Under the pieces are notes generated by a model, which did not search any database, was not told the origin of the DNA, and saw only the letters and a program-made list of their open reading frames with translations. Below are positions 1 through 64,000 of a stretch of DNA of 64,000 nucleotides, in pieces (the stretch's first letter is position 1; each line of letters opens with the position of its first letter). The stretch spans positions 12,520,790-12,584,789 of the forward strand of contig JAKZAN010000002.1 in assembly GCA_023053545.1 (NCBI GenBank), read 5' to 3'. Both the position numbers and the translations under genes were made by a program. Origin of the DNA: Lepidurus packardi (taxonomy: Eukaryota > Arthropoda > Branchiopoda > Notostraca > Triopsidae).

Positions 1-737
1 GAGGCTTTTTTTCTTTACTAGAATTACTGAAAGCTATTTCGATACCGCGAACTACTTACAAAATCCAAAAAGTGCTAGGAAACTGCCCCCTTCAATATCA
101 GAGAAGCCCAATGAAAGGGTTTCGTTTTATTTCAGTTTTTATCACATCAGTGTCTAACAGAAAATCCGGCCATACAGACTACTTTGAAAAATAAACCAAA
201 CAAGTTGCCATCGCATACATATATAAACACATACAATGTGTAAATATGTGCGTATGTACATATATTAACACTGCAAGGCAAAGGTAAAGATTTAATTTTT
301 AGGGAACCCATTCCACTTAGGAAGAAATTGTTTTTGTTAATCGTTTTCAGGTGGACCAGACACCTTTGACACCTGACAGGAAACACTTGACATGACTCTA
401 CTAACAACAGTAACTAATCCTCGTCACATAGACATAACTCTTGGTATGACTTTTAGTCTTGGTTAGCGTATTTCATTAATCTAAATGTGGTGATACGATG
501 CTTGGGGTTTTGACTCGTATAGAGCTTTTGCCAAATTACGCCTCTCGCGGCAAGAGTTGGCGAAATCCGCCATTTTGAGTACATTTAAGTGAAGGTAAAC
601 AAACAACACCAAACTGTTTTCCGTGAATATTGGTTTTGCTTACAGCTGCAACAAGTAGCTCGGGTAAAAAAAAAAAAAGCAAAAAGAGTGTCGGTAGGTA
701 ATCTTGACTTAGCTTAGGTTTAATAAAACCTGAAAAA
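1..737. other. No recognisable gene
   Basis: I see no supported coding exon, RNA gene or mobile element here. The short open frames lack family features. The stretch is AT-rich and leads into the THAP-like fragment that starts at 738. Confidence 0.5.
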
Positions 738-872
738 ATGCCCAGCTGCTGTGTTGCTTGTGTACAGAACACTGAAGATCAAACCAAGGAAAGCAAGGGC
801 CGAAGATAACATTCATCAATTACCAAAGGAGCCAAAGTTACAGGAGAAATTTGTTTCGTGTGTAAGGCAGAA
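738..872 (+). pseudogene. THAP-type zinc finger fragment, frameshifted
   Basis: An ATG at 738 opens a short frame beginning MPSCCVACVQNT, which looks like the start of a THAP DNA-binding domain (Met-Pro followed by Cys ligands). That frame stops after about 23 codons. The next frame then reads IHQLPKEPKLQEKFVSCVRQNF, which matches the middle of the THAP fold (F/H-x-F-P-K-x-P-x-L-x-x-K-W, then Arg-x-x-F). The second Cys-x2-His half of the finger is not evident. THAP domains often sit upstream of transposase-like domains, and a hAT relic follows at 985, so this may be one decayed THAP-hAT element. It could also be a chance resemblance, because only about 45 codons are involved. Confidence 0.4.
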
Positions 873-884
873 CTTTAAGGCAAG

Positions 885-985
885 TTCAATAAACTTTAAG
901 TCCAGTGAACTTAAGTCCAGTGAACAAGGAACAAACTCAGTGACCTTGACTCAGTGAACTCAGTGAACACTGAACAAATTCAGTG
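885..985. repeat. Degenerate CAGTGAAC-type short tandem repeat
   Basis: Variants of CAGTGAAC, often as AAGTCCAGTGAAC or ACTCAGTGAAC, recur about eight times. They lie between the THAP-like fragment and the hAT relic. The repeat looks like local slippage, not a functional array. Confidence 0.55.
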
Positions 986-1080
986 TAAGGCAAATTCAGG
1001 TTAGTTGGCTACAGCGTTTTCCCTGGCTTTCGTATTCCCCGTCTGAAGACGGTACTTTATGCAGATCTAGCTTCTTTTTT
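985..1080 (+). mobile_element. hAT transposase relic, 5' part (left of the inserted retrotransposon)
   Basis: This stretch matches the TTF-type zinc finger region of the hAT transposase at about 7238-7325. Shared landmarks are tggctttcgtattccccgtc against tggctttcctattctccgcc, followed by tgaagacgg in both. The match breaks off in a T-run at 1075-1080 and resumes at 3732, so one hAT copy was split by the element between. It is too decayed to encode protein. Confidence 0.65.
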
Positions 1081-1620
1081 TTAAATTTATCTCAGCGTGA
1101 GCACTGCTCGTTGCCGCCTATTTATTGGGTCTGAAGTTAAGTAATCAGTGAACAATTTTACAAACATACATTCATTTACGCTATTCCTCGAAAGGAGAGC
1201 GTAGCCATACTATAGCAAAGATATGGTAATAGCTTCTTTCCTTATTCTAGAAAGTCAGATAACTCGTACGTCAGGGAGAAGTCAGCGTCACTTCTGGTTA
1301 GTGGGTTAGTTGGGATGTAGGGTTGCTAGAGCCGAGATGGCGAAAGTATTTATTGCTTTGTAAGCGGTTGGGTCTGTGAGTATAGTCTGTGGGTTAAAGT
1401 GGAGTCGAAGTTTTTATAAGTCTCTTAGCAAAATAGCTCTGGATCTATTTAAGAGTCTGCAGTGGAAAAACAGGTGTCTGAGGTCTTGTTTCGAATGATT
1501 GTTACAGGTGCAATTTGGGTCTTGTGTCTTTTTAATGCGGTAGAGGAATGGCTTTGTCGGGAAATGTAAGGTTCCAAGTCTGATAAGTGTAGAAATAGTC
1601 CGTCTGTCTTGGTCCAGTTG

Positions 1621-2687
1621 TCAGATAGGTTGTAGCGTTGGAGATATCTGTAGATCGCGGAAGGGGGAGACAGAGGTAGACCATTCTTCTTGCCATTTCT
1701 GTAAAATCAGATGCTTTATATTTTTCTTCATGTCTTGGGACTTGTCGGTGAGCAGATTGTTATTTTTTGTGACTCTATTAAGAATGAACATGAGGCGTAA
1801 CGTTTGTGTTTCGGTGCAATGGCGTTTGGGATAGTCGAGTTGTTGTGGCTGAATCTTAAGAGTTCTTTCGAGCGAGAGGAGGTTTAAAGGAGGAATGCCT
1901 GTTTCAACTTCGAGAGCTGAAGTGGGGATAGTTTTGAGTGCACCGGTAATAGGAAGCAGGGCTTGTCTGTGTAGTGTTCGTACAGGGGCAAGGGAGGATA
2001 GCTTAGTGTTAGACCAGGCTGGAAGACCGTACACAATTGTCGAGTAGAGGAGGCTCAGGACCAGCGTTCTTAGTTGGTTGACTTTAATAGTTGGTAGGAA
2101 GGTGATTAATTTGCTAATTGTGTGATGCCCTTTTGAGGCAAGATGAGCAGCTTGTTTTGACCAGTTTAAGTTCGTGTCGAAAAACAGGCCAAGATAGCGA
2201 ACACTGTCATTGGGGCATATAACTTCTTCATTCCAGGTTTGGTCAGTTCTTTTCCTCGAGAAGTGTATGAGTTCCGTCTTGCTTTTTGAGAAAATAAAGC
2301 CTAGATTCTTACTCCATTTTTCCAACGTTTTAAGGGCATTTTGAAGAATTTTAACGTTGATCTTGCTAGATGAGCCTGTCACCGCAAGGAGCAGGTCGTC
2401 GGCGTACGCAATTGTGGTGATACGTTTTTGTTTGAGCAGGTGGAGTGCGTCGTCTATATAGAGGAGAAAGAGTATTGGGGAGAGCCTTGTGGTACACCTT
2501 TATGCATGATGAAGGTATCACTGAAGGATGGGCCGTTTATTACGAAGCCTGAACGGCTCTCCAGAAAACTTCGTACCCATTCAGACATGTAGGTTGGGAA
2601 TCTTTTCTTCCTCATTTTCTGGAGGAGTTTTCCGTGTAGAACATTGTGGACAGCTCCTTCGATGTCTAGAAGGAGTGCAGATGTCAC
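1621..2687 (-). pseudogene. Reverse transcriptase region of the non-LTR element
   Basis: The reverse transcriptase core reads LLLDIEGAVHNVLHGKL (motif with the first catalytic Asp), then GVPQGSP, then YADD with the catalytic Asp pair near 2400. It continues with the thumb and the family motif TGALKTIPTSALEVETGIPPL. A single-base frameshift lies just after GVPQGSP, near 2465, so LFLLYIDD and YADD are in another frame from the upstream half. The fingers region that should precede LLLDIEGA is missing: the linker joins almost directly to the motif A helix, which implies a deletion of roughly 400-500 nt. The protein would therefore be dead. Confidence 0.75.
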
Positions 2688-2993
2688 TTTCGTTTTGTCG
2701 AAACCGTTTAGGATTTTGTCGAGTAGTTTCTCTGCGAGGTGATTTAGTTTCTCCGTTTCGTTTTGGAAAGTTTTCCGGTTTGAGTCGAGAAGAAGGTCAA
2801 GTGAGCTATTTGTGGCAGGTTTCCGTGCTTTCCTGTCTAAGTTCCATAGTAACTTTGTGTCTGAGGTGGATATGTTGTCTTCCCAGTATCTCTCCCTGGC
2901 TTTTCGGCATTGACTAGTGTATTCGTTTCTAGCGTCCTTCCATAGTCTATCGTTGTTAGCATATTTGGGTAGGAGCGGTACGTTCTTAGTTTC

Positions 2994-3677
2994 TTAGCTA
3001 CATCTTTCTTTAAGGACTTGAGTGTAGAATTCCACCAAGGATTTTTTTTTGTTCGAGAAATTTATTTTCGGGATGAACGTTGTAGCGGTGTCTACGAGAA
3101 TAGCGGATAGACGGCCAACTGCATTATCAAGTTGCTCGGTAGAGTTGAGTTGTGTCAATGTCTCTTCCATTTCATTGAATGTATTGGAAAGGTCTTCATT
3201 AAGTGATTTCCAATCGGCTTTCTTGTAGTTCCAAAAAGGCGGGGAGAATTCTTTAACAGGTGTATGTATCCGTAAGGAGAAAGCATTGTGATCCGACGAG
3301 TTGGGGAAAGAGTTGTTATTTAGGGGTATCATTTGCATGCATTCTGCGATCTTCGGTGAGGCAAAGACGAGGTCTATTGTCGAGGAACCTCCTCTTTCAT
3401 TTTGAAAGGTTCGAGTGTTCCATTCGTTTACAAGGACCATGTTTTTCTCCGTGACAAAATCGTACAACTGTGAACCCGGTCCGTCTGGAGGTTTGTTTTC
3501 CCAATACCAGTGATGTGCGTTAAAGTCGCCGCATAGAATGATGGGAGAGGTGGTGTCGTTCAACTGGTGCCATATCTCGGTGAGTAGTTTGAGTGTATCA
3601 TTGATTTGCCTTCTGTAGATGCATACAAGTGTTATGGAAGGTAGATTCTCAGGTTGTATTTTAGAAATGGAGTACAA
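2994..3677 (-). pseudogene. APE-type endonuclease region of the non-LTR element, truncated
   Basis: The frame carries the conserved endonuclease motifs CGDFNAHHWYW, STIDLVFAS and SSDHNAF, which hold the Asp, Asn and His residues of the exonuclease-endonuclease-phosphatase fold. The N-terminal strand with the first catalytic Asn/Glu motifs is absent because the element is 5'-truncated. A TAA stop at 2994-2996 ends this frame, but the same frame continues past it through a basic linker into the reverse transcriptase. In the active ancestor this was one polyprotein. Confidence 0.75.
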
Positions 3678-3731
3678 TTGTACTGATTACTGAGTACTGA
3701 TTGGATTTGAAAATGGAACGTATTTGGTCTT

Positions 3732-3956
3732 GCTTCTTTTTTCACTCAGAAACAGCCGGTAAAGGCTCTCACCAGAAGTTAGGGTCACTTGTTGTCTGCC
3801 GTTTATGAAATGGAAAGATGCGATAGAGATTTGTCCAAGGTCTGTCTCAACATCTTGACTGTGTTAGCCGCGCAGAAAACTTGGTTTCTGTTACGGAAAA
3901 GCGACAATCTAATATTGTCAATCAGTGAGACACAGCTAGGAAGGCTCAAGTCGAAT
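3732..3956 (+). mobile_element. hAT transposase relic, 3' part (right of the inserted retrotransposon)
   Basis: Sequence from the TSD onward matches hAT transposase nucleotides about 7325-7560. Shared blocks are cagaaacag followed by ggtaa, then gcgcagaaaac, and near the end gacacagctagga. The match fades at about 3956. It continues directly from the relic that ends at 1080, so the two pieces are one split copy. Many indels are present and no frame survives. Confidence 0.7.
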
Positions 3957-6300
3957 TGATCATATATTTACATCCATAGAATATAATTTCAACAGTATAA
4001 TTTCTAATCAATCTATTCATAGGATGGTTAGATAAAATTAATGCATGTCCATACCGAACCCCAAATTTTGAGGACCAGAAATTGGAAAATAAGTTATGTT
4101 GAGAAGGCAAAGAAATTTCTGACTTGCACATTGTGTCATACAGTTGAAATTACTACAGTTCAAATGCCCTTGTGTGGAGATAATTGAAATCAAATTCACT
4201 TTTACGGCCACCATGGAAAACGGTATTAGTGATTCACAGGGGTCGTGTTATCTTAGGCAACGAGTTAATAAATAATAAGCAATAAGTAAGCTATTCATAT
4301 TCGCTTGCTGAATATCTTATAAAAACGTCTTAAATTCAGACAAAAGACCTAAGGCAATGATTAAAATCCCGTCTGTGGCACTATATACGGCGTGGTAATG
4401 TAGGATTTTACCGCGACGGATGTAGCGGGAAAGCTCTTACGATAAGGACAGGAAAACTCTCGGAAATCAGTGATCAGCTATCGCCCAACTCTTCGTAATT
4501 TAATTTCAAAAGCTTAAAACAACTCTTGAGAAAAGGGTAGAATCGTCGGGGTGAGGGAAACTAACAGCATCATTTTGACTGAGTCTGAGCACGATTTAGG
4601 AATTCGGGTTGGCTGAACACGAAAGAAGTTAACGAAAAGAAGCTTAAACTCGCAAGCCCGTAAAAGCAAAAGCAAAAATATTGGATAAGCGCTCACTAGG
4701 GAATCCATTGGGGAGATTATTTTAGACATTAAAGTGCTTAATAACTTCCTTAACCATGCTGGCGCTATTCATAATGGCGTCTAAATATGACAGTCGGTTC
4801 CTAATATCGAAAGTGTTAGCGATAGAGACACTTTTGGCTCGGGTGACTTGAACACAGGAAAGTCGTTATACTTACGTGAAATAAGAGGACTCAGCTGAAG
4901 ATTGAGCTTCTCCAACTCAATGTTTGATTCACTAAGCTTGTCTTGTCTGAAAGTACGCCACAGGAGCACTAACTTGTGCTTATTGCCGTGTGATTCAGTA
5001 AACTAAAACGTTCGCAGCTGCTCTTGCTTGAAGCCAAACTACGTATGTCAGATATAAAAGCCGGACACTCGCAAATCCCGCACACGCAACTTTTTTTTGG
5101 CAAAGCCCAGAGATGGTACGAGACCGACTTTTCTCGAGACCGAGAACGGACACTACCTTATTATTTCAATTGCCACGTTTCATCTTGCTAAATAAATAAA
5201 GCTATACTCCATAACTCTAACCTACTTTGTCCAAGAAAATTCTATATAGCGAAAAGTAAGCAGAAAAATCAAAGAAGACGAGTTCATTGGTCTTGCTGCA
5301 ATAATCAGCATATCATATCTTTCCATTTCCTAAACGGCATGACAACAAGCCAGCCTAACTTCTGGTGGGAGTAGGCGAAGCACGCCTACTTAACGAAATT
5401 GACACAAAGCATGTGGAATTTCATCGACTTGCCACATAGCCACTAAGCTTCCCAAAGAAAAGAAATCGTCCTTTTCGAACATCGCATCATTTTCATCATT
5501 TATTTATTGTCATCCCAGACCTGTCATGAAACAACTCGTGCTAATTATTCACCCTCTGCATACGGTCGCTAAGCTGAGCCCGGCGAGCATACAAGTAGGG
5601 CATGGTGGAGTGATATCTCCCGGGAGGAATGTCTCCCGGGAGGAATGTCTCCCGACATATCTCCCGGAATGTCTCCCGGAGCGAGACCAATAGAAAGGAA
5701 AGGGGGGGTTGCAGCCACAAAAACCGCCATGCTTGCGTACCGAGAAACTTTTGGGGGATTGATACTGGGCACGTAGACTCGACAATAGGCCTACGGTTCT
5801 AGAATCTGTTTTCGAGTCCAAAAAAGTCTCTTCTCATTGGTTAAGAGCCAACGAGGTTAAAAGATCGTCGAGTTAGCTTTTCCAGGTTGATACCTGCTTT
5901 AAAAAAAAACGGAAATATCTATGGAGATTATATATCAACAAAACCTTTGAATTTCCCGGGCGCACCTTGTAACCGATTGGTTCATTCCCTCGAAATTCCC
6001 TCGAAAGCTTTTGGCAGTAATGTAGGTTATACATTTTAAAATGACTTGACATTTCAATAGTTAAAATTTCTGCCCTAGGTAATTTAAAAAATGCAAGTGA
6101 ATTTTGAACCTTAATGAGAAAATATGCAAAATATTTTTTATAACCTGCTTGGAAAGGCAATTGGCGAATTTGGAAACTTTCATGCCTTGGATTTTTTCAT
6201 GTATTTTAAAATATCATGCAAATCGAATACGTTGTGAGGAAGTTATCTTGTGTGCCTTTTCATGCGCAGAAGCAATGCGCGTTTATATATCATCTACAGA
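3957..6300. other. Intergenic, no supported gene
   Basis: No open frame in this stretch shows a recognisable domain, a good signal peptide or convincing splice pairing. A TATA-like tataaaag lies at about 5052 but no gene follows. The only structure I can point to is the CTCCCGGGAG repeat at 5614-5686. Confidence 0.5.
5614..5686. repeat. Short tandem array of a self-complementary CTCCCGGGAG core
   Basis: The palindrome CTCCCGGGAG occurs at 5617-5626 and 5633-5642, followed by three shortened copies (CTCCCG or CTCCCGG) spaced by gaatgt or acatat. Each copy can fold on itself or pair with its neighbours. Confidence 0.7.
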
Positions 6301-9300
6301 CAGGCCCGTATCCAGGGGGGGGGTTCGGGGGGTTTAACCCCCCCCCCCCCCCCGAAATGTTTCCGCAATGAAAAATATACGTTTTCTAGCATATGGTACT
6401 TGAGAAGTTTATTTCGAATGGAGCTTTGGTTTTGTTTGACTGTATTGAAGCTCGAACAACGCGATAACTTTTCTCCTTTTTCGTATCCCCCTTTGCCCTT
6501 TCCTTACCGGAAAGCTGTGCAAAGGAAGGCGAGCTGGAGAAACCTTCATATGTTCTTTTTGCGTTGCGTTCCTTCGGGTCTTCGCTGTTTCTCCCCCAGA
6601 AGTAACATTTTTGTAACTTTTTCTTTCCCCCGTGTTATCCCCTTCCTGTCTTGCAGAAAGGAGTTTTTAAACGTGGTCGAAGTCAAGCTAGCTCCGTTTC
6701 ATATCTGAGACTTCCCAGACAACAAGCTTAGCGTGTTAGGTCGTATTCGCTAGTTTCTCGATTCGTTACCTCAGTTTAGGTCTGTGATCATTTCACAGGT
6801 TGAGTTATGAAGCGCAAAGTAGACATCAAATCTTACTTCCTACCTAAGGCAGTAAAGGTGGAAAATTCTGTAACACCTGGACCTGGGTGTTCAACTACTC
6901 GAGAGGACTTGGCAGCTACCCAGCAAGAGGCCACAGGCGAATCCAATGGATCGCAACCAGGTACTTCTCTGCTGCCCGCAGAGAATACTATTAGTGTTTC
7001 ACCTATTTCTTTCGTGTCCATAGAGACTTTGCTAGCAAATACTTCTGAAGAAGTAAAAAAGCAGGATTGCACGTCAGGTAGCTCGTCCACTTCTCGGGTT
7101 TCCGCTTTTCCAAACGACATAGGAAAATTTGTTAGCATGTCCCCTGAGCTAGACTCCACTATGAAACTTAACTTACTTAAATCTCCATGGGTACCTGATT
7201 TTTCTTACCGTTTCCCCGTTACGGGACCAAGAAACCTAAAATTTCAAATTGCCTGGCTTAGCCGTTTCTCGTGGCTTTCCTATTCTCCGCCTGAAGACGG
7301 AGCATTCTGTAGGCCCTGTGTGTTCTTCGCGGCAGAAACAGGGGGTAAGGGTTCGCATCAGAAATTGTCTCTATTTGTTTCTAAGCCTTTTAATAATTGG
7401 AAAAAAGCGCTCGGAGAATTCAAACGCCATAGTGAAGCGCAGTTTCATCGCGATTCTATGGTTTGCGCAGAAAACTTTGTTTATGTTTGCGAAAACCGTC
7501 AGGGTAGTATTATCGAGCAGCTGGACACAGCTAGGAGAACACAAGTCCAAGAAAACCGACAAAGGCTAAAACCTATTGTCGAGACGATTATTTTCTGTGG
7601 ACGGCAACAACTTGCCCTTCGAGGCTCGAACGATTCCGGTCCTATTTTGATTGACGAGCCGGAACCTCTTATTAATGACGGCAATTTCCGCGCTCTCCTC
7701 AGAATGCGCGCTAAAAGCGGCGACGAGATTCTTAAGGAACACCTCCGTTCTGCTTCTGCAAACGCTTTGTATATTTCACCGAGAATCCAGAACGGGTTAA
7801 TAGCGGTGTGCGGAGAGTTGATCCAGCAGGCTATGGTCAGGAACATTAGCGCAAGCCCTTGCTTCTCTATTCTCGCTGACGAAACAGCGGACATTCCTAA
7901 CATTGAACAGCTTTCAGTTTGTGTTCGTTACTTAGCAAGTGGCAATCTGCAAGAGGATTTTCTAGGCTTTGTTCACGTTGATGACTTAACAGGGCAGGGT
8001 CTTGCTAATACTATCCTCCAGTACTTAGAAAATCTCGGATTAGAAATGCATAAGCTTGTCGGACAGGGCTACGATGGGGCTGCCTCAATGAGTGGCCATC
8101 TCAGGGGTGTCCAAGCTATCATACGCGAGAAGTACAAAAAAGCAACTTATCTGCACTGCAGTGCACACAGCTTAAATTTAGTTATATCTTCAGCCTGCTC
8201 GATCGCAGCTATTAAACAATGCTTTGGAACGTTGTCACTTATCTGTAATTTTTTCGGCTCCTCGCCGCTTCGTACTCGAGTCCTGAGACAGAAAATTCAG
8301 CAGTTTATGCCCGATAACCGTAAGCAAAGTCTGGTCAACCTTTGTGAAACCAGGTGGGTGGAGCGCCACGATGCCGTTATCCGCCTTCTCGAGCTTTACG
8401 AGCCCGTCCTACGATCCCTCTAATATCTAGAACAAAATGCAAGCAACGCCGAGACTTCTGCGAAAGCTGTACAGTTGTTGGATGCTATGCATCAAAGTCA
8501 ATTCATCGTCACTCTTCATGTCGCTGGAGAACTCTTTTCTCTTACGCTTCCTCTTTGTAAAGTTCTCCAGTCTACTGACTGTGACTTAGCGGATGCTTGC
8601 AAACACGTTGAAACGGTCTTGAGCAGGGTCAAGGAAATGCGACAGAATGCAGACACCTCTTTCACTTCGATCCTTAGCGATTCGAAGAGCTTAGCTGCTA
8701 AGTTAGGCATTGAAATGACTCATCCGCGTACAAGAGGCAAGTTAAGTACAGACAATGACTCAAGCTTAAATGATTTCTACAGAAGAACGGTTTTCATTCC
8801 GTTCCTTGATCACTTTATAGGCGAGCTTGAACGACGATTTATTGTTCATCAGAGTCTCCTTTCTTCGCTTAGCTCGATAATCCCCTCAAAAATTACAGGA
8901 GCAGAAATCGCGCAACTTGATACGAAATCTTTAGAAGATTTGTATGGTGACATTCTTCCCGAAGCAGATTGCTTAAAGCAAGAGATTGCTCTCTGGCTTT
9001 CAAAGTGGGAAAATATTCCACAAGTCGATAGGCCATCTTCTGCATTGACTGCACTTCAGGCATGTAATCCGGCATACTTTCCGAATGTTTCTCTTTTGCT
9101 TGCAGTTATCGCCACATGGCCGGTTAGTACGGCGACAGCGGAAAGAAGTTTTTCGAGCCTGAGAAGGCTAAAAACATGGTTGAGAAGCTCAACCGGAGAG
9201 GAAAGACTAACAGGCCTAGCTCTTCTGTCTGTACATAGAACTGTTCCTCTCTGTTCTGAAGAAGTTATAAATGTATTTGCAGGGAAGAAAAATCGTCGTT

Positions 9301-9977
9301 TAGATTTCGTCTTGTAACTTTCTTTTTGAGAATCAACAATAGCTTTTGCGGATGGCTCTTTCATTTTGACATTCTATTTATAATATGTATTACTTAGTTT
9401 GGTATTTTAGCATAACAGTACTAGAAGCTTCATATTTCTCGTTAGTAGTAATTTATGGCAAATAATTATATTGGTAACATTACTTAGTTATCGTTATTAA
9501 ACTACTTTCATAATTTTCTGCATTTTTTATTTTGTTTATGACAATTTTTACTATTATTTAAATTTATATGTTTATATTAATATTATGTTTTTGCAAAATA
9601 GTGCACTTCATGTTTATAAATGTTACACTCATTAGCAAGTTAATTTTATTTAAATTTATTGCCGCTGACGTCGACTCCTCCTAGTGGTGGCGGTGGGAAA
9701 CACCTCTGCAACACGGGTTAAATACGATGAAACCAAACGGATATTACCTCCGTAAGGTGTAACATGAACCAACGTCACAGTGGCAGGCTAAACGTCGACA
9801 AAAAAACTCTCGCTAGTTTGAATGTGAAAATTAACTTTATGTGTATATAGTTATCGTCTAACTCTCTACATTCTATATGGAAAACTTGATAGATTAAGAT
9901 GGTATACGAAAAAAATAGGATTTCAAGTTCTCGGGTTAAAACCCCCCCCCCGAAAAAAAATCCTGGGTACGGGCCTG
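6301..9977 (+). mobile_element. hAT-family DNA transposon with terminal inverted repeats
   Basis: The left end starts CAGGCCCGTATCCAGG at 6301. The right end, read on the minus strand from 9977, starts CAGGCCCGTACCCAGG. Both ends continue into G/C homopolymers followed by a ttaac-type step, a design seen in hAT elements. The element is 3677 bp long and encloses one long transposase frame with the hAT dimerisation domain. hAT elements normally create an 8-bp target duplication. Here the flanks are tctacaga on the left and aacgcagg on the right, so none is present. The right end abuts exactly the first base of the duplicated 4.6-kb unit, which suggests a rearrangement after insertion. Confidence 0.85.
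6807..9317 (+). pseudogene. hAT transposase (ZMYM1/TTF-type finger family), one internal stop
   Basis: The frame runs 837 codons from ATG at 6807 to TAA at 9315-9317 and is interrupted once, by TAA at 8421-8423. Codon 538 ends one part and the same frame resumes at once. The N-terminus MKRKVDIKSYFLPK is typical of ZMYM1-like hAT proteins. A TTF-type finger follows near residues 145-175 (WLSYSPPEDGAFCRPCVFF). The catalytic region holds ILADETADIPN, GYDGAASM and HCSAHSLNL. The C-terminus holds the hAT dimerisation block with TATAERSFSSLRRLKTWLRS. A split product would lack the catalytic Glu and dimerisation region, so it should be inactive unless the stop is read through. It could instead be an assembly error at one base. 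Confidence 0.88.
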
Positions 9978-10421
9978 AACGCAGGGGATCCAATGGATAG
10001 CCTATTTGAATAAAAACAACAACACTAGTATAAAGAATTACAAAAATTAGAAGTCAAAACTTACTCCGCCTCTTCATCACCACACCCGAATATAACGCCC
10101 TTTTCCTGCTGGCCTCACAATGCACCATCCTCCACAGGCCCCACAATGCACCCGAACCACGCCCACCAAAACCCAGAGAAGTTCAATTTCAACAAAAAAA
10201 TATATATATAACTATATATATTCGCCAGGCTTGCATTAACTTTTAAATATAATACAAAGAAATAAATACAATGCAAACTTCTAGGGAATACAAGTCAATG
10301 GGCAATGGGCGAACCGTCAAATTTCTATAAATCGAACAAAAGAAGGATGCTATCCTCACACTGTACACTGTCTGAGTCCATACATTATAGTTATAGAAGT
10401 TTCAACATGTTTATAATATAA

Positions 10422-10492
10422 GTCCATGACCGCGTGGATAACTCGCACGACTGGGGACCCAAAGGTCCTCGGTTCGATTCCCGGTCGAGGCA
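10422..10492 (+). other. tRNA-like (tRNA-derived) segment, unit 1
   Basis: The segment holds a perfect B box GGTTCGATTCC at 10471-10481 and an A-box-like TGGATAACTCG at 10435-10445, spaced as in a tRNA. It ends GTCGAGGCA, like a 3' acceptor arm. The 5' acceptor arm does not pair with it, so this looks like a tRNA pseudogene or the head of a tRNA-derived SINE. Transcription by RNA polymerase III is possible. Confidence 0.6.
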
Positions 10493-11867
10493 CTTTATTT
10501 CGTCGAAAAAACGAAATATTTAATGGCTCCCTTTCCCTGTACCATATGCCTTCCCGGCAAGGTTCCTATTCCCATATTCGAAATTGTGATGCTTCGGCAT
10601 TACGAGCTCGAATATCGTGGATAGGAAACCGAGCAGGGGAGTTGGGAACAGGGAAAAGGGGCGAGGCTCTCAATTTTTGACGATTTTTCAAGGGGACCCC
10701 CTTGATCGTGCAGGGATCCTTATGGAAAAAAGCCCAGAAAACGCTTTCCCAGCTCGAAAAGGAGCCACGCCCCCTTTTTGGTCCAATCCACCAATAGGAT
10801 TCGTCCATTTTTTAGGCCCCGCCCCCTTTTTAGCGGATTTTTTTGAAAAAACACGCAAAAACATTCAAAATTGTCACTTTTATTGCAAAAATTACAGATA
10901 ATACAAAAAGGATATTTTTGGAAACTAGATTTTACGGGGAACATTTTGGTACAACAAATAAGGAATTCCAGTGGGAAGCAAAACATCTCATTTGCACAAT
11001 ATTAGAATCCCAATTTTCAGAGCTAAAAAAATCACAAAACAAAAATTCGAACAGATTTAGAAGGCAGCACTAGAACAATGTTTCTGGAGGGAAATATTTT
11101 TACAAGAAAAACAAAAAAATATGAAGCAATTCTTCTCAAAACTTTTTATAATAATACACAACGTCGAACCCACAGGGTGCTTTGCAGATTTGGAAGACAT
11201 ATTTGCAAGCCGCCGGATTGTGACACAAGGCCGACGAGTCCATAATCTTGTAAGGGACCAAATTAAAGTTACGAAAATGACGAGCAAATTGGTCCGATCC
11301 TGGACGCTGATTTCAAATGGAGAATCACAATCATTTCCTGCTTGATCAGATCTTCTGCCTAACAAAAGTTGTGTCATCTACTGTTTGTCGCTCTTCCATT
11401 GTAATTCACCATTATTACATCCTTATTTATATGTGAAACTAATTCACCTTCTGGAAGCTAGACGATGGAGGTTCTGCGGTTCTCTGACATGCTGCGGACA
11501 AATTCGCATCATGGGAACGAGGCAATACCGCGATGGATCACTTGAGATTGTTGCTTCATTTCCACTTCAACTATAATAAGATAAAAAAAATACCAATTAA
11601 TCAAATTGTTAAACGCATTCAAAAGAAAACTTACTTTTCGCTTTCCTTTCCGATCCTGGCAAAGAACTAAACCTGCAGTAGATTCGCATCCCTGGCCACC
11701 AGCCAGCGCGCAATGGTGACGTCTATCACCTCGTTGATGTTGATAATCAGCCAATCCCTCCAGACAGGGTTCCAGGCGTTGTAGCCACAAAAGTGAACAC
11801 CGATATCGCAGGACGAACACGGATATCGCACTGATTAGGTTAGCCACCGCCATAATTAACGTTCGAA

Positions 11868-12650
11868 CTGCCCGCCAAAGACCGCCACTGCTGTCTATGG
11901 TTAGCCACCGCCCTATTGAAAACCTCCAACGATGTTTTCAAAAGGAATTGCCCGCCAAAGACCGCCACTGCTGTCTATGGTTGGCCACCGCCCTAATGAA
12001 AACCTCCAACGATGTTTTCAAAAAGAATTGCCCGCCAAAGACCGCCACTGCTGTCTATGGTTAGCCACCGCCCTAATGAAAACCTCCAAGGATGTTTTCA
12101 ATAGAAGTTGCCCGCCAAAGACCGCCACTGCTGTCTTAGGTTAGCCACCATCACAATGAAAACCACCCAACGAAATCTTCATCATGAATTGTCCGCCAAA
12201 GACCGCCACTGCTGTCTAAGGTTAGCCACGACCCTATTGAAAACCTCCAACGATGTTTTCAAAAGGAATTGCCCGCCAAAGACCGCCACTGTTGTCTATG
12301 GTTAGCCACCGCCCTAATGAAAACCTCCAACGATGTTTTCAAAAGGAATTGCCCGCCAAAGACCGCCACTGCTGTCTTAGGTTAGCCACCATCACAATGA
12401 AAACCACCCAACGAAATCTTCATCATGAATTGTCCGCCAAAGACCGCCACTGCTGTCTAAGGTTAGCCACCACCCTATTGAAAACCTCCAACGATGTTTT
12501 CAAAAGGAATTGCCCGCCAAAGACCGCCACTGCTGTCTATGGTTAGCCACCGCCCTAATGAAAACCTCCAACGATGTTTTCAAAAGGAATTGCCCGCCAA
12601 AGACCGCCACTGCTGTCTAAGGTTAGCCACCGCCATAGTGAAGACCTCAA
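11868..12650. repeat. 80-bp satellite array with 241-bp higher-order repeat, unit 1
   Basis: Ten monomers of about 80 bp each carry the core CCGCCAAAGACCGCCACTG. Three monomer subtypes alternate, giving a 241-bp higher-order period. Open frames run through the array only because of the repeat phase and are not considered genes. Confidence 0.9.
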
Positions 12651-13647
12651 CGATGCTCGCCTGAAAGAAACAATGAGTAGTAAAAACTTATAAATGTAAA
12701 TTAAAGTGCTACAACAATCACTTCGAAGCTCCCCATGAACTTTAAACTGAAATCGGATTCGTTAGAAGTTGACCTCTTGGCACAGGATCACTTCTTCTTC
12801 TCCATCATTTCGCCACCGAAAACTAGAAGAAAAGGGAAAAATATCAGTACGCATGAAATCAATTCATAAACAAAATGTTTAAAACTTACAAATACGTGTG
12901 AACAAACACATCCGCAGAGGAAGGCTCCCAGAAAGAGTGAAAACGCAAAACGTATGAAAAGGATCAAACTTGTCCTGATTCGCGTTTGTAGACTTCCGGT
13001 AACACATAAAAAACAACAACACAAATTGCATAGAACATGTGAAAGCTATGGAGAAGGAGAAAAACTTGCCGAGTTTTGTGTTTGTAGACTTCCGACAGAC
13101 AAATAAAAAACAACAACACCAAGTTGCACACGTTTGAGACGTTCGTCAAGTCGACCTCACTTCTGCATTTCCGGTTCGAGACATCGTATGAACGTCGCAA
13201 CACCCAGTTGTCCTCCCCCTTTCGCCACCTTCCACCCACTTTAGTCGATTAACGTTACCAAAGATCCTGCAACGAAACGTAAAGTAGAAAAAAAGTAAGT
13301 AGTAAAAAGTAAGTATGTTTACAAACGAATCAAAATCTAAACTACATGGGAAAGAAAAAGATTATCTTTTACCTCGACCTCGCGAACACTCCGACTTACA
13401 AAAGTTGACTTTGGCTTCGCAGGCAATCTTGGAAACACCGCTGAATGCGAAGAAAGCTCACCAAGGGACCAACCCGAAGAACGGTCTATCGCGGCACTTT
13501 TCACTCTTGGAAACACTGGGATTTGAAGAAGGGGCATGAAGGAATCCCGAAGATCAGGCAAATGGGCGAAACTTCCACAGAAGAAACTTCCATCTGCACT
13601 TTTCGCTCTTGAATACACCGGGATTTGAAGAAAGGGGCATGAAGAAA

Positions 13648-13672
13648 TTGCCTGATCCCAAGGATCAGGCAA
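13648..13672. repeat. Perfect 11-bp hairpin, unit 1
   Basis: TTGCCTGATCC (13648-13658) and GGATCAGGCAA (13662-13672) are exact reverse complements around a 3-base loop. The hairpin sits in the second of two roughly 130-bp subrepeats; the first subrepeat has only the right arm. Confidence 0.75.
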
Positions 13673-15036
13673 ATGGGCGAAACTTCCATCCCTGCCTGGG
13701 CTGCGTTCTTCAGTAGAGGCTCCCCAAACCGTTGACCACCCGTTAACCATAGAAAAGCTTCGTTGTTACCATTAAAGACCTAATGAATGGCAACAACAAA
13801 GACTTTTCGCCGCCCAGGAAATTAAAAGTTGCGGCAAAAGACCTAACCGGCCAACAACACTTTAACTCCTGGCATACCTGTTCCTTCTGGTTCTCCTGGT
13901 TCCCACAGAAGGTAAGTAGCTACCTCCAAGTAGCAGAATATCAGCTTAGCAGATTAAAGTTGCAAATTCTGTCGACGGCGAAGGATGATGTAAGGCAGGG
14001 ATGAAGTAGAGAGCACACTTAACACCAACACATTTTTTGTTTACTGGCGTAGGCCTGACCAGAGTTTTGCCGAACACCACACTTAACACTTTAAACGCGC
14101 ACTTGAATTGACTCCAGGTTTTGGAAGATCCAATTCTTAATGTTTTCGAAGATAACGCTTAATCCGATTGGTAATGTTCAACATGCTTGGTAATGTTTAA
14201 CTATAAACTCACTACTAACTTTCACAAGGTCGCTGGAGAAAACCAAGTCTGCACTGATTGCTTGCTAGGGAGCAACTGACGTTATAGGGTTTCTTCAGGG
14301 TGCACATCCGTTCAAAGGCAACAAACTTGTGGAGTCGTTCTCTTGAAACTATCCGGACACGGTTTGATATTTATAAGAAAAACACATGCAGTGATACGCA
14401 GCTTCGGTTCGGGTTCGTCAATCCATGGTAGCGAATCAGAGAACGGCTTCCCAAACCGAAACTTCTGGCGAATTCTACTACGACGTGGGTCGAGGGCCAG
14501 AACCGAGACACTTCTTATGTCTTCGCTTTCTTCTAATGGACGGCGTTTTAACAACATAAAGGCACAATGTCATTGAAATGTTGTTAAGTAATAACGCAGG
14601 GGATCCAATGGATAGCCTATTTGAATAAAAACAACAACACTAGTATACAGAATTACAAAAATTAGAAGTCAAAACTTACTCCGCCTCTTCATCACCACAC
14701 CCGAATATAACGCCCTTTTCCTGCTGGCCTCACAATGCACCATCCTCCACAGGCCCCACAATGCACCCGAACCACGCCCACCAAAACCCAGAGAAGTTCA
14801 ATTTCAACAAAAAAAAATATATATAACTATATATATTCGCCAGGCTTGCATTAACTTTTAAATATAATACAAAGAAATAAATACAATGCAAACTTCTAGG
14901 GAATACAAGTCAATGGGCAATGGGCGAACCGTCAAATTTCTATAAATCGAAGAAAAGAAGGATGCTATCCTCACACTGTACACTGTCTGAGTCCATACAT
15001 TATAGTTATAGAAGTTTCAACATGTAAATAATATAA

Positions 15037-15106
15037 GTCCATGACCGCGTGGATAACTCGCACGACTGGGGACCCAAAGGTCCTCGGTTCGATTCCCGGT
15101 CGAGGC
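15037..15106 (+). other. tRNA-like segment, unit 2
   Basis: This is the duplicate of the tRNA-like segment at 10422, with the B box at 15086-15096 unchanged. The call carries the same doubt about the missing 5' acceptor arm. Confidence 0.6.
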
Positions 15107-16482
15107 ACTTTATTTCGTCGAAAAAACGAAATATTTAATGGCTCCCTTTCCCTGTACCATATGCCTTCCCGGCAAGGTTCCTATTCCCATATTCGAAATT
15201 GTGATGCTTCGGCATTACGAGCTCGAATATCGTGGATAGGAAACCGAGCAGGGGAGTTGGGAACAGGGAAAAGGGGCGAGTCTCTCAATTTTTGACGATT
15301 TTTCAAGGGGACCCCCTTGATCGTGCAGGGATCCTTATGGAAAAAAGCCCAGAAAACGCTTTCCCAGCTCGAAAAGGAGCCACGCCCCCTTTTTGGTCCA
15401 ATCCACCAATAGGATTCGTCCATTTTTTAGGCCCCGCCCCCTTTTTAGCGGATTTTTTTGAAAAAACACGCAAAAACATTCAAAATTGTCACTTTTATTG
15501 CAAAAATTACAGATAATACAAAAAGGATATTTTTGGAAACTAGATTTTACGGGGAACATTTTGGTACAACAAATAAGGAATTCCAGTGGGAAGCAAAACA
15601 TCTCATTTGCACAATATTAGAATCCCAATTTTCAGAGCTAAAAAAATCACAAAACAAAAATTCGAACAGATTTAGAAGGCAGCACTAGAACAATGTTTCT
15701 GGAGGGAAATATTTTTACAAGAAAAACAAAAAAATATGAAGCAATTCTTCTCAAAACTTTTTATAATAATACACAACGTCGAACCCACAGGGTGCTTTGC
15801 AGATTTGGAAGACATATTTGCAAGCCGCCGGATTGTGACACAAGGCCGACGAGTCCATAATCTTGTAAGGGACCAAATTAAAGTTACGAAAATGACGAGC
15901 AAATTGGTCCGATCCTGGACGCTGATTTCAAATGGAGAATCACAATCATTTCCTGCTTGATCAGATCTTCTGCCTAACAAAAGTTGTGTCATCTACTGTT
16001 TGTCGCTCTTCCATTGTAATTCACCATTATTACATCCTTATTTATATGTGAAACTAATTCACCTTCTGGAAGCTAGACGATGGAGGTTCTGCGGTTCTCT
16101 GACATGCTGCGGACAAATTCGCATCATGGGAACGAGGCAATACCGCGATGGATCACTTGAGATTGTTGCTTCATTTCCACTTCAACTATAATAAGATAAA
16201 AAAAATACCAATTAATCAAATTGTTAAACGCATTCAAAAGAAAACTTACTTTTCGCTTTCCTTTCCGATCCTGGCAAAGAACTAAACCTGCAGTAGATTC
16301 GCATCCCTGGCCACCAGCCAGCGCGCAATGGTGACGTCTATCACCTCGTTGATGTTGATAATCAGCCAATCCCTCCAGACAGGGTTCCAGGCGTTGTAGC
16401 CACAAAAGTGAACACCGATATCGCAGGACGAACACGGATATCGCACTGATTAGGTTAGCCACCGCCATAATTAACGTTCGAA

Positions 16483-17745
16483 CTGCCCGCCAAAGACCGC
16501 CACTGCTGTCTATGGTTAGCCACCGCCCTATTGAAAACCTCCAACGATGTTTTCAAAAGGAATTGCCCGCCAAAGACCGCCACTGCTGTCTATGGTTGGC
16601 CACCGCCCTAATGAAAACCTCCAACGATGTTTTCAAAAAGAATTGCCCGCCAAAGACCGCCACTGCTGTCTATGGTTAGCCACCGCCCTAATGAAAACCT
16701 CCAAGGATGTTTTCAATAGAAGTTGCCCGCCAAAGACCGCCACTGCTGTCTTAGGTTAGCCACCATCACAATGAAAACCACCCAACGAAATCTTCATCAT
16801 GAATTGTCCGCCAAAGACCGCCACTGCTGTCTAAGGTTAGCCACGACCCTATTGAAAACCTCCAACGATGTTTTCAAAAGGAATTGCCCGCCAAAGACCG
16901 CCACTGTTGTCTATGGTTAGCCACCGCCCTAATGAAAACCTCCAACGATGTTTTCAAAAGGAATTGCCCGCCAAAGACCGCCACTGCTGTCTTAGGTTAG
17001 CCACCATCACAATGAAAACCACCCAACGATATCTTCATCATGAATTGTCCGCCAAAGACCGCCACTGCTGTCTAAGGTTAGCCACCACCCGATTGAAAAC
17101 CTCCAACGATGTTTTCAAAAGGAATTGCCCGCCAAAGACCGCCACTGTTGTCTATGGTTAGCCACCGCCCTAATGAAAACCTCCAACGATGTTTTCAAAA
17201 GGAATTGCCCGCCAAAGACCGCCACTGCTGTCTTAGGTTAGCCACCATCACAATGAAAACCACCCAACGAAATCTTCATCATGAATTGTCCGCCAAAGAC
17301 CGCCACTGCTGTCTAAGGTTAGCCACGACCCTATTGAAAACCTCCAACGATGTTTTCAAAAGGAATTGCCCGCCAAAGACCGCCACTGTTGTCTATGGTT
17401 AGCCACCGCCCTAATGAAAACCTCCAACGATGTTTTCAAAAGGAATTGCCCGCCAAAGACCGCCACTGCTGTCTTAGGTTAGCCACCATCACAATGAAAA
17501 CCACCCAACGAAATCTTCATCATGAATTGTCCGCCAAAGACCGCCACTGCTGTCTAAGGTTAGCCACCACCCTATTGAAAACCTCCAACGATGTTTTCAA
17601 AAGGAATTGCCCGCCAAAGACCGCCACTGCTGTCTATGGTTAGCCACCGCCCTAATGAAAACCTCCAACGATGTTTTCAAAAGGAATTGCCCGCCAAAGA
17701 CCGCCACTGCTGTCTAAGGTTAGCCACCGCCATAGTGAAGACCTC
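16483..17745. repeat. 80-bp satellite array with 241-bp higher-order repeat, unit 2
   Basis: Sixteen monomers are present against ten in unit 1. The extra six equal two full 241-bp higher-order repeats, the pattern expected from unequal exchange in register. Confidence 0.9.
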
Positions 17746-18743
17746 AACGATGCTCGCCTGAAAGAAACAATGAGTAGTAAAAACTTATAAATGTAAATTA
17801 AAGTGCTACAACAATCACTTCGAAGCTCCCCATGAACTTTAAACTGAAATCGGATTCGTTAGAAGTTGACCTCTTGGCACAGGATCACTTCTTCTTCTCC
17901 ATCATTTCGCCACCGAAAACTAGAAGAAAAGGGAAAAATATCAGTACGCATGAAATCAATTCATAAACAAAATGTTTAAAACTTACAAATACGTGTGAAC
18001 AAACACATCCGCAGAGGAAGGCTCCCAGAAAGAGTGAAAACGCAAAACGTATGAAAAGGATCAAACTTGTCCTGATTCGCGTTTGTAGACTTCCGGTAAC
18101 ACATAAAAAACAACAACACAAATTGCATAGAACATGTGAAAGCTATGGAGAAGGAGAAAAACTTGCCGAGTTTTGTGTTTGTAGACTTCCGACAGACAAA
18201 TAAAAAACAACAACACCAAGTTGCACACGTTTGAGACGTTCGTCAAGTCGACCTCACTTCTGCATTTCCGGTTCGAGACATCGTATGAACGTCGCAACAC
18301 CCAGTTGTCCTCCCCCTTTCGCCACCTTCCACCCACTTTAGTCGATTAACGTTACCAAAGATCCTGCAACGAAACGTAAAGTAGAAAAAAGTAAGTAGTA
18401 AAAAGTAAGTATGTTTACAAACGAATCAAAATCTAAACTACATGGGAAAGAAAAAGATTATCTTTTACCTCGACCTCGCGAACACTCCGACTTACAAAAG
18501 TTGACTTTGGCTTCGCAGGCAATCTTGGAAACACCGCTGAATGCGAAGAAAGCTCACCAAGGGACCAACCCGAAGAACGGTCTATCGCGGCACTTTTCAC
18601 TCTTGGAAACACTGGGATTTGAAGAAGGGGCATGAAGGAATCCCGAAGATCAGGCAAATGGGCGAAACTTCCACAGAAGAAACTTCCATCTGCACTTTTC
18701 GCTCTTGAATACACCGGGATTTGAAGAAAGGGGCATGAAGAAA

Positions 18744-18768
18744 TTGCCTGATCCCAAGGATCAGGCAA
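18744..18768. repeat. Perfect 11-bp hairpin, unit 2
   Basis: This is the duplicate of the hairpin at 13648-13672, with arms and loop identical. Confidence 0.75.
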
Positions 18769-19687
18769 ATGGGCGAAACTTCCATCCCTGCCTGGGCTGC
18801 GTTCTTCAGTAGAGGCTCCCCAAACCGTTGACCACCCGTTAACCATAGAAAAGCTTCGTTGTTACCATTAAAGACCTAATGAATGGCAACAACAAAGACT
18901 TTTCGCCGCCCAGGAAATTAAAAGTTGCGGCAAAAGACCTAACCGGCCAACAACACTTTAACTCCTGGCATACCTGTTCCTTCTGGTTCTCCTGGTTCCC
19001 ACAGAAGGTAAGTAGCTACCTCCAAGTAGCAGAATATCAGCTTAGCAGATTAAAGTTGCAAATTCTGTCGACGGCGAAGGATGATGTAAGGCAGGGATGA
19101 AGTAGAGAGCACACTTAACACCAACACATTTTTTGTTTACTGGCGTAGGCCTGACCAGAGTTTTGCCGAACACCACACTTAACACTTTAAACGCGCACTT
19201 GAATTGACTCCAGGTTTTGGAAGATCCAATTCTTAATGTTTTCGAAGATAACGCTTAATCCGATTGGTAATGTTCAACATGCTTGGTAATGTTTAACTAT
19301 AAACTCACTACTAACTTTCACAAGGTCGCTGGAGAAAACCAAGTCTGCACTGATTGCTTGCTAGGGAGCAACTGACGTTATAGGGTTTCTTCAGGGTGCA
19401 CATCCGTTCAAAGGCAACAAACTTGTGGAGTCGTTCTCTTGAAACTATCCGGACACGGTTTGATGTTTATAAGAAAAACACATGCAGTGATACGCAGCTT
19501 CGGTTCGGGTTCGTCAATCCATGGTAGCGAACCAGAGAACGGCTTCCCAAACCGAAACTTCTGGCGAATTCTACTACGACGTGGGTCGAGGGCCAGAACC
19601 GAGACACTTCTTATGTCTTCGCTTTCTTCTAATGGACGGCGTTTAACAACATAAAGGCACAATGTCATTGAAATGTTGTTAAGTAAT

Positions 19688-19720
19688 AACGCAGGGGATC
19701 CAATGGATAGCCTATTTGAA
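19688..19720. repeat. Third, partial copy of the duplication junction
   Basis: These 33 bp repeat the start of each large unit and then run into unrelated sequence at 19721. Two units and three junction copies are what unequal exchange or microhomology-driven duplication would leave. Confidence 0.85.
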
Positions 19721-20314
19721 CTTGTTCGACTTTGCCAGCGCGACTGAGGCTGCAAGTTGGACAAAGCGCCGGTTGCGGCCGTTAGCGTAACGAGCTATTG
19801 AATTTGAATAGCGTAACGCGCGCTATTCAAATTCTATGGAATTGTCTAAAACAGATTTTTCTTAGGCTTCACTTTTGGCATTACAGCATTATTCCTTATG
19901 TCAAAAAGCCCAGAAAAAGCTTCTCTTCGCTCTTTATTTCAAAAATTGCAAATCGTAAAATGAAAATCGCTTGCATTTATGAATACTTTCAAGGTTTTTA
20001 CACATGACACAAATGTATTTTCAAGATAAATATAAACCTACAAGAGAAAACATTCTAAACAATCAAAGAATGTTCCAGTCAAGCTTCTAAGAGATCGCCG
20101 CATACCAGTTCCCCTTTAGCCAGGCCACATCTACCTACACAAGAACACTGTGAGGCAGGAAGGTCACCGGCAATTACAAAATAAAAACAGCGAGGAAAAA
20201 GATTTATACAAAACAGTAGCCAAATTGGCAGATCTCACACATCACACACACTTTCCACTTCAGCCCAGGTAAGAAATCTCTCTAATAACAACTCAGAAAA
20301 CGAGGCAATTCTCA
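19721..20314. other. Intergenic / sidekick 3' flank, with a 14-bp inverted repeat
   Basis: No coding exon is seen. GAATTTGAATAGCG (19800-19813) and its exact reverse complement (19821-19834) flank a 7-base loop. On the minus strand an AATAAA (plus TTTATT at 19933-19938) lies about 380 nt past the sidekick stop and could be its poly(A) signal. Confidence 0.5.
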
Positions 20315-23300
20315 CTACACAAACGATGAGAAACCCGGCAGTGGTGCTCGAGACCGAGCCATGTTATTCATAACAATTTGTCCCCCATTTAAACTCATTA
20401 CTGCACTTCCTTCTTGCTCAGAATCCGTGTAACTTGAATAATTCTTAACCGGCTTCTGTCGCTTCCAAGATTGCCTCAGCGTGTCGTTCACGTTCGCATA
20501 ATGATTCACAAAGGAATGCGGATCCGATTGCGCGCTTCCATCCTCGGAATCCGATTCGTTCGAATCAGTCGAACTCAATTCCGAAGGCTTTTCTGTCAAA
20601 CTACTATCATCCACGTTGTCGTCGTAAGCTTTCCCACTGTCGTCATCGCTTTGATAAGGCATTGACGACGGAGTGGGACGCGGAGGCGGTTTCCCTCGCG
20701 GTAAAGTATCGCGTGACATGACAGTTCCCACAGCTGAATGCCGATTCAACGTACTTCTCGACAGGGAGTTGACTCGCTTGGAAGTAGAACGTAACTCAAA
20801 GGCAAAGCCAGTGTCGTCATTCGTCAAACTCTCTTCAAGAGTTTTCTGAGCTTCACCTGAACGGACGAAACGAAGAAATTAGACAATCAAAACTAATCAA
20901 AACTAAAATCCTATTAAAATTACAATGATTAACTAAATTAAAATTACGCAAAAAGCTAGAAAAAAAATTCCAATATAATAATAATAAAAAAAAAAGCTAG
21001 AAAATAAAGGAATATAATAAGTATATACAATAATGATAGTAATATTTCAATATACAAAAATTAAGGAGAAATAAAAAGGTAACTTACTCTTGTACTTTTG
21101 ACTCTTGGTCTTGATGCAAAGGGTAGCGACGACTAAGGTAATGACTACCACTGAACAGGCGGCTAAGGTCACTAGGAACCAAGTTTGGTGATAAAAAGGC
21201 TTCTGCTGCAGGTATCCGTATTCCATGTAGAGTTTCGAAGGCGTTAAGATGGGTTCTTGGGTGGAAACTGGGCAGGACACTCCATATTTGTTAAAGGCGA
21301 GTACACGAAAGGTATATGAGCTGGACGGCATCAAATTTTGATAGGATATGGCGTATTCTGTCATCACGCCACTGTCGGTGCGAACTACAGGCTGCCATTT
21401 GTCTTCATCTAAGTATTGTAAAGCAAAATCCTTATTAACTTGATCCATTTCATCTTTCTAATCCTTCTAAATCCTTCAAAATCACTTCTAAAGTGAACGA
21501 AAGTGCAAGTAAAGCCAATACAACGGTTAGTAAACACCTCAAATATTGAATTTAGGTAAGGAATATTGAAACTGTGAACACTAGGAGCATTCGCAGGAGA
21601 GAAAAAGAGCGGAAAACTTACGCCAAATGGAAACGTCTAAAATAAGAGGCCACCACCCAATCAATCAAGGAGGAGAAAACGTGTAGGGACAAAAAAAAGC
21701 AAGAAAAATACCGAGTAAAGTAAAGAGAAAAGATTTTAAGTGGGGAATTTTGAGTGAGTATAGTGAATTCTGTTCTTTTTTACCTTTCTTTTTGCTCTCA
21801 ATGTAATACCCGATTACGGCATCCTTGCCCGATAATCCATTTTCCCATTTGAGAATGACTGCAGCCACAGTGCGGGCTAAATGCAAGTCTCGTAAGGCAC
21901 CAGGAGACCCTGGTTGGGGTCCTGTGCTCACATTAGCTGCTGAGGCTGGGCCGTAACCCACGGTTAAGGCGCTAACCGAGAAGACATAGCGAACTTCTTC
22001 TTCCAAGTTGAAAACCGACAGTGAAGTTCCATTCACTTTCTGCTTCACTTGCTTGCTAAAGTCGACTAAAAACGAAAAACCATACAATGTTAGCTAAAAA
22101 TACGTTCAAGGAATGAAAAGAATCTGCTTTAAGATACCTTCATTGTTCTTTTCCGTTTCATAAGTTACCAAATAACCTAAAATCTCTCCGTTTCGTTTCC
22201 GGGGAGGATCCCAACTCACTCTCAGACTGTTCATTGTTATGTCCGTAAACTGAAGTGGGCCAGAACTTTCCGGAATGCCCTAAACAAAAACAAAACATAA
22301 AATTAAACCATATACCTCAGCTAGTAACATTCAGAAATAACACTAATGAGGAGATGTAATAATATTACAGGAAAGCATCCAAATGCCTTGCACAGCTAAT
22401 AAAACGGTATTTCCTCGCATAGCTAATAGTAAAGGCATATAAAAGTATAATCTTGCACAGCTAGTAAACACAACTGTGAAATTTAAAGCTTAAGATCGAT
22501 TTAAAGAATACTATCAATACAAAAAAGTTCGATTAATGTATCACAAATTGGATAGATACTTTGGATAGAAAAAATAAGTTCTACATCGATTTAAAGCATA
22601 CTATCAATACAAAAAAGTTCGATTAATCGATCACAAATTGGATAGACACTTTGGATAGAAAAAATAAGTTCTAAATCGATTTAAAGCATACTATCAATAC
22701 AAAAAAGTTCGATTAGTCGATCTCGAATTGGATAGATACTTTGGATAGAAAGAAGCAAGTTCTAAATCGATTTAAATAGCTGTCAATGAAAAACTCGATA
22801 ACTCGATCACAAGCTGGAATATTTACTTTAGAATATTAGAATAGTTTAATTTACTTGTAACGTTGTGGCGGTAGCTTGAATAGATCTGGGTCCATCTCCA
22901 GCTGGGTTGAAAGCCAATACAGAAACACTGTACGTCGTGTACATTTCTAGAAAGGAAAGCGAATGGGCGGTGGCAGAAGCTGGTACCACCTCCATTTCCT
23001 CCTTTTCGAGTCCTTCGCCTTGGGCCAAATACAAGACCTTGTACCCTAAAAGATCCCCATTTTGCTCGTTTATCCCTGGCGCTGCCCAAGTGAGTCTTAA
23101 TTCCGTTGGCGACGTTGAAACCAACGTCAGATTCCGCGGTTCTCCCGTAGGAACTGCTTCGCCTACAAATACTGTCGCTGGTGGGGAAGGCGGTCCTTTT
23201 CCTTGTGAATTAGCTGCGGTTACTGTCACCTCGTAGTTGTGATCCCTCACAAGCCCATCCAGTACTATATACGATGACTAAAAAGGAAAAAAAATCATAT

Positions 23301-26300
23301 TAAAAATGAATTAAACAATAAATAAAATGATAATAAATAAAAATTAATAATAATTAAAAATAAATAACAATAAATAAAAAACAACAATAAAAATAACAAT
23401 AAATAAAAAACAACAATAAAAATCAACAATAAAAATAACAATAAATAAAAAACAACAATAAAAATAACAAAAAATAAAAATCAACAATAAAAATAACAAT
23501 AAATAAAAAACAACAATACAAATAAAATGATAAATAAAAATTGGGAATGATTCCTACCTTAACGCCCATAACTTCTTCCTTCTGGCTGTTTTGGGAGAGT
23601 ACAGGGAACTCGCCCATCTGCCGGTACTCCACCAGGTACATGCCAGTACCCGAATCTCCATTCCAAGCGGATTCGCTCAGGATTGTCCATGAAACTCGCA
23701 CACTCGTGGTCGTTATGGGTACAACTTTCACGTTAGGTACCAGCAATGCCGGCGGAGCCGACAAAGTGCGAAAGATCTCGGAATTGGGCGACCAATTCGA
23801 AGGACCCATGTCGTTTACCGCTCGTAAACGGACTTGGTAGTTCGTAAATGGCTTCAAACCGTGGACCGTATACGAAGCTTGCGCTGGATCTGCCCGTTCT
23901 GATGCAGTTACCCACGGTGCTTGTAATCCTTCTCTATATTCCACCGTGTAATACCTTTAAATGATAGAAAAACGAATGAAAACTTCAGTTCGATGATATT
24001 TTTGTTATTTTTCACCTTAAAGGGGCAAAACCATCGCGTCCAGGGGTCCAACTGAAGGTGATTTGCCTTGCTTGGATCTGCGAGCTGCTAATAAAGGGGG
24101 CAGAGGGCGCTTGGGGCCTTTCCCTGCTATTCGTCGTGTAGACTCGAGCTAAAGCAACTTGTCCCCAACCTTGACTGGTCTGTGCCGAGACTTCGAAGAT
24201 ATAAAACTGCTCTGCTTCCATGTTGGTGACGCGGTAGGTGCGATCCATGGGCGTAAAATCTTTGGATTGCTTCTCATTGCGTCCTTCCATGACATACGCC
24301 ACGCGATAGGCCAATACTTGGCCGTTAGCTTCATCTGGAACGTCCCAGACGACTCGAGCGCTCGTTAGAGAGACATCAGGGAACGAAACGTTGGAAGGAG
24401 GACCAGGAACTATGAACATTCAAGACAAATGGATGAGATCTGAACCTTTTTTGAGATATTTAGGGAATATTTAGGGAATTTACCATCTTCCCAGGTTTGG
24501 GCGATCACAGGAACGGTACTTAGGGTGCCATCGCCCATTTTGGTGTACGCTCGCACTTGGATTTGGTAACTGGTAAACTTTTTCAGCTCTGTTAAGGTCG
24601 TTGTCAGTGTTGTATTTCCCAAAACTTCCTTATTCTAATTGAAAAACGTAGTTTTGAGTGCGTTAGAGGCATTTTACGAGGTTAAAAGTACCCTAAATGG
24701 GAAGTTGGCAGCTCCATAGTAGACTTTGTAGCCCAGAATCACTCCATTTCGCAAGTGTTCGGGGATTTGGTCCCAACTCACTACGACAGTGGTGGATGAG
24801 GTTGCATTGGCTCTTACGGATTTCGGCCCAGCGCTTGGAACTTTAATTTAGAGATAGATAGTTCAAATTTTTGTAAATGAAATGTTGTTTAATGATTTGA
24901 TGAAGGAAATGGTTTTTTACCTCCTTCTCGGGTGCGTTCTTTGGCAACTGGACTGGCGAAGGACATTCCGACGTCGTTAAAGGCTTTTACTGTGACTTCA
25001 TAGCTTGCGAACTCTTCTAAAGTTTTGAGAACATAGGAATTGCTGTTGTGATCTTGGATTACGATGCTGTTTAGCTCAGACGATTGATTTACGCCCGAAC
25101 GGCGGTAAGAAACGTTGTAGCCTCTGGGAATTCCATACCATTCAATTTGTTGCAATGGCTATGAAAAAATACAAGAGAAATAGTTAATCAAATTAGGTTT
25201 TTTTTTGCAGGGTGCTATGAAACTTACCGTCCAACGAACTCGCAGCTCCGTGGCGCTAACAGCTCGTACAGTCATATTAAAAGGAGGATGAGCGGGTGGT
25301 GCTTGCAAAGTTTGGAACTTTTGACTCGGTTGAGATGGTCCAGATGCTCCCACCACGTTATGTGCGACTAATCGCAAGGAATATTCCATAAACGGTATCA
25401 AAGGTTCGACTAACAGCGTTGTAGAATTGGAAGCCGGCGACAAAAACTCGTAGATGTCGTACCAAGTACTATTTCGCGACGTTTGGGCCTAAAATACAAG
25501 CAATTACTACATATATAATCAAACCAACTAATAAATATGAAACTTGTCAACGAAATTCATGCTACATTCAAACACAGAAAAACACACGCTATATTGATAT
25601 TAATATCGAGTATTAATATCAAGGATCCTGAATTGCTATCAATAATTACAATAAAGATGAACAATAACGACAATAACCGAGAGTGCCAACGCAGTTATCG
25701 ATTCTTAACATACTATCGATAGGCAATTTTAATATATTGATAAGGGAAATTAAACTAGTTATCGATTCTTAAGTCACGACCGATTGTAGTCTTAATCGAT
25801 TCTTAAGGTGCAGTACCTTATATCGATTGTTAGTGTTAATCAACAAATAACAACTAACAACTAACAACAAATAACAACATATAAAAAATAACAACTGTAT
25901 CCACAAATCCGTGATTATTTCTATAATCAGAATAGGACGCTAAATTGAAATTATGTAATTCACCAATGCACCACGATTAGTTACGAATAAATTCATAAAA
26001 ACCCTATCATTAACCTTAAATATGACCCAGAAATCGAACATACCTGAACCGTCCATTTGATAATAGAAGAATTCCCATCAAAGCCCGGCGTAAACTGCAA
26101 AACCACGGAGAAAGCATTGATGTTAGACACGCCCAAATGCGTAGGTGGTTCAGGTAGCACAGGCTCTACCCCCGATTGTAAGGTAGCAACCGAAGAAGGC
26201 CCCGCCCCTATCCTTGTCCATCCAAACACCTCGAACGTATAATGCGTGGTGGGCAATAAATGTTCCACGGGTAGCGACGTCACTTCCGCCGACACGTTCC

Positions 26301-29300
26301 TCGTCTTAAGCGTATGCGGCGAATCGCGGATTGACCACGTTACCGTGTACCCGGTCAAGTTCCCATTGGATCGCCCAGGTGGCCGCCAAACGACTACGAC
26401 CGACCGATCCGTAATCGCATGGAAACTTAGGTTCTGTACCGCATTCGGAACTGTAATAAATACAAAAAATAGTCCAAATTAGTATATTAGAATATTAACA
26501 AATATTCCTCATTAAATAACGGAAAAGTACCATCTTCTAGAGTTTTGGCAAGAACGGGTACACTTGCAGGACCATCTCCAGGGCTCGTAAAGCAGAGAAC
26601 GGTGACATTATAGGATGTAAACTTGTCCAATCCAGTCATTACAGCTGTCTGTTCAGCTAACGGATCAAAAGGACTCGGAGGAACTGCAATTCTGACAAGG
26701 TTTAAGTCGCCGTCTAAAGGTACTGCCTGGAGTTTGTAGCCTTGGTTGATCCCGTTTACGAGCTGCGGGTCCGGAGGCGTCCACCACACCTGCAAAGACG
26801 TCGAGTTCAACGCTAACAGTCTAACTCCAGTGGGCGCTGCTTGCGGAACTGCAAAAGCCAAATTTTCGAATTATTTCTTAATTATTTACGAATTTTAAAC
26901 ATTATTTCAGATTTTTTTTTAACTATTTAAGAATTAAAAACAAAAATTTAAGAATTGAATTGAATTGAAATTTGAATTGAATTCAAACAAAAATTTAAGA
27001 ATTAAAAAAAAAAAAAAAATCAAAAGTTTTAAAAAAATTATTTTACCTCCTTCACGCGTTTTGTTTTAAACATTTCAGATTTTTTTTAACTATTTAAGAA
27101 TTACAAACAAAAATTTAAGAATTGAATTGAAATTTGAATTGAATTTAAACAAAAATTGAAGAATTTAAAAAAAAAAAAAAAAATCAAAGTTTTAAAAAAA
27201 CTATTTTACCTCCTTCACGCGTTTTGTTTTAAACATAATTTCAGATTTTTTTTTTAATTATTTAAGAATTAAAAACAAAATTTAAGAATTGAATTGAATT
27301 GAAATTTGAATTGAATTTAAACAAAAATTTAAGAATTAAAAAAAAAAAAATCAAAAGTTTAAAAAAAAAGTTATTTTACCTCCTTCACGCGTTTTGTTTT
27401 AAACATAATTTCAGATTTTTTTAACTATTTAAGAATTAAAAACAAAAATTGAAGAATTTAATTGAATTGAAATTTGAATTGAATTCAAACAAAAATTTAA
27501 GAATTAAAAAAAAAAAAAAAAAAATCAAAGTTTTAATAAAATTATTTTACCTCCTTCACGCGTTTTGGCGATAATACTAGGTCCATAGCTGCCCAATCCC
27601 ACTTGATTATAGGCAGCAATCTGGATTTCGTAGTCCTTCCAGGTAATAAGGTCTTCAATCAAGTAATTGCGCTGAGCCTAATTAATTTGAATTAATTCAG
27701 TAAAATATGAAAAAAATGTGAAAAAGAGGCTAATTTAGTGGGTTTTACTTCACTAGTGATGTTTTTATGCGACCAAGGACTCTGTCCATATCCGTCTAAG
27801 CGGTAACGCACGACATAACCCATCACGACGCCATTCCGGTATTCCTCCTCTGGCGGATTCCACTGAATCATGATTTGGGAGCTGGATCGAGCGGCTCCGA
27901 CCAATCCTACCGGTGGTCCTGAAGGAACTTCTTGCGGTAAAGTCACACGATTACTGGCTTCAGAAGCTGGCCCCTCCCCCACACTGTTTATCGCACTGAT
28001 CCTAAACTGATACGCGGCGGCTGCTTTCAAGTTCGTGAGGATCACCCAGCGCGCAGAGGACGAAACGTTACTCAATTCCGTCACCCAACTTCCTAACGGT
28101 TCAGGAATGGGACCTAATAATAATGGTAAACAAAAGTAATAGTAATAGTACAATAATAGTAAATAAAAAGTTGAAATACAAGAAAAGGATATGAAAGTTA
28201 CACTGAAGTGAAATAAGTCGATTATTACCTGTAATGGGGACTACTCGTCGCTGGACGATGTACTTTAAGATGGGATTATTGCCGTTAAATCCAGGAACCC
28301 AGGATACATTGACTGCTCTTCCACTATTGGACAACTTGGTCGCTGAAACTGTCGTGGGAGCGTAAGGAAGCTCAATAACGTCCAAGCGAGCTGCTCGCGA
28401 ATCATCTCCAGCAGTTGAAGTCACTTGGCACTCATAGAGACCCACGTCTGTAGCTCTAGCTTCGGCTATCTGTAGAGTGCCATCATCCAATTGCTGAATG
28501 CGTTGGCTGCGACTTCCATTTATCACCCTTGGAGAGATCAAAAATCATAAAATTAGCCCAAAAAACTTGAATTCATTGGAACTTTGTTACTTTTTGTCCC
28601 TAAGCCAACGAAGAACGTAAGAAGCTGAAGGGTCGCTCGATACTTTGCACTGTAAAGTTGCTGTATGACCCAAAATGGTGCGAGTATCCACTGGCGGTTG
28701 CATAATTTGAGTTCGCACTAAGAAAAAAAAGTAGAATAATGGAATAAAATACAATAACTGAATTATAATAAACAATTTCTCACCTAAAACGGACAAGTAG
28801 GCGGAGCCTTCCACTGATCCCGCCTCGTTACTACGTAAGCACGTGTATTTCCCAGCATCGGTTGCTCGTACAGCTGCTATAAGTAGACTGCCATCTTCTA
28901 GTATCTGGAAACGCCCCGTACTCGTTATATAGGCGGAGTCTAAGGAGAAAAATTACGTTAGAAAAATTCAAAAATTGTAAAATTAAAAAAAAATCTTGAA
29001 AGTTTGAGTTTTACCATTAAAAAACCATGTCACATTAGGGACTCCGGAACCAGCTGCTTTGCACACCAGAGTTTCGTCTTTTCCAACTGTTGCAGTACGG
29101 TTTTGGGGCGGGGCTTCCATCACTGGCGCCGAGGCTGATAATAAAATTCGAGTTAAAAGACAAAACAACATGAAATAAAGTATAAATATTTAAATAAACA
29201 AAATAAAACTACATTAAAACGATTCAATAACAAAATAAAAATACATTAAAACGATTTAAAAACATTAGCACTGAAATACTTTAAAGAAAGACATTCACCG

Positions 29301-32102
29301 ACAACGACTAACAAGTATGTGGAAGTCATATTGAAAAATTTATGAATAAATTACGAAAATATAAAAAAAAAAAAATAATAAAATATAAAAAAGGCGTAGG
29401 AAGAAATATACGAAGAAAAGAAAGTGATTGGAAATTACTAAGGTGTCAAAGGTGCCCGTAAAATCCATTTTTGCAGCTACTAAGATCAGAAAGTAGTTGG
29501 GGGAGGGAACATTGGTTAAGTTAGTTTGAAGATAAAAAGGAAAAAGTTCATTTGTATTAGTAACTAAATACCCGTGTTAGTTTTCAGGTTGTTAAGCCTG
29601 AGATCAGTCAAATCAGTGAGCCGCACGCGAGCTACACTTGTTGCCGACGAAGAAGAAGAACCAGGTTTCGACAACGTGTCACTCGCAACTGTAATACAGA
29701 TGAATGCGATTTTATGGAAATTAATTTTGTTAGTAATTTTTTTCTTCATCTTGAATTAAGGCCATTTTCTCGCTTTTAGAGGTAAGGGGTAAAAAAAAGT
29801 AGCTTTCCTCTTCGCTACGCTTACTTTTAACTTTCAACCATGTGTAACCAGAAATACGCCCAGCCAAATTAGACGCTATGCACTGAAAAACGCCACTGTC
29901 CACCATAGCCAGGTTTTGGATGATCAAAGTTCCGTTCGATTGAACAGAATACCTAACAAAAACCCGTAAAATTACATTCACATCATTATAACAAGTCACT
30001 CTAATAATCCGAAAACAGAGATAAACAAAATGGAATTCAGAATAGCTACAATTCATAAGAATTAAAATAAGTGTAATTAATAAGTATGTATAATTAATAA
30101 GAATTTAAATAATGCACGTAATTAGATTAGATTATATGAAAAAGATAGCTTGAATGAGACAACATGTTTAAATACATTAGGAATCGATTTTATTAATCGA
30201 TTAGTTTAATATCGATATTGTTGTTGTTCGATTATTACTGCTATTATCGATTATATATTTGATTCGATTTACGATTACGCTTAGGGAAATTAGGATTCTT
30301 TATTAAAGTTATGAATACTAATTGGATTAATGATTGATAACGACTTACAAAATAAGCGATTAGGATTTCAAAGTATCTCTGAACTACTCTAAAAATTCAG
30401 AAATTATTCTAATTATGCTAAAAATAGTGTTAAAACGATTAGGATTTCAAAGTATCTCTGAACTACTCTAAAAATTCAGAAATGATTCTAATTATTCTAA
30501 AAAATTGTGTTAAAAACCGGAAATAAAGAGCGAGTTGGGACGTACTTGCCAGGTGGCAGATCACGAACATCTACCGTGTCCTTATACCATGCAATTTCCG
30601 GTGCTGGGAAGCCTTTCACTCTACACGGCAGATGGGTATTCCGTCCATAATCCGCAAATGTTTCTAACCCCATTTTTTCCAGCAAAATGGGCTTTTCTGT
30701 AAAATACACAAAGACATTTTACTAAACTTCCATTACACCCTAACTTTAACGCGATACTTGACAAAACTGCTGAAATTAATCCCAAAATCAATGCTTTTTC
30801 ACCCAAATTTCTCGACTTTTTACCACTTCTCTTTTCAATTTCGTTTTTTCAGTACAAAATTAATAAAATTTACCTAGTACGGTAACGTTTGCCTGAGCTG
30901 TAACTACATCTCTCCGGTTTCTCCACCCTGCATGGCACGCATAATTCCCAGTATGCCCCGCTTCGATGTTTAGCAACGATAACGTTCGATTCCAAGGATC
31001 CAGCGTGTAAAGAATCTCCGCATTCTCAATAGGAACATCATCCTTGTACCAAAGAATCTCCAGCAAAGACAAGGGGCTGTTAAAATTAATAAAAAAAAGG
31101 AAAAAATTAAGATTTTACAGAATGAATTAAAAATAATAATAATTTGAACTCGAACCTGGCATTGGCTATGCAGCGAAGCACAGTTACACCCTCTCCTTGA
31201 GCAATTTGGACATTCTCGGGTCCTACGATGATTCTTGGAGCAACATCCTCTCCTTCAGCTTCTTGTACGGCCAACCGAATAGGTCCACTAGTGTCTTCTT
31301 GGCCAACTTGGGAATTCGTGGCATGACAACGGTACACGCCTTCATCTTCTGCCGAAGCTGACAGGATGATTAAGCTGTTGTCGCCTGTCACCGCGAATTT
31401 GAGTCCGTAGAGCTCTAATCCGTCTTCGTTTTGCCAGGAAATGGACGACAAGGGCTCGCTTTGCAGTGCTGGCATTTCCAGAATGGCAGCATGACCGGCT
31501 TGGATGGTTACAGAACGCTCGGACTTGTCCCCAAACGGAGTCATGTCTAGAAAATAGAAGTATACAAGTTTTCGAGTTGACAAAATGGTTTCGAGTAACG
31601 CTGAAATGAATTCTTACAAGCCACAACGAGCTTCGCTGGATCGCTATAAATAGCTCCTACGGAATTCTTGGAAATGCACTGATAAGTTCCGGTATGCTCT
31701 CTTCGGAGGGATTGAATCTTCAAAATATGGTCGGTTACATATCCTGTAATGTAATCCCCGTCTTTAAGCCATCTGTATTCCGGTTGAGGATAGCCTAGAT
31801 GCGAAAAAAGTAATTTTTTCGATGAATTATAATAGACGTGAAACGGAAAGAGAAGTGATTATGGCAATGGCTTTACCTATGGCTTGGCATTCGAGGAATT
31901 TGGCTCCGTTTTCGATTACAATAGAGGAAGAAGGTTGGCCATAAAAGCGGGGCGCTTGCAAACGATCTAAAATGAAAAATATTACTGTATTTTAGCTAGT
32001 TATTATTTGTAAAAATTGTATTTTTACGTTACCTGTGGACGCTATACAAATTAAGCAGGTTACTATCAAGCCGCAGAGGTTTAAAGATGTTAAAGATGAC
32101 AT
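20315..32102 (-). CDS. sdk: Protein sidekick, Ig/fibronectin-III cell-adhesion receptor
   Basis: Twenty-six exons join into an open frame of 2157 residues, close to known sidekick proteins. Exon 1 (32033-32102) encodes a signal peptide, MSSLTSLNLCGLIVTCLICI. Six Ig domains follow (about residues 25-540), then thirteen fibronectin-III domains (about 545-1930), a membrane helix at about 1945-1967 (WFLVTLAACSVVVITLVVA) and a 190-residue tail. The tail ends GFSSFV, the PDZ-binding end characteristic of sidekick. Sidekick proteins mediate homophilic adhesion in synaptic lamina choice and at tricellular adherens junctions. Main exons include 31156-31546, 28229-28527, 27749-28113, 26044-26450, 24016-24409, 23558-23954, 22855-23277, 21784-22065, 21088-21453 and 20315-20856. 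A noncoding 5' exon ends at 32314, and the second exon starts at 32144. An optional 117-nt exon lies at 29572-29688. Confidence 0.95.
22492..22815. repeat. About 90-bp tandem repeat in a sidekick intron
   Basis: Four imperfect copies each contain atcgatttaaa, ctatcaatacaaaaaagttc and tggatagatactttggatag. The array lies in the intron between exons 22138-22279 and 22855-23277. Confidence 0.75.
23320..23545. repeat. AT-rich simple repeat (aataaaaaacaacaataaa)
   Basis: Permutations of aataaaaaacaacaataaa fill most of the intron between two sidekick exons, next to the splice donor at 23557. Confidence 0.75.
27045..27550 (-). repeat. 163-171-bp array carrying decoy copies of a sidekick splice donor
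   Basis: On the minus strand the real exon 27551-27677 ends CAAAACGCGTGAAGGAG, then GTAAAAT. The same 17 exon bases plus the donor recur three times inside the downstream intron, with donor GT at 27377-27378, 27207-27208 and 27044-27045. Each unit then repeats the AT-rich intron start. The array therefore arose by tandem duplication across the exon-intron border. The decoys have no obvious acceptor before them, so they act at most as alternative 5' splice sites. Confidence 0.85.
29572..29688 (-). other. Possible 117-nt cassette exon of sidekick
   Basis: The segment follows tgtattacag and ends before gtattt, so it has an acceptor and a weak donor. Its length is 39 codons exactly and it is open in the phase between exons 29825-29952 and 29015-29134. 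Skipping gives a normal Ig4-Ig5 join (WLKVKTSAPVM). Inclusion would add a Ser-rich and basic linker beginning IASDTLSKPGSSSSSA. It could be chance, since the donor is not strong. Confidence 0.4.
30358..30515. repeat. 79-bp direct duplication in a sidekick intron
   Basis: Two near-identical copies begin gattaggatttcaaagtatc at 30358 and 30437. Confidence 0.8.
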
Positions 32103-32143
32103 TTTGCATGTCTACGATTGGTACAATTCGATTTGTTGTTCAT
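32090..32143 (-). promoter_or_regulatory. Upstream ORF overlapping the sidekick start codon
   Basis: The second exon begins G-ATG, and this ATG (32141-32143) opens a 17-codon frame ending TAA at 32090-32092. It overlaps the main start (32100-32102) out of frame by 13 bases. Ribosomes that use it could not reach the main start by simple reinitiation downstream, so it should lower sidekick translation when this exon is used. Confidence 0.5.
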
Positions 32144-32314
32144 CCTAAGAGAAAAAGAAAGTAAAAAAACGTTAATGCGAATGTATAGAAGTCGAAATTG
32201 TCTAATGAAGCATCCGGAAGCTCGAGTTTGTGTCTCATTTCCTGTTTGGTATAAACGCACAGGTATGGAATGCATGAACAGGAAGTGAATTTTTTGGAAC
32301 TATTAAGACTTACC

Positions 32315-33883
32315 GTCAACGTATAAGTAGGTAGTTATCACCACTGAGATCGCACGAAAATAAAAGGCATATTTGACTGTTGGGTTTCAACTATTTCTCA
32401 TCGTTTGATTGATAATTTGTTAGTAACGCGCTGAACAAAGACATAAACGACAACTAACAGCGACGCCACCATCGGACAGCCTTCAGATCATCGGTCCCCG
32501 CCTTTTGCTATACAAACTTTGAAGGAGCACAAGAGTATTTTAGCATCCTGAATGCCATCTAGTGATCAGATTTATTCCGTTCTAACGGAAACGGTCTAAT
32601 ACAAAAAGCCATATTAAACTGAATTAACCTAAAGTGATTATGTCGCCTTATATTCTAGAAATTTTGAGCAAATTATCTATTATTAGTAAAGCTTTTAAGG
32701 TTGAGCAGTTTGCTTAAGTGAATTTAAGGTACACCAAAACGTGTTCATAAAAAGCAATTATCGCTAAGCTGTAAAAGCTGTATCGCTAAATTGAAACCAA
32801 GTTTATTCACATACTTTAGTTCAATTTTATATTACATTTTTAAGTATGAAAGAAATCCATGTAAATAATGTAGATTGATTCAGTACTGTAATACAAAACC
32901 ACAATGAAATTCCTGGGTTCATTGCTAAAATCCACACTTTTCGGCGCCACCGTCGATCTTTCAACGCATAAAGTCCACGAAACCTTTAGAAGCTTAGTCT
33001 CTCCTTTTGTAGACTTCCCTTCAGAGTAGAATGCATGCAAAGGTGACAACTGAAGCGATCGTTGGGGAAGTGTTTTGGTGTTCTCTAAATTAAATTACTT
33101 AAGTTTCTAACGTTTAAAAACCGTGACTTTAACAATTATACTGCATCCTTTATTTATTACACATCATTGGAATAACGTGTCTCACCCTCATCTTCCCAAA
33201 TGAATCGTCCGTGGCGTTAGCAAGCCTCCAGGTAATTTCATCTTGTTCATGGCTTCTCGTTTGCCTTTAACGCTTTATTGTTTATTCCACCTTGTTTAGT
33301 GTCTATTAATTAGTACTAAACTCACCTTTACATCTCTAGCTCTGTCGTCTCATTGCTTATCAAAACTACCCTAAACTTAAACATTTGTATGTTAAAACAA
33401 CAATCCAATGCCACAAAAACATCCGCGAGCGTCTCATTAACAAGAAGCTGAAACCAATTACTCTGGGCCTTATGCATCCCCCGTGATTAAAAGTGCTCTT
33501 CAAATCTCCCCCCTCGCATTGTTAAAAGTGAGAAAAAACGCCAAAAAGAACCAAACAAAGAGCAAAGTCGGCGCAGATGAGTTAGCGCAGTCTCAAAAGG
33601 TTTCCCTCATTGGTAGAAAGTTTGATACCTGTTTAATATTGATTTCAAGCTTGCTCATCAACGTTTTTCAGTCCAAGAAAAGAACCCCAAATGACACCAA
33701 GAACCTATTCTTCACTTCCAACCCCTCTCCAAAGCCTCTTACCGCTTCAAGTTTCTCTTCTTTTCCTTTTTTTCCTTCTTTTTCCCCTCCCATCCCTTCG
33801 TTATATGAAAATAATCATCTTCTAACCCATTATGCCAAACCTTAATGACGCTTTTTGTTGATAGGTTGGAATCGAGAAGCGAT
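32315..33883. other. Intergenic region between sidekick and Axin (divergent)
   Basis: The first sidekick exon (5' UTR) ends at 32314 with donor GTAAGT on the minus strand. Upstream, GCCATCTAGTG at 32554 resembles a motif found in other promoters of this window. The rest holds no domain-bearing frame. Axin 5' UTR sequence probably lies in the last few hundred bases. Confidence 0.5.
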
Positions 33884-36875
33884 ATGGGTTCTAATCAAGC
33901 GAGGAAAGATGTCTATTCTGCAGCTTTCGCTGGTTTCCAAGAGAATCTACCCAGGCCTCCCGTTTTTCCCGGTAAAAAACACAAAACAGACACTAAAATT
34001 GATTCAATTTAATTTAATTTCACATTTAATGAAGCAAATTGAAGCTAATAATCTCTTTTTTTTCAATTTTAAAGGTGGAAATGATGCAGCAGTTTCAGCC
34101 AATGCTTCCTATAGAGCCAGTACTTCGCACCGGAGCGATCCACAACGAATTCCAGACCGGAAATACGAGTACAGCCATAACGCCGATACTTCCAACGCAC
34201 GGGGCTATGAACCAGCCGAAGGCAGTGCGAACGGCACGCCCCCTTTACCTGAAACCCCTCCTTATTTGCGCTGGGCCGAAAATCTGCTAAATTTACTCTC
34301 GGATGAAGATGGCGTCCAACTCTATTCCCGGTACCTGGAGCAGGAAGGCTGTCGCGACCTCCTGGATGTAATTTTTTTCGTCTATTTTCACGTTTTCGTC
34401 GTATTTTCGTCTATTTTCACGTTTTAACCTTATTAGGAGGATTGTAGAGGGATATTCTTGGCTTATGCAAAGGGAGTTTGAGAGGAAAGGAGATAATTAC
34501 TTTGCTTCTCCATTTCTAGTTCTGGTTTGCGTGCCAAGGACTCAAGAAGCGAAGTTTGGAAGACCCTGAGGGGATTCCTATGCTCATTAAAGTGATCCAC
34601 CGACGCTATATCCGCGCTCATCAGCTGGTGGGCTTATCCGAGCGCGTGCGGCAAGAGATTGGCGAGAAAGTCGCGTCCAAAAAGGGATTGGTCGAGAGTA
34701 TCTTTGACAAAGCTCAAGAGGAAGTGGAGGATTTCATGAACAAAGCCACGTATCCCAATTTCCTCAAGTCTGAAGTCTACTTACAGTATATCCAGGTATC
34801 TAATCACGTTCTGTTTATACTTTCCCAGCTATTACAAGCTGGCAAACTCGAAAAAAAACAAAAAAATAACAAAACAATCTGTAATGAAACACTTTTTCAT
34901 CGATTTGATCGATTGTTTCTCTTCTTAGCAGGCCATGCAAAACGGATTGGAGCTCACGAGGAACAAAAGAGACGAATTTGGACACTCCAACAAGCTTTCC
35001 AACGCTCCTTTTGGGGACGAACCCAGTCCGTCAAGCGCGTTAGCCAATTTTGAGAAAGAAAAGGCAGCTGGCATGTTCTTAGCACCCATGGCAGCTTCAA
35101 TAGGACCTTGTATGGGTGGAACCTTAGCCACAGTTCATGAAGATTCCGAGCTTTGCATGCCACTCACCCAATCAGCCATTGCTGCGACCGAAAGGAAGCG
35201 ATCTAGCATGGTACCAAGTCATCTTTCGGCCCGGGGCAAAATGGATACGTTAGGGTACATAGTTTTGTATTGGAAACCGTCTTTCGAATGCCGTTTAATG
35301 GTTTTGGGTTCCTTTTCAGGTCATATTCTCACGCAATGGGCATAATGGGAGCCAGAATGAGCATGCCTCCACCTGTCAATCCTTACTCGTATGCTTATTC
35401 TTCGTACAACCCGGTTTCCCGGCAAGATTCTGAGCTCCAGAGTCTCAGTTCAGACGCTCAAACCGACGACACCCATTCGATGACCGATTCCTCAGTGTAA
35501 GGAAGGAAAAATTGCATTATTTACGAATTAAATTGAATTAATTTCGTTTTTTCTCCCTTTTTTTAGAGATAATATGTCAATTGGGTATCCAGTGAGGCCT
35601 ACGAAGAAGCAGCAGAGGCGGCTGCACCGCCAAGTGAAGGAAAACGCAGCTCAAAACCGAGATGCAGCCATGCATCAGATGGTGATTCCGCGGACTCAGA
35701 GGATTCAGAAGGAATTGCTGCCTCCTCAAGAGGAGGAGCAGTTTTTCGCGCTGCTTTTGCCCAAGTTAGAGAACGTGAGAAGACAGCAAGAAGCCGAGGA
35801 GAAGCTGGATAAGAAGCTACAAGCTGTAAAAAGCCGTTTTTCGAAGAGGAATCATTGAATTTCGTTTGAATTTACCTTTTTTTTCGTTTATAGCATGATG
35901 ACGAAACTTGTGCAAGCGACGGATGCATGTATCCGCATAGGCCGACTGGGAACATCAACAAAACCCTGGTGGATGCTTTACAACGACTGGGAATGGCGTC
36001 TGAATCTGATACTCAAGCGATTTTGGGTAAAAATTGGACGAAAATTTGGGATTTATCGAGTTTTTTGAACGAGTTTAACGTTTTGGGATGCTTTTAGATG
36101 AACATGTACAAAGAATTTGGTCCGATCAGACACCTTTAAGGTCGCCTGGAGGCTTGTCACCCAGTCCGTGGTCTCCCGAGTCCAGACGACGGGTCGTACC
36201 CACTGGAGTGCCATTTTATTCCAGTGCGTACTCCGGGAAATCTCATGTTCACCATCGGAGAAAAGACAAGGTTGGTTTTAACCTCCTTTTTTGGTCTTTT
36301 TTAAAGAATTTTTTGGGTTTATTTGGGTTTAAAATGATGGTGAATGTTGTTTCGGGGTTGAAATGTTGATGTAATGGATTTTTTTCTTATTAGGACGCCA
36401 ATTCTACCTTCTCAGCGGATTCAGGGGCAGTTTTGGATTACTACGAGGTGGGAATTGGAAAGAATAAAGGCTATGGCGATGGACAGGCGTTTGCCAACCA
36501 AATGGGAGGGAATTGTAGGCCCAAAGAGCTTCCCAGGAAGAGTGGAGTCCCTAAACGATTACCAGCGCCAGAACCTGATTCGGGTGTATCAGTCATATCA
36601 GACGCCCCTCCTACTGCCTATCCCAATCCTCCTCTTCCGGTTTCTTCCAAAGAAAGGTGGGATTTTACTTGGATTTTCTAGGAATTTCTGACAAATAATT
36701 TGTATATTTTGATTTTTCGATTTTTTTTTTTTGATTTTTTAGAGTTTTTAACTGGATTTTGGATAATGACAAGTACCAAGGCGTCGGACAGGAGGGAGAT
36801 AGAGACCCTAACAGTGCCAGTAAACACAGAGTGCGGACAGGCACGAATACTTCACCTGGATCATCCAGGTAAAGA

Positions 36876-36907
<32 letters not shown>

Positions 36908-38607
36908 AAAAGAATTTTTTTTATTTTTTGGTATTGATTTGGAATTGTAATTGAATTTAGGCGCAGTCGAAAGCAAGCACAGGCAGCTACACATACCTCA
37001 TCCCGTTCAGCGTCGCAAGAAAGGGCGTGGCCAATTGGGGCAGTAGGTCCTGGAAATGATGGAGCATCCATGTCAGATGATGGCAAAACTAAGTTGAAAC
37101 CAAAGTAAAATTTGAAGGATTTTTGTTTATGGATTTTGAATATTTTTTTCATATTTCTAAACTAATTTTATTCATAGATCAAGCTCAGTTGTTCGTGGGG
37201 CTAGCATACCGGCTGATGCGCTGTCAATGCCGCCTCCAGGGCCAGTATCGAATCCGTCAACCTTAAGAAAGTACCGGCCTGGCAGCAAAAGTACTGGCGA
37301 AGGACCTAGTTCATTGGCTCCGAGTGGGACGAGTACAAGTGCGCCGACGCAAACCAGCGGCGATTCAACGGTGGTTATGTTCACCATTGGAGATGAAACA
37401 GTGCCTTACCGAACAAGAATCCCTGGCCCGCACATAACCCTTAAGCAGTTCAAAGAAAACTTGCCAAATAAGAAGAAATTCAAGTAAATTTCACAATTTT
37501 CTGGCGATTTTTTTCAATTTTTTTCATTTTTTTTTCAATTTTCTCCTCTTGAAATTTTTCTCTAATTCTCTTTAATTCTTAATTCTCGTAACATTCCAGT
37601 TTTCCTGGAATTTTTTTTTTTTTAATTTTCATTGATTTTATTTTCCCACTTATTTTGTAGAAATTCAAGTAAATTTCACAATTTTCTGGCGATTTTTTTC
37701 CATTTTTTTAATTTTTTTTTCAATTTTCTCCTCTTAAAGTTTGTCTCTAATTCTCTTTAAGTCTTAATTCTCTTAACATTCCAGTTTTCCTAGAATTTTT
37801 TTTTTTTAATTTTCATTGATTTTATTTTCACACTTATTTTGTAGAAATTCAAGTAAATTTCACAATTTTCTGGCGATTTTTTTCCATTTTTTTCATTTTT
37901 TTTCAATTTTCTCCTCTTAAAGTTTTTCTCTAATTCTCTTTAAGTCTTAATTCTCGTAACATTCCAGTTTTCCTAGAATTTTTTTAAACAAATTTTCATT
38001 GATTTTATTTTCACACTTATTTTGTAGAAATTCAAGTAAATTTCACAATTTTCTGGCGATTTTTTTCCATTTTTTTCATTTTTTTTCAATTTTCTCCTCT
38101 TAAAGTTTTTCTCTAATTCTCTTTAAGTCTTAATTCTCGTAACATTCCAGTTTTCCTAGAATTTTTTTAAACAAATTTTCATTGATTTTATTTTCACACT
38201 TATTTTGTAGAAATTCAAGTAAATTTCACAATTTTCTGGCGATTTTTTTCCATTTTTTTTTATTTTTTTCATTTTTTTTTCAATTTCTTTCAATGTTTTT
38301 TCTATTTTCTCCTCTTGAAATTTGTCTCTAATTCTCTTTAATTCTTAATTCTCGTAACATTCCAGTTTTCCTAGAATTTTTTTTTTAAATTTTTCATTGA
38401 TTTTATTTTATTTTCACAGTTATTTTGTAGTTTGATTTCATGTTAGCCTAATGGGAGAGTTTTTCTTGTTTCTTTTATAGGTACTACTTCAAAATGCAAT
38501 GCGAAGATGATCCAACGATTCCTGTGTATCAAGAAATTATGGATGACGCAGACATCTTGCCGTTGTGGGAAGGAAAAGTACTGGGATCTGTTAAACCGTG
38601 GGATTAA
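33884..38607 (+). CDS. Axin: Axin, Wnt destruction-complex scaffold
   Basis: Thirteen exons join into 895 codons. The start ATG at 33884 gives [22 protein letters not shown] near residue 24 resembles the tankyrase-binding motif of Axin. An RGS domain (about 90-219) begins [15 protein letters not shown] and binds APC. A GSK3-binding segment (about 355-390) has [12 protein letters not shown] and [20 protein letters not shown] near residue 515 is the beta-catenin-binding helix. A DIX domain (about 815-893) begins [15 protein letters not shown] and ends [16 protein letters not shown]. Axin brings beta-catenin, GSK3, CK1 and APC together in the cytoplasm so that beta-catenin is phosphorylated and degraded. 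Exons: 33884-33971, 34075-34367, 34520-34795, 34932-35254, 35320-35496, 35567-35825, 35894-36026, 36098-36270, 36394-36656, 36743-36868, 36961-37104, 37178-37483, 38481-38607. The last intron is swollen by a tandem array. Confidence 0.96.
37484..38440 (+). repeat. 183-185-bp array in the Axin last intron with decoy splice sites
   Basis: The exon ends AAATTCAA at 37483, followed by gtaaatttcacaattttctg. This border recurs four times with donor GT at 37669, 37853, 38036 and 38219. Each copy is preceded by tattttgtag, an acceptor-like end. Each unit thus looks like a complete small intron joined to an 8-nt mini-exon. Use of one mini-exon would shift the DIX frame by 8 nt. Confidence 0.88.
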
Positions 38608-39112
38608 AAGCGAGAAAATGGAAAGGGAGATCGGAAAAGGACAAAAAGTGGAGCTTTTGGTTGTGTGTGCCTTGATCCAGGTCCAGTGTGGTGGAGAATT
38701 GTGTATTCGTTCTGGAGAGCGCTGTTAACATACCTCATTTCCGCCACTGCCTACTTAATAGCTTTGTGTATTGAAAATTCGTGGGGGAAAAAGAAACGAG
38801 GGAGTTTTTTTTGTCGGAGGGACATTATTGGGGATTGTACAGGTCCGAGAAAAAGCTTTTTTGGGCTAGCAGTGTGTTGTAGTGACGCGCCTTTTTTCTG
38901 AGGTGCGTTTTCGAAATACATTGATACGGTTTTTTTTGTAATTAATGCCTAGTTTCCTTTATTTACAACCCTTCTAACCTTGACTGGCTAAGCTTGGAGA
39001 AATGGATCATAAATTCATAAATAGGTCTTCACATAGCAATTCACAAACTTACGATTCTCGAGCTTTCCTAGTTAGGTTAACTAATTACAGCTCGGTTGAG
39101 AGTGAAAAGTTG
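38608..39112. other. Convergent 3' regions of Axin and the CUB-like gene
   Basis: The interval should hold both 3' UTRs. On the minus strand AATAAA (plus 38958-38963) lies 150 nt past the CUB-like stop. A hydrophobic 78-codon frame at 38665 is most simply Axin 3' UTR. Confidence 0.55.
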
Positions 39113-40881
39113 TTAGGCAGTGCACGGTTGTTGGACGTAAGTTAAGCAGAAGCCACGGTTGTTGACTTGGGCAGGAACGGTAGAGTTTTCATTGTTGTCG
39201 AAGCGGACTGTAATTTGGAATGGACGGACTGAACCTAAGAAAAAAACGTTCGATGTTGGTATTAATTTGGAAGGTTTTAGGTGTAATAGTTGTTGTTGTT
39301 TCGATGTTGATATTAATTTGGAAGGTTTTAGGTGTAATAGTTGTTTTTAGTTGTGTAATAGTTGTTGTTGTTTTTACTGTAGACGGTGGTACTGTTGGGC
39401 GTGGCAAAACTGGCGAAGGCGGAACCGCAAAGTCGGTCTTGGCAAGTTGTATTGCCTCTTTGGAGAAACCGGCCCAGAACGTCGGTGGCACAAGGGATAA
39501 AAAGCCAATCCGTCGTACAAGCGACTGCACCTACTAAAGCTCCAGGAACGTTAGGAGCAGCTTCTGTTGGTCCCGTAATAGAAAAAACTGCGAAATATAG
39601 AGTTAAATAGAATATCACGAAAGTGTTTCAAGGGTAAATAGAGAATGGAGATAGGTACCGCCATTGTTGCAAACGCTGTAGGCAATTCCGCAGAAATTCT
39701 CCTCGGTTCGGATGCAGATTGAGTAGTCTTGGTTCGATAACTGCCTTCCAGTGTTGGGGTCGTAGTTAAAAGACGTAATACGGCCTGATACTCCAGTGTA
39801 GTATTGCAGACATGAGGGCGTGGCTATACAATCGTTGGTTAACGCACAAGGAATCTGATGCTTGAGTAGTTTTTTCCATGTTACCTCGATAAGAAACTGC
39901 ACAGGGAATCTGGGCCACTAAAATTCGCCAACTTCGCGAAAAACTGGGACCACTCGTCACTACAGTTAAGGTTGCCGGGGTGCTGGTACCTTCACCGACA
40001 TCGACGTACACTAAACCAGAAAAATACAAGCAATTACTTTGAAAGTAGTAATAGAATGGAAGGAAGGAAGGCAGTAATAGAATAGATAGTACTATGCTGG
40101 CCAGTATTGACTCCGCAGATTTGAGGAGCTCGGGAGCTGGTACTGGTGACGAGGAACTGATCATTCAAACATCTACTGTCTGCTTGTTCAGGTTGAGCTA
40201 ACACCAGTGTGATAAAATCGATTCTGAAAGAACAGATACCTTTATAATGCTTCACACTTGGGAGGATTTCAGATTTCATTCAATTTACCTTAATTGGCAG
40301 ATGGAAGTGTCCAGTTTATTAACACGTAACTGGCAAGAACCTGTTCCGTCGTAGCTAGTTGGATGATTCGTATTAACGAAGTAGGTATTGTTGCGATCCG
40401 TCGTTCCACCACATGATTTTGTGACTAAAAGTCAAGACATACAAGGTAAATGTCCCGAAAACGATGGAATCGATGAGTTAAATAACGTACAAATACAGCA
40501 GACACCAAATCCTAGAGCACAAGAACCACTAGCAGTTCCATCTAAGGCTGTGCACTGTCGAGCAGTGTAGCAAGTTCCATTATTGTCGCTATCTCCTTGA
40601 CAATAGTCGTTTGCGAATCGAATAATCGTGAAAATATTGAAAACTGGAATAAAATTGGGATGAAACGCATTAAAATTAGGGTAAGAAACGTGTTAATAGT
40701 GTTAAGAAAAACAAAAAACGTAATGTTTAAGAAACTTACACTTCCCAGCTCTGGATTTGGCATCGTTAGTCACATTAATGAAGTTAACGCTTGGATCCGC
40801 TTCATCAGCCAATAAGGAATGAGTTGACAGCGCCACATGGACACTGCAGCCAATAAGGAGTAACCATATGAACGAACACAT
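39113..40881 (-). CDS. Secreted cysteine-rich protein with CUB-like domains, arthropod type
   Basis: Eight exons join into 394 residues. A signal peptide starts MCSFIWLLLIGCSVHVALS. A cysteine block follows with NGTCYTARQC and GFGVCC, next to SCGGTTDRNNTYFVN and a CUB-like region: SCQLRVNK, CQLRIDFITL, QICGVNTGQH, SFSRSWRILVAQIPC. A second half has SCLQYYTGVSGRITSFNYD, LSNQDYSICIRTEENFC, CTTDWLFIPC and DRLCGSAF, ending NRGFCLTYVQQPC. This order matches uncharacterised secreted proteins that are abundant in insects and crustaceans. Their function is unknown to me; extracellular protein binding is likely from the fold. Exons: 40740-40881, 40491-40643, 40289-40424, 40093-40223, 39885-40010, 39659-39823, 39378-39587, 39113-39234. 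Confidence 0.88.
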
Positions 40882-41178
40882 GATGAAGCTACCACTAAAT
40901 ATGTGAGATTGAAGCTATGGACGCGTTTTACTCCCCTGTTTATATACTCTTATTAAAGAACAGTTATTTTTGTAGAGAATTTTTTTTATTAGGTCTGACA
41001 GAAGAACATACAACACTTCCGGGTCATATACAGCGTTTCATTATTGGTGGTATTATTGGCTCACTTCCTCTTGTTCTGAATCTTATTTATATTCCTTTTT
41101 ATTCCATTCCTCTTCTTAGCAATTAAAAGAACCAAGTAGCCTGCCATCCGACTAGTACACGACAACTTCATGCATAAC

Positions 41179-43121
41179 TTATCGCAACCATAATTTCAAA
41201 CGGAGTGCATCCACGCCATTCAAGTAATAGCGGAACAAACGTTTATCTCGCACGAAGCCCAGATTCTCGTACAAACGCAGGGCAGGGACGTTCGTGATTT
41301 CCGTTTCCAACACAACCTGAAAAGGGCAAGGCAAGGATTTAGGTAATTACAGCAAACTCTCGTGCTACATGTAACGGTAGTACGGTTACCTCATCTGCCC
41401 TATCGTGGATCATCGCCAAAATTGCCCGCGTTACTAACTCCGTACCTTCAAAAAGTTAAGATAACATAAATTTACATCGTAAGTTTTATGCAAAGAGGTT
41501 ATTTACAAATTCATGAAGCTACTAAAGCACAACAAAAACTGACAATACATAAGAACATGTAAATTCATGTAAATGAAATTAAACTCAGAACTTCAGAATG
41601 TAAACAATTATGTAAATAACGGAAATTGCATAAAGTGACTGCCATTTCTTGTATTTACTAATTAATTACATTACGACTTACAAGGTATATTTGCATTATT
41701 TTAAAAATGTAAACGATTACAGAAATTAGGTTAAAAAACTGCCATTTCTTGTATTTACTAATTAATTTGATTACTACTTACAAAGTAGCTTTGCATTATT
41801 TTAGAAATGTAAACGCATTACAGAAATCAGGTTAAAAAACCCGTCAAATTATGAAACTATAGCCTTTCAGAGTCGTTGAGTCTTCAATTGCTCGTATTCG
41901 AAACCCTTTATAAACAAAAAGTGGAATCGATTTCACTATTCAATTCCGATCGATCTAATCGATTTCAATGACATAACTGACTACATAATAAAGAAAAAGC
42001 GTTTGGATGATAACTAAAATACGAATTAATAAAATACACTACTTTAACATTCATCTAAGTTTTTTTTATTTATTTATCTAAGTAGTCTAATATTTATTAC
42101 TCTTCAACGATTAAAACTGAACGCGTTTTTGTTTACAACGTTCATTCCAAACAGGGGCAGCAGTGAATTCAGGTCACAAGTTGCGTGACTTTAGTTCATT
42201 TACTTATAAAACACTCTATAATAACAAACCCGAATTTGTACACTTAAAATACTGTGCACAGTTTACATGATTTAAGCTTCTATAAACGCGTAAAATCTCA
42301 AACAAGATGCATCACAGAGCGCATTTTTATTTGTAAAAAAAGGGTTATTACCAATTTTTAACTTCCGGAATCTTTCGTCGACGGCCAACATCGCGATATA
42401 ACCTCGACGCGTTACTTTTTTGTGAAGATCTAGTTTACAGACAATGGCCCCAACGCATTCTTCGCCACAATGAGCCTAGAAATAAAGAGAGCGTTACAAC
42501 GTTTTCAGAAAGGACGTCATGTTTAATCAATCTTTTTTTACCAGGTAACATAACTTGGGCCAATTATGGATAAAATATCTGTATGTATAAATGGAGTATG
42601 GTTCGGATAAATCTCGCTGAATAAGTCGCATGATATCGTGCATTTGATGTTCCGATTCGTACTGGAGATATCGGACAGGCTTATCCATGCCTGGGGCAGG
42701 AATAGTCGGTTCTACAGCATAAGTTGAATCTTCCTTGACATCTTGACACGAATTTGCATCGCCATTTCGGATTACGACGTCGGTTTGAGACAAGGAACCA
42801 TTAGGACTGATTCGAAGGTTGTCGACAAGCAGTTGTAGTCCATTTATCTCTGCCGGTTCACTCCCTTTTTCCTAGGAATAGAACTTTATTATTCATTAGT
42901 TTGCGAAAATCTCTGTTGCTAAAAGAAAGTGTATTTTAGTTCAAATTGTACTATTATAGTTGTGCAAAAGTAGGCAAACAAAGTGCTTAGACAGACAGAA
43001 GTATTTTCTTATAATACACATACCGAATATTTGTCAAAATAAAATATATACCGGTAGCACTAGCGGTACAACAACTATAATAGATTCAATATATATGAAT
43101 TAAAAGGTTTTTAATTACCAT
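41179..43121 (-). CDS. NAA30: N-alpha-acetyltransferase 30, NatC catalytic subunit
   Basis: Five exons give 216 residues. The first coding exon supplies only the ATG (43119-43121) and is joined to 42542-42871, giving [14 protein letters not shown]. Family landmarks are [94 protein letters not shown] and the end LRLKLWLR. With NAA35 and NAA38 it acetylates N-termini such as Met-Leu, Met-Ile and Met-Phe during translation. The GNAT acetyl-CoA loop normally reads R-x-x-G-x-G; here it reads RKLKIG, with Lys in place of the first Gly. Remaining exons: 42352-42475, 41390-41445, 41179-41316. The minus-strand AATAAA at plus 41098-41103 fits the 3' end. Confidence 0.93.
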
Positions 43122-43745
43122 TTTTTAACGAGGTACGGTAACTCGATACGAAATCCAATACTGTCGAATTGGATCAATTTTACACACGAAATTCACATCT
43201 AATGATTATTTACTAAATAATTTTTTAGTTAGCTTTCAGTTTCAAAATGTCTTTGATTTTGTTTCATGGCCATGCGGAATCACAACACTTAGGAGAACAT
43301 GAAGCCGCGAACGACGATCCGCAAATTTCATTCTAATCTGCGACTTGCAGCTAAACGTCAACCTGATGGCGACCGGACAACCACATTCTTTCAAACCAAA
43401 GTCATATCATTCTTTATGGCACTTTAGACGTTAATTCTTGCCGCTTCAATATTCAGCCTAGCTGCCTCCATGCTTAACTTTGCGTACTCGTCTAACGAAT
43501 AATCGAGGAGCTTTTGGGGTCAATTGTGGTGGAAATTCAAGGAAAAACTTTTCTGTAACATACATTTTTTGTGTTCAAATTCTTCTATAACATAAATTTT
43601 TTCAATTTAAAACCTTACTCCCCCTATAAAGGAAGCTTTTAGCTTGACGACTTTTATTATTAGTAGCCTTTTTAGCTGTATTACATCAACAATACATTTC
43701 AAAACTTAAATCGTCTAAGCTGGATTTCCCCTTCACAACAAGTTC
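43122..43745. other. Between NAA30 and MRPL35, no further gene seen
   Basis: AT-rich sequence. A minus-strand AATAAA (plus 43653-43658) lies about 90 nt past the MRPL35 stop and fits its poly(A) signal. The NAA30 5' UTR and promoter should lie just above 43121. Confidence 0.5.
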
Positions 43746-44456
43746 TCACTTTCTAGTTTGGGGGAAAGTTTGGCGTGTATGATACGGCGTATAAAGATCA
43801 TCCACGTAGTAGCGAGGTCTTCGCCAAAAACTAGAGACCATTTTATCCAAAAGGGTAGACTGCGTAGCATTGCAAAACACATGCTGCTTTGCACGTATTT
43901 TCATTTTGTCGCTCTTCTTCCAAACCTTCTTGGCTCTGCCGACAATAGGACGAATCCAAATGCCCCTACATTCCAAAATAAACTATTAGCCGAAGGATTT
44001 AAACGGCCTTTTCTGTACCAATGTAAACGATAGAAACGTTTGGTAACTGCTTTCACGCTTTTTCGCTTCCCTTTGGTGAGCGAAAACTTGACAAGTGGCC
44101 TAACCGAAGTCACGTTGGTTTGGACAGGTTTATTGAAGAGAACTAGCGAAGATGGGCTATAAATAAATGTTAATTAGTAATAAAAATATTTAATTGAAGT
44201 TTACTTGGAAAACAATGTTGTCCGACATAATGGGGCTGTCAGTGTTCTAATATCTGAAAGCGATTTGCAATAGATGGGCTGGGTTGATATATATTTTGAG
44301 CAACCGGCTAACTGCGATGAGATAGAAGAAAGTTGAGGAAATAAGCTCTTTCCAGCAGTATTTGTAATCAGCCCTGTTTAAGTAAAAATGTATTAAAAGT
44401 TAATCGACTTTATTGATCTTAAAAGAGATGTTTGTACTTGACATATGGCGAAGCAT
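43746..44456 (-). CDS. MRPL35: Mitochondrial large-subunit ribosomal protein bL35m
   Basis: Four exons (44438-44456, 44205-44373, 44019-44156, 43746-43965) give 181 residues, near the usual length. The N-terminus MLRHMSRLITNTAGKSLFPQ is basic, hydroxylated and acid-free, as in a mitochondrial targeting sequence. The conserved core reads KSVKAVTKRFYRLHWGIWI, then WKKSDKMKIRAKQHVFCN, TQSTLLDKMVSSFWRRPRYY and VDDLYTPYHTR. The protein is part of the 39S subunit in the mitochondrial matrix. It faces the C9orf78 homologue across a 226-bp gap, which suggests a shared promoter. Confidence 0.93.
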
Positions 44457-44682
44457 TTTACTGTGAATTATATCGGGTTTTCTCTTAGGAATTAAATAAT
44501 TTTGTTATTTGTGAACACTCCATTTGTTTATTTTCGAATTTAATTGTCTTCAAAAGATGGCGTGGGTTATGAGAAACGAATGCCGTCACCTAGTGGCGCC
44601 AGGCAGAAGTAACACTCCTCCGTTTCGTTCGACCGACAGAAAAAACAATATCTGATTTGAAAGGTTCAGGATAAATTAAACA
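44457..44682. promoter_or_regulatory. Bidirectional promoter region, MRPL35 / C9orf78 homologue
   Basis: Only 226 bp separate the two start codons on opposite strands. No TATA box is clear for either. CACCTAGTGGCGCC at 44587-44600 resembles the GCCATCTAGTG-type motif found near other gene starts here. The assignment rests on geometry. Confidence 0.6.
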
Positions 44683-46032
44683 ATGGAACAGGAAAGCTCT
44701 ACAACTACAGTATCATTTAAGAAAGTTAACCGTAAAAACTTAAGGAAGCGAAAACTTTCTACTAATGACAATCCAGAGGAGGCCAAACCCGAAGAATCTT
44801 CGGACGAATCGGAAGATTTTTTGTAAGCCTCTCCTCTTTCATGTTTCTAATTTACACTAATTACGCTAAACTAATTTCACTAAACTGGAATTTATGTTAA
44901 TTTAATTATGCTATTAATCAAGATATCTCTTATGTCTTACTTTGAATTAAATCTTATGTCATTTCCAGATGTAGATCAAAATTGGAAGAAACCAAAGAAC
45001 GACAGAAACTGCGACAAAAGCCCCACGGAGTCAATATAATAAGTCTGGCGATTGGAAAGAAGATTACCCTAGAAGATGAAATCATGGCTGTAAGTTTTTA
45101 ACATGAAATTAAGGAAAAAAGTATCTGTTTCTTGTTATTTCATTGTTGTCTCTCATCTAGAGAGATCCTTTCAAGATTAGTTCGGGAGGAATGGTCGATA
45201 TGCAGGCGTTGAAGAGTGGTAAAGTGAAGCAGAACGATGACGCCTACGATTCTGGCATAGGAACTCAGTTTTCGGCTGAAACCAACACCAGAGATGAAGA
45301 TGCTGAAATGTAATTTCCATTTTTCTTTTAGAAATCTGAACTCTTGAACGGTTACTACTTTTCTACTTCGTTTTGTTAGGATGAAGTACATTGAACAACA
45401 GCTCGCCAAGACGAAAGGCCAAGATAAGGAAAAAGAAGAAGAAGATACAACGAAAAAGTACCTTTCTCCAGAAGAAGCCGCTTTGCAAGCAGTTCCGGAA
45501 TTCTTAAGGAAAAACTATAAGAAACAATCCGAAGAAATGCTTTCCAATCAGATGCTCAGCGGAATTCCTGAAGTGGATCTTGGAATCGAGTAAAAGAACT
45601 ATAAACCTGTCTTCTCTCCGGATAATTAATATAACTTTGTTATTAATAGGGTGAAGATTAAGAATATCGAAGCCACGGAAGATGCCAAGCAAAAATTGTT
45701 ACTCGAGAAAATGAGGAAAAAGGACGGTCCTTCCCAGTTTGTTCCCACGAATTATGCAGTGAACTTTATCCAGCACAATAGATGTAAGTTCCTCTCTTTT
45801 AGCGTAGAAAAGGGTTTTTTTAATGTGTTTTTGCTTGGCAGTCACTGTCACCGACCAAAACAGGAAAAAGAAAGTGGTGCCAAAAGCACCAGAAGTTAAG
45901 ACGCAAATTACACATGTAGTAGGAGGAGAAGTTGCGTTACCAGTATCAACCGATCCTAAGAAGAAAGACGAAACTCAAAAGGCGACTGACGACTTTTACT
46001 TTGAAAAATTTCGACGCCAGTTCAGAAGATAA
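44683..46032 (+). CDS. C9orf78 / TLS1 homologue, spliceosome-associated protein
   Basis: Six exons (44683-44822, 44969-45089, 45161-45309, 45380-45589, 45650-45783, 45842-46032) give 314 residues. The protein is highly charged. It has an N-terminal basic and acidic region (KKVNRKNLRKRKLS, EESSDESEDF), the family block RQKPHGVNIISLAIGKK, DPFKISSGGMVDMQALK, YLSPEEAALQAVPEFL and FVPTNYAVNFIQHNRFTVTD. The human protein (also called HCA59) interacts with spliceosome helicase BRR2, and fission yeast Tls1 affects splicing and telomeres. A nuclear splicing role is expected here. The C-terminus FEKFRRQFRR matches the family end. Confidence 0.92.
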
Positions 46033-46048
46033 TTGTATACGTGTCCTA

Positions 46049-46054
46049 AATAAA
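46049..46054 (+). terminator. Poly(A) signal AATAAA of the C9orf78 homologue
   Basis: A canonical AATAAA starts 17 nt after the TAA at 46030-46032, which implies a very short 3' UTR. Confidence 0.65.
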
Positions 46055-46208
46055 CTTCGCTATGTTTTCCAATAACCTGTTTACTTAAGTAAAACCAATG
46101 CCAGTTTAACCTGTCAAGTTTAGTCTATTAAGTAAAATGTATTTAGATGAAGTGAGGTTTGGATTCAATTCAATTGAGTTATTGTTTTCAAAAGATTTGG
46201 ATCTTTCA

Positions 46209-46700
46209 CATTATATTTAAGTTATTTTCTTTAGTTAGTTATTTAGTTACTTCAAAAGTCGAAGAAGTTCTCAAAAGAAGAAGAAAGGCTATTTAAATGC
46301 GCCAAAATTGTGTATTAATGCTTCTTAAACTTTATTGTAAAACCTTTCGGCCTCATTCTTTTAGTAACGCCTTTTTCCGCCAAAAGTTTCAAAATACTTC
46401 GCGAGCGCCATCTGGTAAATTATTTAAGAAAGTCTTTCATTCCAAACCACTGATCTTTCACATTATATTTAAGTTATTTTTTAAGTTAGTTATTTATTTA
46501 CTTCAAAAGTCGAAGAAGTTTTCAAAAGAAGAAGTAAGGCTATTTAAATGCGCCAAAATTGTGTATTAATGCTTCTTAAACTTTAATGTTAAACCTTTCG
46601 GCCTCATTCTTTTAGTAACGGCTTTTTTCGCCAAAAGTTTCAAAATACTTCGGAAACGCCATCTCGTGACTTAGTTAAGAAAGTCTTTCATTCCGAACCC
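46209..46700. repeat. 249-bp direct duplication
   Basis: Two copies begin cacattatatttaagtta at 46209 and 46458. They share ggctatttaaatgcgccaaa and ctttcggcctcattctttta, and diverge by a few percent. Open frames inside are not conserved between copies. Confidence 0.85.
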
Positions 46701-47130
46701 CTGATCTTCCGCCAACGCTACGCTACCTGACCGCTGCTCGAGGCGATGCCTAGCCTGACCGTTTACGAAAGCAACAAACCGCAGAAAAGCGGATTCAACC
46801 ATCTTGGCGGAGGCGCCTAGAACCATACCAGAGCCTTATTTTCCTTGGTATTTTAGGTTAGATTAAGTTAGGTTACTTAGGTTATTCTAATGGTTATCAG
46901 CACCCTGCGTCATAAGCAGCGGCAAAGCCTGGGGATGAAAAAAAGACCACGTTTACTTGCGGTTGCTGAAAATTCCCAGAGGCACCTCCTCCAACCGATC
47001 AGAATCCGCTTCACCGCGGTTCCTTGCTACTTTCTGAAACGGCCAGTCGAGCCTAACGTAACACCACACAACCGAACTGCTTCCTCTAATCAAAAGTTCA
47101 TAGTATATTTTACTCTAATCTCTCGCCGAT
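46701..47130. other. Upstream region of the acyl-CoA dehydrogenase gene
   Basis: No coding exon is supported. The stretch should contain the promoter and 5' UTR of the next gene. A 109-codon frame at 46890 shows no domain. Confidence 0.45.
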
Positions 47131-49376
47131 ATGTCGTCTTTAAACAGGGTAAATCAACATACTACAACTACATGCTGTTCACGTGCAAAATATCTTTATC
47201 TTCCTTGCAAGGACTTTGATTTTAACCCCTAAAGACTAACCCAGTCACTAATATTAATATTCAGCACCCAGCACTAACATTTGCACTTTGTTCACTCATC
47301 ACTGATAAACTTTTGCCCTTTGCACATCCGCCAAATTTGCTTATTTTCTTCCCCTGAGCATTAGTAATATAAAACGAGAATAACCTCCAATTATTCGTTT
47401 GTCTTTATCAATCGTCTGTTACATAACTTATCACTCCTTGTCATTGAATGTAACCTCAATTCATCCTTATTAATGTTCCTTAACGTTAACTCCTTGTTTT
47501 ATTCATTGGAACTCGATGTCTACATTAATTGCACATCTATTACTAACCATTTTCGAAATATTTTTGAAGCAATATACTAAATAATTTTCTAATAATTCCA
47601 GGTTTTCCATTTGAAAAAAGCTGTGAGTCGTTTCTCGTCCAGAGCTTTATCCACTTCTCATCCTTTGGCTTCAGATGAGGCAGCTCATGTGTCTGGAACC
47701 TGTTTTGGTAAATTTCAATTCATACTTCGTTTCTTCATCTTCCAAATTGACATTTATCTCGATAGGTTTGACTTCTGAGCAGCGCGAAATCCAAGATCTC
47801 GCTCGCAAGTTCGCCAGGGAAGAAATCATCCCAGTAGCTGCACATCATGATAAAACTGGCGATTTTCCCTGGGAAATCATTAAGAAAGCTCATGGCTTGG
47901 GTCTAATAAACACTCACATCCCTCCTGAGTTTGGTGGACTTGGTATGGGCGTCTTTGACAGCTGTTTATTGGCCGAAGAACTGTCCTACGGTTGCACTGG
48001 TATTGGTACAGCCCTGGAAGCCAACAGTTTAGGGGTAAAAAAGCCAACTTGTCTTAAAAACCAATTTTAAGTCAATATTTCACACTTCTTTCGCCTTCTC
48101 TAGGAAATGCCAGTATTGTTGGCAGGCAATGCCGAGCAGAAAAAGAAGTATTTGGGCCGTATGACAGAGGAACCTCTCTTGTGTGTAAGTTCTAACCAAA
48201 TTCCAAAAGAAAAAAAGTAGAAAAATCGTTAAAAATTCGAAATAATTCGATGTTTTTGGTCTTTGCTAGGCTTACGGAGTCACTGAACCAGGAGCTGGAT
48301 CGGATGTAGCTGGAATTAAGACCACCGCTGTTAAGAAAGGCGATAGTTATGTCATTAACGGTCAAAAGATGTGGATTACCAACGGAGGAGTTGCCAATTG
48401 GTACGAAAAACCACTTCCTTAACAAAAGATTCCTCATTCATGTACTTTTTCACCTTTTTTCACATTTTTTCACATTTGACCTAACAATAGGTACTTTGTT
48501 CTGGCTCGTACTGAGTCGAGCTCCAAAGGTTTAGGCGGAAAATCGTTTACTGGGTTCATCGTAGACCGTGACACACCTGGAGTGACACCTGGACGCAAAG
48601 TAATTTCCGTTTTTAAAGATTTCAATGTCCTAATGAGGTTCATTCTTATATTTTTTATTATTTTCTTGATTCCAGGAATTAAATATGGGTCAAAGAGCGT
48701 CCGATACAAGAGGAATTACATTTGAAGATGTGGTAGTGCCCAAGGAAAACGTTTTGCTAGGCGAAGGAGCTGGTTTTAAGATCGCAATGGGCGCTTTTGA
48801 TAAAACTCGGCCTCCTGTGGCCGCAGGCGCTGTTGGTTTAGCCCAGCGAGCTTTGGATGAAGCGACCAAGTACTCTACCGAGCGTAAAGCCTTCGGCCAA
48901 GAGCTTTTTAAACACCAAGTAATGTTTAATTTCATTTTCCCTTAATATTCTGTGCGTTTTTGATCAAAACCTGTTTTTTTTGCGGGGATTTCCCAGGCAG
49001 TGGCCTTTATGTTGGCAGATATGGCTATCGGAGTGGAATCGTCTCGCTTAGCTTGGATGAAGTCGGCTTGGGAGGTTGACCAAGGTCGTCGGAATACGTA
49101 TTATGCCTCCATTGCAAAGGCGTTGGCCGGAGACGTGGCTAATAAGGCTGCGTCAGATGCAGTTCAGGTACTTGGTTGCTGTACTTTAAGAAGTTTGATG
49201 GTCGTCGTTTAACTTATGTTTTGGGGCAGATCTTCGGTGGTAATGGCTTCAATACCGAGTACCCTGTCGAGAAACTCATGCGCGATGCCAAGATTTACCA
49301 GATTTATGAAGGAACAGCTCAAATCCAACGCGTTATCATCTCAAGAGAGTACTTAGCCAAGTTTCAGCAATCCTAA
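47131..49376 (+). CDS. ACADM: Medium-chain acyl-CoA dehydrogenase, mitochondrial
   Basis: Nine exons (47131-47148, 47602-47707, 47766-48034, 48104-48184, 48270-48400, 48491-48599, 48676-48918, 48997-49167, 49230-49376) give 424 residues; the human enzyme has 421. The short first exon joined to [19 protein letters not shown] makes a mitochondrial targeting sequence. Signature 1 is [15 protein letters not shown], with WITNGG for FAD. Signature 2 is [20 protein letters not shown]. The catalytic base is the Glu in [11 protein letters not shown], as in medium-chain enzymes. The homotetramer oxidises C4-C12 acyl-CoA in the first step of beta-oxidation and passes electrons to ETF. The first exon is inferred from frame and targeting features, so the start is less certain than the rest. 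Confidence 0.94.
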
Positions 49377-49762
49377 AGAACACTCAGAAGGTTATGGCCT
49401 CCAGAAACGCGAATTTTTTTGTTTTACCTCCAAACGGATCAATGCAACTAGACTGTAAAACTTTGAAAGTGCTTCAACTAGCCATGGTTGGTGTTACAAA
49501 ACGGAACTAAACCAGTTTTACTATAAGAATACACGATATTATATAGAATAGCCTTTTGAATCTTTTGAATCATGTGTTGAGATTTCTGAGGTTATTTGGG
49601 TTGAAATTTTTAGTCGAAAATGATGCAAAGAATGATTGTAGTCAATTAGCGGCTCAATTTTTCTAAAGAATAGTTCACGATTGCAAAGGGAAAATGAGTT
49701 GGGATTCATTTCCGACTGCGATAATGTGATTATCATGTTTAATTATAACTTTTAATGATAAT
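49377..49762. other. 3' flank of ACADM
   Basis: AT-rich sequence with no supported gene. It probably includes the ACADM 3' UTR. Confidence 0.45.
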
Positions 49763-51260
49763 GTGACGTTTTCGCTGTAGAAAAGCCCTTCAAGCCTTTT
49801 TATGTATTACGTGAACTGGCAAAACTCAAAGTACATTTTAACCCTCAGATTTTTTTGACTGATCAAAGGCTTTTCCCAATAGTCGTGGCTTTTACAATGT
49901 CAGCCTTAAGAACGTTGCAGAAAACATAATAATATTTACCCTCCCCTTCCCCCAAACCATAACTAATGTTCTTCTCATAGGATAATCTTGCCAACTGAAT
50001 CATGTACTTGTAATTGTACGAATGATAATTGAAACAATTATATGAAATCGAGTGAAAACTTGTACAGAAACGGCAACGCAGCATTAGCTCACGCCTGAGC
50101 TTTTAATTTTTAAAAAAATAAAAATAAAAAGCCCTTCAAGTTTCGTGATTGGTTCTTCTTTACAGTTTGTAGCCTGAGGCATCCGAATTATGAAAGTATT
50201 AGCAACTATAGACACTTTTAGTTGTTAATACGTTACCAAATTGACTATTTCAAATACGTATTTAGCTACGTAACGTTATTATTACGTAGCTAAAGTTATG
50301 TGTTATGTGCTAGCATTTGCAGTATGAAAAGGCTTAGGTTTGTTTGTACTAGGTCATGATACTGCAGTACAAAATATATGACAATGTGACGTTTTCGCTG
50401 TACAAAAGCCCTTCAAGTTTCGTGATTGGTTCTTCCTTCCAGCTTGTAGCCTGAGGCATCCGAATTATGAAAGTATTAGCAACTATAGACAGTTGTTAAT
50501 ACGTTACCAAATTGACTATTTCAAATACGTATTTAGGTACGTAAGGTTATTATTACGTAGCTAAAGTTATGTGTTATGTGCTAGAATTTGAAGTATGAAA
50601 AGGCTTATGTTTGTACAAAAGTTTATGTTTATGTTTATGTTAAAAGTTTATGTTTGTACTAGGTCATGATACTATAGTACAAAGTATATGATAATGTGAC
50701 GTTTTCGCTGTACAAAAGCCCTTCAAGTTTCGTGATTGGTTCTTCTTTCCAGCTTGTAGCCTGAGGCATCCGAATTATGAAAGTATTAGCAACTATAGAC
50801 AGTTGTTAATACGTTGCCAAATTGACTATTTCAAATACGTATTTAGCTACGTAACGTTATTATTACGTAGCTAAAGTTATGTGTTATGTGCTAGAATTTG
50901 AAGTATGAAAAGGCTTATGTTTGTACAAAAGTTTATGTTTGTACTAGGCCATGATACTATAGTACAAAGTATATCATAATGTGACGTTTTCGCTGTACAA
51001 AAGCCCTTCAAGTTTCGTGATTGGTTCTTCTTTCCAGCTTGTAGCCTGAGGCATCCGAATTATGAAAGTAGTATAGCAACTATAGACAGTTGTTAATACG
51101 TTACCAAATTGACTATTTCAAATACGTATTTAGCTACGTAACGTTATTATTACGTAGCTAAAGTTATGTGTTATGTGCTAGCATTTGCAGTATGAAAAGG
51201 TTTAGGTTTGTTTGTACTAGGTCATGATACGGCAGTACAAAGTACTACGTACACTCCAAG
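49763..51260. repeat. About 285-312-bp tandem repeat with internal palindrome
   Basis: Full copies start gtgacgttttcgctgta at 50384, 50696 and 50979, with a partial copy at 49763 and a headless copy from 50128. Each full copy holds aagcccttcaagtttcgtga, tagcctgaggcatccgaatt and an inverted repeat TTTAGCTACGTAA / TTACGTAGCTAAA around an 8-base loop (first at 50261-50294). One copy (near 50533) has mismatches in the stem. The array fills the space between ACADM and the secreted-peptide gene. Confidence 0.88.
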
Positions 51261-51380
51261 TAAGATACTAAGGTTTGTATTAAAGATTAAACCGTGTTAT
51301 TGTCAACTTAGCAAGTGCTGTCAATATCACTTGTTTTTCACCTTACCTCTTTACTTAGGTCTTCCATGTATGCATGTAGA

Positions 51381-51387
51381 TATATAA
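51381..51387 (+). promoter_or_regulatory. TATA box of the secreted-peptide gene
   Basis: TATATAA lies 137 bp upstream of the ATG at 51524, in a CG-poor setting. This is the clearest TATA box next to a gene in the window. Confidence 0.5.
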
Positions 51388-51523
51388 CCCTGCTAAAGTG
51401 AAGTATCCTGTAAAAATACCGACCTTGGCCAAACCTATAAGTAGCGAGCCCCAAGCATTTGAAAATCACACGTCTTCCAGCTTCAACTTCGCAAGTTCCA
51501 CACTTCCTTTCTTACACTTCGTC

Positions 51524-51798
51524 ATGAAGGTAAGGAGGAATGGTTTGAACTTTGAAAATTTTACTATATTTTATATTTTTGTTCTCGAAAGGTCCTCCTC
51601 TTGGTTCTCGCGTTCGTAGGGATAGCCTGTGCTGTAAGTGTGGTGGAAAAAGTTGTCGTTCCATTTTTCGTGGCCGTCAATGTAGGCTTGGTACAATCGG
51701 ATCACGAATGTGGTCATATCGGTCCAATTGGCAGTGGAATTTGGAATACCACTGGCTGTCCCCCAAATAACCATACACATGAACATGAAGGAAAATAG
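51524..51798 (+). CDS. Small secreted peptide, 70 residues, family unknown
   Basis: The first coding exon is only ATG-AAG (51524-51529). A 62-bp intron follows and the second exon runs 51592-51798. The joined start MKVLLLVLAFVGIACAVS is a strong signal peptide. The mature part is hydrophobic at first (VVEKVVVPFFVAVNVG), then has CGHIGPIGSG and WNTTGCPPNN with two cysteines and a possible N-glycosylation site (NTT, also NHT), and ends HTHEHEGK, which is His/Glu-rich. I do not recognise the family. A TATA box, a two-codon first exon and a short product fit arthropod secreted peptides such as cuticle or immune peptides, but that is inference. The TAG is followed at once by gtattg, so a 3' UTR intron is possible. 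Confidence 0.65.
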
Positions 51799-51939
51799 GT
51801 ATTGACAGGCGTTATTATTTGAAAACGATTTTGAAATACTTCTTTATATTTTGTGATTTCGTAGATCTATCACTAACGGATTGTCAAAACTATTCCGGCT
51901 GCTTACACCCCAAGTGTGTTGTTTAAAAAACAATGTTTA

Positions 51940-52715
51940 CTCAGTTTACCATGTATACTTACCATTTACCGCATTTGCCATTAATACAGCATACCATTTA
52001 CTCAAATTTCGAAATCCTTATAAGGTATTGTGTAACGCTTATAGTTTGAATTATTTTTGCGTGAAAGTGAATAGATTTTGATGTATTTCCTAAATAGCTC
52101 AGTTACTTCTTGCATGATATAAAAACTAGAATCGATAGAACCGCAGATTTCATATATATCGATACGATATAAAGCTAGAATCGCTCGAACGTGCAAACGA
52201 ATTTGTATTTGCATTTATACTTACCATTTACAGCATACCATTTACTCAAATTTCGAAATCTTTATAATGTTTTGTTTAATGCTTATAGTTGTAATTATTT
52301 TTGCGTGAAAGTGAATAGATTTTGATGTATTTCCTAAATAGCTCGGTCACTTCTTGCACGATATAAAACTAGAATCGATAGAATAGCCGATTTCATATAT
52401 AATCGATACAATATAAAAGCTAGAATCGCTCGAACGTGCAAACGAATTTGTATTTGCATTTATACTTACCATTTAGTATTAATACAGCATACTATTTACT
52501 CAAATTTCGAAATCTTTATAAGGTATTGCTTAATGCTTATAGGTTTCATTATTTTTGCGTGAAAGTGAATAGATTTTGATGTATTTCCTAAATAGCTCGG
52601 TCACTTCTTGCACGATATAAAACTAGAATCGATAGAACCGCAGATTTCATATATAATCGATACGAAATAAAGCTAGAATCGCTCGAACGTGTAAACGAAT
52701 TTGTATTGGTCATAA
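51940..52715. repeat. About 245-260-bp tandem repeat, three copies
   Basis: Copies start near 51956, 52218 and 52462 with atacttaccattta. Each contains gtgaatagattttgatgtat, ctagaatcgatagaa and ctagaatcgctcgaacgtg. The array separates the secreted-peptide gene from the 3' end of Polycomb-like. Confidence 0.85.
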
Positions 52716-52945
52716 GTAGGAGTCTAGAAAGAGTCCTCAGCTGCACTGGCAGTGTATTACAAGAGGATGTGAAGAATTTTTTGTTTTCGGTCTGTTCCAC
52801 ACAAGCTTCCAAATTTGTCACATAACGAAAAACGTTCTGTTTACCACAAGCAGACTAAATAACGCAAATTGTATCGGTGCCCAATACAATTTCCTTTTTT
52901 TTTTTCATTTTTACTTTCAAAAAAAGTAAAAAAAAAAATATTCAG

Positions 52946-55900
52946 CTACGTAGGATTGGGCTCCCAATCCAACAAATACTGGACTTGGCCACTGGGCAAA
53001 ATTCGTGTAGCCGCTACGGTGTACTTTTCGCCATTCGCGATCCGATTGGCTGTTCCAAAAATGGATTGCATCATCGAACTCGAACACGATTGAAAAGAAA
53101 GCTGGGGCGAGATAGAAGTAGGGGGCGTGGCTACCATAGGCGGCTGTACGGGATTTCTAAAGGCATCGACATTCGCCGGGAGTTGCTTGGCGAACGCCGA
53201 CAAAGGGGCGTGGCCTTTTTTAATGGGGCGTGGCTTCCTTCGTCGTACTTCGCCGTTTTTCGTTATACGAATGTCTTTTGCACTCAAGCGCATTTTCAAA
53301 GGCTGCACGCGGTGCAGTAGGGTATGGCCAGCACTGAGGTAGGCAGGAGAACCGTTCACGCTCATGAGATCCAAATGCAAAAAAGGATTATTTTGGCCCT
53401 CAAAATCCTTGAGAACAGGAATGAACATCTCCAGCGTGCTCCGCGAAGATGCTTCGTCCCCACTATCAGCCGGTGTGGGGTTCACGGACGAGTCCAGTAC
53501 ATCCGAAGACTTGCCACTCGATCCCTAAACAAAAAACAAAGATTTTACTACTATTTCATTCATTATAAGTATAAAAAACTCTTAAAAATTAGAAAAAAAT
53601 GCCTAAAAAACAGCTCTAATCCTACAAAATTAGTAAAATAATTGACTTTTTATCACCAAAAAAAGTAACTAGAAGCAAGTTTGAGTGTAAATTAACACGT
53701 AAAAAATCTAAAAAAAATTTGAAAAATGTAAAGTTTTATTGTAAAGATTTTTTATCACCAAAAAAAGTAACTAGAAGCAAGTTTGCGTGTAAATTAACAC
53801 GTAAAAAAATCTAAAAAAATGTAAAAAATGTAAAGTGTGATTAAAGTTTTACTGTACACATTTTTTATCACCAAAAAAAGTAACTAGAAGCAAGTTTGCG
53901 TGTAAATTAACTCGTAAAAAAATCTAAAAAAATTGGAAAAATGTAAAGTTTTATTGTAAAGATTTTTTATCACCAAAAAAAGTAACTAGAAGCAAGTTTG
54001 CGTGTAAATTAACACGTAAAAAAATCTAAAAAAATGTAAAAAATGTAAAGTGTGATTAAAGTTTTACTGTACACATTTTTTATCACCAAAAAAAGTAACT
54101 AGAAGCAAGTTTGCGTGTAAATTAACTCGTAAAAAAATCTAAAAAAATTGGAAAAATGTAAAGTTTTATTGTAAAGATTTTTTATCACCAAAAAAAGTAA
54201 CTAGAAGCAAGTTTGCGTGTAAATTAACACGTAAAAAAATCTAAAAAAATGTAAAAAATGTAAAGTGTGATTAAAGTTTTACTGTAAACATTTTTTATCA
54301 CCAAAAAAAGTAACTAGAAGCAAGTTTGCGTGTAAATTAACTCGTAAAAAAATCTAAAAAAATTGGAAAAATGTAAAGTTTTATTGTAAAGATTTTTTAT
54401 CACCAAAAAAAGTAACTAGAAGCAAGTTTGAGTGTAAATTAACGCCTAAAAAAATCTAAAAAAAAAATGAAAAATGTAAAGTTTGATTATAAAGATCTTA
54501 TCACCAAAAAAGTGACTAGAAGCAAGTTTGAGTGTAAATTAACCCGTAAAAAAATCTAAAAAAATTTGAAAAATGTAAAGCTTTATTGTAAAGATTTTTT
54601 ATCACCAAAAAAAGTAATTAGAAGCAAGTTTGAGTGTAAATTAACACGTAAAAAAATCTTAAAAAAAAATGAAAAATGTAAAGTTTTACTGTAAAGATTT
54701 TTTATCACTAAAAAAAGTAACTAGAAGCAAGTTTAAGTGTAAATTAACACGTAAAAAAATCTAAAAAAATGTGAAAAATGCCTAAAAAACAGCTCTAATC
54801 CTACAAAATTAGTAAAATAGTAAAATAATTGACTTTTTATCACCAAAAAAAGTAACTAGAAGCAAGTTTGAGTGTAAATTAACACGTAAAAAAATCTAAA
54901 AAAACTTAAAAAACGTAAAGTTTTATTGTAAAGATTTTTTATCACTAAAAAAAGTAATTAGAAGCAAGTTTGAGTGTAAAAAAATCTAAGAAAATTTGAA
55001 AAATGTAAAGTTTGAGTAAAGTTTTATTGTAAAGATTTTTTATCACCAAAAAAAGGAACTAGAAGCAAGTTTGAGTGTAAATTAACACGTCAAAAATCTA
55101 AAAAAATGTGAAAAATGTAAAGTAAAAAATAATAATAAAAAAAGGATAAAATTAAGAATATGAGGATTGTTTGGAAAGTTTTACTTTTGAGCTCAAGGGT
55201 CCATTAATTTTACGTCGCAAGCTGCGTTTCACTCGCGGACTTCGGCAAGACTTGTCCGCGTCTGCGCAGCTCTCTTCGGAGCTTTCCTTATCGTCGTTGC
55301 CATTATACGAGGCTTTTCGTTTGGTACAAATTGCGGAAGCCAAGGATGACGTATCAGTTTCACTTTCAGGACTACTGCCTTGGAAATCTAAACCCGAAAA
55401 ACCCTGTTTTAAAGCTAAAATACTAACATTTTTAACGCATGTATACCTGGCTTGACATGCCTAGTAGGAGGTCGTCCCCTTTTTCGCTTCAATGCAGTTT
55501 TTCTGTTGGTTTGAGCAGGATTAGCGTGTTTTTTCACTGCATTACATAGCGAAAGGTCTTTGACTTGATTTCCAGGCCTTAAAAAGAGGTTTAAAAAAAA
55601 AAAAAAATTCGTTAAATGTTTTATATCCAAAATTTGACGTTTGAAGAATAAATCTGATTCAAGACGAGATTTTTTAAAAAATTTTTTTTTTTTTTTTACT
55701 TGAATGTTAACCAACTTTCCATGAGTTGACTTGCTTGGGGCGTGAAGGGAACAGACGGAGGAACTCGAGTACGTAAGCCCCATATGCTGACTTTCTTTTT
55801 CATTTCCCTGCCGCTCATAAATCGGCCCTTGTTTTGCTTAAAGGCGCTTAGAATCTCATTCCTGCGCTCCACGCCAGATAATTTGGCTACCTATACCATC

Positions 55901-57718
55901 AAAAAGAAGAATAGTATGGATTAAGACTCGTAACTTTTGTGCTTTCTTTGTTTTAAACCCAAGGTGCTGTGTTGTGTTATACTTTGAGAGGCAGTTGCAA
56001 TTCATTCCGACGCGAGTCCAAATAAGGCAAAACGTCCGAGTCTAAATCATGGTACTTTTTCCCTGTTTCTAAAGCCAGATTGTAGAGCACCAAATGGGCC
56101 ACGTCTGCGATGTTCATATCCAAGCGGGCAATCCGTTCCGAGCCATTGTTACACACCGAACAAAGGAAAAGATAAAATCTGCCCAAAAAATAGATGAAAT
56201 TGTAACCTTTTTCGATCATTTCCAAGCCGTTTGACAAGTTATTAAAAAGAATGTTACCTATCACCGTAAAGAAGCGTGTGGTTAATGCACGACACACAGC
56301 GTTGATGAAACCATTGCAAACAATGACAACATTGTAACATTCGCCGATACCAATCGCCTGGACCAGCACAATAACAATAAATGTGTTGCGTATTCGAGCG
56401 ATGTTGAGCATCCCAGGTCAAAGAAACCACCTAAACAAAAAATTTTGGAAAATTAATATGACATTCACATTCTTAACAATTAAATCCAATTTAATCCAAT
56501 TTAATCCAGATTTACACTATAAAGTAATTCAATAACATTCTACTGATTTAATCAAGGGTTATAACTTGCTCAAATTCTTGGAATTTGTATTAATTCTATT
56601 AATATTAAGAGATTCTATTAGAAGATTCTATTAATATTAATTTATCTTTGATCAATAATTCCATTTATTTAAATTTATTCTAATTATTCATCAATATGCC
56701 TAATTCTTGAATGTTTAATCATGATGCAGTTCCTGCGATTATGCAAATTTACTCCCAAGTCTTAATTTACTCTTAATTGTTATTATTCTAGCGTTACTTA
56801 GCGCGCTTTAAAGTATACACTAGAGATAATCAGTAATAATATGTTAATTAATAATAATACGTGGTGTAAATAGGAATAATCATGTTTTTTTTTTACTTGA
56901 TATGGAAACTGAGTAGGTGGTGAGGCTTTCAGACAAGGAGAAGGGAGGTTTATAGCCGGTTTCGAATTGTAGGATTTGAATTTTTTGTCTTCTCCTTTCT
57001 CTCCACATCTTGTGCACATCCATAACTGTTCTTTGATCGCAAAAAGTTTGGGTATTTTCGGCTAAAGAAACGAAAACGAAACCAAAAACAGTTCCATAAT
57101 GGTAATTTGTAGTGATATTAGAAAGTTGTTGTTTTACTTCATGGCAAGACTGATGGTATCCTCGACCGCAATAGTGGCACAGCAGAATCGCATTATCGGG
57201 GAAAGACTGAGACTTTTTGCAAAGAACACAGTAAATTTCCGAGCCTTCAATTTTGATTTTCTTCAAATCCCTGAAACTGGACCACCGATCTGTATCATCC
57301 CCAAACTGGATCAAACATTTCCTGTTGGCGTAATCCACTTGGATGATGCTCCCACAGTAGAAGAACCCAGCTTCGTGCAGTAAGACATCCTCTCCTTCAC
57401 TAAAGCAAGGTTTGTCTGCAGTCGTGGAGTCAGGAGTGACACGATTTTCATTGTCCTCCTAATGAAACACAGAAGATTTTAGTCTCTAAACTTTTGGAAT
57501 CTGTATAAAAAAAGCACACTTGCAACACAGAACAGAGAAGGAATTGTTCCTCAACGCCCCGGCCGGTATTTTCGCCAAATTTCGCGCGCGTTTCCGTGCA
57601 AAAATGGGGCTGAAAACCAAGCGTGCAACATAAAAGCTTTACAAATTCCCTAACTAGGAATCCACTGGAGTAAACTTCAAGCGAATTAAGAGTATTGGTT
57701 TACCTTTAGGACTTCCAT
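52946..57718 (-). CDS. Pcl: Polycomb-like protein (PHF1/MTF2/PHF19 family), PRC2 accessory factor
   Basis: Nine exons (57704-57718, 57138-57458, 56897-57061, 56258-56430, 55983-56178, 55700-55890, 55447-55577, 55185-55387, 52946-53524) give 657 residues. Order: Tudor (about 22-74, [11 protein letters not shown]), PHD1 (about 80-145, [25 protein letters not shown]), PHD2 (about 185-245, [33 protein letters not shown]), the extended-homology winged helix (about 290-354, [15 protein letters not shown]), an AT-hook-like KRKRGRPP, and the C-terminal domain with [19 protein letters not shown] and [13 protein letters not shown]. The protein targets PRC2 to CpG-rich chromatin for H3K27 methylation. 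The first Trp of the Tudor aromatic cage is missing. The last intron is expanded by a tandem array. Confidence 0.95.
53640..55125. repeat. About 100-bp tandem array in the last Polycomb-like intron
   Basis: Some fifteen copies share ttttttatcaccaaaaaaag, aactagaagcaagtttg and gtgtaaattaacacgtaaa. Alternating copy types near 53820-54360 give a roughly 200-bp higher-order period. A flank containing cctaaaaaacagctctaatc occurs at both 53601 and 54781, so a large block was itself duplicated. On the minus strand each unit carries a T-run ending in tttttag, an acceptor-like end. Confidence 0.9.
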
Positions 57719-57936
57719 AGCTGCTTCCTAAAACTAGTGCAGGAAAGTAACAAAAATGTCCCTCATTACCAGCACAGTTCTGACAGTCTACACGCCATTT
57801 ACAAGTGGTTGATTGGATATGACGTCACAACAAGTAAAGCCCGGCAAGAGAGCTGCGAAGGACGGGCCTACGGGCGCTACAGGAGGGGCTTTGGAACAAA
57901 CCGTCCTGGGAGAACACGTGACTCCTGTTATTGGAT
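57719..57936. promoter_or_regulatory. Bidirectional promoter region, Polycomb-like / CMTR2
   Basis: The start codons are 218 bp apart on opposite strands. The sequence includes TGACGTCA at 57820, a perfect CRE/ATF site, and gaacacgtgac at 57911 with the E-box CACGTG. No TATA box is seen. A short frame starting at the ATG inside the CRE would be an upstream ORF for CMTR2 if transcription starts before it. Confidence 0.6.
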
Positions 57937-60900
57937 ATGGACGAAGAAGTTTTGCGCCAATTTAGCAAAAAATACGCTTTTGGGAGCTTAAATGTCGGGC
58001 AAAAAATCCAGGAGGAAGATCTCATGCCTGAAGATGATTGGCAGGTATTAAATAGCATGCCATGGCTGGCGTTTATAACTTAAAATAATAAGTAAAATAT
58101 TATTGTATCTAGGATGACGAATTACTGACCATGAAAGGCAGGTTAAATGAAGTCAAAAGTCTGTTAAACGATAAAAATATACGAGAATGGCATCAACACA
58201 CGTTCTTCACGAACCGAGCGGGTAATGTGATACAAGCCACGCGAAAAGCAGGATTTCCTGAGCTTTGCACTCAAGTGAATTTTCATATTAACCATATTAA
58301 CACCTAAAGAAGCGATTTTTCCCTTTGTTTGTTAGGCGTGGTTGAAGTTCTACGAGTGTTTAAGCTCGTATTCGCTTATAAGCGACGAACTGTATCCTTG
58401 TTTCCAGTCAGTTCATCTGTGCGAAGCTCCTGGAGCCTTTGTTGCCGCTTTGAACCATTATTTGGCCTCCAATCATCCTACAATTACGGTACTTGGTCAA
58501 TTAGGGAAGGGGATTAGCTTTAAGGCATCAGGTTTAACGTGTTTTTCGTAGTGGGATTGGATGGGCACGACGTTAAACCCCTACTATGAAGGAAATTCCC
58601 CCGAAGATATGATCAACGATGACAGATTCATAATGAATACCTTAGAACATTGGTATTTTGGCGCAAATGATACTGGCAATCTCATGGGCATTACTAATAT
58701 CCAACACCTGAAAGAACAGTTGCAACATTCCCGAGTTATGCTGGTAATTCAAGTCAAAATTCAAAAAAGTTCAAATTCTTTGAAATTCCAAACAAATTCG
58801 TTTTAGATAATATCCGATGTATTTCCTTAGATAACAGCGGATGGAAGCATTGATTGTGTGAACACGCCTGGCGAGCAAGAAGAAAGAGTGGCTGCATTGC
58901 ATTACTGGGAAGTATTGGCGGCATTCTCGATTCTCAACGAAGGTAAAATATATGAAACTTTGTCTTGAAACTTAAATTATTTATTTAATGGCTTTATTTT
59001 AGGGGGACATTTTGTCTTGAAGATGTTTACATGTTTTGAGTCTGCCAGCGTGTGCTTACTCTACCTGCTGTACGTCACCTTCGAGGAAATCCATGCATTC
59101 AAACCCGCCACGAGCAAAGAAGGCAATTCTGAAGTCTACATCATCTGCAAGCGCTACAAATCGCCTCAAATTGTCCAACCATGGCTTGAAAGGTACTCTG
59201 AAACCCCTTCCTCATACCTAGTTTAACCACTTCTGCCTTTAGATTGCAAAAGAAGGTCACTTCAAAGTCCAAAGCTCCTCTTTTCGCCAAAGAGAGCATT
59301 CCAGAGAGCTTTTTTCACCACTTACGAGCTTGTGGAGCGTTTTTCAGTGCCTTGCAGGTCCATTCAGTCGCAATGCAAATGCCAATTCTTTGAAATAACG
59401 TTTAAAAGTCTTTAGATGGAAGTGATTACCCGGAATATCCGTTTATACTCTCAAGGGTTGTCCGAACCAGAGAAAGTTGGTATCGTCAGGCTGAAAGATC
59501 AAGTCGCGACCCACTTTTTGGAGCTTTACCGCATCCGCCGAGTGGGTTTCATCAACCAAATCGTTGGAATCAGCAAACTCATGGTAAATTAGCCTTCAAC
59601 CTTCTTCCAAACCACTAAACTTTGATGGAAAGCAAAGGCCAAGTTGGATTAAGGACCTTCTACCAGAGTTCTACAAAGGAGAGGGCTCTTATTTGGAAAG
59701 GAGCCATCCGTTAAGCCTATCCGAGCAACTGGAGCAGATCAAACGTGACATTGCGCACTTTAAAGGACCTTTGATGAACGAACCTCCGATCGTTTGGGTA
59801 AAAATACCAGGAAAACTAACCTTTTCAACCTATTGGGCGGTTTTGGTTACAATAAAACATAAAGCAATGGGTAAAACGTCCTATTTACCACAGGTTTCAT
59901 CATCGAGTCTGGTTTCCTGCCAGGTGGAAATTACACGAGGACGTCCGGTGCGCCAAATCCAGAGTTCCAAGTTTTGCTCGGACAAATTGCTGCAATCTTG
60001 GCTCAAATTTCGCCATTTGAGCCGAGAAAACCAAGACAAACGACATACGATCCAGGATTTCGTTCCGGAATGTCCCCAAACCGGACGTGTACTACTTTTA
60101 TCCCTTACCTTTGACCCTACGAATGTTCAGCAGAGTCATGCGAAGATTCTGCAGGCGCTCAACAATTCGGTGAAGGCTTTAGCCCCGGGCGATCACTTAA
60201 TCCTGCAGGATTTCCTCTGTCTCACCCGGTTTACGAGCAGTCTTGTGTGTCTTCTAACTCAGGGCTTTCAACAAGTAATACTAGTGAAAAATAATAAGTT
60301 AAAAAAAATGGGAAGAAAATAATATTCCATTATTAGGTGGGATTCTTTGCGTCCAAACGATCTCTGATGTTTCAAACTTGGGAAGAGAGAGGAAAGCAAC
60401 TGACTGACGTGTTGCAGAGCTTGGATTTGAAGGAAAACGAGCAGAAGACTGTGCTCAGCCTCTTTCCTATTCAACAGTTATGCGGTAATGACCTAAAAAT
60501 TTTAATATTTAAAGTTAAGGACTTTTTAAGTTTGATTTCGCTACGGATTTGGTGTGTTGTAGAGTAGTTGAAACTAAGAACTTTGACGTCGAACTCGGTA
60601 TATCTAACCGACATATATCGAACGTATAACCGACATATCGACATATATCGGCCAAATCGACATATATCGATATATAACCGACATATCGACCATATCGACA
60701 TATATCGATATATAACCGACATATATCGAACTCGGTATATCTAACAGTAACCGAGCTATGAATTTTTCTTCTGGAAGCCACGCCCCTGAGGCGGGGGCAT
60801 GGAAACTAGAAATTGAACCTAGAATTCTTAAAAACTTGGGTAGTTGTGAAGAATAGAGAAACGTTTCTTGCGAGTACGCTCTAAAACCTGAAAATTGTGT

Positions 60901-61047
60901 GGGAAATCAAACTTCAGTGAATGCACTAGCTTCTTAATTAATCTGAATTAAGTTAACCAATTTTGAAATTTCGTTTCAGGAGAGCCTTTCTATAAGTTAG
61001 TTGTGTCGTATAATTCGTCTGTTTTGATGGACAAAATAGAATCTTAA
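57937..61047 (+). CDS. CMTR2: Cap-specific mRNA 2'-O-methyltransferase 2
   Basis: Twelve exons (57937-58044, 58113-58274, 58336-58488, 58552-58743, 58831-58942, 59003-59192, 59243-59357, 59416-59583, 59633-59797, 59894-60274, 60337-60484, 60980-61047) give 653 residues; the human protein has 770. The RrmJ-type domain has the SAM motif LCEAPGAFVAALNHYL, then WMGTTLNPYYEGN, ITADGSIDC with the catalytic Asp, and GGHFVLKMFT with the catalytic Lys, followed by FKPATSKEGNSEVY. The C-terminal half (QIQSSKFCSDKLLQSWLKF and on) is the noncatalytic domain. The enzyme methylates the ribose of the second transcribed nucleotide (cap2). It starts 218 bp from Polycomb-like and ends 74 bp from the DAXX stop codon. 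Confidence 0.94.
60591..60745. repeat. CGACATAT-type simple repeat in the last CMTR2 intron
   Basis: Permutations of ccgacatatatcgatatata fill about 130 bp. They are bounded by the same cgaactcggtatatctaac at 60589-60607 and 60727-60745. The repeat is nearly self-complementary. Confidence 0.8.
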
Positions 61048-61121
61048 AAACTATATTTTTAGTATTCAAATCTGTGTCAAAAATTCCATGAAATTGCAAA
61101 GAAAAGGTAAAACAGGGAAAG

Positions 61122-63027
61122 CTAATCCGATATAGACAGTCTGGGAACTTTACTACTGAGTTCACCCAAGTCTGTGAGGGAAGAACGTCGTTTTAACTGA
61201 CTATCAGTGATTTCTGGAACGTTTCCATTGAGTCCATTGGGCGTGCCTGGACGAGAAGCATCTATTGGGACCAAAAAATTGCTATTTTACTCCAAATGTT
61301 TCAATTCTACACCTTTATTTTCGTAAGGCGAGCTGAAATAACGAACCTGGGCTTGAACTGTCGTCCGAAATATCTTCCTCAATGTCCCCAGTGTCTTCTC
61401 CAGTCCCACTTTCGCTTTCCTCGTCGTCTTCCTCTTCACTTTCTGCATCGGCTGCATCAGGTTCTCCTTCAGGGGCTTCTTCTTTAAGCACAGTTTGTTT
61501 GCGAGCGTATTTATCTAGAACCTTGGGGAAAAAATTGGATGAACACACTCCAGATCGTGTAAAACCAACTAAATTGGTTTACCTCGTTCAAACTCCGCTT
61601 AAAAAGGGCACGATTTTCCCCAAGTTTGGCCAGCATCTCAGGGTTTGCGTATGCCGGATCTTCTTGAGCCAATTCTTCATCACCGTAAGCTTCTAAAGTG
61701 AGGAAAAGATCTCTTTTTCTCCGTTTTTGAAGCTCCTCCCCCACGTTTTCGAAGATCTGAGGTGCCAAATCCTCAATCTTGCCTTCACTCAGGTTTATAT
61801 TATACGTCTCGTTAGTTGTTTTAATAACCGATACGATATCTTGATAATCCGGCATATCACGCCCTTGACGAAGCAATCTACTCATCGCTCTATTGATTTC
61901 AGGGTATATTGTTCCTAAAATTAATTTAATATAATTAGTTTTACATTTTTTCCAGTCAATTTGGTACCTTCGAAGTGAAATTTCTTTTCAACGGGTCGCG
62001 CAGTATCCAAAACTGCGCTTTTAAGCTCGCAAATCTTCTCCATGACCTTAACAAACCGATTTTTCAACCTAGAATGCATTTATACTTCAAATTCTCAATG
62101 AAAGTTAAGAAAAATCACCTTTCTTCAAGAATATACGACGATTCAGAGTCATCATCCCAGTCTACTTCTTGCTGAGACACTTCCTTGATCTTCTTATCCA
62201 ATCTCTGCGAAAGTCAAGCCAAGTTTTATGAAGAAAATCAAAGTTTGAGCTGCAAAGAGTAAATTTGGAGTGTTTCTTACTTGTAGAAACCGTTCTAGTT
62301 TCGCTATACGTCTTTCAGTGCGAGCTGAGCTTCTACTGGATTGCTGGGGAAGTTCAGCTTCTTGACCAGGTTTGGAGCACGAAGGTTGTGTTTTGGCATC
62401 TCGCATAGCTTTCAACGAATCCAGCAACTTTTTGGCGTATACAAAGACATTGGAAGGGTCTTTTCCGGCATCTTTTATTAACGTTTGTGTGGACAAATTG
62501 AATTCTGCACTGGCTAAACTTTCGGGACTGGCCAAGGAAGCATGCCTACGCAGTTTGTGGATGACACGCATGTCGCTTTCCTTTAAAATGGGCTTGATGA
62601 CTCCAATAAACTAGTAAATTCGCATAATTTGGAAGGTTTTGATATTTTTTTTTAATTACGGTAAATTACCAAATCGACTACAGTGATTCCCACAGTTTTA
62701 TGGTTTAGTTGCATGTTGTGAATAATTGTACAAGGACCTGGAACCTTTCCATTCCGTGCAAAAGCTTCTGGAATAAGTTCTGGTACGTCTTCATTTAGAT
62801 TGCACTTTTCTTCTTTTACTTCTGGTTCTGTACTGTTTACAATTTCTGGAATTTCCTAAAGAAAGTGGTTGGTATATTAAGAAGCTTGGGCGTGTAAAAG
62901 AACTATTTATGAAATTTTTACAAGTTTTGTTTACCGTTGGCGTTGCATGGGACTTTGAGTTTTTATTTGAAGGAGCAGGCTCATTATCATCGTCTGAAGA
63001 CAAACAAATTACTTCGGGTTCATCCAT
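61122..63027 (-). CDS. DAXX: DAXX, histone H3.3 chaperone
   Basis: Eight exons (62935-63027, 62670-62855, 62281-62610, 62119-62204, 61968-62068, 61583-61914, 61347-61521, 61122-61261) give 480 residues. The N-terminus EVICLSSDDDNE is a SUMO-interacting motif (hydrophobic VICL, then acidic). The helical bundle lies at about 95-150. The histone-binding domain (about 200-385) has TIYPEINRAMSRLL, DMPDYQDIVSVIK, LQKRRKRDLFLTLEAYG and ENRALFKRSLNEV. A long Glu/Asp run follows (ADAESEEEDDEESESG). With ATRX, DAXX deposits H3.3-H4 at repetitive heterochromatin. The protein is shorter than human DAXX (740), mainly after the acidic run. The C-terminus ends VPRLSISD, at best a weak second SUMO motif. Confidence 0.93.
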
Positions 63028-63240
63028 TACGAAGCGAAAAACATCTGCACTATTAATTACTATACGATGAATTTAGTCGTGGAATTTTCCACCAATATTT
63101 TAAACCATTTATTCCACTGCGCAATCAAGAGCGTCGTCTCCAAGCTATCGGCGCGACGCAGTCCACTTGGTTTCAATTGGCTGCTAGCTTGTTGGAGGTG
63201 CGGTTAGTTGGTTCGTCCCATCATGGCCGCCTTCTTATTC

Positions 63241-63618
63241 CTAGCGCTCCCTAGATGGCGAGAGCTGTCCAGGCGATTTGAAATAACGCCTTATTTTCTC
63301 CAGTTCAGCCGTGGGAACTGTCACCGAATGAACTGAATGAAGGCCAGTTTTAGTCCGTTGATTTTTGGCTCGTGCTGCTTGACAACTGCTGCGTGATTTA
63401 GTGTGCTTTTTGGTGTTCAATTCGCGTTGAAATGAGTGGAAACTTACCTTAGGATTAACCAAAGGATTAAAACTTCCACACCGATCATGAGTTGGGGAAC
63501 AGAACTTTGGGTAAGAATCTCCTTGAAAACCTTCACAACGCTCTGTTTGTGGCTCCAAACGGCCAAACTTGGCTTGCTTGGGATTTGGGGTTTGCCTGCA
63601 CTCTCTGGACAGGTTCAT
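63241..63618 (-). CDS. Hypothetical protein, 125 residues
   Basis: An intact ATG-to-stop frame begins MNLSRECRQTPNPKQAKF and ends RRYFKSPGQLSPSRER. It is rich in Ser, Arg, Lys and Pro with five Cys, and looks disordered. Two SP sites (FKSPGQ, LSPSR) could be kinase targets. I do not recognise a family. A strong internal donor (CCTAAG then GTAAGT at 63447) lies in the frame with possible acceptors near 63375-63378, but removing that intron changes the frame. The true product may therefore be a spliced form, or this may be part of a larger gene. It lies upstream of DAXX on the same strand. Confidence 0.4.
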   Translation of the reverse strand: MNLSRECRQTPNPKQAKFGRLEPQTERCEGFQGDSYPKFCSPTHDRCGSFNPLVNPKVSFHSFQRELNTKKHTKSRSSCQAARAKNQRTKTGLHSVHSVTVPTAELEKIRRYFKSPGQLSPSRER

Positions 63619-64000
63619 TTGTACTTATGTTTGTACTGTTTAACTCCCATATGTTCCAAAATTAATGGAGTTTTGAATCTTTAAACGAATCTTTAGACTC
63701 CAAAACGTGCAGATCAAACACAAATTATAGATCCTTATCTTAGAACGCTACTACGCACCTAAAGCACCAATCTTAGATAACTTTCCAGGTATTCAATCAT
63801 GTAAAAAATCGAAAATTTGATCTAAATTTCGTTCCAAACAAGATAATCGATCCAATGCAAAGTGGTGCGGAGTTCAAAGTTTATTTTACCTAGTTTCTAG
63901 GCTCATTTGGTTCCATTAGTCACGAGTGACTGGAAGAGCGAGTTCAAGCTGGCATAAAAAGAGCGAGGGTCAACAATTGAAATGGTGTAGGTTCAAAACC
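63619..64000. other. Window edge, no supported gene
   Basis: Nothing recognisable on either strand. The stretch may hold the 5' UTR of the hypothetical ORF. Confidence 0.4.

Follow-up and report, generated by a model that had tools for sequence, protein, structure and literature searches.

A tandem array of donor-border copies in the last intron of Axin and its probable origin by tandem duplication

The last intron of Axin begins at a splice border that recurs four more times inside the intron, each copy carrying a full donor and standing directly behind an AG. This locus raises the question of how such copies arose and how a gene can carry them, be it as alternative mini-exons, as points of piecewise intron removal, or as passive duplicates. 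The window, that is, the whole stretch of 64,000 nucleotides that was analysed, contains sidekick, Axin, DAXX-like, and Polycomb-like genes. Axin was recognised from an RGS domain (E 9.5e-15) and a DIX domain (E 4.3e-10) found by Pfam on two exons of a plus-strand gene. With its parts joined, DIX matches the solved structure of the Axin 1 domain (1wsp) with an E value of 7.4e-15.

The initial annotation had described the exon-12 border as recurring four times at intervals of 183-185 nt, each time behind TATTTTGTAG, and all five places were located (Table 1). The sequence AAATTCAAGTAAATTTCAC lies at 37476, which is the real end of exon 12, and again at 37661, 37845, 38028, and 38211, giving spacings of 185, 184, 183, and 183 nt. 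On the plus strand of the window, AAATTCAAGTAAAT and GTAAATTTCAC occur only at these five border places. The real border and its four copies are identical from -8 to +32, which corresponds to the first 40 nt of each unit, and all four intronic copies stand directly behind TATTTTGTAG. At 38421-38430, a fifth TATTTTGTAG with no border behind it closes the array. The repeats are real, but the array had been extended to the end of the intron; it stops at 38430, 50 nt earlier, and comprises five units, the first overlapping the exon end. Tandem Repeats Finder reports 37474-38276 with a period of 183, 4.4 copies, and 96% matches. The extra copies account for 735 of the 997 nt of the intron, about three quarters. 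The greater length of unit 5 is due to additional T-rich sequence, and a single base difference in this unit creates a decoy acceptor, ATTTTCACAG, at 38419.

Table 1. Positions of the Axin and sidekick features within the window
Feature	Positions	Strand	Description
Axin exon 12 (our own count)	37178..37483	+	306 nt; first part of DIX; ends in AAATTCAA; from reading frame, splice borders, and Pfam DIX
Axin last intron	37484..38480	+	997 nt; donor CAA/gtaaat, acceptor ttttatag/GTACTAC; spliced DIX matches Axin 1 DIX
Last Axin exon, coding part	38481..38607	+	Remaining DIX and stop
Unit 1	37476..37660	+	185 nt; last 8 nt of exon 12 and real donor
Unit 2	37661..37844	+	184 nt; decoy 8-nt mini-exon 37661-37668 and donor copy
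Unit 3	37845..38027	+	183 nt; decoy mini-exon 37845-37852 and donor copy
Unit 4	38028..38210	+	183 nt; identical to unit 3; decoy mini-exon 38028-38035 and donor copy
Unit 5	38211..38430	+	220 nt; decoy mini-exon 38211-38218 and donor copy
Strong unused acceptor-like ATTTTCACAG in unit 5	38410..38419	+	61 nt before the true acceptor
Array-free end of Axin last intron	38431..38480	+	CTAAT at -33; best-scoring acceptor of the set
Sidekick donor-spanning array	26893..27567	-	17 nt of exon end and donor; three extra border copies, donor GTs at 27379, 27209, and 27046

The units are not equally alike. Units 3 and 4 show no difference over 183 nt, the remaining pairs are 8-12 substitutions apart, and the end units are the most diverged. 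An array produced by mis-joined reads during assembly would account for two identical neighbours, and the number of middle copies could indeed be wrong. However, units 1, 2, 3/4, and 5 each differ from one another by these substitutions and by length changes, which makes an artefactual origin of the copies extremely improbable. When unit 3 was compared by blastn with the 64-kb window, it matched only its five places at E 1e-3 and nowhere else; therefore, it belongs to a tandem array and is neither a chance resemblance nor an element dispersed within the window. An introner or mobile element was accordingly rejected at the scale of the 64-kb window, where the unit has no other copy. The 19-nt Axin border gave 0 matches against viral_contigs. 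In its place at the exon end, AAATTCAA encodes K-F-K of the Axin DIX domain, and since these are codons of the domain, the exon is the source of the intronic copies. At the array junction, the parental sequences share AG (2 nt) and no further homology.

These features are best explained by a tandem duplication that started 8 nt inside the exon, was later expanded, and has been tolerated because splicing keeps to the upstream donor, a reading to which a probability of about 0.77 is assigned. The duplication would have linked exon 12, 8 nt short of its end, to an intron point just after TATTTTGTAG, leaving a second copy of the exon end, the donor, and the intron start inside the intron. Unequal exchange or slippage may then have raised two copies to five units, the middle copies arising last. 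The original donor would have kept its place behind the real exon, where it is the first to be made and bounds an exon of normal size (306 nt), and it would be committed to the strong last acceptor. The identical donors downstream follow pseudo-exons of 8 nt, probably too short for good recognition, so that the first donor would be used, the others ignored, and the array carried as passive ballast. It is this persistence of the original donor at a real exon that would have made the duplication tolerable. The little or no homology at the junctions (2 nt in Axin, none in sidekick) is what would be expected of end joining or similar repair.

Whether the copies retain splicing potential was judged from weight matrices built on 51 of the 53 modelled introns, the two array introns (Axin and sidekick) being excluded. 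Of the 51 other real donors, 46 score no higher than the real Axin donor, whose four copies consist of the same 9-mer and have the same score. The seven array donors, three in sidekick and four in Axin, are the top seven of the 447 unused GTs in the 53 introns, and the eighth-best unused GT scores 8.99 against 9.14 for the Axin donor. Since strong decoy donors are otherwise rare among these 447 GTs, it is position that must decide between equal sites. The donors of the 53 modelled introns are GTAAAA/GTAAAT-like, with G at +5 in only 16. The first changed position in the Axin units is 41 (P 0.038), and the longest change-free run found anywhere has a P of 0.22. At best, the absence of changes from the first 40 nt hints weakly at constraint on the copies, and it is not convincing.

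The acceptors present a different picture. With the matrix from -20 to +3, those of units 2-4 reach or exceed the scores of 14 of the 51 real acceptors and are equalled or beaten by 48 of 203 unused intronic AGs; the corresponding figures for unit 1 are 12 of 51 and 56 of 203. Shorter matrices place the unit acceptors at 21-24 of the 51 real ones, with 38-47 of the 203 unused AGs reaching them. The unit acceptors are mediocre. None of the 51 other real acceptors reaches the score of the true one at 38480. The decoy at 38419 is better than the unit acceptors, at least as good as 42 of 51 real sites, and matched by 7 of 203 unused AGs. The view that every unit is a potential 8-nt exon thus stands for the donor, copied at full strength, and for the AG directly before the 8 nt, and is weakened by the quality of the acceptors.

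The consequences of mini-exon inclusion were computed. When spliced in silico from donor 1 to the last acceptor, the transcript encodes an intact DIX domain. As the initial annotation had anticipated, one mini-exon shifts the DIX frame and three restore it: the frame is kept with 0 or 3 and shifted with 1, 2, or 4. Three mini-exons introduce no stop and add eight residues inside DIX. Use of an acceptor at 38419, 38430, or 38446, or retention of the intron, leads to an early stop. If the downstream donors leaked, including any number of mini-exons other than three would leave DIX with an aberrant or truncated end. An mRNA holding a mini-exon would be recognisable by AAATTCAAAAATTCAA; the plain splice would join exon 12 to GTACTAC.

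Such outcomes could be regarded as functional alternative splicing, by which the mini-exons would switch DIX off (1, 2, or 4 copies) or add eight residues to it (3 copies), the array tuning Axin polymerisation. Each unit does offer an AG and a strong donor, a branch-like TTGAT lies 29 nt upstream of all four unit acceptors, and the frame stays open without a stop at three copies. Nevertheless, exons of just 8 nt behind mediocre acceptors are poor candidates, only 3 among 1-4 copies keeps the frame, and the unit acceptors, equalled by 48-56 of 203 unused AGs, bear no sign of selection. Regulation of this kind is considered improbable.

In recursive splicing, a ratchet point needs AG/GT so that the joint rebuilds a donor. 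No AGGT occurs inside the Axin last intron, where AG and GT stand 8 nt apart, and classical recursive splicing of this intron was ruled out on this ground. A joint made at TATTTTGTAG is followed by AAATTC and not by GT, so that the donor is not rebuilt. Because the AG/GT ratchet is missing, stepwise removal of the intron, which had been proposed for this array, would strand 8 nt each time, and the proposal was not borne out. The sole piecewise route to a normal Axin mRNA, possible in principle, is nested removal of internal segments followed by splicing from donor 1 to the last acceptor.

In this nested form, the units would help to excise a long intron piecewise, each being removable before the final splice. 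Units 1-4 span 175-177 nt from GT to AG and contain the branch-like motif, and short introns prevail in the window: the modelled introns have a median of 79.5 nt (n = 52), and 41 of 53 are shorter than 150 nt. On the other hand, splicing from donor 1 to a unit acceptor leaves 8 nt behind, weak acceptors would have to outcompete the strongest acceptor of the set, and the comparable copies in sidekick have no acceptor directly before the exon piece. Nested removal is judged quite improbable. The same short-intron habit also counts against the passive duplication reading. If sites are paired across short introns, donor 5, which lies 262 nt from the last acceptor as against 997 nt for donor 1, might compete well with donor 1. 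It also counts against this reading that the breakpoint falls exactly at a usable AG, a coincidence for which it offers no explanation beyond the 2-nt match.

The parallel drawn earlier with sidekick was confirmed, as a second donor-spanning array is present there. The sidekick intron at 27550-26849 (702 nt, minus strand) repeats its own donor border three more times, at spacings of 171, 170, and 163 nt, and the extra copies make up 504 of its 702 nt. No sequence is shared at the joint of this array. In these copies, the exon piece does not directly follow an AG, and the mini-exon pattern of Axin is thus not general. AG/GT is present in the sidekick copies, where the preceding sequence is purine-rich and, by eye, a poor acceptor. 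Copies of the donor border were found in 2 of 53 modelled introns, namely, the last Axin intron and sidekick 27550-26849. A match to the acceptor border was found in only one of the 53, Axin 36657-36742, where it has 4 mismatches in 20 and lies in T-rich sequence, and it is taken as chance.

The longest modelled intron belongs to the Polycomb-like gene (53525-55184, minus strand, 1660 nt) and is mostly a 102/215-bp array, 1461 of its bases lying in repeated 15-mers. In the border-copy test of the modelled introns, no donor or acceptor border was found copied in this array. Near its 3′ part, ATTTTGTAGGATTAGAGCTG occurs twice, so that acceptor-like sequence is duplicated there too. Further repeats were noted in the window. 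Tandem arrays with units of 310, 251, and 254 bp lie at 50341-50940, 46200-46708, and 51978-52707, respectively, and are apparently intergenic. Beside sidekick, near-identical open reading frames follow in the same order at 10417-14576 and 15032-19654, about 4.6-5.1 kb apart, forming a large tandem segmental duplication, each block of which contains an 80/241-bp repeat array (11865-12655 and 16480-17752). A transposase-like open reading frame (Pfam DUF4371) with one interrupting stop lies on the plus strand at 6804-9317, and reverse-transcriptase-like frames were seen by eye on the minus strand at 1621-3686.

It could be asked whether arrays favour splice borders, as had been implied by the suggestion that they are a recurring way of intron growth. 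In this window, 2 of 6 intronic arrays span a donor, against 2.86 expected under random placement. The expectation compares unit length with intron length minus the extra copies, and one of its inputs is rough: the extra length of the Polycomb-like array, 1290 nt, is a typed-in approximate figure, and without this array 2.28 of 5 are expected and 2 are seen. The six arrays are those with a period of at least 50 in the repeat listing that lie inside modelled introns, arrays in unmodelled genes (e.g., 39249-39345, 41638-41840, and 60609-60729) being excluded. Growth of introns by tandem arrays is observed, while enrichment at borders is not found in this window. On the whole, the initial annotation is partly supported; its observation was real and well described, and its interpretation was in part over-extended.

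The extent of the exon overlap is a separate matter. The overlaps of 8 nt (Axin) and 17 nt (sidekick) both fall within a tenth of the unit, with P of approximately 0.01 if the start is uniform, in a post hoc test on two cases. Starts so close upstream of donors would suit a duplication caused by splicing or transcription themselves, through reverse splicing, an R-loop break, or nicking at the donor, which would make donor borders preferred array starts. However, donor-spanning arrays are not more numerous than chance predicts, the Axin junction joins AG to exon sequence and not to the intron GT and is no splicing product, and selection against longer, recognisable pseudo-exons would explain the same short overlaps. 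A causal part of splicing in the duplication is consequently held to be very improbable. A broader proposal is that, in this short-intron genome, introns commonly lengthen by tandem duplications across a donor, and that splicing acts as a filter through which only very short exon pieces (here 8 and 17 nt) pass, longer copies being recognised as exons. This generalisation is tentative and considered unlikely.

The five Axin donors, identical over 40 nt and with probably only the first in use, represent a natural experiment on site choice at equal strength. Taken together, Axin and sidekick suggest a filter under which duplications crossing a donor are tolerated if the piece of exon that they copy is too short for recognition as an exon. 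Introns can in this way lengthen severalfold at one locus, with the coding sequence unharmed. If the filter reading is true, equal donors at rising distances would make both a “first donor wins” rule and a minimum exon size measurable in a living animal.

The array can be compared with several known systems. Like ratchet points, it places an acceptor and a donor close together inside a long intron, and unlike them it has no AG/GT. It resembles intron gain by tandem duplication in that a splice border has been copied, yielding sequence bounded by GT and AG; here, however, an existing intron has been lengthened by units of 8 exon nt and about 176 intron nt, and no new intron has arisen in coding sequence. 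Among the literature matches listed, no second donor-spanning array was present, which is no claim of its absence. In polyubiquitin UBC and similar tandem repeat genes, as described in the excerpt of PMC10809524, dual-specific AGGT motifs lie at the borders of coding monomers. Both splice signals likewise stand at the unit borders in Axin; in the UBC genes of that excerpt, AG and GT form one motif in coding sequence, whereas the Axin array is intronic, with 8 nt between them and no AGGT. The closest counterpart is intron 7 of human F7, in which, according to the excerpt of PMC6627357, the first of several 37-bp repeats contains the donor and splicing normally uses only the most upstream donor; the excerpt of PMC6783214 does not mention the 37-bp repeats. 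As in this account of F7, the real Axin donor lies in the first unit of the array, with near-identical donors behind it. The Axin unit is longer (about 184 nt against the 37 bp given there), and an AG directly before the exon piece in each intronic unit makes 8-nt mini-exons possible, a feature that sets it apart from F7 as excerpted. First-donor use, reported there for F7, is in Axin predicted from the intact DIX domain. Judged against these excerpts, the Axin array would by itself represent no new process and appears to be a clean further case of the donor-spanning repeat known from F7 intron 7.
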